From positions 1-39,286 of IMG/VR virus record IMGVR_UViG_3300006057_000001: a DNA stretch of 39,286 nucleotides. One strand, written 5' to 3'. Shown here piece by piece: positions 1-39,286 of the stretch (within the stretch, counting starts at the first letter, position 1; every line of letters begins with the position of its first letter). The stretch comes from a virus. The notes under the pieces were generated by a model that worked only from the letters and a program-made list of their open reading frames with translations, made no database searches and had not been told where the DNA came from. Position numbers and translations under genes: made by a program.

Positions 1-110
1 ACGCAGTTGCGCATACTTCACGGTGCTGGATATCGTGTTGGCGTTGGCGAGAGCGGTCTCAATTTCCAGCTTGCTCGCATCGGCATTGTCGTCATAGCTA
101 GCGATCGCCT
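1..110. repeat. Terminal direct repeat, left copy (circular-contig overlap)
   Basis: These 110 bases are identical to positions 39177-39286. The reading frame that leaves the window at base 1 on the minus strand continues in the same frame at the right end, giving one intact gene of about 148 codons. This shows the molecule closes on itself. The simplest reading is an assembly overlap of a circular genome of 39,176 bp, either circularised phage DNA or a permuted concatemer. A true 110-bp physical terminal repeat is less likely, because the lambda-type terminase implies cos ends and the repeat falls inside a gene. Confidence 0.95.
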
Positions 111-336
111 TGCCGACGAATTCGATGGTGAGCACGATGTTGCGCTGCTGGATCCGGTTGGCGCCGCCGATGGTGTCAACGGTAATGTCGCTACTGTCCA
201 CATATATACGCAGGCCCGGCAGATCGGCATCCTGCAGCGGATACGCGCGCGACTTGTAAACGCGCGCGCCGGTGGTGGTGAGGCCGGTCAGCAGCGTGGC
301 GGCTGCATCGCGGACTTGTTTATCGATGTGGCTCAT
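1..336 (-). CDS. Minor tail protein U-like (5' part; gene crosses the circle junction)
   Basis: This is the N-terminal 112 codons of a gene completed at 39066-39286; joined, it is about 148 aa. The start ATG at 336 overlaps the stop of the preceding gene as ATGA, showing tight coupling. The protein opens with SHIDKQVRDA, has a mixed alpha/beta middle and ends with a TTLTYECLAY strand. Size and position, directly before the tail tube gene and after a small joining gene, match the tail terminator (lambda gpU) that caps the tube after assembly. The assignment rests on gene order and general appearance, not on diagnostic residues. Confidence 0.7.
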   Translation of the reverse strand, partial: MSHIDKQVRDAAATLLTGLTTTGARVYKSRAYPLQDADLPGLRIYVDSSDITVDTIGGANRIQQRNIVLTIEFVGKAIASYDDNADASKLEIETALANANTISSTVKYAQLR

Positions 337-611
337 TGTTTTTCAAGCTGCAGCAGCACCACTGCGCCGTCATCCTGCGGCTGGCGGTTGCGGATTTTGT
401 AGGTGATGCTGTTCACCACCAGGGTGTTGCCGATGCCGCCCACCGGGACATCGCTCGCCGCGCAAAGGAACACCGGATTGCTGCCGGCAACGCCATTGAA
501 ATCGACGTACTCGGCATCGAAAATTCCGTTGACGGTGGTGCCGCTGTTGTAGTTCGCGGCAATAGCATGCTCATCGGTATTGAAAAATACCCTGAGGTCT
601 TCGGTGAACAT
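333..611 (-). CDS. Small head-tail joining protein (FII-like position)
   Basis: The 92-aa product starts MFTEDLRVFF and is predicted to be mostly beta, with NTLVVNSITYKI and GAVVLLQLEK strands. The family resembles phage proteins of about 90-110 aa that begin FTEDL..FF and are usually annotated as head-tail joining or ATP-binding-sugar-transporter-like proteins, at the place of lambda gpFII. It overlaps the next tail gene by ATGA. It probably sits between the portal and the tail tube. The residue pattern NT.V.....Y.....QP.DDG is what I recall for this family; a profile search was not possible. Confidence 0.65.
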   Translation of the reverse strand: MFTEDLRVFFNTDEHAIAANYNSGTTVNGIFDAEYVDFNGVAGSNPVFLCAASDVPVGGIGNTLVVNSITYKIRNRQPQDDGAVVLLQLEKQ

Positions 612-620
612 GGTCGGCGG

Positions 621-821
621 TTAGCGCGTAAACAATCCGCCGACGGCTTGCTTGGCGGCCTGGGCTTTGCTGCGCACGGGCGCGGGCTTGTCAGGCAGCA
701 GCTCGCAGTATCCGTTAGCGATCAGCCAGTCGCGCTGCGTGCCGCTGGGCGTGATCTCGTCGCCCACGCGATAGTGCTGCCACGCGAGTTTGAAGCGTAC
801 GGTTACTGGGGTGCCGGACAT
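621..821 (-). CDS. Small conserved phage protein, 66 aa
   Basis: The predicted product is 66 aa and opens MSGTPVTVRFK. It carries the stretch YRVGDEITPSG, then NGYCELLP, and ends in a basic tail rich in Ala, Lys and Arg. Small proteins with a 'Y..GD...f......LI..GyCE' layout are common beside head-completion genes in siphovirus clusters, but their function is not defined. It overlaps the end of the upstream 44-codon gene by 19 bp and lies 9 bp before the joining protein, so it is co-transcribed with the late operon. No catalytic motif is visible. Confidence 0.65.
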   Translation of the reverse strand: MSGTPVTVRFKLAWQHYRVGDEITPSGTQRDWLIANGYCELLPDKPAPVRSKAQAAKQAVGGLFTR

Positions 822-937
822 TGGTGTGCCTCCGTTTGCCTGATGCGTGCCAAGGCCTCATCAACATGGCCTACGAGCGCCATCACCATAAAGAGCAGCG
901 TGGCGAGCAGGATCCCAAGTTTGAGGTCTTCGATCAT
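803..937 (-). CDS. Small single-span membrane protein, 44 aa
   Basis: The ATG at 937 opens a 44-aa protein: MIEDLK, a hydrophobic stretch (LGILLATLLFMVMALVG) long enough for one transmembrane helix, then a short charged tail (HVDEALARIR). The frame stays open upstream, but this ATG places the helix near the N-terminus and fits the gap after the previous gene at 963. No clear ribosome site precedes it. It lies among head-joining genes, an odd place for a membrane protein. It could be a minor virion or membrane-associated accessory protein, or spurious. Confidence 0.45.
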   Translation of the reverse strand: MIEDLKLGILLATLLFMVMALVGHVDEALARIRQTEAHQCPAPQ

Positions 938-962
938 GGCGTAGTAAAGTGTTTCGACGCAG

Positions 963-1328
963 CTACGCCGTTTTAACTTGCCCGCGGTCGTCAACGTATT
1001 GAAACCGTTTTTCGGCGTCCGTCTCTTCGACATCTTCGATGTAGGCATCAACGAACTTAAACAGGCCGTGTCGTTGTTTACTCCACTCGTCCCAGGTTAC
1101 CCGTTGATTGGCCATTCCTGGTAGCGGGCCCACAATAATTCCGTTTTGCTTGAATAACGCCACGGATTGAAAGAGGGTATCTTTGATACCTCTGCGTCCG
1201 TTGTCGCCGATGCCAATAAACTGCACACCGCGTTCGTTTTTTACAGGGCCACTGATGGTTACTGCGTGCAGATATTCAAACCCGTGGCCGTCTTTGACGT
1301 AGTGCGAAAACTCATAAGTAATGCGCAT
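963..1328 (-). CDS. Hypothetical phage protein, 121 aa
   Basis: The product starts MRITYEFSHYVKDG and contains a repeated aromatic/Gly pattern, then a charged C-terminus (DAYIEDVEETDAEKRFQYV). It begins 2 nt after the stop of the upstream gene, so it belongs to the same transcript. I do not recognise a family. It looks soluble, without signal peptide or membrane helix, and lies between the head decoration genes and the joining genes. A small virion or assembly protein is the natural guess from context only. Confidence 0.55.
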   Translation of the reverse strand: MRITYEFSHYVKDGHGFEYLHAVTISGPVKNERGVQFIGIGDNGRRGIKDTLFQSVALFKQNGIIVGPLPGMANQRVTWDEWSKQRHGLFKFVDAYIEDVEETDAEKRFQYVDDRGQVKTA

Positions 1329-1330
1329 GA

Positions 1331-1858
1331 TTACAGTCCAGCGAACCGTAACTGCACATCAGCCGTCGATGTCAATGTCACCGCATCATCGGTGATCAGG
1401 TAGTAACCCAAATTCACGGTCCCAGTAATGGGCTTCATCAGGACTGTCGGTTGAGCCATTTTCGACTTCGCTGTGCCGTGCGACATATAAGCTGACCAAG
1501 ACAGCGGATCAATCTGTTTTTTAACCAGTAACGCATCCGCAGCGCTGAGCGAATAAGCGTCATTGTCGTTCAGTAAAGCCGCGGGCGTCCCTCCAAAAAT
1601 CACCATCCGAATCGTGGGCTGGACTGCGGCTTTAAAAATGACCTGCACAGTGACCAGCATGAAGATCGCGTCGGCCACCGAGGCCGCCGCGATGGTACGG
1701 TACCCGCCGATGACGTCCCCGGCTGCGTAGGATCCATTGGTTGTAGTCGGACTGTCGGCTATATCGAAGCCCAGTACGTCGCTGCTATTGCCACTGTCGT
1801 CGGTCAGTTTCCAATCCAGCAGGGCCCCGTTCGGCGCGCGTTCTTCGACTATTTTCAT
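1331..1858 (-). CDS. Putative virion protein, 175 aa
   Basis: I place the start at the ATG at 1858, which follows a GGAGTT-like ribosome site and lies 3 nt after the preceding stop. The protein begins MKIVEERAPNG and appears beta-rich. It has a short hydrophobic Ala/Val segment (ADAIFMLVTVQVIF) and a C-terminus of alternating strands (TGTVNLGYYLITDDAVTLT). Together with the next upstream gene it follows the capsid block, where phages often encode decoration or fibre-like proteins. No family was recognised. Confidence 0.55.
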   Translation of the reverse strand: MKIVEERAPNGALLDWKLTDDSGNSSDVLGFDIADSPTTTNGSYAAGDVIGGYRTIAAASVADAIFMLVTVQVIFKAAVQPTIRMVIFGGTPAALLNDNDAYSLSAADALLVKKQIDPLSWSAYMSHGTAKSKMAQPTVLMKPITGTVNLGYYLITDDAVTLTSTADVQLRFAGL

Positions 1859-1860
1859 GA

Positions 1861-2337
1861 TTATGAACTCCTTGAAATCGTGATGGAAAATGTCGCCGGC
1901 GTCACCACGTTGCTGCCGCCGTCGTAGGCAATCTCGATCACCTGGCCGGCAGTGACGGTGTTGGCCGCGGTGGGCGCGACGCTGACGCCGGTACCCGCTA
2001 CTGCAGTGACCGCCACTTCGAAAGCTGGATGCGTGACGGTGGCCCCGGCGATTTTGGCGGTGAGCACGGTTTTGGTTCCGGCGTTTGCACTGTGATTGAC
2101 CACGGCGAGCCCGATAATGGCGCCGTCGAACGGGCACACCACATACGAGCTGCCCGCCGTGCCGATGTCGGAGGCGTAGGTGGTCAACACGTCGCGGCCG
2201 AGGATCTTGCCGCCCGACTCTTCGTTGATGCGGGCGCCAGATTGCACGGCGATATTACCGCCGGATTTGACGATTATGACCCCACCGCTTTCGACTTCCA
2301 GCGAATCGCCGGCCATGCCTTCATGAATTTTGCTCAT
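1861..2337 (-). CDS. Putative beta-helical virion/decoration protein, 158 aa
   Basis: The N-terminal third shows short repeats of Glu/Val-Ser-Gly-Gly (ESGGVIIVKSGGNIAVQSG), a pattern typical of a short beta-solenoid. A beta-rich domain with a Thr/Val/Ala-rich surface follows (AVTAVAGTGVSVAPTAANTV). Such proteins often decorate capsids or form head fibres. The start overlaps the stop of the upstream gene by ATGA. No signal peptide or catalytic motif is visible. The repeat pattern is directly seen; the decoration role is inferred from its place downstream of the major capsid gene. Confidence 0.6.
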   Translation of the reverse strand: MSKIHEGMAGDSLEVESGGVIIVKSGGNIAVQSGARINEESGGKILGRDVLTTYASDIGTAGSSYVVCPFDGAIIGLAVVNHSANAGTKTVLTAKIAGATVTHPAFEVAVTAVAGTGVSVAPTAANTVTAGQVIEIAYDGGSNVVTPATFSITISRSS

Positions 2338-3128
2338 GCCGAGGCTCCTTTTTCAACCAGCACGGACGGGTGCCGGCTGTGATCGTAGCGGTGCTCGATA
2401 TCGTCGGCGCAGGGCAGCGCCGCGCGCTCGGTGAAACTCACGTGCATTTTGCCGCGGCGTTTTTCAAGCTTCACGTCGCGCGTGTCATAACCATAGAGCC
2501 GATCGGACTGCGGCATGCAGGCGTCCATCAGGCTCGATGCACGCGGAATGCAGAGCTGGATGCCTCGCGCTGCCGCCAGGCCCAGCCAGAACTCGACGCA
2601 GCCACGCCCTTTTTCGGCGTCGTGCGCTTTGGGGTAGGTGAAATCGAAGCCGAAAATGCTGATTTTCTTGACCCCGATATAGATGGCATACGCCACGGCG
2701 TAGGCGCTGGTGCTATTGAAATATGCAAAATTCGTGTTGCGGATCACCGCCTGCAGCGGAAATTCCACTAGCCCCGGATAGTCGGGATGCAAGCGGCTGG
2801 TATAGATGGGGCCCGGATGGCGCTTCATCCATTTAAGCATCGCTGCGATATTGCTCTTGGGGCGCGCATCGGCGCGGATCTGCTGGATCCGCACGTCATC
2901 CATGTGGAACACGCGATCGCACGCGAGCACGTCGCCCAGGCCATTGATGCCCCACACTTCGTCGCAATAGGCGCTGCGCCCGCCCAGGGTGCGCGCGATG
3001 TAGACGAACTCAGAGAGCGATGGGCCAAGGCCGAGGATGGCCACATGGCCCGGCACGTGGCTCGTGGCTCGGGGTTCGTGGGTCAGAGCGCGCGGCTTGC
3101 CGCGTACCCGCTGCGGCTTATTCGGCAT
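2334..3128 (-). CDS. Rossmann-like protein resembling DUF115/MptE-like enzymes, 264 aa
   Basis: I choose the ATG at 3128, which overlaps the previous gene by 11 bp; the open frame upstream only reads through a tandem repeat. After a basic linker the fold begins with HVAILGLGPSLSEF, a Gly-rich nucleotide-binding-like loop. It continues with CDEVWGINGLGD and CDRVFHMDD, and later has STSAYAVAYAIYIG then KKISIFGFDFTY. This order resembles DUF115 / 6-hydroxymethylpterin-pyrophosphokinase-like proteins and some glycosyltransferase-like folds. Similar genes occur in head modules of proteobacterial prophages without a proven role. A nucleotide- or sugar-handling virion or assembly function is possible. 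Confidence 0.6.
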   Translation of the reverse strand: MPNKPQRVRGKPRALTHEPRATSHVPGHVAILGLGPSLSEFVYIARTLGGRSAYCDEVWGINGLGDVLACDRVFHMDDVRIQQIRADARPKSNIAAMLKWMKRHPGPIYTSRLHPDYPGLVEFPLQAVIRNTNFAYFNSTSAYAVAYAIYIGVKKISIFGFDFTYPKAHDAEKGRGCVEFWLGLAAARGIQLCIPRASSLMDACMPQSDRLYGYDTRDVKLEKRRGKMHVSFTERAALPCADDIEHRYDHSRHPSVLVEKGASA

Positions 3129-3675
3129 TGGGCGTTGACGGCATGGGTTCGGATGGCATTGCTTCGGATGACATCGCTTCGGACGATATCGCTTCGGATG
3201 GCGTTGCTTCGGATGGCCTGGGCTGCGGTGGTACGAGCTTCGGGCCACCGTTTTCGGCGGTAACCATTCCTTCAGCGATCCAGACTTCCCGTCCATTCTC
3301 ATCGCGGCATTGATAGCAGCGCATGCCTTTAAAGCGCTCCCAGGTCCCTAGGATTTCGTGATTCTTTCCGCCGCATTTGATCTTGCGACCAATCGCAAAT
3401 TCCCAGGGCTTATCTGAGATTATTTCCTTGTCCACCCACATTGCGGGATATAAGTCGTCGCCCTTCTCGGTGCGCACCAGATAATGTTGCTGGCCGTCTT
3501 GGATTTCGCTTCCGATAACTTCGCCTTTTAGGCGGCCAGCCCAGACACGGTCGCCGTTTTTAAGGATGGTGGGCGGCTCTGGTTTGGGGCGCTTGCCTCG
3601 TGATGTAACCACGCGCCCCTCGGACTCGTATACGCAGACGATTTCATCGTCTGCGACCGGCTTTGCTTCGTCCAC
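3118..3675 (-). CDS. Hypothetical protein with Ser-Glu-Ala-Met/Pro repeat tail, 185 aa
   Basis: The frame is open to 3750, but a GTG at 3675 preceded by AAGGAG at 6-nt spacing is the best start; upstream is non-coding heptamer repeat. The body contains three short beta-rich modules built around GDRVWAGRLKGEVIG, GRKIKCGGKNHEILG and AEGMVTAENGG, suggesting SH3-like or KOW-like barrels in series. The C-terminus is a low-complexity tail of 5-residue repeats (SEAMP/SEAIS type) encoded by a 15-bp tandem repeat. It lies between the decoration-like gene and the DUF115-like gene. Function unknown. Confidence 0.6.
   Translation of the reverse strand: MDEAKPVADDEIVCVYESEGRVVTSRGKRPKPEPPTILKNGDRVWAGRLKGEVIGSEIQDGQQHYLVRTEKGDDLYPAMWVDKEIISDKPWEFAIGRKIKCGGKNHEILGTWERFKGMRCYQCRDENGREVWIAEGMVTAENGGPKLVPPQPRPSEATPSEAISSEAMSSEAMPSEPMPSTPNAE
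3131..3220. repeat. 15-bp tandem repeat, about 5.5 copies
   Basis: Units beginning at 3146, 3161, 3176, 3191 and 3206 follow the consensus GCTTCGGATGRCRTT, with a degenerate unit before them. The period of 15 keeps the minus-strand frame and encodes a Ser-Glu-Ala-x-Pro/Ser tail on the 185-aa protein. Copy number in such arrays can change by slippage without breaking the frame. Confidence 0.85.
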
Positions 3676-3689
3676 GTTTCGCTCCTTGG

Positions 3690-3762
3690 TCGTGTTTCGT
3701 GTCTCGTGGCTCGCGACGCGTGGGGTTACGACCCACGAGCCACGAACCACGAATCCCGAAAA
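3690..3762. repeat. Intergenic heptamer-repeat inverted structure
   Basis: The gap between the decoration-like gene and the 185-aa gene is filled with degenerate 7-bp units of the type GTGGNTC (for example cgtggctcgcg) and their complement (acgagccacgaaccacga). The two halves form a long imperfect inverted repeat centred near 3724. Related heptamer runs occur at 3056-3085 and 36907-36940. Confidence 0.7.
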
Positions 3763-3764
3763 TA

Positions 3765-4208
3765 TTACGGGTTAGCCGTCGGCGCCGCTTCGGGCGTGAA
3801 CAGCAATGCCGTAACCGATACGCAGCCCACCGAAGTGGTCCCGGTGCCGACGGCATCCACGCGCACGTAACGCTTATTGCCTTTGTAGCCCAGGCGCTTG
3901 GAGACGTTCTTGCCGACCTCGCTGGTGCGCGCTGTGGCTTGCACAGGCAGGCTGGCCAACGCTTCGGTGCCGATGAGATCGGCATCCGCGATGCTGGTCA
4001 TGGTGCCGGTCACATCGCCCTCGAAGGCCACCAGCGTGACGATGGTGCCGGTGGTGGTCACCGCGCCATAGCTCGCGATGAACTCGACGCCGGCGTAGCC
4101 TTTGATGTCCACGATTTTGCCGGTTTTGGTGGCATTGGCGCCAATCGCAATTGGCGCAATTACGCGCTGCGATTTGACGTTGTTGTGCAGATCTTTGCTG
4201 ATTTTCAT
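3765..4208 (-). CDS. Putative head decoration protein, 147 aa
   Basis: The protein starts MKISKDLHNNVK and is beta-rich with many Val, Thr and Gly (GKIVDIKGYAGVEFIASYG), ending with a conserved-looking segment, GNKRYVRVDAVGTGTTSVG. Proteins of this size and pattern lie directly after the major capsid gene in many siphoviruses and act as decoration or head-stabilising proteins. It is separated from the capsid gene by about 110 bp holding a strong hairpin, so its expression relative to capsid may be set there. The role is inferred from position and fold appearance. Confidence 0.65.
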   Translation of the reverse strand: MKISKDLHNNVKSQRVIAPIAIGANATKTGKIVDIKGYAGVEFIASYGAVTTTGTIVTLVAFEGDVTGTMTSIADADLIGTEALASLPVQATARTSEVGKNVSKRLGYKGNKRYVRVDAVGTGTTSVGCVSVTALLFTPEAAPTANP

Positions 4209-4255
4209 GATTTTTCCTTAAGTGATGGGTTCGTTAATCACGTGCGTCTATACGA

Positions 4256-4279
4256 CAGGCGGTGTTACTACACCGCCTG
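4256..4279. other. Perfect 10-bp hairpin between capsid and decoration genes
   Basis: Arms CAGGCGGTGT and ACACCGCCTG enclose a TACT loop. No T-run follows on the minus strand, so it is not a classical terminator. In this position it could act as an mRNA 3'-end stabiliser or processing site between two highly expressed virion genes. Confidence 0.65.
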
Positions 4280-4319
4280 CCCTAACCCTCCCCTGAAGGA
4301 GAGAGGACGCTACGCGGAA

Positions 4320-6347
4320 TTACGCGCCGTAGAGCGCGGCGACGGGACCCTTGGCGGTGGTGCTGCCCAGGTCGTGGTTGACGATGTCGAAGCGCTCGTG
4401 AGAAAGCACGCCCACTTGCAGTTTTTCGGCATAGCGCTCGCGCAGCACCTGCACCATCAGGCCGCGCCGGTCGGCGAAGCTGCTGGATTTGGTGAAGTCT
4501 CCGAAGAGCGCGTTAACCTTATTCACCAGCGTGGTCAGCACCTTCGGCATGATTTCGCTGGTGAGCACGTCGTAGCCGAGATATTGATCTTTCGGCCGCC
4601 CTTCAAGGGTGGTCAGGGTGTTGCCGCCGGCGGTCGCCTTCAGGCGGTTCAACGTGACGTTAGCGAACATCTTGGAGCACACCCACACCGGATTCAGGCC
4701 CGCCCAGTCGGCCACAGACCCCATGGTGGCGGTCAGGTCAGCATTATCGTATTCGCTGAACAGATCATGCCCGGTAGCCGCCGATGCGCGCGAGGCGTAG
4801 GCAGTGGCTTCCATCAGGGTGATGATGCCGGTCATGCCGCCGTAGGTGCTGGTACCGTCGCCGATGAGCCAGCATTGATCTTCCTTGGTGGCGAAGGCGT
4901 AGGCGTGTTCCTGCGCCAGATCGTCCACCACGTCGATGATCGCATCTTGCTCCAGGTTGATGCTGATGAGCGACAAGGCCGACAGCGTCTTGGCCACGAA
5001 ATTGACGTTGCCCCAGGACTTGTCGGCTGCGGTGGCGCCGGCGTTGTCTTCGTTGATGAAATACGCCGACACGCCGCCGGTGCGCTTCGGCACGGACTTG
5101 GTGTCGGTTGCCATCGGACGGCGGCGCGTGAGCCGGCGCGCGAGACCATAGGCTTCGCGCAGGTCGATGATGGATTGCTCCATTTCGTCCGGCACCAGGT
5201 AGCCGCCGGCGCTGCCGCTGTCGGTGGTCATGACGCGTTCTTGCACGTCGATGCCGCGCTCTTTGCACCAGCGCTTGGCGTCTTTGTTGCCGCCAACTGT
5301 GGCGAGCAACCACTGGCCGGAGCGGTAGGCGGCTTCGATGGCCTCCATGCGCGTGCCGTCGCTGAAAATCAGCGGCTTGGTAAATGCACGCAGCTGTGAG
5401 CCGTGACGCAGGAGGTGGCGTGCGCCAGAGCCGTAATGATCATTGCCGGGTTCGGCGGTGGGCGTGGGCTTGCTGCCACTGGCGGACAGCTTGTCGAACA
5501 TGCGCGATTTGAACAGGTCCACGGTGGCGTTGGGATCCTTGATCATCTCGCGCGCGAGCTCGGGGCCGCCCAGTTTCGCAAAGGCATCGCCGGCGGCGAG
5601 CAGGTCGCTGATGCGCGTGGTCTCGCGCGACTGCACGGCGGCGGGATCATTGTCGCGGGCAGCCTTTTCTTTCGCTGCCGCGGCGTTCAGTTCAGCTTGC
5701 ACATCGGCGCGGATTTTCGCTTCGAAGGCGGCTTTTTCTTCAGGTGTCATGGTGGTCCTTTTTTCAGGTTGAGGTAAAACGGGCGCAGGGTCGCCGAGCT
5801 GGCGGCCCACGCCGACCGAGGGATCGGCCGGCACGGGCACGAGGGAACCTTCGAGCGGCTCCCAGTCGGTGACGCGGTAGGTAGCGGTATCCCCATCCTG
5901 ACGCTCCAGGATGAGGTCGTGGATCAGGTAGCCCACAGACGCATTGCGGCGGATGCCGTCGAGCACGTCCTGATAAATCTCTTCGGCCCGCGCGCTTTTG
6001 CCAAAGCGCGCCAGGATGCGAAGTTTTTTGTCAGCCGTGATCTCGTAGTCTTCCACCACGCCGACCTGGTCGGCCGTGTCGTGTCCTACCAACAGCGGTG
6101 CTGCGTTTTGCAAACGGGTTTTGCGAATGGACTGCATGCCCATGTCGAGCACTTCGATGCCCCACCATCTTTCGTAGGGCGCGTCCGACGCGATCGATAG
6201 CCACACGGTGCGTTTGGCCTCATCGATGCCACTGGCGCGGTCGATGGTGAAGGTGCGTTCGACGCGCTGGCCGCGCAGGGCTTTAATTTGTTGGGGCCCG
6301 TCGAGCTTGCGGAAGGCCGCAATGTCAATCGTCGTTTTCGAGTGCAT
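4320..6347 (-). CDS. Fused prohead protease and HK97-type major capsid protein, 675 aa
   Basis: Residues ~20-185 form a U35-type prohead protease: an APLLVGHD segment with the catalytic His, then RNASVGYLI with the catalytic Ser, and PLEGSLVPVPADPSVG. A charged, Glu/Ala-rich segment (EEKAAFEAKIRADVQAELNA, ~205-245) is the delta or scaffold-like domain. The rest is an HK97-fold capsid subunit, with a TTDSGSAGGYLVP cleavage-boundary-like segment followed by DEMEQSIIDLRE and ISINLEQDAIIDVVDDLA. The protease frees itself and the capsid from one polyprotein during head maturation. Such natural fusions are known in lambda-like and HK97-like prophages. The gene overlaps the portal gene by 23 bp. Confidence 0.93.
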   Translation of the reverse strand: MHSKTTIDIAAFRKLDGPQQIKALRGQRVERTFTIDRASGIDEAKRTVWLSIASDAPYERWWGIEVLDMGMQSIRKTRLQNAAPLLVGHDTADQVGVVEDYEITADKKLRILARFGKSARAEEIYQDVLDGIRRNASVGYLIHDLILERQDGDTATYRVTDWEPLEGSLVPVPADPSVGVGRQLGDPAPVLPQPEKRTTMTPEEKAAFEAKIRADVQAELNAAAAKEKAARDNDPAAVQSRETTRISDLLAAGDAFAKLGGPELAREMIKDPNATVDLFKSRMFDKLSASGSKPTPTAEPGNDHYGSGARHLLRHGSQLRAFTKPLIFSDGTRMEAIEAAYRSGQWLLATVGGNKDAKRWCKERGIDVQERVMTTDSGSAGGYLVPDEMEQSIIDLREAYGLARRLTRRRPMATDTKSVPKRTGGVSAYFINEDNAGATAADKSWGNVNFVAKTLSALSLISINLEQDAIIDVVDDLAQEHAYAFATKEDQCWLIGDGTSTYGGMTGIITLMEATAYASRASAATGHDLFSEYDNADLTATMGSVADWAGLNPVWVCSKMFANVTLNRLKATAGGNTLTTLEGRPKDQYLGYDVLTSEIMPKVLTTLVNKVNALFGDFTKSSSFADRRGLMVQVLRERYAEKLQVGVLSHERFDIVNHDLGSTTAKGPVAALYGA

Positions 6348-7845
6348 GATCTTTCACCCCTCCACCAATCGGTTGAATTTCCGGCGAGGGATTCGGGGCG
6401 ACTTCGAGCGCCACGTTTTTTTCCTTCGCGAGCTTTTCTTCGGCGGCGATTTCGTCGAGCACGTCTTCGAAATCCTCACCGCCTTCAGCCACCACACGCG
6501 TGCGGCTCTTCAAGCGGCCATCGACCGCTTCGAGCGCGGCACGCACTTCTTTAACCGGATCCACCCACGCCCAGCGGCGGCCCTGGAAGTAGTAGTCGTA
6601 AAGTTCCATCTTGAGCTGGATGGCGAGCTTGCCGGCGCTGATCTGCACCGGTAGCCAGTCCATCACCAGCGGGTCGTGCAGATGTTCGGACACGCAGCTC
6701 TGAATCGTCATCCAGCCGTCCCGCTCATCGAGCTCGGCGATGCGCGCGCTGCTGTAGTTGACGCCCTCCATATCGCCGCTCAAATTGTGGTACGCCACGT
6801 TCACCCCCACCGCCACTCCGCGTAAGCACGCTTTCAAAAAAGGCGCGATCGCGGCATCCGGATATTGCGGATTCCACCCCTGCAGGGTGTAACCTGGCGG
6901 CAGCACAGGAAAGGAGCCCGGCTCGGCGTCGATCTGCGGCGCGCCGGCGGCCAATATCGGCTTGCCCTGGGCATCGAACTGGGTAGCGAGTAAGGTGGGA
7001 TCGCCGTCGGGTGATTGAATCACGCCCATTTGTGTGGCGCCCACGCGCGCGGCGATCACCGCGGCCTCGGCAAACGCACCGATATGCACCAGGTTCACCA
7101 GGGCGGCATACACCCACGGAATACCGCGCACCTGCTCGGCATACTCCGGTATAAAAAAATGCATGATATCCGCCGCCGGTACGCGCTCGGACTCGCGCGG
7201 GTAGCCGCCGGCGAGCCAGGTCGCGGGCTTGCGTTTCAAAATGTGATACGCCACGGGCACGCTGTTGGGGTCCAACTCGACGCCCATGTGGATAGCGTTG
7301 CCGTTGGGCAGCACTTTGTTCAGGAGATCGTCGAGCCGGTCGGCGTCAAGCACCTGCAATTGATAGCCATGCGGGCCGTAGGCGCGTCCGCGCAGGATGC
7401 GTAATAGTATCTCTCCATCCACAGCCAGCGTGCGTACCAGCAGCCGCTGCACGGCGCTCCACGACCATTTTCCGGTGATTTCACAGTTGCCTTTGCGCCC
7501 CCAGCTTTTCCAGCATGCCTCGATCTTGGCGTTGGCGGCGGTATCGAGCTTGCCATTCTTGAAGGTGGCCTTCGCCTGCAGCTTGAACGGCGTGGGCCCG
7601 GCAACGTTGTCCACCACCATCTGCGCGAAGCGGCGCGCGTATGGGTTGTTCATGCACTCCTGGCGCGATCGCGCGCGCAGGATGCGCAGTTGATAGCGCA
7701 TGGTGTTGTTGATCATCGCCGTGTCTTGCGCCAGCGACGCCGTCAAGCGCGAGATCTGCGCCGCGGCAAAGCCCACGGTGTGGTTGCGCTGCGCCGGGCG
7801 CACGTAGCCCAGGCGCTGGGCGATACCGTCGAGCCAGCGCATCAC
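6325..7845 (-). CDS. Portal protein, lambda family, 506 aa
   Basis: This is the dodecameric ring through which DNA enters and leaves the head. Recognisable lambda-portal-type parts are an N-terminal segment (ISRLTASLAQDTAMINNTMRY), ARSRQECMNNPYARRFAQMVVDNV, the WKSWGRKGNCEITGKWSW region, HFFIPEYAEQVRGIPWVYAAL, and the C-terminal SSARIAELDERDGW followed by the WAWVDPVKEVRAALEAV segment. Length fits the family (about 500-530 aa). A GTG at 7845 overlaps the previous stop as GTGATG, so the true start is this GTG or the ATG 3 nt later. It lies between the joining protein and the protease-capsid, as in lambda. Confidence 0.93.
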   Translation of the reverse strand: MMRWLDGIAQRLGYVRPAQRNHTVGFAAAQISRLTASLAQDTAMINNTMRYQLRILRARSRQECMNNPYARRFAQMVVDNVAGPTPFKLQAKATFKNGKLDTAANAKIEACWKSWGRKGNCEITGKWSWSAVQRLLVRTLAVDGEILLRILRGRAYGPHGYQLQVLDADRLDDLLNKVLPNGNAIHMGVELDPNSVPVAYHILKRKPATWLAGGYPRESERVPAADIMHFFIPEYAEQVRGIPWVYAALVNLVHIGAFAEAAVIAARVGATQMGVIQSPDGDPTLLATQFDAQGKPILAAGAPQIDAEPGSFPVLPPGYTLQGWNPQYPDAAIAPFLKACLRGVAVGVNVAYHNLSGDMEGVNYSSARIAELDERDGWMTIQSCVSEHLHDPLVMDWLPVQISAGKLAIQLKMELYDYYFQGRRWAWVDPVKEVRAALEAVDGRLKSRTRVVAEGGEDFEDVLDEIAAEEKLAKEKNVALEVAPNPSPEIQPIGGGVKDHALENDD

Positions 7846-8390
7846 AGGCGCGCCACCAGGCGGCTGGCATGGCCGGCCGCTTTGTTGTCTTCGGCAATGA
7901 CCTGGCTGCGATAGTAGTCGCGGAATTTCATCAGGTCAGCCAGCGGCGTGCGTTTCAAGTGGCGGGTACCGATGGTGTACTCCTGTTGATCTACCGTCGC
8001 GCGGCCCTCGATCACGGCTTCAATCGCATCCAGCGTGATGCGCGCATGGCTGCGGTCGTCCAGATTGGCGGCCGCGTTGTATTTCGCCAGCAGGGTGAAC
8101 TCGCCGCGATCTACCTCGAACGCTTCGCTACCGTAGGTGACCACCGCCACCCATTTGTAGTCGCCGGCAGTATAGGCGCCGCTGGTGGCGGCGGACACGG
8201 TGACCGCGAATTGGCTGCCGTCCGCACTCGCCACAATCGAAAAGTTGGCCCCCGCGGCACCGATCTTTTTAAACCAGTAAGTCAGCGTCCACAGCGTCGC
8301 TGGGTAGTCGGTCACGAGATCCTCGCGCCGCCATTGCCAGGTCAAGCCGGCGCGCTGCTCGATCGGTTCGTTGGTGGCGATAGTGGTCAT
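7842..8390 (-). CDS. gpW-like head-tail joining protein with an N-terminal beta domain, 182 aa
   Basis: The last ~65 residues (ITLDAIEAVIEG, then EYTIGTRHLKRTPLADLMKF and RDYYRSQVIAED) match the helical layout of lambda gpW, the small protein that stabilises packaged heads and prepares them for tails. Position between terminase and portal is the same as gpW. The first ~110 residues form a beta-sandwich-like domain (WTLTYWFKKIG, FSIVASADGSQFAVTVSA) absent from lambda gpW. The gene overlaps both neighbours by 4 bp. Confidence 0.75.
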   Translation of the reverse strand: MTTIATNEPIEQRAGLTWQWRREDLVTDYPATLWTLTYWFKKIGAAGANFSIVASADGSQFAVTVSAATSGAYTAGDYKWVAVVTYGSEAFEVDRGEFTLLAKYNAAANLDDRSHARITLDAIEAVIEGRATVDQQEYTIGTRHLKRTPLADLMKFRDYYRSQVIAEDNKAAGHASRLVARL

Positions 8391-10432
8391 CGACTAATAC
8401 CCGTGATCCAGTTGCGAGGTGCGCGCAGCGGTGGCGGTGTAAACGTCTGCACCGGCGCGGCATCAGTTGTGGGTGGCGCGACATCCGTCACGGCGCTGCT
8501 GTCTGCCGTGTCTGCGTCCGCGCCTTCGTTGTCTGCTGCCACTGCCGGCAGCGCAAACAGCGCCTGCTGGCGAAACCCGGTTTCCAATGCGGCCCAATGC
8601 GCATCGCGCATCAAGTGCACTTTCAGCGCGCGCCCCGCGTGCAGCGCGTAGATTTCCGCGTCGAGCACTTCGTTGCGCACGCCCTTCTTGACCTGCCACA
8701 CGCGCTTGCCGCGCTGGCCCCGCACCGGCACCTTCACTTCACTCATGAACTGGGTGAGGTAATCGGTGCGCACGTCGCGATACCAATGCACACGCCCTGG
8801 CCCGCTCCCCTCCAGCGCCAGCCGCCCAGGCCCTTTGTCGCCGAGCAGTAGATCCTTGGCGCGGTTCACGCCGACGATGTAGGTGCGTAGCCCATGTTTG
8901 CTCGCCTTGGTGTTGCGGTGGGTGCTGTCGATAGAGGCAGTCGGGCGGCGGAAAATTTCGCTGTCCGCCACGCTGCTACCCTTGATCGCCATCAGCTCGA
9001 CTCCCCGTCCTCGCCGCGTGCGCACCCAGTGATACACCGCATCGCTTGCTGTGCCGTCTCCCGCATCAATCGATACCGCCCGCACACCCAACGCCACGCC
9101 CCACGCGTGGCCATAGGTGGTGAATACCAGCGCATCGAGTGCTGCCCACACCGGATCGTTCTTATCGACACTATTGCCCTCGATTTCATCAAACAACACC
9201 AGCCAGCTTTCCTCGCCGCGCCCCCACGCGCGCAGCACGACCGCCAGGCGGTTGTGCTGCACGTCCACGCCCATGGTCAGCACCAGCCCGCCCGCCGGCA
9301 CGGTGTTGACTGGGTAATCCAGGCCGCGCATGGAGAGCGTCGCCTCATCGGCCAGCTCGCCTTTGTATTCCCAGGCACGCCCCAAGGCCGCATTCCAGAA
9401 CACGATCAGCGCTTCGAGATTGCCCTGCGCCTCTTCGTGCTTGGCGTTTAAGTAGCGCTCGACCAGCACCTGCATGCGCGACTCGTGCCAGCACGCATAC
9501 AGCTCGTTGATATACAGCCCCAGCACGCCGCGAAACGGCGCCTGCGGTTCGGCGCGCCCACGCTGCACCGCGAGATTCTTCTGCGCATCGTTCCAGCAAG
9601 AGCCGCACGCGACGCACACATACACGGCCGTCTCGGTCTTGGCGCGTCCAAAGGTCGGGTGCTCGACTTCCGCGCCATCCTGGTCCCAGCGCACTTGCTC
9701 CCATTCGAGCGCCTGGAACTCTCCGCAATCGGGACACGGCACCATCCAGCGATTGCGGTCGGACTGCAACATCTCATCTTCGATGCTCGACACGCCCTTG
9801 ATGCTGGGCGTGCCGCCAATCAGAATCTTTAGATCCCTGAACGTCTTGCCGCGCTCTTCCAGGAGCTTGATGGCGTCGCCCTGTCCCCGCAGGTTCAGGT
9901 TGCAGTCGTCCGGCTCTTCGATGATCAAGAGCTTGGCCGAAGTGGACTTCACATCGGAGATCGAATTAGATCCTACGAACTTGATGAAGCCGCCGACGAA
10001 ACTCTTGAACAGCGCCTTGATGCCCTTGGCACGGCTGCGCACCGGGATCAGCGGCGTCAGCGACGGCGTCGATTCGATCATCGGCGAGAATTTTTCGAGG
10101 TCGAAATTTCTCGCGGCGCCGTCCTTCGGAAACATGGTAATGCAACTCGCGTGGCGGATCTCCACGTTGTGCCCGAGCGTGTTGCAGATCACCGACTGCG
10201 TCCAACCGATCTGTGCCGGTTTTTGCGCGACGCCTTTCTTCACGTCGGGCTGCGACCAGCGCTCAACAAACCACTTCCAGTAGGGCGTCAGCCGAAAGCT
10301 AAAGCGCCCCTCATACGCCGACTCGACTGCCGACATGCGGCGTCGTTGTTCAGCCCACTGCGCGACCGAAATCTTCGGCGGGTTGCGAAACCCCCGGATC
10401 GTCGTCTGCAGCAGGCGCTGCGCAGAATTCAT
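8387..10432 (-). CDS. Terminase large subunit, lambda GpA family, 681 aa
   Basis: ATPase and nuclease that translocates phage DNA into the prohead and cuts it. The deviant Walker A lies near residues 68-80 (AQKPAQIGWTQS, as in GpA), Walker B near 168-176 (LLIIEEPDDC), and a Cys-rich insert has CPDCGEFQALEWEQV and VCVACGSCW. The nuclease domain starts with LTMGVDVQHNRLAV; further on are KKGVRNEVLDAEIYALHAGRA and a low-complexity Ala/Asp/Thr tail. GpA-type enzymes make cohesive (cos) ends. The start overlaps the small subunit by 83 bp. Confidence 0.95.
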   Translation of the reverse strand: MNSAQRLLQTTIRGFRNPPKISVAQWAEQRRRMSAVESAYEGRFSFRLTPYWKWFVERWSQPDVKKGVAQKPAQIGWTQSVICNTLGHNVEIRHASCITMFPKDGAARNFDLEKFSPMIESTPSLTPLIPVRSRAKGIKALFKSFVGGFIKFVGSNSISDVKSTSAKLLIIEEPDDCNLNLRGQGDAIKLLEERGKTFRDLKILIGGTPSIKGVSSIEDEMLQSDRNRWMVPCPDCGEFQALEWEQVRWDQDGAEVEHPTFGRAKTETAVYVCVACGSCWNDAQKNLAVQRGRAEPQAPFRGVLGLYINELYACWHESRMQVLVERYLNAKHEEAQGNLEALIVFWNAALGRAWEYKGELADEATLSMRGLDYPVNTVPAGGLVLTMGVDVQHNRLAVVLRAWGRGEESWLVLFDEIEGNSVDKNDPVWAALDALVFTTYGHAWGVALGVRAVSIDAGDGTASDAVYHWVRTRRGRGVELMAIKGSSVADSEIFRRPTASIDSTHRNTKASKHGLRTYIVGVNRAKDLLLGDKGPGRLALEGSGPGRVHWYRDVRTDYLTQFMSEVKVPVRGQRGKRVWQVKKGVRNEVLDAEIYALHAGRALKVHLMRDAHWAALETGFRQQALFALPAVAADNEGADADTADSSAVTDVAPPTTDAAPVQTFTPPPLRAPRNWITGISR

Positions 10433-10874
10433 AGTTGCCCATCACGTCTCGCATCTCGGCGATCATGTCATCCAGCACCTGGTGCTTGCCGTCGGCGCCG
10501 GCGGTGAGTTCGAGCACCTGCGTATATTTGTCCGGCAGCGACACCAGCACCGAGAGCACATCATTGACATAGCTTTCGAAGGCCGGCCGGATCTCCGAAC
10601 GCAATACAATCTCGCCCTCTTCGCGCCGCAAATTCAGCAGCTCGCGCCGGCAGCGGATATCGTTAAGCCGCTCGAACGACGAACCGCCCGCGCGCTTACT
10701 CACATCGCGATCGATCCACCAGCGGATCACCGCCTCGGTGTCGTAAGTGTTTTCCTGCCCGCGCACTTCGCCCAGCTCGACGACGGGCATCCCCTCTTTT
10801 TGCCAGTCGGTCAGCGAGCGCTCGGAAATCCCCAAAATTTCCGATAACTCGCGCTTGTTGACGGTGATTCCCAT
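10350..10874 (-). CDS. Terminase small subunit, Nu1-like, 174 aa
   Basis: The N-terminus is a winged-helix domain of the Nu1 type (VNKRELSEILGISERSLTDWQKEGMPVVE, then YDTEAVIRWWIDRD), which binds the packaging site. A helical segment follows (CRRELLNLRREEGEIVLRSE), then FESYVNDVLSVLVSLPDK, the usual oligomerisation part in Nu1 relatives. Its place directly before GpA-type terminase confirms the role. It is the first gene after the terminator at 11074-11105, so it opens the late operon. Confidence 0.9.
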   Translation of the reverse strand: MGITVNKRELSEILGISERSLTDWQKEGMPVVELGEVRGQENTYDTEAVIRWWIDRDVSKRAGGSSFERLNDIRCRRELLNLRREEGEIVLRSEIRPAFESYVNDVLSVLVSLPDKYTQVLELTAGADGKHQVLDDMIAEMRDVMGNYEFCAAPAADDDPGVSQPAEDFGRAVG

Positions 10875-11073
10875 AGTCAGACACCACCGGCACCCTAAAG
10901 GAAGGAACCTAAGCCACTCGCCCGGCTAGATCAAAAAAGCGGTTTTTTGTTCCGCGCTTCCCAAAGTCTGGACAGGACCCGCGCTCCGTGCGCGGTTCGT
11001 TCGTTGCGCGCGGTGTCGAGGCCGGGCTGGTGTGACGGCCTGCTCGCTGGCGAAGAGCTACACGTGGTCGCCA
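10875..11073. other. Non-coding leader of the late operon; expected place of cos
   Basis: About 200 bp without a convincing gene separate the terminator from the terminase genes. It contains an AAAAAA-GCGG-TTTTTT inverted motif (10933-10948) followed by a TCCGC complement, and several GC-rich short inverted runs. In lambda-type phages cos lies directly upstream of the small terminase gene, so cosN/cosB is expected here. I could not identify the nicking site itself. Confidence 0.4.
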
Positions 11074-11105
11074 ATAAAAAACCCGGCACATCGCTGAGCC
11101 GGGTT
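11074..11105 (-). terminator. Rho-independent terminator, minus strand
   Basis: On the minus strand AACCCGGC, a 10-nt loop and GCCGGGTT form an 8-bp perfect stem, followed by TTTTATTGG. It lies after the 144-aa gene (ends 11155) and before the terminase genes, so leftward early transcription should stop here unless it is antiterminated. Confidence 0.85.
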
Positions 11106-11154
11106 ATGTGGACGTAGTTATACCACTACTGGATTGAATCTTAAATTGGCGGAA

Positions 11155-11589
11155 TCAATCTGTCAAGCGCCAATTAAACGGGCTAACGGCACGGGTGCTG
11201 GCGTTGGCTAGGACCACGCGATGATGCACTTGCGTGCGGCGTGCCAGCTCGATGCGCAGATCGTCGTGACCTTTCATTACCCATGCGCGGAACGTCTCAT
11301 GATTCACATTACGGCGCAATCCGTGCCAGCGCCAGGGCCTGCCCTCATAAGCCCAGTACTGGCGCACGGCCTGCTGGTACCGCATGCCCACTGTCGCCAG
11401 CGCTGCCTCAGTATCGCTGGCCTCGCCGTCGAGCACGGGCATCGTGGACTCACGATAGCCACCCTCGATCACAGCGCCGTAGTCCGCAGCGCGCAATGCG
11501 CCGAACGCACAGCCCGCCGCAGCCCTCGCCCAGTTGCGCATGCGCCGAACGAAATCACTGGGTAAATCCAGACCGCCCTCATCAATCAT
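11155..11589 (-). CDS. Candidate late regulator (antiterminator-like position), 144 aa
   Basis: The ATG at 11589 overlaps the stop of a 59-codon gene as ATGA; a longer open frame upstream crosses a repeat array and is unlikely to be coding. The C-terminal half is basic and aromatic, with MRYQQAVRQYWAYEGRPWRW, then HGLRRNVNHETFRAWVMKGH and DDLRIELARR, a pattern like DNA- or RNAP-binding late regulators of lambdoid phages. The gene sits after the replication genes and directly before a strong terminator that precedes terminase, the place of lambda Q. The function is inferred from this arrangement; I do not firmly recognise the family. Confidence 0.6.
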   Translation of the reverse strand: MIDEGGLDLPSDFVRRMRNWARAAAGCAFGALRAADYGAVIEGGYRESTMPVLDGEASDTEAALATVGMRYQQAVRQYWAYEGRPWRWHGLRRNVNHETFRAWVMKGHDDLRIELARRTQVHHRVVLANASTRAVSPFNWRLTD

Positions 11590-11765
11590 CGCTTCCCCTT
11601 CATCAGTTGTTTTAAGTGAATTCGACGCGCCATCGTGTAGTAACGGTCTTTGCCTGGACGTGCGGGTGCAGGCGCAGTGATTGCTGCAGGCGCGCCCGAA
11701 TCGAAGTGGGAATGCAGTGCCGGATCGCGATACCACGGCGCCGGAAGCACGCGCGGAAATCTCAT
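11586..11765 (-). CDS. Small basic protein, 59 aa
   Basis: The ATG at 11765 follows a GGGGTG-type ribosome site and opens 59 codons, ending in TGA that overlaps the next ATG (ATGA), so the two genes are translationally coupled. The protein is Pro/Ala-rich in the middle (PAAITAPAPARPGK) and strongly basic at the C-terminus (ARRIHLKQLMKGKR). It is the first gene after the repeat array and lies before the candidate late regulator. I recognise no family; a nucleic-acid-binding partner of the regulator is possible. Confidence 0.55.
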   Translation of the reverse strand: MRFPRVLPAPWYRDPALHSHFDSGAPAAITAPAPARPGKDRYYTMARRIHLKQLMKGKR

Positions 11766-11780
11766 GCCACACCCCGCTGC

Positions 11781-11961
11781 GTCCAGTACGTCCAGTACGT
11801 CCAGTTGAAAATACGAGATACACGTGCGCGCGCGCGCGCGCGAAAAAAAAGTATTTCAACTGGACTAACTGGACGCCCCTTGATTTTTAAGGTGTTTTCG
11901 TCCGCGCAACTGGACGTGAAACCGGACGCGAACTGGACGTAAACCGGACATAACTGGACGT
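11781..11961. repeat. Iterated TGGAC repeat array with Z-DNA-like core (candidate origin or regulator site)
   Basis: Three copies of GTCCAGT at 9-bp steps (11781, 11790, 11799) face seven copies of AACYGGAC in the opposite orientation, starting at 11858, 11867, 11908, 11919, 11931, 11942 and 11952 (mostly 10-12 bp apart). Between the two sets lie 25 bp of alternating purine-pyrimidine (11818-11842, mostly CG) and an A8 run. The innermost parts form an inverted repeat (GTCCAGTTGAAAATAC against GTATTTCAACTGGAC). The stretch has no gene on either strand that I trust. Iterons beside an easily melted or Z-forming core and a helicase gene suggest a replication origin; an operator for a regulator is the alternative. 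Confidence 0.7.
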
Positions 11962-11973
11962 TTGCGTTAAATG

Positions 11974-13326
11974 TCATGATTGAACGACCTCAACGCGCAC
12001 CCATATGCGTTCGCGCGACTCACCGCCCACGCGCTTGCGCTGCCACAGTGGCTTATTCGGATCCAGTGGATTGCGCGCGATGCGCGCCATGATGCGCCCC
12101 ACGCGCTGCTGCTCGCCCAGCGTCCAGGCGCGTGCATCGAGGTGCAGCGCTTTGCCCAGCAGATCGGCCATGGTGGCCTGCGGTTGGCGCACGATCGACG
12201 TTTCGGTGTGGCCGTCGAGCCAATCGCGCATCATCGACTCGTAGGCGTCGCCAATGTAGCGCTCATCCTGCTCCACCTCAAACAGCGCGCGATCGCTGGC
12301 GCGCGCCCACCATTCAGTGCCGGCGCGAAATTCGCTTACCGCCTCGGCCCACAACTGATCGCGCACGCGTTTTAAGTCATCAACTTCGATTACCCCAGTC
12401 ATCACTGGCCAGTAACGCCGGTTCCCGCTTTCGTCCTTGAGATAGGCCGAGTGATTCACGGATCCTGCAAACACGCCTTGCCGCGGTATATTGACCGGCT
12501 TGCGACCATACGGGTTGCGATAGCGATCTTCCGTGCGCGTGAAAAATGCCTTACTGCGCGAGGCGTCGCTGCGGTTATAGCCATCGAGCTCGGCCAGCTC
12601 CACGCACCACATGCCGCGAATGATGGCGTTGCCGTCTGGCGTGCCGATGTCGAATGCCGCATCAGTAAACCATGGCGAAAACAGCACTTTCAGCGCAGTG
12701 GATTTCATCACACCCTGATCCCCTTCGAGGATCAAGACATTGTCCATCTTGCAGCCTGGGCGATAGGCCCGCGCCACTGCGCCCACCATCCACTTCACGG
12801 ATACCGCTTGGGTGTAATCGGGATTGGCCGCCACGCCGAAATAGGTGCCGAGCATATGCAGCAGCCGCACAGTGCCATCCCATTTGAGGCCGTCCAGATA
12901 TTCGCGCACCGCGTGATAGCGATTGCCATCGGCGGCGAGCGACACCGCCTTCATTAGCGCTTCGCTGCGCACGCTGCGCAAGGCATAGTGGTGAGCGAGC
13001 CACAATTCAAGGCGTGCATCATCCAGATCGGTCCATTCACCGATTTCGCCGCGAGGGAATGGAGGCGCCGCGCGCTTCATCACCAGTCCCGAAAATTCAT
13101 CATAGGCGATCACGTTGTGCCACGCCGCATCGTTGCGCAGGATCTGCACGATGTTATCCAGAACCGGCAGCAGCGCGCCGCTGGGAGCGCGCGCCAATGC
13201 CTCGCGCCAGCTTCCGTTAGCCGCCTTGAAATCCGCGTCCAGGGCATCATGCGCCTGCTGTAGCGGATCGTTCGGCGGCAGCGGCGTAGGCGGCGGCCCC
13301 GAACCATGTATTTTGTCGTTGGCCAC
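11974..13326 (-). CDS. VapE-type (virulence-associated E) helicase/ATPase, 450 aa
   Basis: The GTG at 13326, preceded by GAGG at 6-nt spacing, gives 450 aa; longer readings go through the previous gene. A Walker A lies at ~201-209 (EGDQGVMKS), followed by a Walker B-like WCVELAELDG (~238) and the sensor region VNIPRQGVFAGSVN then DESGNRRYWPV. This matches the VapE/DUF5906 helicase family, which unwinds DNA at initiation in phages and satellites. The N-terminal ~100 residues are probably a linker to a primase-like partner. It overlaps the upstream 209-codon gene by 80 bp and is followed by the repeat array. Confidence 0.88.
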   Translation of the reverse strand: MANDKIHGSGPPPTPLPPNDPLQQAHDALDADFKAANGSWREALARAPSGALLPVLDNIVQILRNDAAWHNVIAYDEFSGLVMKRAAPPFPRGEIGEWTDLDDARLELWLAHHYALRSVRSEALMKAVSLAADGNRYHAVREYLDGLKWDGTVRLLHMLGTYFGVAANPDYTQAVSVKWMVGAVARAYRPGCKMDNVLILEGDQGVMKSTALKVLFSPWFTDAAFDIGTPDGNAIIRGMWCVELAELDGYNRSDASRSKAFFTRTEDRYRNPYGRKPVNIPRQGVFAGSVNHSAYLKDESGNRRYWPVMTGVIEVDDLKRVRDQLWAEAVSEFRAGTEWWARASDRALFEVEQDERYIGDAYESMMRDWLDGHTETSIVRQPQATMADLLGKALHLDARAWTLGEQQRVGRIMARIARNPLDPNKPLWQRKRVGGESRERIWVRVEVVQS

Positions 13327-13876
13327 GTTTCGCCTCAATTTCGTCGGACCACCAGCGTGGCCATTGCATATGCACGCCATCATGATGGCGCGCCATATAT
13401 GCGATTTCCGCGCAATCCAGTTGTTCATGCTGCGGGATATGCACGCCGTCGCACACGGCGACCGACGCCGCCTGCAGCGCCAGCTCGCCGAATAAATCGT
13501 AAATCACGCCCCAGGTCGATTGCGCATCCGGCTGAGCGGGTGGGTGCACGCGTAAAGCACCATGCAGATCAATCACCCGCACCGCGCAGCCGCGAACACA
13601 CCCAAAATCAAAAACGCCTGGAGCATATTCGCGCGGGCGCAGCGCCAGCATTGGCACTCCGACTTCACGCAGCCAGCGTGATTCATAAGGCCGCGCGCTA
13701 CGGCCATCCTGCAACCACACCGAGCGCTCCAGCTTCATCCGCGTTGACGCCTCGCGCCAGTCATCACCGAACAGCACATCCACATTGAGGGGATGCCATC
13801 CCGCCCGTCGATTATCGAGTAGCGCTTTGCCGAACGCGGGCAGCTTGAGCTTCGTCGGTCGTGGCTTCGTGTTCAA
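13247..13876 (-). CDS. Hypothetical protein upstream of the helicase, 209 aa
   Basis: The start is probably the TTG at 13876, overlapping the preceding stop as TTGA; no ATG occurs before codon ~47. The protein has a basic N-terminus (TKPRPTKLKLPAFGKALLD) and a central region with VPMLALRPREYAPG and RVIDLHGALRVHPPA. Its C-terminal part ends WPRWWSDEIEAKRG. I do not recognise the family. Its fixed position directly before, and overlapping, a VapE helicase suggests a replication role such as a primase or loader, but no primase motif is evident. Confidence 0.6.
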   Translation of the reverse strand: MNTKPRPTKLKLPAFGKALLDNRRAGWHPLNVDVLFGDDWREASTRMKLERSVWLQDGRSARPYESRWLREVGVPMLALRPREYAPGVFDFGCVRGCAVRVIDLHGALRVHPPAQPDAQSTWGVIYDLFGELALQAASVAVCDGVHIPQHEQLDCAEIAYMARHHDGVHMQWPRWWSDEIEAKRGQRQNTWFGAAAYAAAAERSATAGA

Positions 13877-14370
13877 AACGGCATTGCCTCATCTTGGAGC
13901 AAGGCGATCGATTGCTTCACCACGCACAGCGAGGATTGCGACATCGCATTGAGCGAATCCAGATCGATGGTTTCGAGAAAAGCATCGAGCGCCGCTTGCA
14001 CATGCCCGGCCAGTACAGTGACTCGCCCTGGTTTTGGGAGCGAAGCCGGCGGCGCCAGGAGTTTACGCGCCACATCAGCGAGGGTGGTTCGTGGCTGGCG
14101 CTTCTTGGCCTGGCGCAAGAGCGCGCGATTGCCCTGGAATTTTTTGCCGGGCTTGCGCCGTGGCGCCGGTGCGCCTTTCTTGAATTTCACGAAATCCACA
14201 TTGATCGAATAACCGCCGCCAGGACTCAGCATGAACTCGCCGCGATCCACGCGTTGGCGGCAGATCGTATCCACGAATTTCATATCCAGCCCGGTACCTT
14301 CCACGATGCCGGGCTTGGTGATGCCCGAATTCTCCTGCACACACTCGCGTATAACCTGTGATTTGCTCAT
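13873..14370 (-). CDS. Winged-helix-like DNA-binding protein, 165 aa
   Basis: A perfect AAGGAGG ribosome site precedes the ATG at 14370. Residues 1-55 look like a winged helix (SQVIRECVQENSGITKPGIV, then TICRQRVDRGEFMLSPGGGY). A basic linker follows (KKGAPAPRRKPGKKFQG), then a helical C-terminus. The pattern of an N-terminal helix-turn-helix asking 'is it accessible' plus a basic tail is common in early phage genes that bind DNA. It is co-transcribed with neighbours on both sides. No exact family is assigned. Confidence 0.6.
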   Translation of the reverse strand: MSKSQVIRECVQENSGITKPGIVEGTGLDMKFVDTICRQRVDRGEFMLSPGGGYSINVDFVKFKKGAPAPRRKPGKKFQGNRALLRQAKKRQPRTTLADVARKLLAPPASLPKPGRVTVLAGHVQAALDAFLETIDLDSLNAMSQSSLCVVKQSIALLQDEAMPF

Positions 14371-14379
14371 ATTGCCTCC

Positions 14380-14973
14380 TTAGAAAAAGCCTGGCCTATG
14401 CCAGCGCAGACCCGTAGCATAGGTCGGAGCGGCGATCTGGCCTGAACCTGCAGATCGGTTCTTGCGCCTGGCGGTGCTCGTGCTGGCGTCCGCCTGTGCA
14501 TCGGTGACTGCATCTGTGTGCGCGAACACATGCATACATACTCCGCAGGTATAGGTGCGCGCCGATTTGTGCAGCCGCGCGCTGCCGCATTCCGGGCAAC
14601 GCAGCCTATTCGGATCTCGATCGCTACGCACAAACTTTTGGTGCGCCGGCTTCACTACTGAAGCCGCCTCTGTTGCAACCTCGCCCTCGGCAAGCGGCGG
14701 TTCGACATAGCGGTAATCGGCATAGATCGATTGCCGGCCGTGCTTGCGCTTTAATATCTTGACCTCCTTGCCGCGCGCTTCCATTTGGCCCGCCATGGTG
14801 CGGCAATTGTCGGACGGAACCTTGAGCGCTACGCCCATTTCACGCGCGGTATGCGGCCCCCAGGTCTTGAGCAGCTCGCGAATCCTGTCCGACAGGCCGG
14901 GATAAAGACTGCCACGCCGCCCGCGCTCCTGCGCGCGTGTGAGCTCTTCGGGCTTTAGCTCGTGATGGCTCAT
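14380..14973 (-). CDS. Winged-helix and zinc-ribbon protein, 197 aa
   Basis: The ATG at 14973 overlaps the upstream stop (ATGA). Residues ~25-85 form a helix-turn-helix/winged-helix (LSDRIRELLKTWGPHTAREM, then PSDNCRTMAGQM). At ~130-150 a zinc ribbon is visible, with CPECGSARLHKS followed by TYTCGVC. The C-terminus is low-complexity (Thr, Ser, Ala, Arg). Such two-domain proteins may act as early transcription regulators or replication accessory factors. The HTH and CxxC pairs are directly visible; the role is not. Confidence 0.65.
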   Translation of the reverse strand: MSHHELKPEELTRAQERGRRGSLYPGLSDRIRELLKTWGPHTAREMGVALKVPSDNCRTMAGQMEARGKEVKILKRKHGRQSIYADYRYVEPPLAEGEVATEAASVVKPAHQKFVRSDRDPNRLRCPECGSARLHKSARTYTCGVCMHVFAHTDAVTDAQADASTSTARRKNRSAGSGQIAAPTYATGLRWHRPGFF

Positions 14974-15206
14974 TCCAGGCCATCCTTGGCCAGAATCGCC
15001 GCGACCATTTTGAGATAGCACTCGGTTTTTCGCGCGCCATCCCGAGCGCCTACATATTTGGCCGCGAACTCGCTCGCGGTTTGCATCGCCTTGTTGCGCG
15101 GAACGTAGCCGCCGATGCAGCGCCCCTGGGCACTCCGGCTCACGGTGCACGAGCTGCGAGCCGGCGCCGGCAGATCAGGGAACAACGGCAGCGGCGCGGT
15201 ATTCAT
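14970..15206 (-). CDS. Small early protein, 78 aa
   Basis: The ATG at 15206 overlaps the previous stop (ATGA) and has a GGCGG ribosome site upstream; a TTG 15 nt earlier is less likely. The protein starts MNTAPLPLFPDL, contains SCTVSRSAQGRCIGGYVPRN, and ends in a helix (ASEFAAKYVGARDG, KTECYLKMVAAILAKDG). Two Cys residues occur, without a CxxC pair. It is coupled to the winged-helix/zinc-ribbon gene that follows. No family recognised. Confidence 0.6.
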   Translation of the reverse strand: MNTAPLPLFPDLPAPARSSCTVSRSAQGRCIGGYVPRNKAMQTASEFAAKYVGARDGARKTECYLKMVAAILAKDGLE

Positions 15207-15406
15207 GTTTGTGCCGCCCAATAGCGCTCGCGGCGGATCTCGAGCGCAAAGCGCGCAATCCGCGCCGGCGAGATCGGCGGCTCAGCTTGCGCTACCGGCG
15301 CCGCCACCACCGCGCCACACCAGTTGCAGGGGACATTCGCCTCGATTGCCAGATCGTCGCCCTCAATCGGGCAATGGTGTTCGACCATCACCGGCGCGGC
15401 GCTCAC
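15203..15406 (-). CDS. Small early protein with CxxC, 67 aa
   Basis: A GTG start at 15406 overlaps the upstream stop as GTGA. The middle carries HHCPIEGDD and PCNWCGAVV, a Cys/His set that could bind zinc. The C-terminal half is helical and basic (RIARFALEIRRERYW). Coupled start and stop to both neighbours support a real gene. Function unknown; small zinc-binding early proteins in phages often modulate host factors, but nothing specific is visible here. Confidence 0.55.
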   Translation of the reverse strand: MSAAPVMVEHHCPIEGDDLAIEANVPCNWCGAVVAAPVAQAEPPISPARIARFALEIRRERYWAAQT

Positions 15407-15804
15407 TTCATCACCCGTAGCGGTGCCGGAAACACGGTATCCAGCCCCAGCGCCGTGGTGATGCGGCGAAGATTGTCCACGCTTGCCGTGAACTCACGTT
15501 GTAGGCGGGCGCGTTCGTCTTCGGGTTCGAGCGGCACTGGATCCGCATAGCCACATTCGCGCGAGAGGTATTGCATGGCCGCGTGACAGCGCGCCTCGCG
15601 CCCACGGCGCAGCAGCAACATAATCTGCGCGCCGGTCAGATGCTCTTTACGTTCCGGGTTCAGACAGGCGAGCAGATAGGTGTGCGCGTCCCTACATGAT
15701 TTTTCAGGCCATAACACCAGCCCCACTGTCTTCGCTCCACCCAACGCCCCGACCACCTGCGTGAGCGCCTCTTCTAGCGATTCCACAAACAACGGATTTT
15801 GCAT
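15403..15804 (-). CDS. Early protein, 133 aa
   Basis: The ATG at 15804 has a GGGGAGGAG ribosome site. The protein begins MQNPLFVESLEEALTQVV and includes GGAKTVGLVLWPEKSCRDAH, then HLTGAQIMLLLRRGREARCH and a helical C-terminus (DERARLQREFTASVDNLR). The layout (a W-P-x-K segment, then a long helical arm) resembles small regulators and toxin-like helical proteins only in general. It is the first gene after the Cro-like gene and the hairpin at 15858-15876. I recognise no family. Confidence 0.6.
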   Translation of the reverse strand: MQNPLFVESLEEALTQVVGALGGAKTVGLVLWPEKSCRDAHTYLLACLNPERKEHLTGAQIMLLLRRGREARCHAAMQYLSRECGYADPVPLEPEDERARLQREFTASVDNLRRITTALGLDTVFPAPLRVMK

Positions 15805-15857
15805 CGCTCCTCCCCAGGATGTTTAGTTAATTACCAACCCTTACAAAAAATTGGGAA

Positions 15858-15876
15858 GCGTTGGGAAAGCCAACGC
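15858..15876 (-). terminator. Hairpin between Cro-like gene and early operon (attenuator-like)
   Basis: GCGTTGG and CCAACGC form a 7-bp perfect stem with a 5-nt loop. On the minus strand a TTCCCAATTTTTTG stretch follows, so the U-run starts 7 nt after the stem. This could be a leaky terminator for leftward early transcripts, like lambda tL1/tR1. Confidence 0.5.
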
Positions 15877-15911
15877 GCGGATAAAAAAATACACTGTGGT
15901 TTTGAGGCGGC

Positions 15912-16127
15912 TCACGCTGCCGCCTCTTGCTGGTCGGCGGCCGGCGATTCATCCACAGGGCACCGTTCACCTGCTAATTTGAGGAGCGCATCACCCAGCA
16001 CATAGCCCGGCTGTTGCTTGCCATTGCGGATGCGATTGATCGACGGTTGGCTGCTACCAACCTTCGCCGCAATCCCTGATTCGGTCATTCCCGACCGGAT
16101 CAATTTCTCTATGATGTCCTTGAACAT
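15912..16127 (-). CDS. Cro-like repressor, 71 aa
   Basis: I take the ATG at 16127, which lies immediately after the predicted start of transcription; the frame could extend to 16148, but that would lie inside the promoter. Residues ~15-40 form a helix-turn-helix (MTESGIAAKVGSSQPSINRI, then RNGKQQPG). The C-terminus is short and acidic (ESPAADQQEAAA). Divergent from the cI-like gene, it is the first gene of the leftward early transcript, as lambda cro is of the rightward one. It likely binds the same operators that flank its promoter. Confidence 0.85.
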   Translation of the reverse strand: MFKDIIEKLIRSGMTESGIAAKVGSSQPSINRIRNGKQQPGYVLGDALLKLAGERCPVDESPAADQQEAAA

Positions 16128-16136
16128 GCGCGATAC

Positions 16137-16181
16137 TTTATCATACACGCATGTATTATTGTCAAGTCTTCATGCGTGTAT
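16137..16181 (-). promoter_or_regulatory. Leftward early promoter with two operators
   Basis: On the minus strand TTGACA (16160-16165), a 17-bp spacer and GATAAA (16137-16142) form a good sigma-70 promoter. The 14-bp operator ATACATGCGTGTAT (16143-16156, minus) fills the spacer; a second, 12/14-match copy lies at 16168-16181 upstream of the -35 in inverted orientation. The predicted transcription start, about 16130, is only a few bases from the Cro-like ATG, so that mRNA may be nearly leaderless. Confidence 0.75.
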
Positions 16182-16216
16182 TTCCCAACCTTTTGATTTT
16201 AAGGGAATATACGCAT

Positions 16217-16570
16217 ATGAATTGGATCCTAGTACGCAGCAACATCAAGCATCTGATGGAAGTTCAGGGCCTAAATGACACGACCCTGGCGGCCCTGTGT
16301 GGAGTTCCGCAGCCTACAATTTGGCGGTTTCTAACCGGCGTTACCAATTCGATGCTACTCGACAATCTGAAAGCGATTGCAGATAAATTAGACTCAACAG
16401 TTGGCGAATTAATAGGGGAAACCCCGCTTGAGATGAATGAGGATAACCGCCGCATGATCAAGGCGATGCAACGCATGCCTAAATACACAGTGCGCGGCTT
16501 CATTGCAGCAGCCGAAGCATTTCAGGAGGAGGGGAATGAACCTCCAAAAAAAACACCGATCTCACGCTAA
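16217..16570 (+). CDS. Short cI-like repressor, 117 aa
   Basis: The ATG at 16217 follows an AAGGGA site. The N-terminal ~65 residues are an HTH_3-type domain (NIKHLMEVQGLNDTTLAAL, then GVPQPTIWRFLTG). The rest (LEMNEDNRRMIKAMQRMPKY, FIAAAEAFQEEG) is a helical dimerisation-like tail and lacks the S24 peptidase domain of LexA-type repressors. It should hold the prophage by binding the palindromic operators of the two early promoters. Without the self-cleaving domain, induction must work another way, for example through an antirepressor or the Cro-like protein. Confidence 0.83.
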   Translation: MNWILVRSNIKHLMEVQGLNDTTLAALCGVPQPTIWRFLTGVTNSMLLDNLKAIADKLDSTVGELIGETPLEMNEDNRRMIKAMQRMPKYTVRGFIAAAEAFQEEGNEPPKKTPISR

Positions 16571-17030
16571 CCCCAGTAATTTGCATTTTCCGGCGCGATC
16601 GCGCATTGCGCGCATGCTCTGCTTGTATAGTTGCGCTAGCTTTGCATTCATGCTGTCGATAATCACGCCATTATCAAGCGCGCAACCCCTCGACCCAGCC
16701 CAAAACAAACGGTTGAATAGCTTCAACGGCCAAGCCCTATGCGTAGAGGTAGGCCGCGCATTGCGCAGCGATAGCCCTATGAACTACCGCGACGCAGTGG
16801 TCGCTAAGACCACAAATAACGATTGGATAGAACGCCAAGATCTCGGCTATATCACCAGTCGGCGCCTGCGAATTGGCATGCAATTGTGCGCGGTGCTGGC
16901 GGCACTTGGCGAACCTGATGTGGCCGACAAATATACATCCTCATCGGGCATCCGTTACAGTTTCCACTACCGCGCAAAAGGCGTACGGGTGTCACTCGAT
17001 AATGATCGCGTGGTCAGCTGGTCGGAATGA
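16536..17030 (+). CDS. Secreted cargo (moron) protein, 164 aa
   Basis: The start ATG at 16536 has a strong AGGAGG site and overlaps the repressor gene by 35 bp, so it is expressed from the lysogen. An arginine-rich N-terminus and hydrophobic core (LCLYSCASFAFMLSIITPLSSA) form a signal peptide, with a likely SSA-Q cleavage site. The mature part ends with GYITSRRLRIGMQLCAVLAAL, then GIRYSFHYRAKGVRVSLDND, a layout like the small BamE/SmpA-type envelope domain. AT content is higher than in neighbouring genes, which fits a transferred lysogenic-conversion gene. Confidence 0.65.
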   Translation: MNLQKKHRSHANPSNLHFPARSRIARMLCLYSCASFAFMLSIITPLSSAQPLDPAQNKRLNSFNGQALCVEVGRALRSDSPMNYRDAVVAKTTNNDWIERQDLGYITSRRLRIGMQLCAVLAALGEPDVADKYTSSSGIRYSFHYRAKGVRVSLDNDRVVSWSE

Positions 17031-17033
17031 CAG

Positions 17034-17216
17034 ATGCGAGTCGCTTTGGATATTTTCGGCGTATTATTTTTTCTCGCCGGAATTGGCAGGTGGGCCATAT
17101 CATTGACCGAAGTCGGCCAACTTTCTGCGCTGCTGCTGATACTGATTGGCGCGGTGTTTCTGGTAGGCGCAGCGATTGTTTTGACCATCCAAAAAACATG
17201 GCAGCCTCCAGACTAA
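17034..17216 (+). CDS. Small two-span membrane protein, 60 aa
   Basis: The ATG at 17034 lies 3 nt after the previous stop. Two hydrophobic stretches (DIFGVLFFLAGIGRWAISL and SALLLILIGAVFLVGAAIVL) suggest a hairpin across the inner membrane with a short tail. It shares the lysogenic transcript with the repressor and the secreted protein. Small membrane proteins at this place often give superinfection exclusion or stress phenotypes, but nothing specific is visible. Confidence 0.6.
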   Translation: MRVALDIFGVLFFLAGIGRWAISLTEVGQLSALLLILIGAVFLVGAAIVLTIQKTWQPPD

Positions 17217-17367
17217 TCGGCGAACTTACTGCCGGCTGCATTGGGTTTTGCAGCCCAGCCCTCGACTAAAAGGCACTGGGTCGCCATAGCGGCCGGCCCT
17301 CCTGGTCCGCTTCCTAGCACCGTCCTAACCAGCCCAAACGGGCTGCCGGCGCTCTTGTAGCAGAAAA
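17217..17367. other. Non-coding stretch before the rightward promoter
   Basis: No gene is credible. It holds CAGCCC-AAAC-GGGCTG (near 17333), a 6-bp hairpin without a T-run, and a TGGGTTTTGCAGCCCA hairpin near 17244, the same dispersed element type found at 24.5, 29.0 and 37.0 kb. One of these may terminate the lysogenic transcript. Confidence 0.5.
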
Positions 17368-17410
17368 ATACATACACGTATTGACAATATTAAATACATG
17401 CATGTATTAT
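17368..17410 (+). promoter_or_regulatory. Rightward early promoter with two operators
   Basis: TTGACA (17381-17386), an 18-bp spacer and TATTAT (17405-17410) form a strong sigma-70 promoter. The perfect palindrome ATACATGCATGTAT (17394-17407) overlaps spacer and -10; a 12/14 copy, ATACATACACGTAT (17368-17381), lies just upstream. The same operator consensus as at the leftward promoter shows that one repressor controls both early operons. Confidence 0.85.
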
Positions 17411-17436
17411 CCCTCCAACTAACCCCCGGAGGCCCC

Positions 17437-17655
17437 ATGAAAAACCAGCTCAACCCAGCCACCCCGATCTGCAACATCATCCGCGAACGCATCGAGCGCG
17501 GCTATAACGCCGACTATTGGCGCAACGATCTGACCGGCCGCAGTCAAGCGGCCTACGTGCGCAACTTCACCGAGATCAACAGCGCACTCGCTGATGACTT
17601 GTCGGCGTGCCGCACCGTGCAACGCCAGTACGCGTGGAAAGAGGTTTGCGCATGA
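17437..17655 (+). CDS. First rightward early protein, 72 aa
   Basis: The ATG at 17437 with GGAGG (spacing 4-5) is preferred to upstream codons lying inside the promoter. The product begins MKNQLNPATPICNIIRERIE and ends CRTVQRQYAWKEVCA, all helical-looking with several Arg and Asn. It is translationally coupled (ATGA) to the following gene. No family was recognised; as the first gene of the rightward early operon it may be regulatory. Confidence 0.65.
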   Translation: MKNQLNPATPICNIIRERIERGYNADYWRNDLTGRSQAAYVRNFTEINSALADDLSACRTVQRQYAWKEVCA

Positions 17656-17921
17656 TCACCATCCGCGAACGCAAAGCGCTGCAGTACGGGCGCGACTATG
17701 CCCCTAAGCACTACACGCGCGCATTCATCATCCCGCGCCGGGCGTGGGCATGGGCGCAACTCATTTATGCAGAATGGCAGATCGGCAATTCTGACGCTGC
17801 GCTCTACAAAATGCACGCCGAGCGCGATCAGGTCAACGACGGCATCAAGGCCGAACTGCAAACGCGGCTCCAATACGTTGAGTATGCGCGGGCGCTGCGC
17901 GCACAAGTTCAGCATGAATGA
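17652..17921 (+). CDS. Early protein, 89 aa
   Basis: The ATG at 17652 overlaps the previous stop. The sequence starts MITIRERKALQYGRDYAPKH, then a Trp/Ala-rich stretch (RRAWAWAQLIYAEWQIG) and a helical C-terminus (DALYKMHAERDQVNDGIK region). No motif was recognised. Its coupling to the first gene and to a small membrane protein suggests the three are expressed as a set on prophage induction. Confidence 0.6.
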   Translation: MITIRERKALQYGRDYAPKHYTRAFIIPRRAWAWAQLIYAEWQIGNSDAALYKMHAERDQVNDGIKAELQTRLQYVEYARALRAQVQHE

Positions 17922-18165
17922 GTTGATTTTGTTCGTCAGCACTTTCGTGCTGGTGTTCGCCCTCGGCCTGCAGTCGCTCAACGTCAATGGCGGCCACTAC
18001 GCCGCTGCATTCCTCACCAGCTTTTTCATCGGCGGTTCACAAATGGTCCTGCTCAAACTCGGCCCCAACGCCGGCGTGAGTGAGATTGCAGCCTACCTGT
18101 TGGGTGGACCGCTGGGCATTGTGTGCGCCATGTATTGCCATCGCAAAATCGTCGGCCGTAGTTAA
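17914..18165 (+). CDS. Small membrane protein, 83 aa
   Basis: The ATG at 17914 overlaps the end of the previous gene by 8 bp. Two or three hydrophobic stretches (LILFVSTFVLVFALGL, AAFLTSFFIGGSQMVLL and AAYLLGGPLGIVCAM) alternate with short polar loops; the C-terminus is basic (HRKIVGRS). This resembles small phage or plasmid membrane proteins without a fixed name. Its position upstream of the ParB-like gene is the only functional hint. Confidence 0.6.
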   Translation: MNELILFVSTFVLVFALGLQSLNVNGGHYAAAFLTSFFIGGSQMVLLKLGPNAGVSEIAAYLLGGPLGIVCAMYCHRKIVGRS

Positions 18166-18233
18166 TAAATAGTTACCGGAAACTAAAGTAGAACCTGAAT
18201 TCGCGATTAATCAACTAAGGAGAACAACCGATC

Positions 18234-19931
18234 ATGAACGCTCCTCTGGCCGCCACTGCACTGGCCACCGCACTCGATGTAACCCTCGAACACATCCCGC
18301 TCGATAACATCCGCGTTTCACCGTTGCCGGTGCAGACGTTGCGACGCGCGCGCTTTGATCCCGCGGCGCTGCTAGAACTCGCCGCCAGCATTAAAGCCCT
18401 GGGCGTGGCACAACCCATTGTCGTGCGTCCGGTGCCGGTGCAAGGTCATGTGCGCTTTGAGATCGTCGCCGGCGAGCGCCGCTGGATTGCCGCCGATCGC
18501 GCGGGCCTCGACCACGTTCCCGCCATCGTGCGCGAACTCACCGACGAACAAGCGCTCGAACTGCAGCTCGTGGAAAATCTGCAGCGCGAGGGCCTACACC
18601 CGTTAGAAGAGGGCGCGGGCTACAAACAATTGATGGATCTCAAACATGCCGATGCCGAAACCATCGGCGCGCTAGTGGGCAAAAGCCGCAGTTATGTGTA
18701 CTCGAGAACCAAGCTTCTCGACCTGTGCCCCGCTGGGCGCGAGGCGCTGCAGGCTGGCACACTCGATGCCAGCCAGGCGTTGCTCATCGCGCGCCTGGGC
18801 GGCGACAAGCTGCAACGTAAGGCACTAGAGCGCCTGAACCATAGCGCACTCAGCTACCAGGCCGCGCTGCGCATCCTGCGTAATGATTTCATGGTGCCGC
18901 TCGACACCGCGCCCTTCGATCACGACGATGCCACGCTGGAAACCAAACAGCACGAGCCGCTGCCCGCATGCAGCACCTGCCCCAGCCGCAGCGGCAATGA
19001 TGCCGAGTTAAACGTAGCGCTTAACGATCCACACATCTGCACCGACAAGCCCTGTTTTGACATCAAGGCACGCATCTTCTGGCAGCGGCAACGCCAGACA
19101 CTCGAAGCCAGCGGCGCCAAAATCCTCAGCGGCGATCAGGCCGCCAAGCTGGCGCCCGGCCGCTATGACGGCGCGGTGAAAAACGGCTATTTGAATCTGA
19201 ATGTCGAGGCCGAGGAGCTCGATTGGCCGGACGATGAGGAACCCACACAAGCCAAAGGCGAAACCACTGAAGCGTTTGAAGAGCGCTTGAATGCATGGGA
19301 AGTACACGTGAGCCCCACTCGCCCCACTTATCGCGCGCTGCTCGGCGACAACCCGCCCGGCACCGTGCTGGTCGAAGGTAAAGGCGCCGCGCTGCACGCC
19401 CTGCTGCCGTTGGCCGATGCGGTCAAGCTGTTAAAGGCCAAAGGCCACACGCCACCCAAATATTGGAGCAGCTCGCCGCAAAAGCCCTTGTTTGATGACC
19501 CCGCCGCCACCGCTAAGGCCACCGCAGAGCGCGCGCGTGAGGAAGAGCAGATGAAGGTAGAAGAAGAATACCGCGCGCGGCTCTTTAAGGCCATCTGGCA
19601 AAAATGGAAAGGTCCACTCAAGCGGCCGGATCTGGAGCGCATCGCGGGCATCATTAAAGAATACGACGGCAACGACGACGTCCTTGACGACGTGGTTCCC
19701 GACGGCTGGAACTTCGTCAAAGCCACCGAGCCCGAGCTGCTGCGCTACATCGCCTGCGTTTTACTCGTTGGTGACCTCGACGTGTATCACCATACCAAGC
19801 CCGCGCAACTGCTCGAAGTCGCGCAACGCCTGAACATCGACGCCAAGAAAATCCGCGCGCAGGTAATCGCAGATTTAAAGCCCACGTCCGTCGCACCCGA
19901 AGACAAACCCAAGCCCGCGGCGAAGAAATAA
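18234..19931 (+). CDS. ParB/RepB/Spo0J-like protein, 565 aa
   Basis: An AAGGAG site lies before the ATG at 18234. The N-terminal ParB/Spo0J nuclease-like domain shows FDPAALLELAASIKALGVAQ, GERRWIAADRAGL and the ENLQREGLHPLEEG motif (~113-126). The central HTH is at ~142-166 (AETIGALVGKSRSYVYSRTK). A Cys-rich part (ACSTCPSRSG, then ICTDKPCF, ~245-272) and a long C-terminus follow, as in phage/plasmid 'PRTRC-like' ParB proteins. It may bind DNA as a regulator or modify host DNA contacts, or act in partition if the phage can replicate as an episome; no ParA gene is present in the window. Confidence 0.85.
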   Translation: MNAPLAATALATALDVTLEHIPLDNIRVSPLPVQTLRRARFDPAALLELAASIKALGVAQPIVVRPVPVQGHVRFEIVAGERRWIAADRAGLDHVPAIVRELTDEQALELQLVENLQREGLHPLEEGAGYKQLMDLKHADAETIGALVGKSRSYVYSRTKLLDLCPAGREALQAGTLDASQALLIARLGGDKLQRKALERLNHSALSYQAALRILRNDFMVPLDTAPFDHDDATLETKQHEPLPACSTCPSRSGNDAELNVALNDPHICTDKPCFDIKARIFWQRQRQTLEASGAKILSGDQAAKLAPGRYDGAVKNGYLNLNVEAEELDWPDDEEPTQAKGETTEAFEERLNAWEVHVSPTRPTYRALLGDNPPGTVLVEGKGAALHALLPLADAVKLLKAKGHTPPKYWSSSPQKPLFDDPAATAKATAERAREEEQMKVEEEYRARLFKAIWQKWKGPLKRPDLERIAGIIKEYDGNDDVLDDVVPDGWNFVKATEPELLRYIACVLLVGDLDVYHHTKPAQLLEVAQRLNIDAKKIRAQVIADLKPTSVAPEDKPKPAAKK

Positions 19932-19953
19932 TTCCCCAACCAGGAGCACAGCC

Positions 19954-20481
19954 ATGCCGACCGCAGCAAAAAAAACCAAGCCTATCACCATCCCCACCAC
20001 CATCGGCGCGCCCTTCGCCGGCGGCTTCTACGCCGGCAACATCTTTGATGCCGGAAAGCCCTACGCCCTCATTGTCGCGCCAAAGGACGGCGGCGAACAA
20101 GCCGAGATCGCCTGGAGCCTCACTGATAAAACCGTCAAGGACGCGTTGAGCTACAGCAACGGCCTCGCCAACACCGTCGCCATGGCCAAGGCTGGTAGCG
20201 CCCTGGCGAAGTGGGCGCGCGCCATCGAGATCGACAGCCACGGTGACTGGTATCTACCGAGCCGCCTAGAAGCGCTGGTGCTGTTCGGCGAACTGCGCCA
20301 GGTCAAAGCATTCGACGCCGGCAAGCCGGAGGGATTTGAAAAGTCTTGGTACTGGACCTCTACGCAGTACGCCGGCGAGGCCGGTTACGCCTGGTGTCAG
20401 CATTTCAGCTACGGCACCCAGAACTACACCCGCAAGAACTACACGTTGCGAGCCAGAGCCGTCCGCAGAATCGCCATTTAG
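19954..20481 (+). CDS. DGR target gene 1: DUF1566/C-type-lectin-like variable protein, 175 aa
   Basis: AGGAG precedes the ATG at 19954. The N-terminal half has a short beta-rich domain (GAPFAGGFYAGNIFDAG). The C-terminal half has the DUF1566/Lcl (C-type lectin fold) pattern WYLPSRLEALVLFGEL then SWYWTSTQYAG. Its last ~36 residues are encoded by VR1 (20362-20469), where A-directed changes fall on residues around GYAWCQHFSYGTQNYTRKN, the expected ligand face. No signal peptide or membrane helix is seen. The variable protein may bind a ligand that is not yet known. It pairs with a paralogue at 20516 and a downstream Avd/RT cassette. Confidence 0.9.
   Translation: MPTAAKKTKPITIPTTIGAPFAGGFYAGNIFDAGKPYALIVAPKDGGEQAEIAWSLTDKTVKDALSYSNGLANTVAMAKAGSALAKWARAIEIDSHGDWYLPSRLEALVLFGELRQVKAFDAGKPEGFEKSWYWTSTQYAGEAGYAWCQHFSYGTQNYTRKNYTLRARAVRRIAI
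20362..20469 (+). repeat. Variable repeat VR1
   Basis: These 108 bp align without gaps to the TR (21564-21671). All 9 differences are at TR adenines: tat>tgt, aat>cat, aac>agc, aac>tac, aac>acc, aac>tac, aac>acc, cac>cgc and aac>tac. The conserved 3' part (acgttgcgagccagagcc, then gtccgcaga) is the probable initiation-of-mutagenic-homing (IMH) region; VR1 diverges from TR right after it. Confidence 0.96.
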
Positions 20482-20515
20482 CCATTCATCCATTCAGTCA
20501 TTTAGGGGTAAAACT

Positions 20516-21013
20516 ATGAAGCAAGAAACGATTACGCTGCCGCTCGGGGAGCTGCTTAAGCATGCCACACCCGAAGCGCTCACGCGCGAGCTGCTCGCGC
20601 GCATCATCACGCCCGCCGTGCTCGACACGACAGCCACACCGAGGATCGGCGCACCGTGGCCCGGCGGCGGTATCTACGCCGGCACGTTGCGCGGCGAGAA
20701 TGGCGCACCTGATTATCACCTGATCGTGCATGGCGAAGATCGCGACGACATCAACTACAACGACGCCATGGCGTGGGCACAGCAACTGGCGACCGTTGAG
20801 CACCTTGACTGGTCGCTGCCGCGTCGTGCCGAACAAGCGGTGATGTACGGCAACGTGCCTGAGCTGTTCGAGAAAGTCTGTTATTGGTCCCGTGAGCAGT
20901 ACGCCGGCGAGGCCGGTTACGCCTGGTCTCAGTAGTTCCGCTACGGCTACCAGTACTACGGCCGCAAGGGCCTCACGTTGCGAGCCAGAGCCGTCCGCAG
21001 ATTAGCCATTTAA
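20516..21013 (+). pseudogene. DGR target gene 2: paralogue with an in-frame amber stop in VR2
   Basis: The gene starts at ATG 20516 after GGGGT. It has the same plan as target 1 (GAPWPGGGIYAGTLRG, WSLPRRAEQAVMYGNV, VCYWSREQYAG), and its frame runs to TAA at 21011-21013, giving ~165 codons. A TAG at 20933-20935, inside VR2, truncates it to 139 aa. The amber codon corresponds to TR codon AAT. Adenine mutagenesis of AAT can only give NNT, so the stop needs the T-to-G at 20935 as well. Truncated copy, suppressible amber, or consensus error in a mixed population are all possible. Without that change the codon would be TAT (Tyr). Confidence 0.9.
20896..21004 (+). repeat. Variable repeat VR2
   Basis: These 109 bp align without gaps to the TR (21566-21674). 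There are 16 differences: 15 are at TR adenines (to C, G or T) and one is T>G at 20935, which makes TAG. VR2 keeps TR identity slightly further than VR1 at the 3' end (cgcagatta). It is more heavily mutated than VR1, suggesting more rounds, or an independent event, of retrohoming. Confidence 0.96.
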
Positions 21014-21040
21014 CCATTCAGTAATTCAGTTTCCCCCGTC

Positions 21041-21397
21041 ATGGCACTGCATTCCAACCTACCCATTTACCGCACGGTGCGCGAGCTGACCCAGCTCGCG
21101 ATCACGGCTACGCGCAACATGCCCCGCGACTATAAGAAGACGCTGGGCGAGCGACTGGTCGGCGAGTTGCTCGAAATCTCCATGCGGGTGCTGCGTGCGA
21201 ACATTGCGCGCGATAAGCGCCCGCACCTGGATGAGCTGCTCGAACGCAAGGAAATGGCGGACCAGCTTATACGCCTCGCCGTCGATCTGCGCTGCATCAG
21301 CCAGGGGCAGTATGCCCGGCTGATCGAGCTGGTCGATAGCGTGGGCAAGCAGGCCCACGGTTGGCGCAGGCATTCCGCAGCTTCGCCTGCTGCATGA
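21041..21397 (+). CDS. avd: Avd-like accessory variability determinant, 118 aa
   Basis: A four-helix-bundle-type protein with strong basic helices. It starts MALHSNLPIYRTVRELTQLA, continues MPRDYKKTLGERLVGELLEI and LERKEMADQLIRLAVDLRCI, and ends with a helix before a short Ala tail. These short helical proteins bind the RT and template RNA and are needed for mutagenic homing (Bordetella phage Avd family, 'four helix bundle protein'). Its stop overlaps ATG 21394 (ATGA), so the RT frame appears coupled to it. Position between the targets and the TR/RT is the usual DGR order. Confidence 0.88.
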   Translation: MALHSNLPIYRTVRELTQLAITATRNMPRDYKKTLGERLVGELLEISMRVLRANIARDKRPHLDELLERKEMADQLIRLAVDLRCISQGQYARLIELVDSVGKQAHGWRRHSAASPAA

Positions 21398-22785
21398 CCG
21401 TCAAGGCGATCATGCCCGCGCGAAAATCTAATCTGGTCGTGCCGCTGGCCACAGCCAAGGCCACCGACAAGCGCACACGGGATACCGCGGACTGCTCCCC
21501 GCCCGGTCCCCGCGCAGTTTCCCGACTGGCCATCCGGTCGGGTGACGTAGATCGCACGAATGGACGCAGTACGCCGGCGAGGCCGGTTACGCCTGGTATC
21601 AGAATTTCAACAACGGCAACCAGAACAACAACCACAAGAACAACACGTTGCGAGCCAGAGCCGTCCGCAGATTACACCGCACGCCCTGACGGGTATTCTT
21701 TTGAGCAACTGGTCGCGGCCGAGATCGACTGCCGCCGCACCAAACGCAACACGGCCGCCGCGCTTGCCTGGGAAATCGAGCGCGAGCGCAATCTCATACG
21801 TCTGCACGACGAACTGGTCGAAGGCACCTATCGTCCGGGCCCCTCGATTTGCTTCGTCATCACTCGCCCCAAGACGCGCGAGGTGTGGGCCGCCGACTAT
21901 CGCGATCGCATCGTGCACCACCTGCTTTACAAACGTATCGGCCCGAGCTTCGAGCGCGCATTCATCCCCGACAGTTGCGCCTGCATTCCCGGGCGAGGCA
22001 CGCTATACGCCGCGAACCGACTCGAAAGCAAGGTGCGAAGCATCACTCAGAACTGGCAGCGGCCAGCGTTTTATCTGAAACTGGATCTCGCCAATTTTTT
22101 CGTCACTATCGACAAGCGTATTCTTCGCGATCAGCTCGCGTTGCGCATCAGTGAACCGTGGTGGCTGCAGCTCACCGAAGAAGTGCTATTTCACGATCCG
22201 CGCATCGACGCACGCATCCAGAGTACGCCGGCGCTGATGGCGCGCGTGCCCCCGCATAAGAGCTTACTGAATCAACCAGGACATCTGGGGCTGCCCATCG
22301 GCAATTTATCGTCGCAGTTTTTTGCAAACGTCTATCTCGATGCGCTGGACCATTACGTCAAGCACACGCTGCGCTGCCGGCATTACATCCGCTATGTTGA
22401 TGATTTCATCCTGCTCGACGAATCGCCGCAGCAGTTGAACGCCTGGCACGATGCGATTGCGGCATTCCTACCCGGGCGCTTAAATGTGCGGCTGAATCCG
22501 ACTAAGACCATTCTGCAGCCGATCGCGCGCGGTATCGACTTCGTCGGCCAGATGATCAAGCCCTGGCGCCGCACGCTGCGGCGGCGCACGTTTAACGAGC
22601 TGCTCGGCCGCATCGAAGCGGCCGAAGTAGGCGACGTCTATCAGACGGCCAACAGCTACTTCGGCCTGCTGCGCCAGACCACCCACAGCCACCACGATCG
22701 CGCGCGCCTGGCGAACTTGGTGCGGCGGCTCGGGTTGGCGGTAAATCACACGCTCACAAAATCTTATCGGAAAAAAGGGACATGA
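21394..22785 (+). CDS. DGR reverse transcriptase, up to 463 aa
   Basis: The catalytic signature IRYVDDFIL (YVDD at residues 334-337) is present with FYLKLDLANFF (D231). IGNLSSQ lies at 302-308; this (I/V/L)GxxxSQ form is typical of DGR RTs, where other RTs have QGxxxSP. ATG 21394 overlaps the avd stop (ATGA). The frame then passes through the TR (Thr/Arg-rich residues ~58-94) before the RT fold starts near GYSFEQLVAAE. Later ATGs are rare until residue ~288, so this start is the only conventional one. The enzyme copies TR RNA with adenine errors into VR1 and VR2. Its stop overlaps the next gene (ATGA). Confidence 0.95.
   Translation: MTVKAIMPARKSNLVVPLATAKATDKRTRDTADCSPPGPRAVSRLAIRSGDVDRTNGRSTPARPVTPGIRISTTATRTTTTRTTRCEPEPSADYTARPDGYSFEQLVAAEIDCRRTKRNTAAALAWEIERERNLIRLHDELVEGTYRPGPSICFVITRPKTREVWAADYRDRIVHHLLYKRIGPSFERAFIPDSCACIPGRGTLYAANRLESKVRSITQNWQRPAFYLKLDLANFFVTIDKRILRDQLALRISEPWWLQLTEEVLFHDPRIDARIQSTPALMARVPPHKSLLNQPGHLGLPIGNLSSQFFANVYLDALDHYVKHTLRCRHYIRYVDDFILLDESPQQLNAWHDAIAAFLPGRLNVRLNPTKTILQPIARGIDFVGQMIKPWRRTLRRRTFNELLGRIEAAEVGDVYQTANSYFGLLRQTTHSHHDRARLANLVRRLGLAVNHTLTKSYRKKGT
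21564..21674 (+). repeat. Template repeat (TR) of the DGR
   Basis: Up to 111 bp, of which 108 align to VR1 and 109 to VR2. The core (21598-21648) is rich in AAY codons when read in the target frame (seven AAC, one AAT, one CAC), the design that cannot make stops by adenine mutation. It lies 166 bp after the Avd stop and within the probable RT reading frame, but in another frame from the targets. The conserved 3' block matches both VRs exactly. Confidence 0.96.
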
Positions 22786-23036
22786 GCACCGAAGTGCCCA
22801 GAGTGACCTCGCCGGCAACTATCAGCGAAATCCTAACCCGCGAGGATCTCGCCGCGCTCACCGGCTATACCAAGCCAGCCTACCAGGCACGCTGGCTGCA
22901 GCGTCACGGCTGGACCTACGCTGATTCGCGCGATGGGCCGAAGGTGCTACGCGCCTATCGCGATCAGCGCATGGGCATGGCCGCCACTACCACCAGCGGC
23001 GGCACGTGGAAACCGGACTTTTCCGTTTTAGGCTAA
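22782..23036 (+). CDS. DUF4224-like, excisionase-type protein, 84 aa
   Basis: The ATG at 22782 overlaps the RT stop. The middle matches DUF4224 (SEILTREDLAALTGYTKPAY, then QARWLQRHGWTYADSRDG), a small helix-turn-helix family often encoded directly before phage integrases and thought to act as an excisionase or directionality factor. The C-terminus is polar (TTTSGGTWKPDF). It lies 4 bp before the integrase gene. Annotation rests on sequence pattern and location. Confidence 0.85.
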   Translation: MSTEVPRVTSPATISEILTREDLAALTGYTKPAYQARWLQRHGWTYADSRDGPKVLRAYRDQRMGMAATTTSGGTWKPDFSVLG

Positions 23037-23040
23037 TATC

Positions 23041-24039
23041 ATGAGCATGAAAAAAGACTATCCACGGCTGCGCCAGCAAGGACCGCGCTACTATTATGAC
23101 CACGGCGGGAAGCCGCGTAAGTGGGAGCCGTTGGGTAAGGACTGGAATCGCGTGCTTGCCCGATACAATCAACTTGAGGGCTGCGCGCAGCAAGCGGAAG
23201 GCACGATCGGCTGGCTTATCGCCAAGTTCCTGGCCACTCGGCAGGGCCTTGCCGATAACACCATGAAAAGCTACAGGAAATCAGCGGACATAGATTCTCT
23301 GGTGTTCGGCACTTGCCCCATCAAGGAATTGAAACGGGGTCACGTCTTGGATTTTGTTGACGAGTACACACGCCTGCATGGATCTCCGCATATGGCGCGA
23401 AATGCCGCGCTGTTCCTCAAAACCGTATGCGCCCACGCCCTTGACCGCGACTGGATAGAAGCAAACCCATTGGCGCGCATGAAGCTGAAAGGCGAAGCAC
23501 ATCGGAAGCGGTATCTGTCGGATGGCGAATTTCTGGTGATCCGCGACAAGCTGAAGCCGGTTTACCAGGTCGCCGCTGATCTGGCGTACCTGCTCGGGCT
23601 GAGGGTTTCTGGAGTATGTGCGCTGCGTTGGCAGCACATCAAGGATGATGTCTTGAGCTTCCATCCACCAAAATCGAAGAAGCCCATCAGCTACCGCCTC
23701 ACCGATGAGGTTAAAGCCGTGCTGGAGCGCGCCAGAACGCTGCCCGGCAACGTTCGCGGCCTGACGGTGATTTGCGCCCGTACCGGTTCCCCCATGCCCG
23801 AATATAGCGTGTCCAAAGCCTGGAGCTATGCCGCCAAGCAGGCCGGGATAGTTGATTGCCGCTTTCACGATATCCGCGCGAAATCAGCTAGCGATGATGC
23901 AGACACCGCTCAGGGTAGGCTCGGCCATTCCAACAGCCGCACCACCGAACTTTATTTGCGAAAACCGGTGGTGGTTTCGCCGATCAGAAACGTCAAAACG
24001 GAGAGGAACTCTACGTTTCAGACCAAAAAAGCCTTATAA
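23041..24039 (+). CDS. int: Tyrosine integrase, 332 aa
   Basis: Tyrosine recombinase catalytic residues are visible: R188 (LLGLRVSGV), H276 and R279 (FHDIRAKSAS), H296 (LGHSNSRTT) and Y305 (ELYLRK). The N-terminal arm-binding part starts with YPRLRQQGPRYYYDHGGKPR, and the core-binding helices include ADNTMKSYRKSADID. It integrates and, with a directionality factor, excises the phage. Its 3' end faces the candidate attP region. The catalytic-domain pattern resembles the phage HK022/P4-type branches without a firm assignment. Confidence 0.95.
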   Translation: MSMKKDYPRLRQQGPRYYYDHGGKPRKWEPLGKDWNRVLARYNQLEGCAQQAEGTIGWLIAKFLATRQGLADNTMKSYRKSADIDSLVFGTCPIKELKRGHVLDFVDEYTRLHGSPHMARNAALFLKTVCAHALDRDWIEANPLARMKLKGEAHRKRYLSDGEFLVIRDKLKPVYQVAADLAYLLGLRVSGVCALRWQHIKDDVLSFHPPKSKKPISYRLTDEVKAVLERARTLPGNVRGLTVICARTGSPMPEYSVSKAWSYAAKQAGIVDCRFHDIRAKSASDDADTAQGRLGHSNSRTTELYLRKPVVVSPIRNVKTERNSTFQTKKAL

Positions 24040-24229
24040 ATCAATGCCGCCCAATTATGGCATCAAATAGCCGCGAAGTCTCTCTAACACATTGATTTAA
24101 CGAATGAATAGGCAACAGCAATCTCTACGAATTACAGCACACGGTGCACGAATTCGCGCTTTAAAAATCAAGCGCTTACGCGGCGTGTAGAGAAATTTTC
24201 GACGGGTTTTTTTAACTTAGGAGGCGATC
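24040..24229. other. Candidate attP region downstream of int
   Basis: About 190 bp contain no gene. An inverted pair AAATCAATG (24038-24046) and CATTGATTT (24090-24098), a CTCTACG motif near 24010 and 24124 with an inverted CTCTACAC near 24187, and CGAATT direct repeats around GCACACGGTGC (24127-24154) give the look of integrase arm and core sites. No tRNA gene end was recognised. The region also supplies the ribosome site of the next gene (AGGAGG near 24220). Confidence 0.5.
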
Positions 24230-24460
24230 ATGCGGAAGGTGATTTTGGTGGGTGTGGTTATGACGTTAAGCGCGTGCGCGGCGCCATTTGGTTGGGTTAA
24301 GGATGGCGGTGACGAGGCGGAATTTGAACGCGACAAGGCGCGCTGTATTTATGAAGCGGCTGCCGCGACGCGGGACTATAGCAGCGTGCGGCAGATGGAT
24401 CTCGCGCACCTGTGCATGCAGGCTCGCGGATATCGCAAGGTGCCACTTCCCTCGCGCTAG
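24230..24460 (+). CDS. Small secreted lipoprotein, 76 aa (lysogenic-conversion candidate)
   Basis: TTAGGAGGCGATC precedes the ATG. The N-terminus is a lipoprotein signal, MRKVILVGVVMTLSACAAPF, with the lipobox LSAC. The remaining ~60 residues are polar with two further Cys (KARCIYEAAAATRD, HLCMQARGYRKV). It lies on the far side of attP from the late genes and would be adjacent to the chromosome in the prophage, a usual place for cargo that alters the host surface or blocks superinfection. No family assigned. Confidence 0.75.
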   Translation: MRKVILVGVVMTLSACAAPFGWVKDGGDEAEFERDKARCIYEAAAATRDYSSVRQMDLAHLCMQARGYRKVPLPSR

Positions 24461-24467
24461 TCGTTGC

Positions 24468-24492
24468 GTTGGGTTCGGCAGCCCAACCTACC
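24468..24492. repeat. GTTGGG...CCCAAC hairpin element between convergent genes
   Basis: GTTGGGTTCGGCAGCCCAAC, followed by CTACC, can fold as a hairpin between the lipoprotein gene (plus) and the peptidase gene (minus). No T-run follows, but it could stop or stabilise both converging transcripts. Sequences of the same type (GGG-TTTTGCAG-CCC with AACCTAC) occur at 17244, 28964 and 36953. Confidence 0.65.
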
Positions 24493-24495
24493 GCA

Positions 24496-24927
24496 TCAAT
24501 ACGGCGGCACGGGATGATCATCCCATGACTTTGCAAAAACCCATTTGCGCTTGCCGCTGGCAGGGACATAGACCAGCGCTTGGTGCCAGGTGTAGAGCGT
24601 GTCCTGCCATCGCGTCACATTCGGATAGCGGTTATCGAGCACGTATTCTTCGCCGTCGATAGTCACGCTGCAGACAGCGTGATAGCCCGGATTCTCCGGC
24701 TCTGTCCAGCACAGCCAAAGTTTCGCCGGTTCCGGCGGGCACCCCGCAGCGAGAATGCGTCTTAAATGCGCAATGCCGTAGCCGTCACAGTCTTCCCTGC
24801 CGCCGGCGTCATCAATGCCATCACACCATTTGTCCATCACGCCCCAACGCGTCATGTCTGGCGTGTAGATGATTCTGCTGTTTACTTCCGCGTGGATCGC
24901 TTTCGCTGTTGCCAGGTCGAACGTCAT
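24496..24927 (-). CDS. Transglutaminase-like cysteine peptidase (BTLCP/DUF920-like), 143 aa
   Basis: A small Cys-His-Asp fold: the Cys is in GREDCDGYGIAHLRRILAAG, the His in NPGYHAVCSV, and the Asp in EEYVLDNRYPN. This pattern (DC.DY.....L...G, then H......G..YVLDN) fits the bacterial transglutaminase-like cysteine peptidases. The protein lacks a signal peptide. It is the last gene of the late operon, after the spanins, coupled by ATGA. It may trim a virion or host cell-surface protein, or aid lysis. Confidence 0.8.
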   Translation of the reverse strand: MTFDLATAKAIHAEVNSRIIYTPDMTRWGVMDKWCDGIDDAGGREDCDGYGIAHLRRILAAGCPPEPAKLWLCWTEPENPGYHAVCSVTIDGEEYVLDNRYPNVTRWQDTLYTWHQALVYVPASGKRKWVFAKSWDDHPVPPY

Positions 24928-25061
24928 TTACATTCTCCCCGGTCAGAATGCTCTGCGCAGTACTGCTGCCACTGGTACGGCGTCGGCGCGTCACTGCCTA
25001 GCGGGATCGTTGATGATGCGCACCCTGCCAGCATCAATAGGCACACGAAAATAAATTTCAT
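24924..25061 (-). CDS. Second small lysis-cassette lipoprotein, 45 aa
   Basis: The ATG at 25061 overlaps the Rz1 stop (ATGA). MKFIFVCLLMLAGCAS is a lipoprotein signal with lipobox LAGC; only ~31 residues follow (PTPYQWQQYCAEHSDRGECK at the end), with two Cys that could form a disulfide. A lipoprotein after Rz1 is unusual. It could act with the spanin pair, protect the cell or fine-tune lysis. Coupling to Rz1 and to the peptidase supports that it is real. Confidence 0.7.
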   Translation of the reverse strand: MKFIFVCLLMLAGCASSTIPLGSDAPTPYQWQQYCAEHSDRGECK

Positions 25062-25366
25062 TGCGACTGCTCCTTCTGTAGATCGATGGACCATTGATCG
25101 AGCTTCGCCTTGTCGGCGTTGCACTCCAGGGCTGCTCGCCGTAGCGCGCGGGCCAGATCGAGCAGCTCGCCGTTGGTCAGGGCGGCAGGGAATTCAGGGA
25201 CTGGGTTTTGCAGTATCAGTTCGGCCGGCGGGCGCTCGCGGATCGTTCGCTCGACGCGCGCCGTCGGGTTCGGCGCGCACGCTGGCAAGCACAGAAACAG
25301 GCACAGGCTGATCGCGCCACTCGCGCGCGGCCGGTTGTTGTTGATACACCTGGGATAGTTTGGCAT
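25058..25366 (-). CDS. Rz1-like o-spanin lipoprotein, 102 aa
   Basis: The ATG at 25366 starts within the Rz gene in another frame, and the gene runs past the Rz stop. The signal GAISLCLFLCLPAC ends in lipobox LPAC, directing the outer membrane; a proline-rich stretch (ERPPAELILQNPVPEFPAAL) and a helical C-terminus follow. Such a partly embedded Rz1 is known in lambda-type cassettes. It joins with the Rz protein to fuse inner and outer membranes at the end of lysis. Confidence 0.85.
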   Translation of the reverse strand: MPNYPRCINNNRPRASGAISLCLFLCLPACAPNPTARVERTIRERPPAELILQNPVPEFPAALTNGELLDLARALRRAALECNADKAKLDQWSIDLQKEQSQ

Positions 25367-25649
25367 TGATCAAGCCCTCCAATTGCGCGGCGGCGTTGCG
25401 CTCGCCCTGGCGTGCTGCGAGCAGTTGATCGGTACGCGCCTGGCGCTCGCGCTGCAGGTGGTTTTCGGCGAGCTGATCGTCGTTGGCTTTTTGTAGAGTG
25501 GCTACGCTGCTTTTGAGTGTGGCGTTTTCGGCGATGGCCGTGCGGTAGGTGTGGACGGCATAGGTGCCGAAGGAGATCGCGGCCGCCGCCGCGATGCCAT
25601 AGATCAGCAGCTCTACGCTGAAGCCGCGTTGATGTTTTTGGAGTTTCAT
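25194..25649 (-). CDS. Rz-like i-spanin, 151 aa
   Basis: I take ATG 25649; a TTG 6 nt upstream is possible. The N-terminus has one transmembrane helix (SVELLIYGIAAAAAISFGTY), then a long polar coiled-coil (TLKSSVATLQKANDDQLAEN, ERQARTDQLLAARQGERNA), the shape of an inner-membrane spanin. The last part overlaps the Rz1 gene. It follows the endolysin after 149 bp without other coding signal. Confidence 0.83.
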   Translation of the reverse strand: MKLQKHQRGFSVELLIYGIAAAAAISFGTYAVHTYRTAIAENATLKSSVATLQKANDDQLAENHLQRERQARTDQLLAARQGERNAAAQLEGLINAKLSQVYQQQPAAREWRDQPVPVSVLASVRAEPDGARRANDPRAPAGRTDTAKPSP

Positions 25650-25798
25650 TCCCAACCTTGCCTACGGCTTTTTTTCGTGTCTGTTTATATTGCAGCTCAC
25701 GCGATATACATGCTGCGGTTGCAGACGGCACGCGTAATATCCGGTTGCCGTATCGCCGTGTTTTACCGGCGCACTGTGCCGGCAGCTGGCGCAGGGCA

Positions 25799-26290
25799 TC
25801 ACGCCATCACGCCGCCTGCATCGACAAACGCCTGCACCAATCGGCTCGCGGTGTTTTCATGTTGTCCGTAGCCCGCACCAGGCAAACTAGCCCAAATGTT
25901 TTTGCATTTTTGCATGGCCACGCCGACGCGCCCGGCCAACACATCGGCATAAGCGGTACGCTCGCGGATCTGCTGGATGGCGTACGCATCCTGCGCCTCG
26001 GGACCGAAATCGCGCAGCCCGAGTTGCCTGGCATAGTGCGGCCAGTAGGTCGAAAGAATCTGATAACGGCCTGCGCCGTCTGATTTGAGGCCCGGCCGTA
26101 GCGTTTGCATGCGGCGCGGGTGATCGGCGTATGAATCAAACAGGATCAGATTGCCTGGCGTGCTACCGACCACGACGTTGTAGCCGTCGTCCGACTGCGC
26201 CAGCATCGCCTCGCCAATCTCGGACACCGCGAGCATGTCGAGAAAGGCGCCCAGGTTTTTATAGGCTTCGGGGTAGACGGTGCGGGTCAT
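25799..26290 (-). CDS. Endolysin, lambda R-type transglycosylase, 163 aa
   Basis: The ATG at 26290 overlaps the previous stop. Residues AFLDMLAVSEIGEAM carry the catalytic Glu (E24), and the rest is strikingly like lambda R: YADHPRRMQTLRPGLKSDG, AGRYQILSTYW, QLGLRDFGPEAQDAYAIQQI and KNIWASLPGAGYGQHE. It cleaves glycan strands of peptidoglycan. It has no signal peptide, so release needs one of the holin-like proteins upstream. Confidence 0.95.
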   Translation of the reverse strand: MTRTVYPEAYKNLGAFLDMLAVSEIGEAMLAQSDDGYNVVVGSTPGNLILFDSYADHPRRMQTLRPGLKSDGAGRYQILSTYWPHYARQLGLRDFGPEAQDAYAIQQIRERTAYADVLAGRVGVAMQKCKNIWASLPGAGYGQHENTASRLVQAFVDAGGVMA

Positions 26291-26595
26291 TGCGGCACCC
26301 CGTTCTGCGGTGCGCGTGCCGCCGCACCATGTGGCGTAATCGCGGTGCGGCGGTCGAGCAGCCACAGCAGGGCCACGCTGATCAGCAGCAGTTCATGCCC
26401 GGCCGCGGTCACCGCGGCGTTATATAGCGGCCCCACCACCACCACCAGCGCGGCGATGCTCATCGCGAGTTCGCTTAATTTATACGCGAGCGCGGTGTCT
26501 TTGGTCATGTGATTTAGAATGCAAAGGCCCCGTATTAAAAAAAATATAGCGGCCAACCACGCCAGGCCATGCGCCAATTCCAAAGCCATACTCAT
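26287..26595 (-). CDS. Holin-like membrane protein, 102 aa
   Basis: Three hydrophobic stretches (LAHGLAWLAAIFFLIRGL, LAMSIAALVVVVGPLYNAAV and LLLISVALLWLLDRR) and a polar tail fit a three-span holin. It is directly upstream of the endolysin with ATGA coupling. With the preceding gene it forms a pair of small membrane proteins; one may be the holin and the other an antiholin or pinholin. Families could not be told apart from sequence alone. Confidence 0.7.
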   Translation of the reverse strand: MSMALELAHGLAWLAAIFFLIRGLCILNHMTKDTALAYKLSELAMSIAALVVVVGPLYNAAVTAAGHELLLISVALLWLLDRRTAITPHGAAARAPQNGVPQ

Positions 26596-26981
26596 GATCC
26601 CCCTCCGAATTTTTTATCAGCAATGGACGGCAAGCGTGCGAACACCCAGGTCAATGCCAGGTGTGCGAGCAAACCTACGAAAAAAGCGCCTGGGGCGAGA
26701 TAATCATCGCCCCAGGCCAGCGCCTTAGCGGCGATCCTCACGCCGTAGCCGGCGGTGAGCGTGCCGATGCCCACAGCCACGAACATGCGCGTGCGCGAAG
26801 GCATAGGCGGCAGAAACGACAATGCGCTGACGCTGCCGGCAAACCCGGCGAGCAGCACCGACAGCGGCACGCCGAACACCGCCACCGACCAGTCTGTGGT
26901 GATGATCGATGCCGCGCCGGCGCTGGCGCTGACTAAGAATGCGCACGCATGAAAGGCAAACAGTTCGGGGTTCATCCGCAT
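26592..26981 (-). CDS. Membrane protein of the lysis cassette (holin or antiholin candidate), 129 aa
   Basis: The ATG at 26981 has an AGGAGA site. There are three or four hydrophobic stretches (CAFLVSASAGAASIITTDW, VPLSVLLAGFAGSVSAL, MFVAVGIGTLTAGYGV and GAFFVGLLAHLALTWVF). It overlaps the second holin-like gene by ATGA. It may be the main holin. The order of two membrane proteins, endolysin, Rz, Rz1 is typical of proteobacterial phages. Confidence 0.7.
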   Translation of the reverse strand: MRMNPELFAFHACAFLVSASAGAASIITTDWSVAVFGVPLSVLLAGFAGSVSALSFLPPMPSRTRMFVAVGIGTLTAGYGVRIAAKALAWGDDYLAPGAFFVGLLAHLALTWVFARLPSIADKKFGGGS

Positions 26982-26992
26982 GTTATCTCCTG

Positions 26993-27697
26993 TCAGGGAT
27001 AGGTGAATGCCGATGAGGCCGGCGTGTAGTTTGATGTGTAATATGCGAAACCACTATTCAATCTGAATTCATCAATATTTCCGTCAACCCCGCTGCTTAA
27101 TCCGGCCTCGCCCGCCGCGCCGATGACCATAGCTGCGGTATTGGAATAAATAGCCGCCGAAGAAGTCCCCAAAGACGTTACAACTCCATCCAGGAAACCA
27201 TAGAAATTATTCCCTGAACGAGTCAATGCAATCGCGTACCACGTCGCCGCACTTAAAGTTCCACTATGCATAGCCACGCCATTGAACATATCAAACGTCG
27301 ATCCGTTCGATGAGCAATAAAATCTAAGCGTGTCGTTGTCGAGATAGATGATCCAACCCTTATTGGTCCCCGTCTTACCGCAAACGTACCCGGCCTGAGG
27401 GACAATGCGAGGCCGGAAACGCAGCTCAACAGAAAGATCACTAGAAACCAAATTGAAAGGTGCACTGGTATCCGCCGTGATGCTGTCGCCAACTCCATCT
27501 CCGTATAGTGATCCAGTGCCAAAGACCTTTTGCGCTGTAGTTATTCCGGCACTGCCGTGACATGTCCACGCAGTTAAGCCCACTTCATCTGTGATTACGC
27601 TTGATCCGTCTGCGCCGCCGAAGTGCAACAGAGATAAAAGTGAACCGCCTCCGCCCCCGCTGCCTGCGCCCAGCAACAAGCCCAGCGGACCTGTCAT
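26993..27697 (-). CDS. Lectin/LamG-like (concanavalin A-like) tail accessory protein, 234 aa
   Basis: After a Gly-rich N-terminus (LLLGAGSGGGGGSLLSLLHF) there is one jelly-roll domain of ~200 residues. Strand motifs such as LSVELRFRPRIVP, GWIIYLDNDTLRFYC, WYAIALTRSGNNFYGFLDG and VDGNIDEFRLNSGFA are typical of Laminin_G_3/concanavalin-like folds. Such proteins bind sugars; in a tail-lysis position they are likely host-recognition or adhesion proteins. It overlaps the previous gene by ATGA. AT content is slightly higher than in surrounding genes, suggesting exchange. Confidence 0.8.
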   Translation of the reverse strand: MTGPLGLLLGAGSGGGGGSLLSLLHFGGADGSSVITDEVGLTAWTCHGSAGITTAQKVFGTGSLYGDGVGDSITADTSAPFNLVSSDLSVELRFRPRIVPQAGYVCGKTGTNKGWIIYLDNDTLRFYCSSNGSTFDMFNGVAMHSGTLSAATWYAIALTRSGNNFYGFLDGVVTSLGTSSAAIYSNTAAMVIGAAGEAGLSSGVDGNIDEFRLNSGFAYYTSNYTPASSAFTYP

Positions 27698-28386
27698 GTG
27701 ATTCCCGCACCGTTAATTACCCATTTCGTCGGCGCAACCTTCAGCGCGGTTGCAATGCCGTTGGCCGCTAGTGTGCGGCTGCCGGTCGAACCTGATCCCG
27801 CCAGCGTGAGCGTATCCGACGTGATGGCGATAGTTACGGTATTGATCTCGTTTACAAATGTGATCGTAGTGCCAATCTGGTATGGCACATTCGCATTGCT
27901 GTCAATTGTGAACGTTCGTGGGTTGTTGTCGGACGATGGGTGATATACATGTCCATTGGCATCGGCGAGTACCGTCGTATAAGCCGCACTCTTGCTGATC
28001 TGTGGCACACCAGGCGCGAGACCTCCCAACGCGCCGTAGGGCCCAGCGCGATGATCCTCGGTAACAGTCACCACACTTCCTGCCGTGGTGAGCTTGTAAA
28101 GACGCGCGTACTGGAGGGTGTTATCCCAGTTGGTCGAAGATGTTGACGTGCTCACTGCGCCGGTGCCGCGATGAATGACCACATAGTTGGTCGAGGCATT
28201 GGTGAGCGTAACTGTACCCGCGCTAATCGCTAGGCCTCCCCAGCGTCCGCCGAGATAACCCCAGATTAACGCGGTGGTGGTGATAGCATTTTTGGCGTAG
28301 ACACTCGCCCAGTCGAGGGCCTCGAAGTCGCTGTTGACGGGCACTTCCGGACTGCCGCCGGATGCCGGCATGGATTGGAGATTCAT
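27694..28386 (-). CDS. Tail-associated structural protein, 230 aa
   Basis: The ATG at 28386 overlaps the preceding stop (ATGA). The protein is beta-rich and Thr/Ser/Gly-rich: NAITTTALIWGYLGGRW, TVTLTNASTNYVVIHRGTG, DNTLQYARLYKLTTAG and ITFVNEINTVTIAITSDT. Similar proteins follow the tail tip gene in many phages and may be tail fibre or baseplate-attached parts, carrying the lectin-like protein next door. The DHRAGPYGALGGLAPG segment is a recurring feature of these proteins. Confidence 0.65.
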   Translation of the reverse strand: MNLQSMPASGGSPEVPVNSDFEALDWASVYAKNAITTTALIWGYLGGRWGGLAISAGTVTLTNASTNYVVIHRGTGAVSTSTSSTNWDNTLQYARLYKLTTAGSVVTVTEDHRAGPYGALGGLAPGVPQISKSAAYTTVLADANGHVYHPSSDNNPRTFTIDSNANVPYQIGTTITFVNEINTVTIAITSDTLTLAGSGSTGSRTLAANGIATALKVAPTKWVINGAGIT

Positions 28387-28721
28387 GATCCGAGCACCTC
28401 GTCGGTTCCATCCCAAGTGAATTCATCCAGGGGGAAATGCTTTCCGCAGCCCACACAGAATGTGCCGCTATAGAACTTTGGATCGCGCGCATACGTCTCG
28501 GCAAGCGCCAAGCCCATGCGCGTGACTACCCCACAGGTTTTGTGCACATAGTTTTCGCGCACCGGGCGTATGAATCCTTTCGCGCGCTCTTCGGCAGATA
28601 AAACGACATAACCTTTCTGCTGGCCGTCGCCGCGATCTTGCGTGTGCTCGTAGTTTTCGGGTACCGGCGCGCCGTTCGTGAGCGTGCGTTGTGTGCGGTC
28701 AACCGGCGGTACATCGTTCAT
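28383..28721 (-). CDS. Small phage protein with CxxC motif, 112 aa
   Basis: A family I recall from phages reads 'YVVL..EER.KGF.RPVR..Y.H..CG..T.MG..LAETYARDPKFY..TFC..C..HFP'. Here YVVLSAEERAKGFIRPVREN, CGVVTRMGLALAETYARD and FCVGCGKHFPLDEF are all visible. Two Cys sets probably bind zinc. The role is unknown; it commonly sits in tail-to-lysis regions. It overlaps neighbours by ATGA. Confidence 0.75.
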   Translation of the reverse strand: MNDVPPVDRTQRTLTNGAPVPENYEHTQDRGDGQQKGYVVLSAEERAKGFIRPVRENYVHKTCGVVTRMGLALAETYARDPKFYSGTFCVGCGKHFPLDEFTWDGTDEVLGS

Positions 28722-28930
28722 GATTTCTTCCTTAGCTCAAAGTGAAAAACACCATCTGTAATGCTGAAAGCCAGCATGTCGCCGCCGGTGTCGTCCACTT
28801 CCGACAGCGGAATGCGCAGCGGGCTTCCCAGCCTTTTTAAAAAGACGATCAGCAATTGATGTTTGAAGTTGTCCAACACGGCCGCGTGCAGCAGCGCAAT
28901 CTCGCGCGCCAAATCGATGCCCTGCCCCAT
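28718..28930 (-). CDS. Hypothetical phage protein, 70 aa
   Basis: I place the start at ATG 28930, which has AAGGAG with spacing ~8. The product begins MGQGIDLAREIALLHAAVLD and continues with FKHQLLIVFLKRLGSPLRIP and a beta C-terminus (GDMLAFSITDGVFHFELRKK). This short pattern is common in phages downstream of the tail tip gene and has no known role. It overlaps the next gene by ATGA. Confidence 0.7.
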   Translation of the reverse strand: MGQGIDLAREIALLHAAVLDNFKHQLLIVFLKRLGSPLRIPLSEVDDTGGDMLAFSITDGVFHFELRKKS

Positions 28931-28956
28931 CGTTAATTCTCCTTGCCTGAACGTCC

Positions 28957-28987
28957 TTTTGTGTTGAGCTTTGCAGCCCAACCTACG
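28957..28987. repeat. GTTGAGC...GCCCAAC hairpin element after the tail tip gene
   Basis: GTTGAGCTTTGCAGCCCAAC, followed by CTACG, is a near-perfect hairpin between the tail tip gene (ends 28989) and the next gene. It is a member of the dispersed element found also at 17244, 24468 and 36953. It could be a terminator, processing site or host-type repeat. Confidence 0.6.
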
Positions 28988-28988
28988 A

Positions 28989-31900
28989 TTAAGCGGCCAT
29001 GACTAGCGGATATCCGCGCCCCACCGTCGTGCTGCGCTGGTACGCCTTGGCATAGATCGTGTCGCCCGGTATGAGGCCATCCGCTGTTTGTTGGGCGGCG
29101 GTGTAGGGCGTGGTAGGTGTCGTCAAGCCGCTGAACGTGTGTACCACCGTGGTATAGGAGCTGCTGCTGTAGATTTCCACGTCGTATAGTTCGATATCCT
29201 CGCCCAGCGGCACGTTGATACCCAGGGTGCCGGACACGCGTGTAGTTAACCTGGTGCGGCGAATGAAGCTGATGGTGGCGTTGTTGCTGGTGTCGCGCAG
29301 GATTTGCGGGTAGTAGGGCGAGAACGGTTTCAAACCGACGGCGTTATCGACAAATGGCAGCGGCGTAGCCGAACTTAGCGCGCGGCTCTTGGTGACTCCT
29401 CTAATGTAACGGGTGGCGCCGATATCCGCGTTGGTCGCCGCCACACGGCGCAACCCAGCGGTGCGCAGCAGCACGGCGCGCTCGCCGGCCACATGCCCGG
29501 TCATGGCCCACTCGGTACCGCGTCCGCCGCGCAATAATCCGCTCAATATATATTCGCCGGCACTGACCAGGGTGGCGGTGCGAAACTGGATGATCTCGCT
29601 GCCGATGAGCATGGCGTTTACGCTGAGGCTTGCGATCACGGCGGCATAGGTGCTGCTCGACAGCGTACCGGCGCCCAGGTTCACTGTGACGGTGTTCATC
29701 TCATCGAACACGCGCGGGCCGCTCCAGTCGCCCAGGATGGTGCTGCAACTGCCAAATACGGCGGACTCATCCACTGTCGTTTGCAGCCCGTAGGTGACGT
29801 CGTCGGTGCTGGAGAACACCGCAGCACCCTGCCAGGGCGTGGTGCTGCCCTTGGCGGCGACGTAGTAGCCGGCGTCGTTGTCGGCGTCCTGCAGGATGGG
29901 AATGTCCATCAGCCGTAGCGCCGTGTCGCCGATGGCCGCAACGGTGGTGGTGCTGGTGTAATCGTCCGCCGTGGTGCCGCTGGTAATCAATGCGGTGGCG
30001 TCGTCGATCACGGCGCGATAGGTCAGCAGCGGGTAGCTGTCGGTTTTTTCCACCAGGCGCAAGGTGAACGTGCTGCCGTCCGGCCCAGTGACCACCACGC
30101 GGTCGGTCGGCTCGTACGCGCAGTAATCGCCGAGCAGTGCAATGGTGGTGCCCACGCTGCCGGCGACGCGATCGAGCGCCATGGTTTCGACCACGCCTTG
30201 AGCGCGCGCGGCGGTGAGGCCCAGTGCCATGGTGCGTGATTCGACCGTCTCACTCGTAGCGGTGACGAGCCGGTCGCTCATCACCGTGCCAGGCTGATAG
30301 TCGTTGTCCAAGTTGACGAAACTTAAACTGATGTGCGCGGGGATTTCCAGATCGTTGCCCTGGCGCAGTGCCAGCGGTTCGGGTTGCTCGCCGCCCATGC
30401 TCGCGCCGAGGTCGAGATAAGGTACGCTGCCCACGGTGGCGGCGCCGCGCGGCTTGAAATAGATTTTGTCGGATTGCACCGACTCAAAATAAAAGGCGGC
30501 CTCTAACATTTCAATCACCGAGCGGCCGGATGAAATCTGATCCCATGCGAGGCTGTCCACCTTGTCGGTGATGGTCGAGAGCGCGGTAACATCGATCTGG
30601 CCGGCGGTAACGCCGCAGCGCAAACAGATATCGCTCACCACGCTGGCCACAGTTGGCGAGGCGACAGTGACGCGCGTAAGGTCGAGCGCGATGTTGGTCA
30701 TGACATCTGCGGATGCCAGCGTTGATGAAACCGCAGTGAACACGCCGCCGCCACAGGCCACTCGCCGCCAGTTACCTGTCGCAGCCGCGAGCGTTGTCCA
30801 AGTAACGCCACCATCAAGAGAATACATAGAGATATTCGACGCCACTGCCATCACCACACCGTTGCCCGCCGAAACACCTAACCATGTATCCGTGGTCGCA
30901 GGCGTGCGCGAGGTCCACGTGACGCCGCTATCGGAAGAGGTCATCACGTAATGCGCTCCACTGCCTACAGCGACATAATTGCCAGACGCATCATCGAAGC
31001 ATACTTTTTGCCATGTGCCGGTAGGAACCCCCGCGCACGCCGTCCACGTAACACCCGCATCATCAGAATACATTGCAGCGTTTGTACCCACGGCAACAAC
31101 GCGGGTCGTATGTGCGCAGCACCCGTTCCACGATACTGCGTCCTGCACTGCGCCATGCCGCTCTGTCCAACTGCCCCGCACTTCAGAATCTGCCGGCGAG
31201 GTAAATACTTCGCCGCCTCCAGCCGCGTAATACCCACCGACGGCAACGAACGTGCCTATGTGCGGGCTGAAACAGACATCTTTCAAATCAACAGTCAGGT
31301 TGGGGTCAGCGGTCACGGATTGCGTATGCCACGTTATCCCATCGGACGACCACTCAGTTGCGGTTGAGTTGCCATATACGCCACCTACGGCCACAACATG
31401 CCAGAAGCCGCAAGCAACCGCTTGCATATCATTCGAAAGGGTCTTGCGCAGCGTCCACGCAGATCCATCACTGTTGGAAGTCATGATACCGCCAGCTCCG
31501 CCATTGGCGCCGACCGCCACAAACATATTGCCGTACGCGTAACAAACCCCATTCCACCCAACAGAGGCATCGCCAGTGTGCGTGACCCACGCCGTAGGCG
31601 CACTACTCGCCGTCCCGTCGGCCACCACCTCGAAATTCAGATTGCGGATCTGGCCCGACGTGCCGAGTTTCCAGCCCTGAATGAATACGCTTGAACGCCC
31701 GCGAAGCGCCACGGCATTGGTGGCGCCGACCGCTGCCTCATAGGTTGGATCCGGCGTCTGGCTCGAACTGCCGGAATAGAATGTGATGCGATCCCACCGC
31801 CCGGTGTCGGCGCTCGCGGCGAGTGTGCCAAGGCTGGCATCGTCCGCCGCGCTCCAGATCAGCGTGCCATTTTCCCAGATGCGCCGGATCCCGATGCATT

Positions 31901-32276
31901 CGTTATCGGCGAGCCCAAACCATACATCCATCTGGTAGGTGATATTTTCGGTAAAGGTCTCCCCGCCGCCACCTCCGCCTTTGCCGCCACCGCCGCCGCT
32001 CACCGTCCAGGTGGTGATGGGTTGTAGATCAGAGTGCCACCAATCCTGTGCCGCCACGCGCGCCCTGCCACGGATGTAGGGGATGCACTGGCCGTAGTCG
32101 GTGCCGGTAACATGCAGACTGGTGAGTTGATCCTGGACTTTGTAGTCGTTGGGCTTTTTCGGCGGCGCGATGACCGACTGCAGGCCCGAACCGATGGAGT
32201 AACCCAGGGCCGCGCCCTGCGGCGATTCGGTGATGATGCCGCCGATGATGGCGCCAACGATGCCACCGATACTCAT
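28989..32276 (-). CDS. Tail tip/host-specificity protein (gp15-like) with Asp-box insert, 1095 aa
   Basis: The N-terminus (GGIVGAIIGGIITESPQGAA, LTSLHVTGTDYGQCIPYIRG) and C-terminus (SVNAMLIGSEIIQFRTATLV, YILSGLLRGGRGTEWAM) match the large tail tip protein of gene-transfer-agent-type tails, gp15/J equivalent. Between residues ~235 and ~520 there is an insert of six or more short repeats with the Asp-box pattern S.D.G.TW (SDDAGVTWTAC, SSDSGVTWTSR, SLDGGVTWTTL, SSDGITWHTQ), typical of a beta-propeller. The insert may bind glycans or receptors. It overlaps the NlpC gene by ATGA. Confidence 0.88.
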   Translation of the reverse strand: MSIGGIVGAIIGGIITESPQGAALGYSIGSGLQSVIAPPKKPNDYKVQDQLTSLHVTGTDYGQCIPYIRGRARVAAQDWWHSDLQPITTWTVSGGGGGKGGGGGGETFTENITYQMDVWFGLADNECIGIRRIWENGTLIWSAADDASLGTLAASADTGRWDRITFYSGSSSQTPDPTYEAAVGATNAVALRGRSSVFIQGWKLGTSGQIRNLNFEVVADGTASSAPTAWVTHTGDASVGWNGVCYAYGNMFVAVGANGGAGGIMTSNSDGSAWTLRKTLSNDMQAVACGFWHVVAVGGVYGNSTATEWSSDGITWHTQSVTADPNLTVDLKDVCFSPHIGTFVAVGGYYAAGGGEVFTSPADSEVRGSWTERHGAVQDAVSWNGCCAHTTRVVAVGTNAAMYSDDAGVTWTACAGVPTGTWQKVCFDDASGNYVAVGSGAHYVMTSSDSGVTWTSRTPATTDTWLGVSAGNGVVMAVASNISMYSLDGGVTWTTLAAATGNWRRVACGGGVFTAVSSTLASADVMTNIALDLTRVTVASPTVASVVSDICLRCGVTAGQIDVTALSTITDKVDSLAWDQISSGRSVIEMLEAAFYFESVQSDKIYFKPRGAATVGSVPYLDLGASMGGEQPEPLALRQGNDLEIPAHISLSFVNLDNDYQPGTVMSDRLVTATSETVESRTMALGLTAARAQGVVETMALDRVAGSVGTTIALLGDYCAYEPTDRVVVTGPDGSTFTLRLVEKTDSYPLLTYRAVIDDATALITSGTTADDYTSTTTVAAIGDTALRLMDIPILQDADNDAGYYVAAKGSTTPWQGAAVFSSTDDVTYGLQTTVDESAVFGSCSTILGDWSGPRVFDEMNTVTVNLGAGTLSSSTYAAVIASLSVNAMLIGSEIIQFRTATLVSAGEYILSGLLRGGRGTEWAMTGHVAGERAVLLRTAGLRRVAATNADIGATRYIRGVTKSRALSSATPLPFVDNAVGLKPFSPYYPQILRDTSNNATISFIRRTRLTTRVSGTLGINVPLGEDIELYDVEIYSSSSYTTVVHTFSGLTTPTTPYTAAQQTADGLIPGDTIYAKAYQRSTTVGRGYPLVMAA

Positions 32277-32710
32277 GACTCAACCCCTGGCAGCGAATAG
32301 GCGGCCACTACCCGGCACACGCGCGATACCATCAGCCGTGTCTCGATCACGCGCGGCGGCTGCGCGGTGTTGGCTGCGTGAATCAGGCTCAACCCGCCGT
32401 GCAGATAATCTCCGAGGATTCCCAGATGCTGCGGATGGCGGTCGGTGATGATACAGATCGCGTCACCCGGCTGCATGGCGCCGATGGGGATGCGCGTCAT
32501 GTACTGGTCGCACTGCTTGATCATGCTCAAGCCATCGGGGATTTGAATATAGGGCTCGACATCCCAATCCGGCGCGCACAGGCCCAGCTCGCGCATGACG
32601 CAAATGATCAGCCCGGCGCAATCGATGCCGATGCCCGGCTGGCGCTCCAAGTGATGCCAGGGCGTGCCGAGGTAGGAGCGTGCTACGCGCACGATGTCTT
32701 GGCGGCTCAT
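32273..32710 (-). CDS. NlpC/P60-type tail peptidase, 145 aa
   Basis: The catalytic Cys lies in GIGIDCAGLIICVMRELGL and the His in HPQHLGILGDYLHGG, the NlpC/P60 arrangement of gp14-like tail assembly peptidases. It should cleave peptidoglycan during infection or process the tail tip. Position between hub and tip genes is identical to GTA-type tail clusters. Overlaps with both neighbours are ATGA. Confidence 0.9.
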   Translation of the reverse strand: MSRQDIVRVARSYLGTPWHHLERQPGIGIDCAGLIICVMRELGLCAPDWDVEPYIQIPDGLSMIKQCDQYMTRIPIGAMQPGDAICIITDRHPQHLGILGDYLHGGLSLIHAANTAQPPRVIETRLMVSRVCRVVAAYSLPGVES

Positions 32711-33582
32711 ACATTCACCAGCACGCCCTTGGTGAGCGCATCGAAGCCCTGGCGGTCTTTTTCGCCGCCGAAGTTAGCCAGGTTGTTGAATTTATTTTTG
32801 CAATCCTCCTCCCAGCGCTTGCGGCAGCCGACCACGGCGGTGAAGGTGTCGCCAATGACCACGGTGTGCAACATCGCGCGCGCGAGCTGAAATGTTCCAT
32901 CGGCGGCGTAATAGGATACCTTGGCGGTGAGGCCGGCATTCAACCCGGTCAGCCAGATCACCTCGCCCTCGCCAAAATAATCAGCGGCCTCGGTACGCGC
33001 ACTATCCCGAAACACCTGGTTACTGGTGACGCCGGTGACGGCGGCCGACACGGTAAACGGCGCGCCGCTGATGGTCTTGCGGCACAGTCCGCCGGTGTAT
33101 TTGGTGGTAGAGCCCAGGCGATACCTGCAGGTGCGCTGCGAGGCGCTGCCCACTGGTTGCTGCAGGTACTGGATGAGCGAGCGCAACTCGGCGGTGACGA
33201 TATTCAGATTGATGCCGAGCTCGCCCAGGGTGCCGGCAAGCAGCGTGTCGATGCCATCGCTGATGCTGGCATAGTTGTAGCGGAAAATCGTAAAGGCGGC
33301 GTTGCGCCACACGCCCGACAGAATATCGGCAGTGGTGAAAATGCTGCCGTCGTGCAGGGCTTTTAATTCGAGATTGCCCACGGCGAGGTTGGCGGCAGTG
33401 ACGATGCTGGTGACATCGAGGCCCGGATTACTCTTGTAGAGTACACCCGAGATCGTGTCGTCGATGTCGTGCGAGGTGAGCGCCAGTACTGTGGCGTCGC
33501 TGCGCGTGATGCGTAGCGCGGTGGCGAGCGTGGTGCTGCGCGTGGCGACGTGAGTCGCCAGCGCGCTGGGCAACGATTTCAC
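32707..33582 (-). CDS. Tail hub protein, DUF2163 family, 291 aa
   Basis: The GTG at 33582 overlaps the upstream stop (GTGA) and gives 291 aa; the frame is open upstream, but this start fits. The N-terminus reads LATHVATRSTTLATALRITR and continues FTSHDIDD-like and YNYASISDGIDTLLAGTLGE. A C-terminal domain of ~80 residues has CRYRLGSTTKYTGGLCRKTI, with GDTFTAVVGCRKRWEEDCKN at the end. Size and Cys-rich C-terminus fit DUF2163/BR0599 proteins of GTA-like tails. It is the hub between distal tail protein and peptidase. Confidence 0.85.
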   Translation of the reverse strand: MKSLPSALATHVATRSTTLATALRITRSDATVLALTSHDIDDTISGVLYKSNPGLDVTSIVTAANLAVGNLELKALHDGSIFTTADILSGVWRNAAFTIFRYNYASISDGIDTLLAGTLGELGINLNIVTAELRSLIQYLQQPVGSASQRTCRYRLGSTTKYTGGLCRKTISGAPFTVSAAVTGVTSNQVFRDSARTEAADYFGEGEVIWLTGLNAGLTAKVSYYAADGTFQLARAMLHTVVIGDTFTAVVGCRKRWEEDCKNKFNNLANFGGEKDRQGFDALTKGVLVNV

Positions 33583-34154
33583 ACGCGCACCTCGATGATC
33601 GGGATCGCACTCCAATCGTAGACCGCATAGCTCATCCACACCGGCAGCATCTTGTCGGTGTTAAAGCGCACCGGAAAATCGAACTCGCCGGTCCAGCTCG
33701 TAGGTGAGGCGCCGGAGACTTTGGTGATGATGCCGGTGGTGGTATCCAGCGTGTAGCTACCCCCGCCGGCAATCACCGCGCCGGCGATCGGCTTTTGAAT
33801 TTTGCGCGCCATGCTGATGGCGCCGATGGTGTAGGTTTTATACATCTGCCAGGTCGTGCCCGACAGCGCGACCAACGTGCCCTGGCTGCCGGTGGCGGTG
33901 TAGTCGTTGTAGTTCTTAAACCGAAAGCCGTGGTGCATGCCGGCCACCGAATGGAAAAAGGCCAGCAGGTCATCGAGATCGGATTGCGATTTGACGCCAT
34001 GCGAGACATCGCCCTCGTGTAGCGGCATGCTCCAGTTTTGATTGTTGGCCTCGGCGCCGCCAATGTTGCGCGCCACGGTCGTCGAATACACCGGACCGAA
34101 CTTGCTGCCCACGCTAATCGCCTCCGGAAAGCGAGGGGTTTCCTTGAAACTCAT
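33579..34154 (-). CDS. Distal tail protein, DUF2460 family, 191 aa
   Basis: Motifs of DUF2460 are visible: FKETPRFPEAISVGSKFGPV, YSTTVARNIGGAEANNQNW, LLAFFHSVAGMHHGFRFKNY and GIITKVSG, then FDFPVRFNTDKM. This family forms the distal tail ring in GTA-type siphoviruses. Its start overlaps the tape measure stop as TGATG. It is followed by the DUF2163 hub, as in those clusters. Confidence 0.9.
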   Translation of the reverse strand: MSFKETPRFPEAISVGSKFGPVYSTTVARNIGGAEANNQNWSMPLHEGDVSHGVKSQSDLDDLLAFFHSVAGMHHGFRFKNYNDYTATGSQGTLVALSGTTWQMYKTYTIGAISMARKIQKPIAGAVIAGGGSYTLDTTTGIITKVSGASPTSWTGEFDFPVRFNTDKMLPVWMSYAVYDWSAIPIIEVRV

Positions 34155-36292
34155 CAGGTATTCCTTGCCGCGGCGCGCTGCACGCCTTCATAGGCCGCGG
34201 CGGCGATCTGGGCTTGCGAGCGGTTATCCACGGCGCCGCTGATGGTGAATTGGTTCACCACGGTAACGCTTTTGCTTGGCGTGGCGCGCTGCTGTTCAGG
34301 CGTCTGCACAATGACCCGCTCGCCCGGCGTAACATGCAATTGCGCCAGTTGCGAATCGGTGCCGCCGCTGCCGCCGACATCCCAGCTGCCGCCGGTCGCC
34401 CCGTAGGGCACATCCGCCAGGGTGCCGCCAAAGGGCGTTGCGGCTAAGGTGCTATACGATGTGCCACCCCAGCCCAGATAATTCATCGCCTGGCCGATAT
34501 AGCCGCCGAACTGGTCGCTGCCGCCCCGTGAAAAGGTGCGGCCGAATAGCAAAGCCTTGGCCTCGGCGGCCAGCGTGTCGGCCACCATTTTGTCGAGCGT
34601 GCTTTTGATATTGGTGCCGAAGTCTTTAAGATTGCCTTGCATCACATCAAAGAAAAAGCCGCTCATCGAGTGTTCCATTTCGGTGGCTGCCCTGTGCCAG
34701 ATTTGCACGGATTGCTTTGCGGTGTCCTGCTGTTCTTTGAGATAGTCTTGCCAGCGTTGATCGGATTCATGCGCGGTCGCATTCGCGGTGAGTTCTTTAT
34801 CGAGCGCGGCGCGGAAGTGATCGATGGCGTCGGCGCTTAGGCCGACGGTGTCGGCTTCGAGCTTGCGCATGGCGATCGCGCGCTCGCGTGCAGCTGTATC
34901 CAGGCCGATCAGCGAGGTCTCAAACTGTAAATTGTCGATCGTCTGCTTCGCCGCGCGCTGCTGGGCGAGGCGTGCGTCGGCTTCGGCCTGCAGCGCGTCT
35001 TCGGCTTTTTTGGACGCAGCGGCTTCGAGCAGCGCCACATCGAGCTCGGCCTTGCGGATCTCCATGTCGCGAAGTTTCACATCAACCAGCATGGCCGTGG
35101 TGCGAAGTTCTTCGCGCTGCGCCGGCGTGATAAGACTGTATTTCTGCCGCGCCAGATCGAGGTTGAGCTTTTCCAGCACGCTCGATTGCTTGTCGAGTTC
35201 GAGCTTTTTGGTGAGACCATCCATCAGCGAATCAAAGCCGCTGTCTTTGCCGGCGCCGCCGCGATCCTTGGGTGGGATCACAAAATCAAGCTGCGGCTTG
35301 GCGCGCATGCGCAGGTCGTTGGCGTCGAGCGAGCCTTCGCCGCTGGTGGCCAGCGCCTGCTGGCGCTGCTGATATTTCAAAAACGCGATGCGCTCAAGGT
35401 CACCCTTGTTCAGCAAATCGGCATCCGCAGCGCCGCCCCGGAAACCGGACGGCATGCGCTGCCTATTGGCCACATTGGCCGTACGCTGGTCGATATCGGC
35501 CTGCAGGCTTTCGATGTTACCGCGGATGCTGCGAAACGGATTGATGGTGCCCAGGGTGAGCAATGCAGCACCCAGGCTGCCGGTAATCTTGATGCCCTCA
35601 CGCATCTGATCGACCAGCGAACCGAGCACCGGGATCACCAGGGTGGCGATGCCGTTTTTGGTTTCCTGCATCTGGCCATTGAGGCGCGCCCAGCTTTTCT
35701 CCAGCTCGCGCGCTGCCATCGCCTGCTCGGTGGTGACCTTGCCGTTCAAAGTACCTTGCTCGCCCAGCTCTTTCAGGTAGGGCAGCATCGAGGCGCCGGA
35801 CTTGCCCATTAGCGCCATGGCGACCGCGACCTTGGCGGCGCCATCCTCGAACTTGTTGAGCGCGATGGCGATGTCGAGCATGGCCTCGCCGGGCTTTTTG
35901 GCGCGCACCTCTTCGATGTTCAGGCCCAACGATTTGATGGCGACGCCAGCGGCTTTACCGTCATCATCCGCAGAGTTCATATTCTTGGCGAGCTTGGTGA
36001 GCGCACCGCCCAGTTGGTCCATCTCCACGCCAGATACCTTGGCCACTTTGGCCAGGCCCGACAGCGTCTGCACGCTGTCGCCGGTGGTCTGCGACATTTC
36101 CATCAAGGCCGCGCGTGCGCTGACCGCCTTCGCGACGAACGCGGTCATGGCAACGCCGCCGGTGAGCGCCGCTGTCAAGGCCACGAAACTGCCATTCAGC
36201 TCACCCATTGCGCCTTGCACGCTTTTAAACACGCGCGTGGCGTTGTCGATCGCGGTGATCTGGAATTCGGTTTTTTCGATGTTGGTGCCCAT
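34154..36292 (-). CDS. Tail tape measure protein, 712 aa
   Basis: The product starts MGTNIEKTEFQITAIDNATR and has an N-terminal helical part (MTAFVAKAVSARAALMEMSQ) and the TMP core signature (LAKVAKVSGVEMDQLGGALT, LAKNMNSADDDGKAAGVAIK). It then has a hydrophobic segment (GIATLVIPVLGSLVDQMREG) and long coiled coil (LRDMEIRKAELDVALLEAAA, AEADARLAQQRAAKQTIDNL). Its length sets the tail length. At about 0.15 nm per residue the tail would be about 105 nm. It overlaps the distal tail gene. Confidence 0.93.
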   Translation of the reverse strand: MGTNIEKTEFQITAIDNATRVFKSVQGAMGELNGSFVALTAALTGGVAMTAFVAKAVSARAALMEMSQTTGDSVQTLSGLAKVAKVSGVEMDQLGGALTKLAKNMNSADDDGKAAGVAIKSLGLNIEEVRAKKPGEAMLDIAIALNKFEDGAAKVAVAMALMGKSGASMLPYLKELGEQGTLNGKVTTEQAMAARELEKSWARLNGQMQETKNGIATLVIPVLGSLVDQMREGIKITGSLGAALLTLGTINPFRSIRGNIESLQADIDQRTANVANRQRMPSGFRGGAADADLLNKGDLERIAFLKYQQRQQALATSGEGSLDANDLRMRAKPQLDFVIPPKDRGGAGKDSGFDSLMDGLTKKLELDKQSSVLEKLNLDLARQKYSLITPAQREELRTTAMLVDVKLRDMEIRKAELDVALLEAAASKKAEDALQAEADARLAQQRAAKQTIDNLQFETSLIGLDTAARERAIAMRKLEADTVGLSADAIDHFRAALDKELTANATAHESDQRWQDYLKEQQDTAKQSVQIWHRAATEMEHSMSGFFFDVMQGNLKDFGTNIKSTLDKMVADTLAAEAKALLFGRTFSRGGSDQFGGYIGQAMNYLGWGGTSYSTLAATPFGGTLADVPYGATGGSWDVGGSGGTDSQLAQLHVTPGERVIVQTPEQQRATPSKSVTVVNQFTISGAVDNRSQAQIAAAAYEGVQRAAARNT

Positions 36293-36306
36293 GGGCGTGC
36301 CTCGTG

Positions 36307-36903
36307 TTACACCAAGCTGCTGCGGTAGGAGAGTTCAGCCGCAAAGTTTTTACTGAAGGTTTCAGCGGCCAGACGCTTCAGTACTGCCTGCACGTTTTTG
36401 TTCACAAACGCGCGCGGCAGCGACAGGCTGCTCAACTCGGCGATAGGCAGGTCGTTCTTTTTCTGTGTGAGGCGACTGCCGGGACCGAAACGGAACACCA
36501 AAGGCTTTACCGATTTCACACGGACAAACACGCCTTTGTGACCGCTTTTCATGGTGGCGATGAAGGCGTGCGGGATCAACTTGCGCCCACGCTTGATTTG
36601 GACGCTAACGCCTTTCTTCGTTTGCCGCGCGCTGAAATCAATCAATGGAATGCGGTCGCCTTTTAAGGTAATGATGGCCTCTAGTTGATCGCGCCGCGCC
36701 CGGGTGATCTTCAGTTCATCGCGGATGGCACCTGCTTTCAAACCCGGATACTCAGCGCGGATCTCGCGCACCGCCGCCGCCCGCACGGTGGTGGCAGTGC
36801 GGTTCAGCGCACTCACGGTGGCTTTTTCTTCCACGTCCTTGGCGAGCGTGCCGAAGCGCTTGCGCACATCTTCGAGGTTGCTTTTGATTTGCACCTGGAT
36901 CAT
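36307..36903 (-). CDS. Minor tail protein Z-like, 198 aa
   Basis: MIQVQIKSNLEDVRKRFGTL, ALNRTATTVRAAAVREIRAE and IRDELKITRARRDQLEAIIT match the layout of prophage minor tail Z proteins (lambda gpZ type), which shape the tail-head connection. An alpha/beta middle with many Lys follows (LIDFSARQTKKGVSVQIKRG, HAFIATMKSGHKGVFVRV). The gene lies after the tail chaperones rather than before the tube gene, unlike lambda. No ribosome site is visible; upstream is heptamer repeat. Confidence 0.75.
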   Translation of the reverse strand: MIQVQIKSNLEDVRKRFGTLAKDVEEKATVSALNRTATTVRAAAVREIRAEYPGLKAGAIRDELKITRARRDQLEAIITLKGDRIPLIDFSARQTKKGVSVQIKRGRKLIPHAFIATMKSGHKGVFVRVKSVKPLVFRFGPGSRLTQKKNDLPIAELSSLSLPRAFVNKNVQAVLKRLAAETFSKNFAAELSYRSSLV

Positions 36904-36906
36904 GTG

Positions 36907-36940
36907 GCGGCTCGTGGTTCGTGGGTCGTGGGTCGTGGTT
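36907..36940. repeat. GTGGNTC heptamer run upstream of the Z-like gene
   Basis: The minus strand reads ACCACGACCCACGACCCACG; the plus strand shows GTGGTTC, GTGGGTC, GTGGGTC and GTGGTT in tandem. The same type of 7-bp run occurs at 3056-3085 and 3690-3762. Here it occupies the leader of the Z-like gene. Confidence 0.7.
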
Positions 36941-36952
36941 GACGGGGCGTGA

Positions 36953-36975
36953 GCCGGGTTGCAAAGCCCAACTTA
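36953..36975. repeat. Short GGGTTGCAAAGCCC element
   Basis: GGGTTGCAAAGCCCAACTTA overlaps the end of the tail chaperone extension (stop at 36973-36975). It is a weak member of the dispersed element seen at 24468 and 28957. Confidence 0.4.
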
Positions 36976-37718
36976 AGGCTGCTGTTTGCTTTGTGTTTCA
37001 AGATAGGCCCTGTCGAGTTCCTGCAGACACCTACGTTCAAACTCCGTTAGGCGGATATCGCGAAGGCGAGACCATGCGTCCATATCCAGCCAGGTGATGC
37101 TATTGGCGCCGAAGCCGTTGCTACCGCGTGCGTTGGATAGCTCGCAGAACCATCCCCAGACATAAGCCAGCTCGGGCGGACAAGGCGGACCGTCGAGGGC
37201 GGCGGGCCGTCTGCCCTGCCTGGCTGCCGCCTGGTAGTGTTGCCGCAGTGTGGCGCCATCGGGCTGGCGGACATTGAGCTCGAAGCCGTGGCGGGCGAAC
37301 GCGATCAGTCGTTCGCGCCGCCCGGCAAAAAAAGCGCGCGGTCATGCACCGCGGTGTCGATCTGCTCGCCGATCCAGCGTAAGCCCCGTTTGCTGTATAG
37401 CGCCGTGGCCGCCTGCTGGCTGTAGGCAAGCGTCTGGCCGTCGCGCTCGATGCCGCGCCAGTCCTTGGTGAATGCGACCAGCATTTCTATTTTTTCCTGC
37501 GCCACGCGGCGCGCCGGATCCGGATCGCCTCCGCTGCCGCGCGACATCAGCTCCAGCCGCCGGCGCTGCATTTCGAGCTGCTTGTCTTCATACGCCTGGC
37601 TGTCCATGCCATAGAGCGTGATCCACATCTCCAGCGGTGCGCCAGTCGTAGGGTGTTTCAACTGCACTTCCACGCCGGCATTGGCGCGTTGTTCGGTATC
37701 GAGTGTTGCGAGGTCCAT
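36973..37718 (-). CDS. Tail assembly chaperone, frameshifted long form (gpG-GT type), about 248 aa
   Basis: The second reading frame after the slip reads AGRRERLIAFARHGFELNVR, QPDGATLRQHYQAAARQGR, CPPELAYVWGWFCELSNARG and DMDAWSRLRDIRLTEFERR, ending at TAA 36973-36975. It has no ATG or ribosome site of its own. A -1 slip on TTTTTTG (37326-37332) in the first chaperone gene joins 131 upstream codons to these 117. In siphoviruses the short and long forms are made in a fixed ratio and guide tape measure and tube assembly. The continuous segment around the slip (LIAFARHGFEL) supports the fusion. Confidence 0.85.
37305..37718 (-). CDS. Tail assembly chaperone, short form (gpG type), 137 aa
   Basis: The ATG at 37718 has AAGGAG with spacing ~8. 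The product begins MDLATLDTEQRANAGVEVQL and includes MWITLYGMDSQAYEDKQLEM, RVAQEKIEMLVAFTKDWRG and the closing AVHDRALFLPGGAND. It resembles tail-chaperone proteins encoded between tube and tape measure genes. Without frameshift, translation ends at 37305. The slippery run lies six codons before the stop. Confidence 0.88.
   Translation of the reverse strand: MDLATLDTEQRANAGVEVQLKHPTTGAPLEMWITLYGMDSQAYEDKQLEMQRRRLELMSRGSGGDPDPARRVAQEKIEMLVAFTKDWRGIERDGQTLAYSQQAATALYSKRGLRWIGEQIDTAVHDRALFLPGGAND
37326..37332 (-). other. -1 ribosomal frameshift site TTTTTTG
   Basis: In the 0 frame the mRNA reads GCG CTT TTT TTG CCG. The heptamer T TTT TTG is a standard -1 slippery sequence, and the next -1 codons lead straight into the second chaperone segment. 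A GC-rich stretch (GCCGGGCGGCGCG) follows and may form structure. Confidence 0.85.
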
Positions 37719-37832
37719 CGGGTTGTCTCCTTGGTTGAACAGGGCACCCAGCGCTGCCCATATCGGCCACTGAAGGAGGAGGACAGTGAACACGATGCAG
37801 ACGCGCCAGGTGATCTGTTTTGTAATACGTGG
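37719..37832. other. Spacer between tube and chaperone genes
   Basis: About 110 bp with the ribosome site of the chaperone gene and no credible gene. A mildly AT-rich run (TTGTAATACGTGG near 37820) lies just after the tube gene. Confidence 0.5.
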
Positions 37833-39044
37833 TTACGCTTGTGAATCTTGGATCGCGATCGTGCTCTGTTCGCTGCTGGTGCCGCTGCCGCCAGCGCTAT
37901 TGTAAAGGGCGTCGAAGGGAAAGGTCTGAATCAGAGCCTTCATGCCATCATCTTTACTGGCATCAGTCACCTTGATACGCGGGAAAGTGAAGGTGGTGAA
38001 GTCACAGGCGGCGGCGTTACTGGTAGCCAGGGCAACCGCCAGGCTAACCTCGGTTTCATTAATGAAGTAGTCACGCATGGTCGCGTCGATAAACTGCGCG
38101 GTGAAGCTTCCATCCACTACAATGCGCCCTTCGGCGATGTCGGCGTAGGTGTTTTGCCCGACCACAGGGTCGGCCGTCATCTCCCCCTTGATGGCGAAAG
38201 TTAATCCCGTCACATTGGCGACGGCGGCGCCCTGGACCATCAGCAGGCCGTTGACCGCGGCCAGGATGCCGGTGCTGGTTTCGGTGGTGGGACTGGTGAA
38301 ATATTCGCTGCCCGCCGTAGTGATGTCCTTGCCCATCAACTGCATGCCGATGGTCGCCATGCCGGTGGCCGGCAGGCCAATATCGAGCTGCTGGATCTTG
38401 CAACCGCTGAACACCTCGGACAGTGTGAGGTCGGTGTGATAGTGCTCGAAGCTGTACGACAGATCAGTGTGCCCAGTGGTGGGTGCGTAGGTGGTCTTGC
38501 CGGTGAGGGTGAAGGTGCAGCCGGAGATCGGCCCCTCAGCCACCAGGGCCACGCCATTGAGCGGCATCACGGTGAGCACGGTGGCTGACAGCGAGAGGAT
38601 CCACAAGTTTTTGCTGATATTGGCGGCGTTCAGCGAACCGACCGACAGGCGCCCGCAATAGCCGGCCTTAACGCCATCGGACAGCCAGGAGCCGGTGCTG
38701 CGCGTGACGGTATAGGTGGGGCCGCTGCCGGCAATGGTGATCGACACGCTACTGATGGCGGTCACCGATGCCCAGGCGCGGCGCACCGCAGCGGCCATGA
38801 AATCCTTGTAGGTGCCGGGCGAGAGTTCGCCCGTGATGGTGCCATCAACGCTGCGGATGCCGTGACGCACATCGTAGCGTTGATAGTTCGAGCGAAGTTC
38901 ATTGGACTCGTAGCGTGCTTTTTTCAGCGCGAGGGTGCTGGAAACACGCCGCAGCAGTTGCGCGCTGGACGCCGACGGCACAGTGCCCCAGGCGGATTCG
39001 ACTTTGTATTTGAGCTGCTTGGCAACGCCGACGGCAATGGTCAT
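37833..39044 (-). CDS. Major tail (tube) protein, 403 aa
   Basis: AGGAG precedes the ATG at 39044. The product starts MTIAVGVAKQLKYKVESAWG, has RRVSSTLALKKARYESNELR, VDGTITGELSPGTYKDFMAA and later QQLDIGLPATGMATIGMQLM, and a C-terminal region with EGRIVVDGSFTAQFIDATM. This resembles the long phage tail tube proteins of the 'tail_tube_3' type, which stack in rings. Its size near 400 aa suggests an extra domain besides the tube fold. It lies between the U-like gene and the chaperones, as in lambda (V). Confidence 0.88.
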   Translation of the reverse strand: MTIAVGVAKQLKYKVESAWGTVPSASSAQLLRRVSSTLALKKARYESNELRSNYQRYDVRHGIRSVDGTITGELSPGTYKDFMAAAVRRAWASVTAISSVSITIAGSGPTYTVTRSTGSWLSDGVKAGYCGRLSVGSLNAANISKNLWILSLSATVLTVMPLNGVALVAEGPISGCTFTLTGKTTYAPTTGHTDLSYSFEHYHTDLTLSEVFSGCKIQQLDIGLPATGMATIGMQLMGKDITTAGSEYFTSPTTETSTGILAAVNGLLMVQGAAVANVTGLTFAIKGEMTADPVVGQNTYADIAEGRIVVDGSFTAQFIDATMRDYFINETEVSLAVALATSNAAACDFTTFTFPRIKVTDASKDDGMKALIQTFPFDALYNSAGGSGTSSEQSTIAIQDSQA

Positions 39045-39065
39045 GGTGATGCTCCTGTCAGGAAA

Positions 39066-39286
39066 TTAAAGCGGGGTGCCCGGCGCGTTCATCGCGGTGT
39101 AAGCCAGGCATTCATAGGTGAGAGTGGTAATGATCACCACTTGCTCGCCGGTGGCGTCGCGCTCGGTTTCAATGCGACGCAGTTGCGCATACTTCACGGT
39201 GCTGGATATCGTGTTGGCGTTGGCGAGAGCGGTCTCAATTTCCAGCTTGCTCGCATCGGCATTGTCGTCATAGCTAGCGATCGCCT
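39066..39286 (-). CDS. Minor tail protein U-like (3' part of the junction gene)
   Basis: Read leftward from the right end, the frame continues the gene of 1-336. It passes through ERDATGEQVVIITTLTYECL and closes MNAPGTPL at TAA 39066-39068. The right-end 110 bases are the same as 1-110, so codons 76-112 appear twice in the window but once in the circle. The stop is 21 bp before the tube gene's ATG. Confidence 0.7.
   Translation of the reverse strand, partial: AIASYDDNADASKLEIETALANANTISSTVKYAQLRRIETERDATGEQVVIITTLTYECLAYTAMNAPGTPL
39177..39286. repeat. Terminal direct repeat, right copy (circular-contig overlap)
   Basis: Identical to 1-110; see that entry. When merged, the U-like gene has no interruption. 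Confidence 0.95.

Follow-up and report, generated by a model that had tools for sequence, protein, structure and literature searches.

The DNA stretch analysed here (the window) corresponds to a 39,286-base virus record in IMG/VR. Its structural genes are encoded on the minus strand and flank both sides of an operon on the plus strand that contains a diversity-generating retroelement (DGR). The capsid (4320-6347), portal (6325-7845), and terminase (8387-10432) genes of the head and packaging module are located to the left, together with a gene for a VapE-like helicase/primase (11974-13428, also minus strand), and the genes for the tail-tip protein (28989-32276), tape measure (34154-36292), and tail tube (37833-39044) are located to the right. 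The first gene in the operon codes for a CI-like HTH repressor (16151..16570; HTH_26, 23.5 bits, cut-off 22), and a Cro-like HTH protein (15912..16148, minus strand; HTH_3, E=2e-4, just under the cut-off) is encoded divergently from the operon. The upstream neighbour of the target genes codes for a ParB-like protein (18234..19931; ParB_N, 7e-26, and HTH_ParB). It is followed by target 1, target 2, avd, the template repeat (TR), the reverse transcriptase (RT) gene, an excisionase gene (22782..23036; DUF4224 and phrog_4764 of the PHROG excisionases, 6e-19), and a tyrosine integrase gene that ends the operon (23041..24039; Phage_integrase, 1e-14). The order from ParB to the integrase on one strand is the one given in the initial annotation, and the strand is the plus strand. 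Both ends of the contig lie between the head module and the tail module, and there is no break in the sequence beyond the integrase gene, so the window looks like an unintegrated genome that was opened away from the attachment site. Scans for promoters and terminators inside the cassette gave sites that were no commoner than in shuffled sequences.

Repeats, RT-15 RNA and reverse transcriptase

A comparison of repeats placed the TR at 21564-21674 and the two variable repeats, VR1 and VR2, at 20362-20469 and 20896-21004, all on the plus strand. VR1 differs from the TR at nine sites, all of which are among the 35 adenines in the 108 positions of the TR (hypergeometric p=1.8e-5), and VR2 differs at 16 sites, 15 of which are adenines and one a T>G change (hypergeometric p=4.1e-8). 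These recomputed counts are identical to those reported previously, with 24 of the 25 differences at TR adenines. The VRs and the TR have a common, unmutated 3' end, and VR1 ends 9 nt ahead of the stop codon of target 1. A scan of both strands of the whole window identified no further VR. No BPP-1-like hairpin with a stem of at least 7 was found 3' of the VRs in the window; such stems follow 48 of 278 VRs in the relatives described below, as compared to 1.6% in shuffled sequences.

Downstream of the targets, avd (21041..21397, plus strand) codes for a protein of 118 amino acids that matches bAvd (PF22296) with 50.6 bits, which is above the cut-off, as well as phrog_3206 (Avd protein of DGR), and NF033474 with 48.6 bits, under the cut-off of 80. 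Avd is an accessory protein present in many DGRs. The initial annotation had overlooked a structured RNA, RT-15 (RF03018), located between avd and the TR at 21381-21566 on the plus strand. With 149.3 bits (E=9.8e-36; gathering score 82) in a full-length match to the covariance model, it belongs to the RT-15 family. It lies directly 5' of the TR and may be part of the template RNA. Among 12 relatives that were checked, 11 also have RT-15; in the one without it, locus L115, no TR was found either.

The RT (21394..22785, plus strand) matches RVT_1 and phrog_1423, and its core (21691-22785) is conserved. Its best match in PDB is 8ub7 (1.6e-34), which we take to be the RT of the BPP-1 DGR, although the title of the database entry is only "Reverse transcriptase". 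The next matches are to group II RTs, from 5e-9. The protein also carries the sequence IGNLSSQ, which conforms to the (I/V/L)GxxxSQ motif of DGR RTs (Schillinger 2012, PMC3521204). A retron, a group II intron, or a chance repeat would be compatible with the RVT_1 domain and with low-scoring NCBIfam hits to models for group II, retron, and Drt proteins. However, the NCBIfam matches, those to Drt included, are far below their cut-offs, 8ub7 outranks every other PDB match by 25 orders of magnitude, and the adenine-specific pattern of the VRs refutes a retron, a group II intron, or a chance repeat, so that such an identity is hardly conceivable. The first ATG of the RT frame overlaps the stop codon of avd (ATGA), and the only ATG, GTG, or TTG starts before the core are located at 21439 or further upstream, so an RT frame with an ordinary start passes through the TR and most of RT-15. 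Among 153 relatives, 115 have an RT frame that stays open across the TR, and many members from Pseudomonas carry a stop at position -81, with an ATG within the TR at -75/-72. Overlap between the TR and the 5' end of the RT gene defines a known class, "group 3".

Taken together, the adenine-specific differences, the bAvd and 8ub7 matches, the IGNLSSQ motif, the RT-15 RNA, and the genes for the excisionase and the integrase support the reading that this is a temperate phage with a two-VR DGR in its repressor-to-integrase operon, as had been claimed for the early/integration operon in the initial annotation.

Structure and integrity of the two targets

Target 1 (19954..20481, plus strand) is a standalone Lcl_C (DUF1566) protein of 175 amino acids (45.3 bits). 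The AF2 model, built with 54 relatives, has a pLDDT of 96 and a pTM of 0.90, and the only significant PDB match in Foldseek was to the C-terminal domain of Lcl (8q4e, E=6.6e-5), with C-type lectins next. Target 1 is thus confidently predicted to be an Lcl/C-type-lectin domain. The residues that vary through the DGR group at positions 137-164, where the model has its final strands and loops, placing the VR at the C-terminus of a protein with a C-type-lectin fold.

Target 2 is encoded by a frame at 20516..21013 on the plus strand that yields a protein of 139 amino acids as assembled and 165 if an in-frame TAG inside VR2 (20933-20935) is read through. The initial annotation described two small DUF1566 proteins, but target 2 as assembled is truncated by the nonsense codon; when read through, it reaches 32.5 bits to Lcl_C, just under the cut-off of 34.9. 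Two other statements in that annotation, that the targets lack signal peptides and are located outside the tail module, hold as far as the sequence goes. A simple hydrophobicity scale found no hydrophobic N-terminus in either target of the window.

The TAG replaces the TR codon AAT and combines an A>T change with the T>G change, the only difference in VR2 that is not at an adenine. Mutagenesis of adenines in the TR can create a stop at three codons, one AAG and two AGA, none of which is at this site. Few VRs in the lineage have a premature stop (4 of 317, including the one in the window), and the stop in the VR of locus L073 is missing from its near-identical sister L075, which makes a sequence error a fair possibility at the TAG as well. 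As assembled, the target 2 allele is null, and it represents either a real dead-end that is replaceable by further homing or a sequence error. The TAG in VR2, together with the rarity of such stops, could also indicate that the element in the window is decaying, with target 2 already inactivated and its VRs fixed. However, the RT, Avd, RT-15, and the TR are intact and target 1 is open, while the stop requires a single T>G change, a type that accounts for 21 of the 55 non-adenine differences in the pooled set and may be a sequencing error. Decay of the element is therefore improbable.

Diversification in relatives and orphan targets

To place the element in its lineage, we collected 80 viral and 80 genome loci with RTs that are 60-74% identical to that in the window, mostly from Burkholderiales, Pseudomonas, and related groups. 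Since the same prophage is sometimes present in both collections, the counts refer to loci rather than independent elements. Among the 161 loci, window included, two VRs were found in 119, three to five in 21, one in 13, and none in eight, with loci on cut contigs included in the counts. Two targets are thus the rule in the lineage, and DGRs with two targets are already described in the literature (PMC3521204, PMC6642488). The reliable targets are short single domains, mostly of 110-220 amino acids; apparent long targets that resulted from automatic start calls in the wrong frame (L027, L087, L125, and L053_2) were not used as evidence.

In 290 distinct TR/VR pairs, 3,696 of 8,656 adenine sites differ (42.7%) versus 55 of 19,837 other sites (0.28%), the latter being somewhat too low because the scan penalised mismatches at non-adenine sites. 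Pairs of near-identical loci offer a comparison that is free of this bias. Loci L005 and L006 have 19 differences in the 0.8 kb upstream of the RT, all of which are in a VR at TR adenines. Likewise, all 32 differences between L055 and L080 in 1.7 kb upstream are at TR adenines, with 13 of them in VR1, the other 19 in VR2, and none in the TR. L057 and L059 have 32 differences at adenine sites in the VRs and 20 others. A 3.3-kb contig, L100, carries VR1 from L055 alongside VR2 from L080, possibly through chimeric assembly, for which reason L055/L100 and L080/L100 were left out as independent pairs. Since the differences between near-identical loci are at VR adenines, both VRs have been rewritten, independently and recently, in these relatives of the window's phage, and the DGR lineage is active.

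An integrase gene is located downstream on the same strand, within 6 kb, in 54 of 94 relatives with a full flank (57%), as counted with an iterated profile because single queries found too few, and it is also present in this orientation in the cultured phages Magia (NC_070954), QDWS, LPPA56, and Cruim01. In these four phages, as in the window, the cassette is located in a repressor-to-integrase operon opposite to the structural genes. The structural proteins of the window had no match in the flanks of the relatives, and only one of those from Magia had one, although this test carries little weight given how quickly structural genes diverge.

A tblastn search also identified homologs to target 1, both in temperate phages that are D3-like and in jumbo phages (Wroclawvirus). 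PA5oct, Paride, PMG1, phi_D3, and U7 gave no match to RVT_1, while the positive control, Haboob, did. A 138-base stretch with the TR from Haboob matched once in each jumbo or D3-type genome and twice in U7, in all cases at target genes. The gene in PA5oct differs from this TR at 15 of 32 adenine sites versus 1 of 68 other sites (p=3e-8), and the corresponding numbers of differences at adenines and other sites are 16 and 5 in Ettore, 15 and 4 in D3, 16 and 2 in U7, and 20 and 13 in MIJ3. Four distinct alleles in the jumbo phages differ by 18-33% in the VR-like zone versus 4-8% in the rest of the gene. Not all pairwise differences between the alleles are at adenine sites, so drift or other templates have also contributed. 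Alleles made by a DGR have thus moved into genomes without a DGR or been rewritten there in trans; those in the jumbo phages may either have been captured or rewritten in trans in lysogens. No published report of such orphan targets was found in the part of the literature that was searched, and a survey of 224 jumbo phages did not report any DGR-type lectin (FGS) domain (PMC7824862).

Role of the targets and comparison with known systems

The anatomy of the locus, the adenine-specific pattern, and the recent, independent rewriting of VRs in relatives are, as a whole, very probably explained by a canonical, Avd-dependent DGR with one template and two recipient genes. By analogy with BPP-1, an RNA with the RT-15 structure and the TR would be bound by the RT and Avd, the template would be copied with random misincorporation opposite its adenines, and the cDNA would replace the 3' end of target 1 or target 2. 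Homing would rewrite up to about 20 residues in a C-type-lectin-like loop, and the nine AAY codons in the TR make about 10^10.6 variants possible.

For the targets themselves, our tentative first choice, with somewhat less than an even chance of being correct, is that they are early intracellular binding proteins with a role in counter-defence or exclusion rather than tail adhesins; display on the tail ranks second and a role specific to the lysogen third. A comparison with lambda pL suggests delayed-early expression of the operon. The targets would then be soluble cytoplasmic binders, made early in infection from the repressor-to-integrase operon, and would bind to variable proteins, either from the host or from competing phages, in counter-defence or exclusion instead of contributing to adhesion at the tail tip. 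This proposal draws on the position of the operon, on the third targets that follow S24 repressors in some relatives, and on the RT-less homologs, which lie after cI in PMG1 and among small unannotated ORFs in jumbo phages. Two observations weaken this proposal: a gene away from the tail module may still supply a virion protein, and the integrase is within 6 kb in little more than half of the relatives with a full flank.

If the targets were instead displayed on the virion as receptor-binding proteins like Mtd in BPP-1, the DGR would switch tropism from a site away from the tail module. In clades 1, 4, and 6, most DGR targets of viruses are proteins of the tail (PMC8144416), and a search of BFVD with the structure of target 1 yielded some matches that belong to tail-fibre or collagen-like proteins. 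However, the short single domains in the lineage have no part for attachment to a tail, and the repressor-integrase operon holds targets in phages with different tails. Furthermore, the homologs in the RT-less jumbo phages are located among small unannotated ORFs and not beside named virion genes. The genomic context thus argues against tropism switching of the BPP-1 type, and the orphan alleles favour the early intracellular role over tail display, which we consider unlikely.

In the third reading, the targets are made together with the repressor and serve the lysogen in superinfection exclusion or host interaction. This reading draws on the CI-like gene at the start of the operon and on third targets directly after S24 repressors in L119, L152, and L074 and near the immunity repressor in Magia. 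However, homologs with diversified VRs are present in lytic jumbo phages, and the targets of the window have no hydrophobic N-terminus. Paride replicates lytically (PMC10761892), so a purely lysogenic function is unlikely, and a lysogen-specific role is on the whole doubtful. Returning to the early intracellular role, a broader version, in which the lineage diversifies small soluble early binders whose alleles spread as orphans, including into lytic jumbo phages, is offered as a conjecture that is more probably wrong than right.

DGRs in phages are usually interpreted as tropism switches, and many of the related cassettes described here adjoin repressor, recombination, and integrase genes and diversify small standalone proteins. 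If their targets act inside the cell, phages would run an antibody-like diversification against proteins of hosts or rivals. The orphan alleles in RT-less lytic jumbo phages, naturally occurring variants that share a conserved backbone, provide a direct handle on this role.

The element is most similar to that in the Burkholderia phage Magia, which has an RT that is 68% identical and encodes small targets with a C-type-lectin fold, Avd, the RT, an excisionase, and an integrase on one strand in an operon with RecT; its depositors had already called the genes possible DGR targets. Magia differs in having an extra annotated target, a contractile tail, and no annotated ParB. RT-15 is annotated at the corresponding place in phage Cruim01. 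With a TM of 0.69 by target length, target 1 resembles the C-terminal domain of Lcl from Legionella, a collagen-like adhesin of the cell surface, whereas target 1 is a lone domain without a signal peptide. The window shares with BPP-1 the order of target, avd, TR, and RT, the presence of Avd, adenine-specific changes in the VR, and an RT related to the solved DGR RT. However, BPP-1 is described with a single tail-fibre target (PMC3521204, PMC3091744), while both targets in the window are small DUF1566 proteins encoded away from the tail module, and the TR overlaps the RT frame. One TR with two VRs in separate ORFs is listed for Pseudomonas fluorescens WH6 (PMC3521204, Table 2) and Vibrio cholerae 1311-69 (PMC6642488), and the entries for these two give no repressor-to-integrase operon context. 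DUF1566 is the commonest target domain. The element is thus a canonical DGR, of a kind with multiple VRs and DUF1566 targets that is already known and was similarly annotated in Magia. Its unusual features are the location of the rewritten genes among early and lysogeny genes and the presence of diversified orphans, without the machinery, in other phages, some of them lytic jumbo phages.

RT-15 RNA and the RT reading frame

The Rfam RT-15 RNA (window 21381-21566) lies directly 5' of the template repeat (TR, 21564-21674) and overlaps the end of avd. Because it is constantly paired with this lineage of DGR reverse transcriptases (RTs), we suggest that it serves as the template RNA's 5' domain. 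At one locus with a related RT, L009, RT-15 does not directly precede the RT but sits upstream of it at a distance of about 1.1 kb, and there may therefore be an insertion between TR and RT at this locus. The RT reading frame of the window traverses both RT-15 and TR (21394-21690), and the start codon of the RT in the Pseudomonas relatives is likely located inside TR.

Non-adenine changes and 3' hairpins of the variable repeats

The variable repeat (VR) of target 2, VR2, contains a nonsense codon (window 20933-20935) created by a T>G change, which may be either genuine or an assembly error. T>G is also the most common non-A change in the lineage, accounting for 21 of the 55 non-A differences in 290 TR/VR pairs from the window and the related loci L004-L163. 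A hairpin with a stem of at least 7 was found in 48 of 278 VR 3' flanks of the relatives, far above shuffles, mostly 25-35 nt past the VR. The hairpin in the Pseudomonas relatives, CCGGCCGC..GCGGCCGG, is often placed 3' of the second VR.

Orphan target alleles and tail proteins

Phages without an RT, including lytic jumbo Wroclawviruses, carry orphan DGR target alleles, as in PA5oct (L171:5902-6393, corresponding to NC_071039 37081-37572) and in L173 and L176-L184. Their backbone is well conserved outside a VR-like zone, which matches the TR of the RT-carrying phage Haboob with mismatches mainly at adenines.

The actual receptor-binding protein may be a Laminin_G_3 protein encoded at 26993-27697 of the window. 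The tail-tip protein (28989-32276), for which the closest phages are Rhodobacter phages (28%), is similar to the Rcc01698-like tails of the gene-transfer-agent type.
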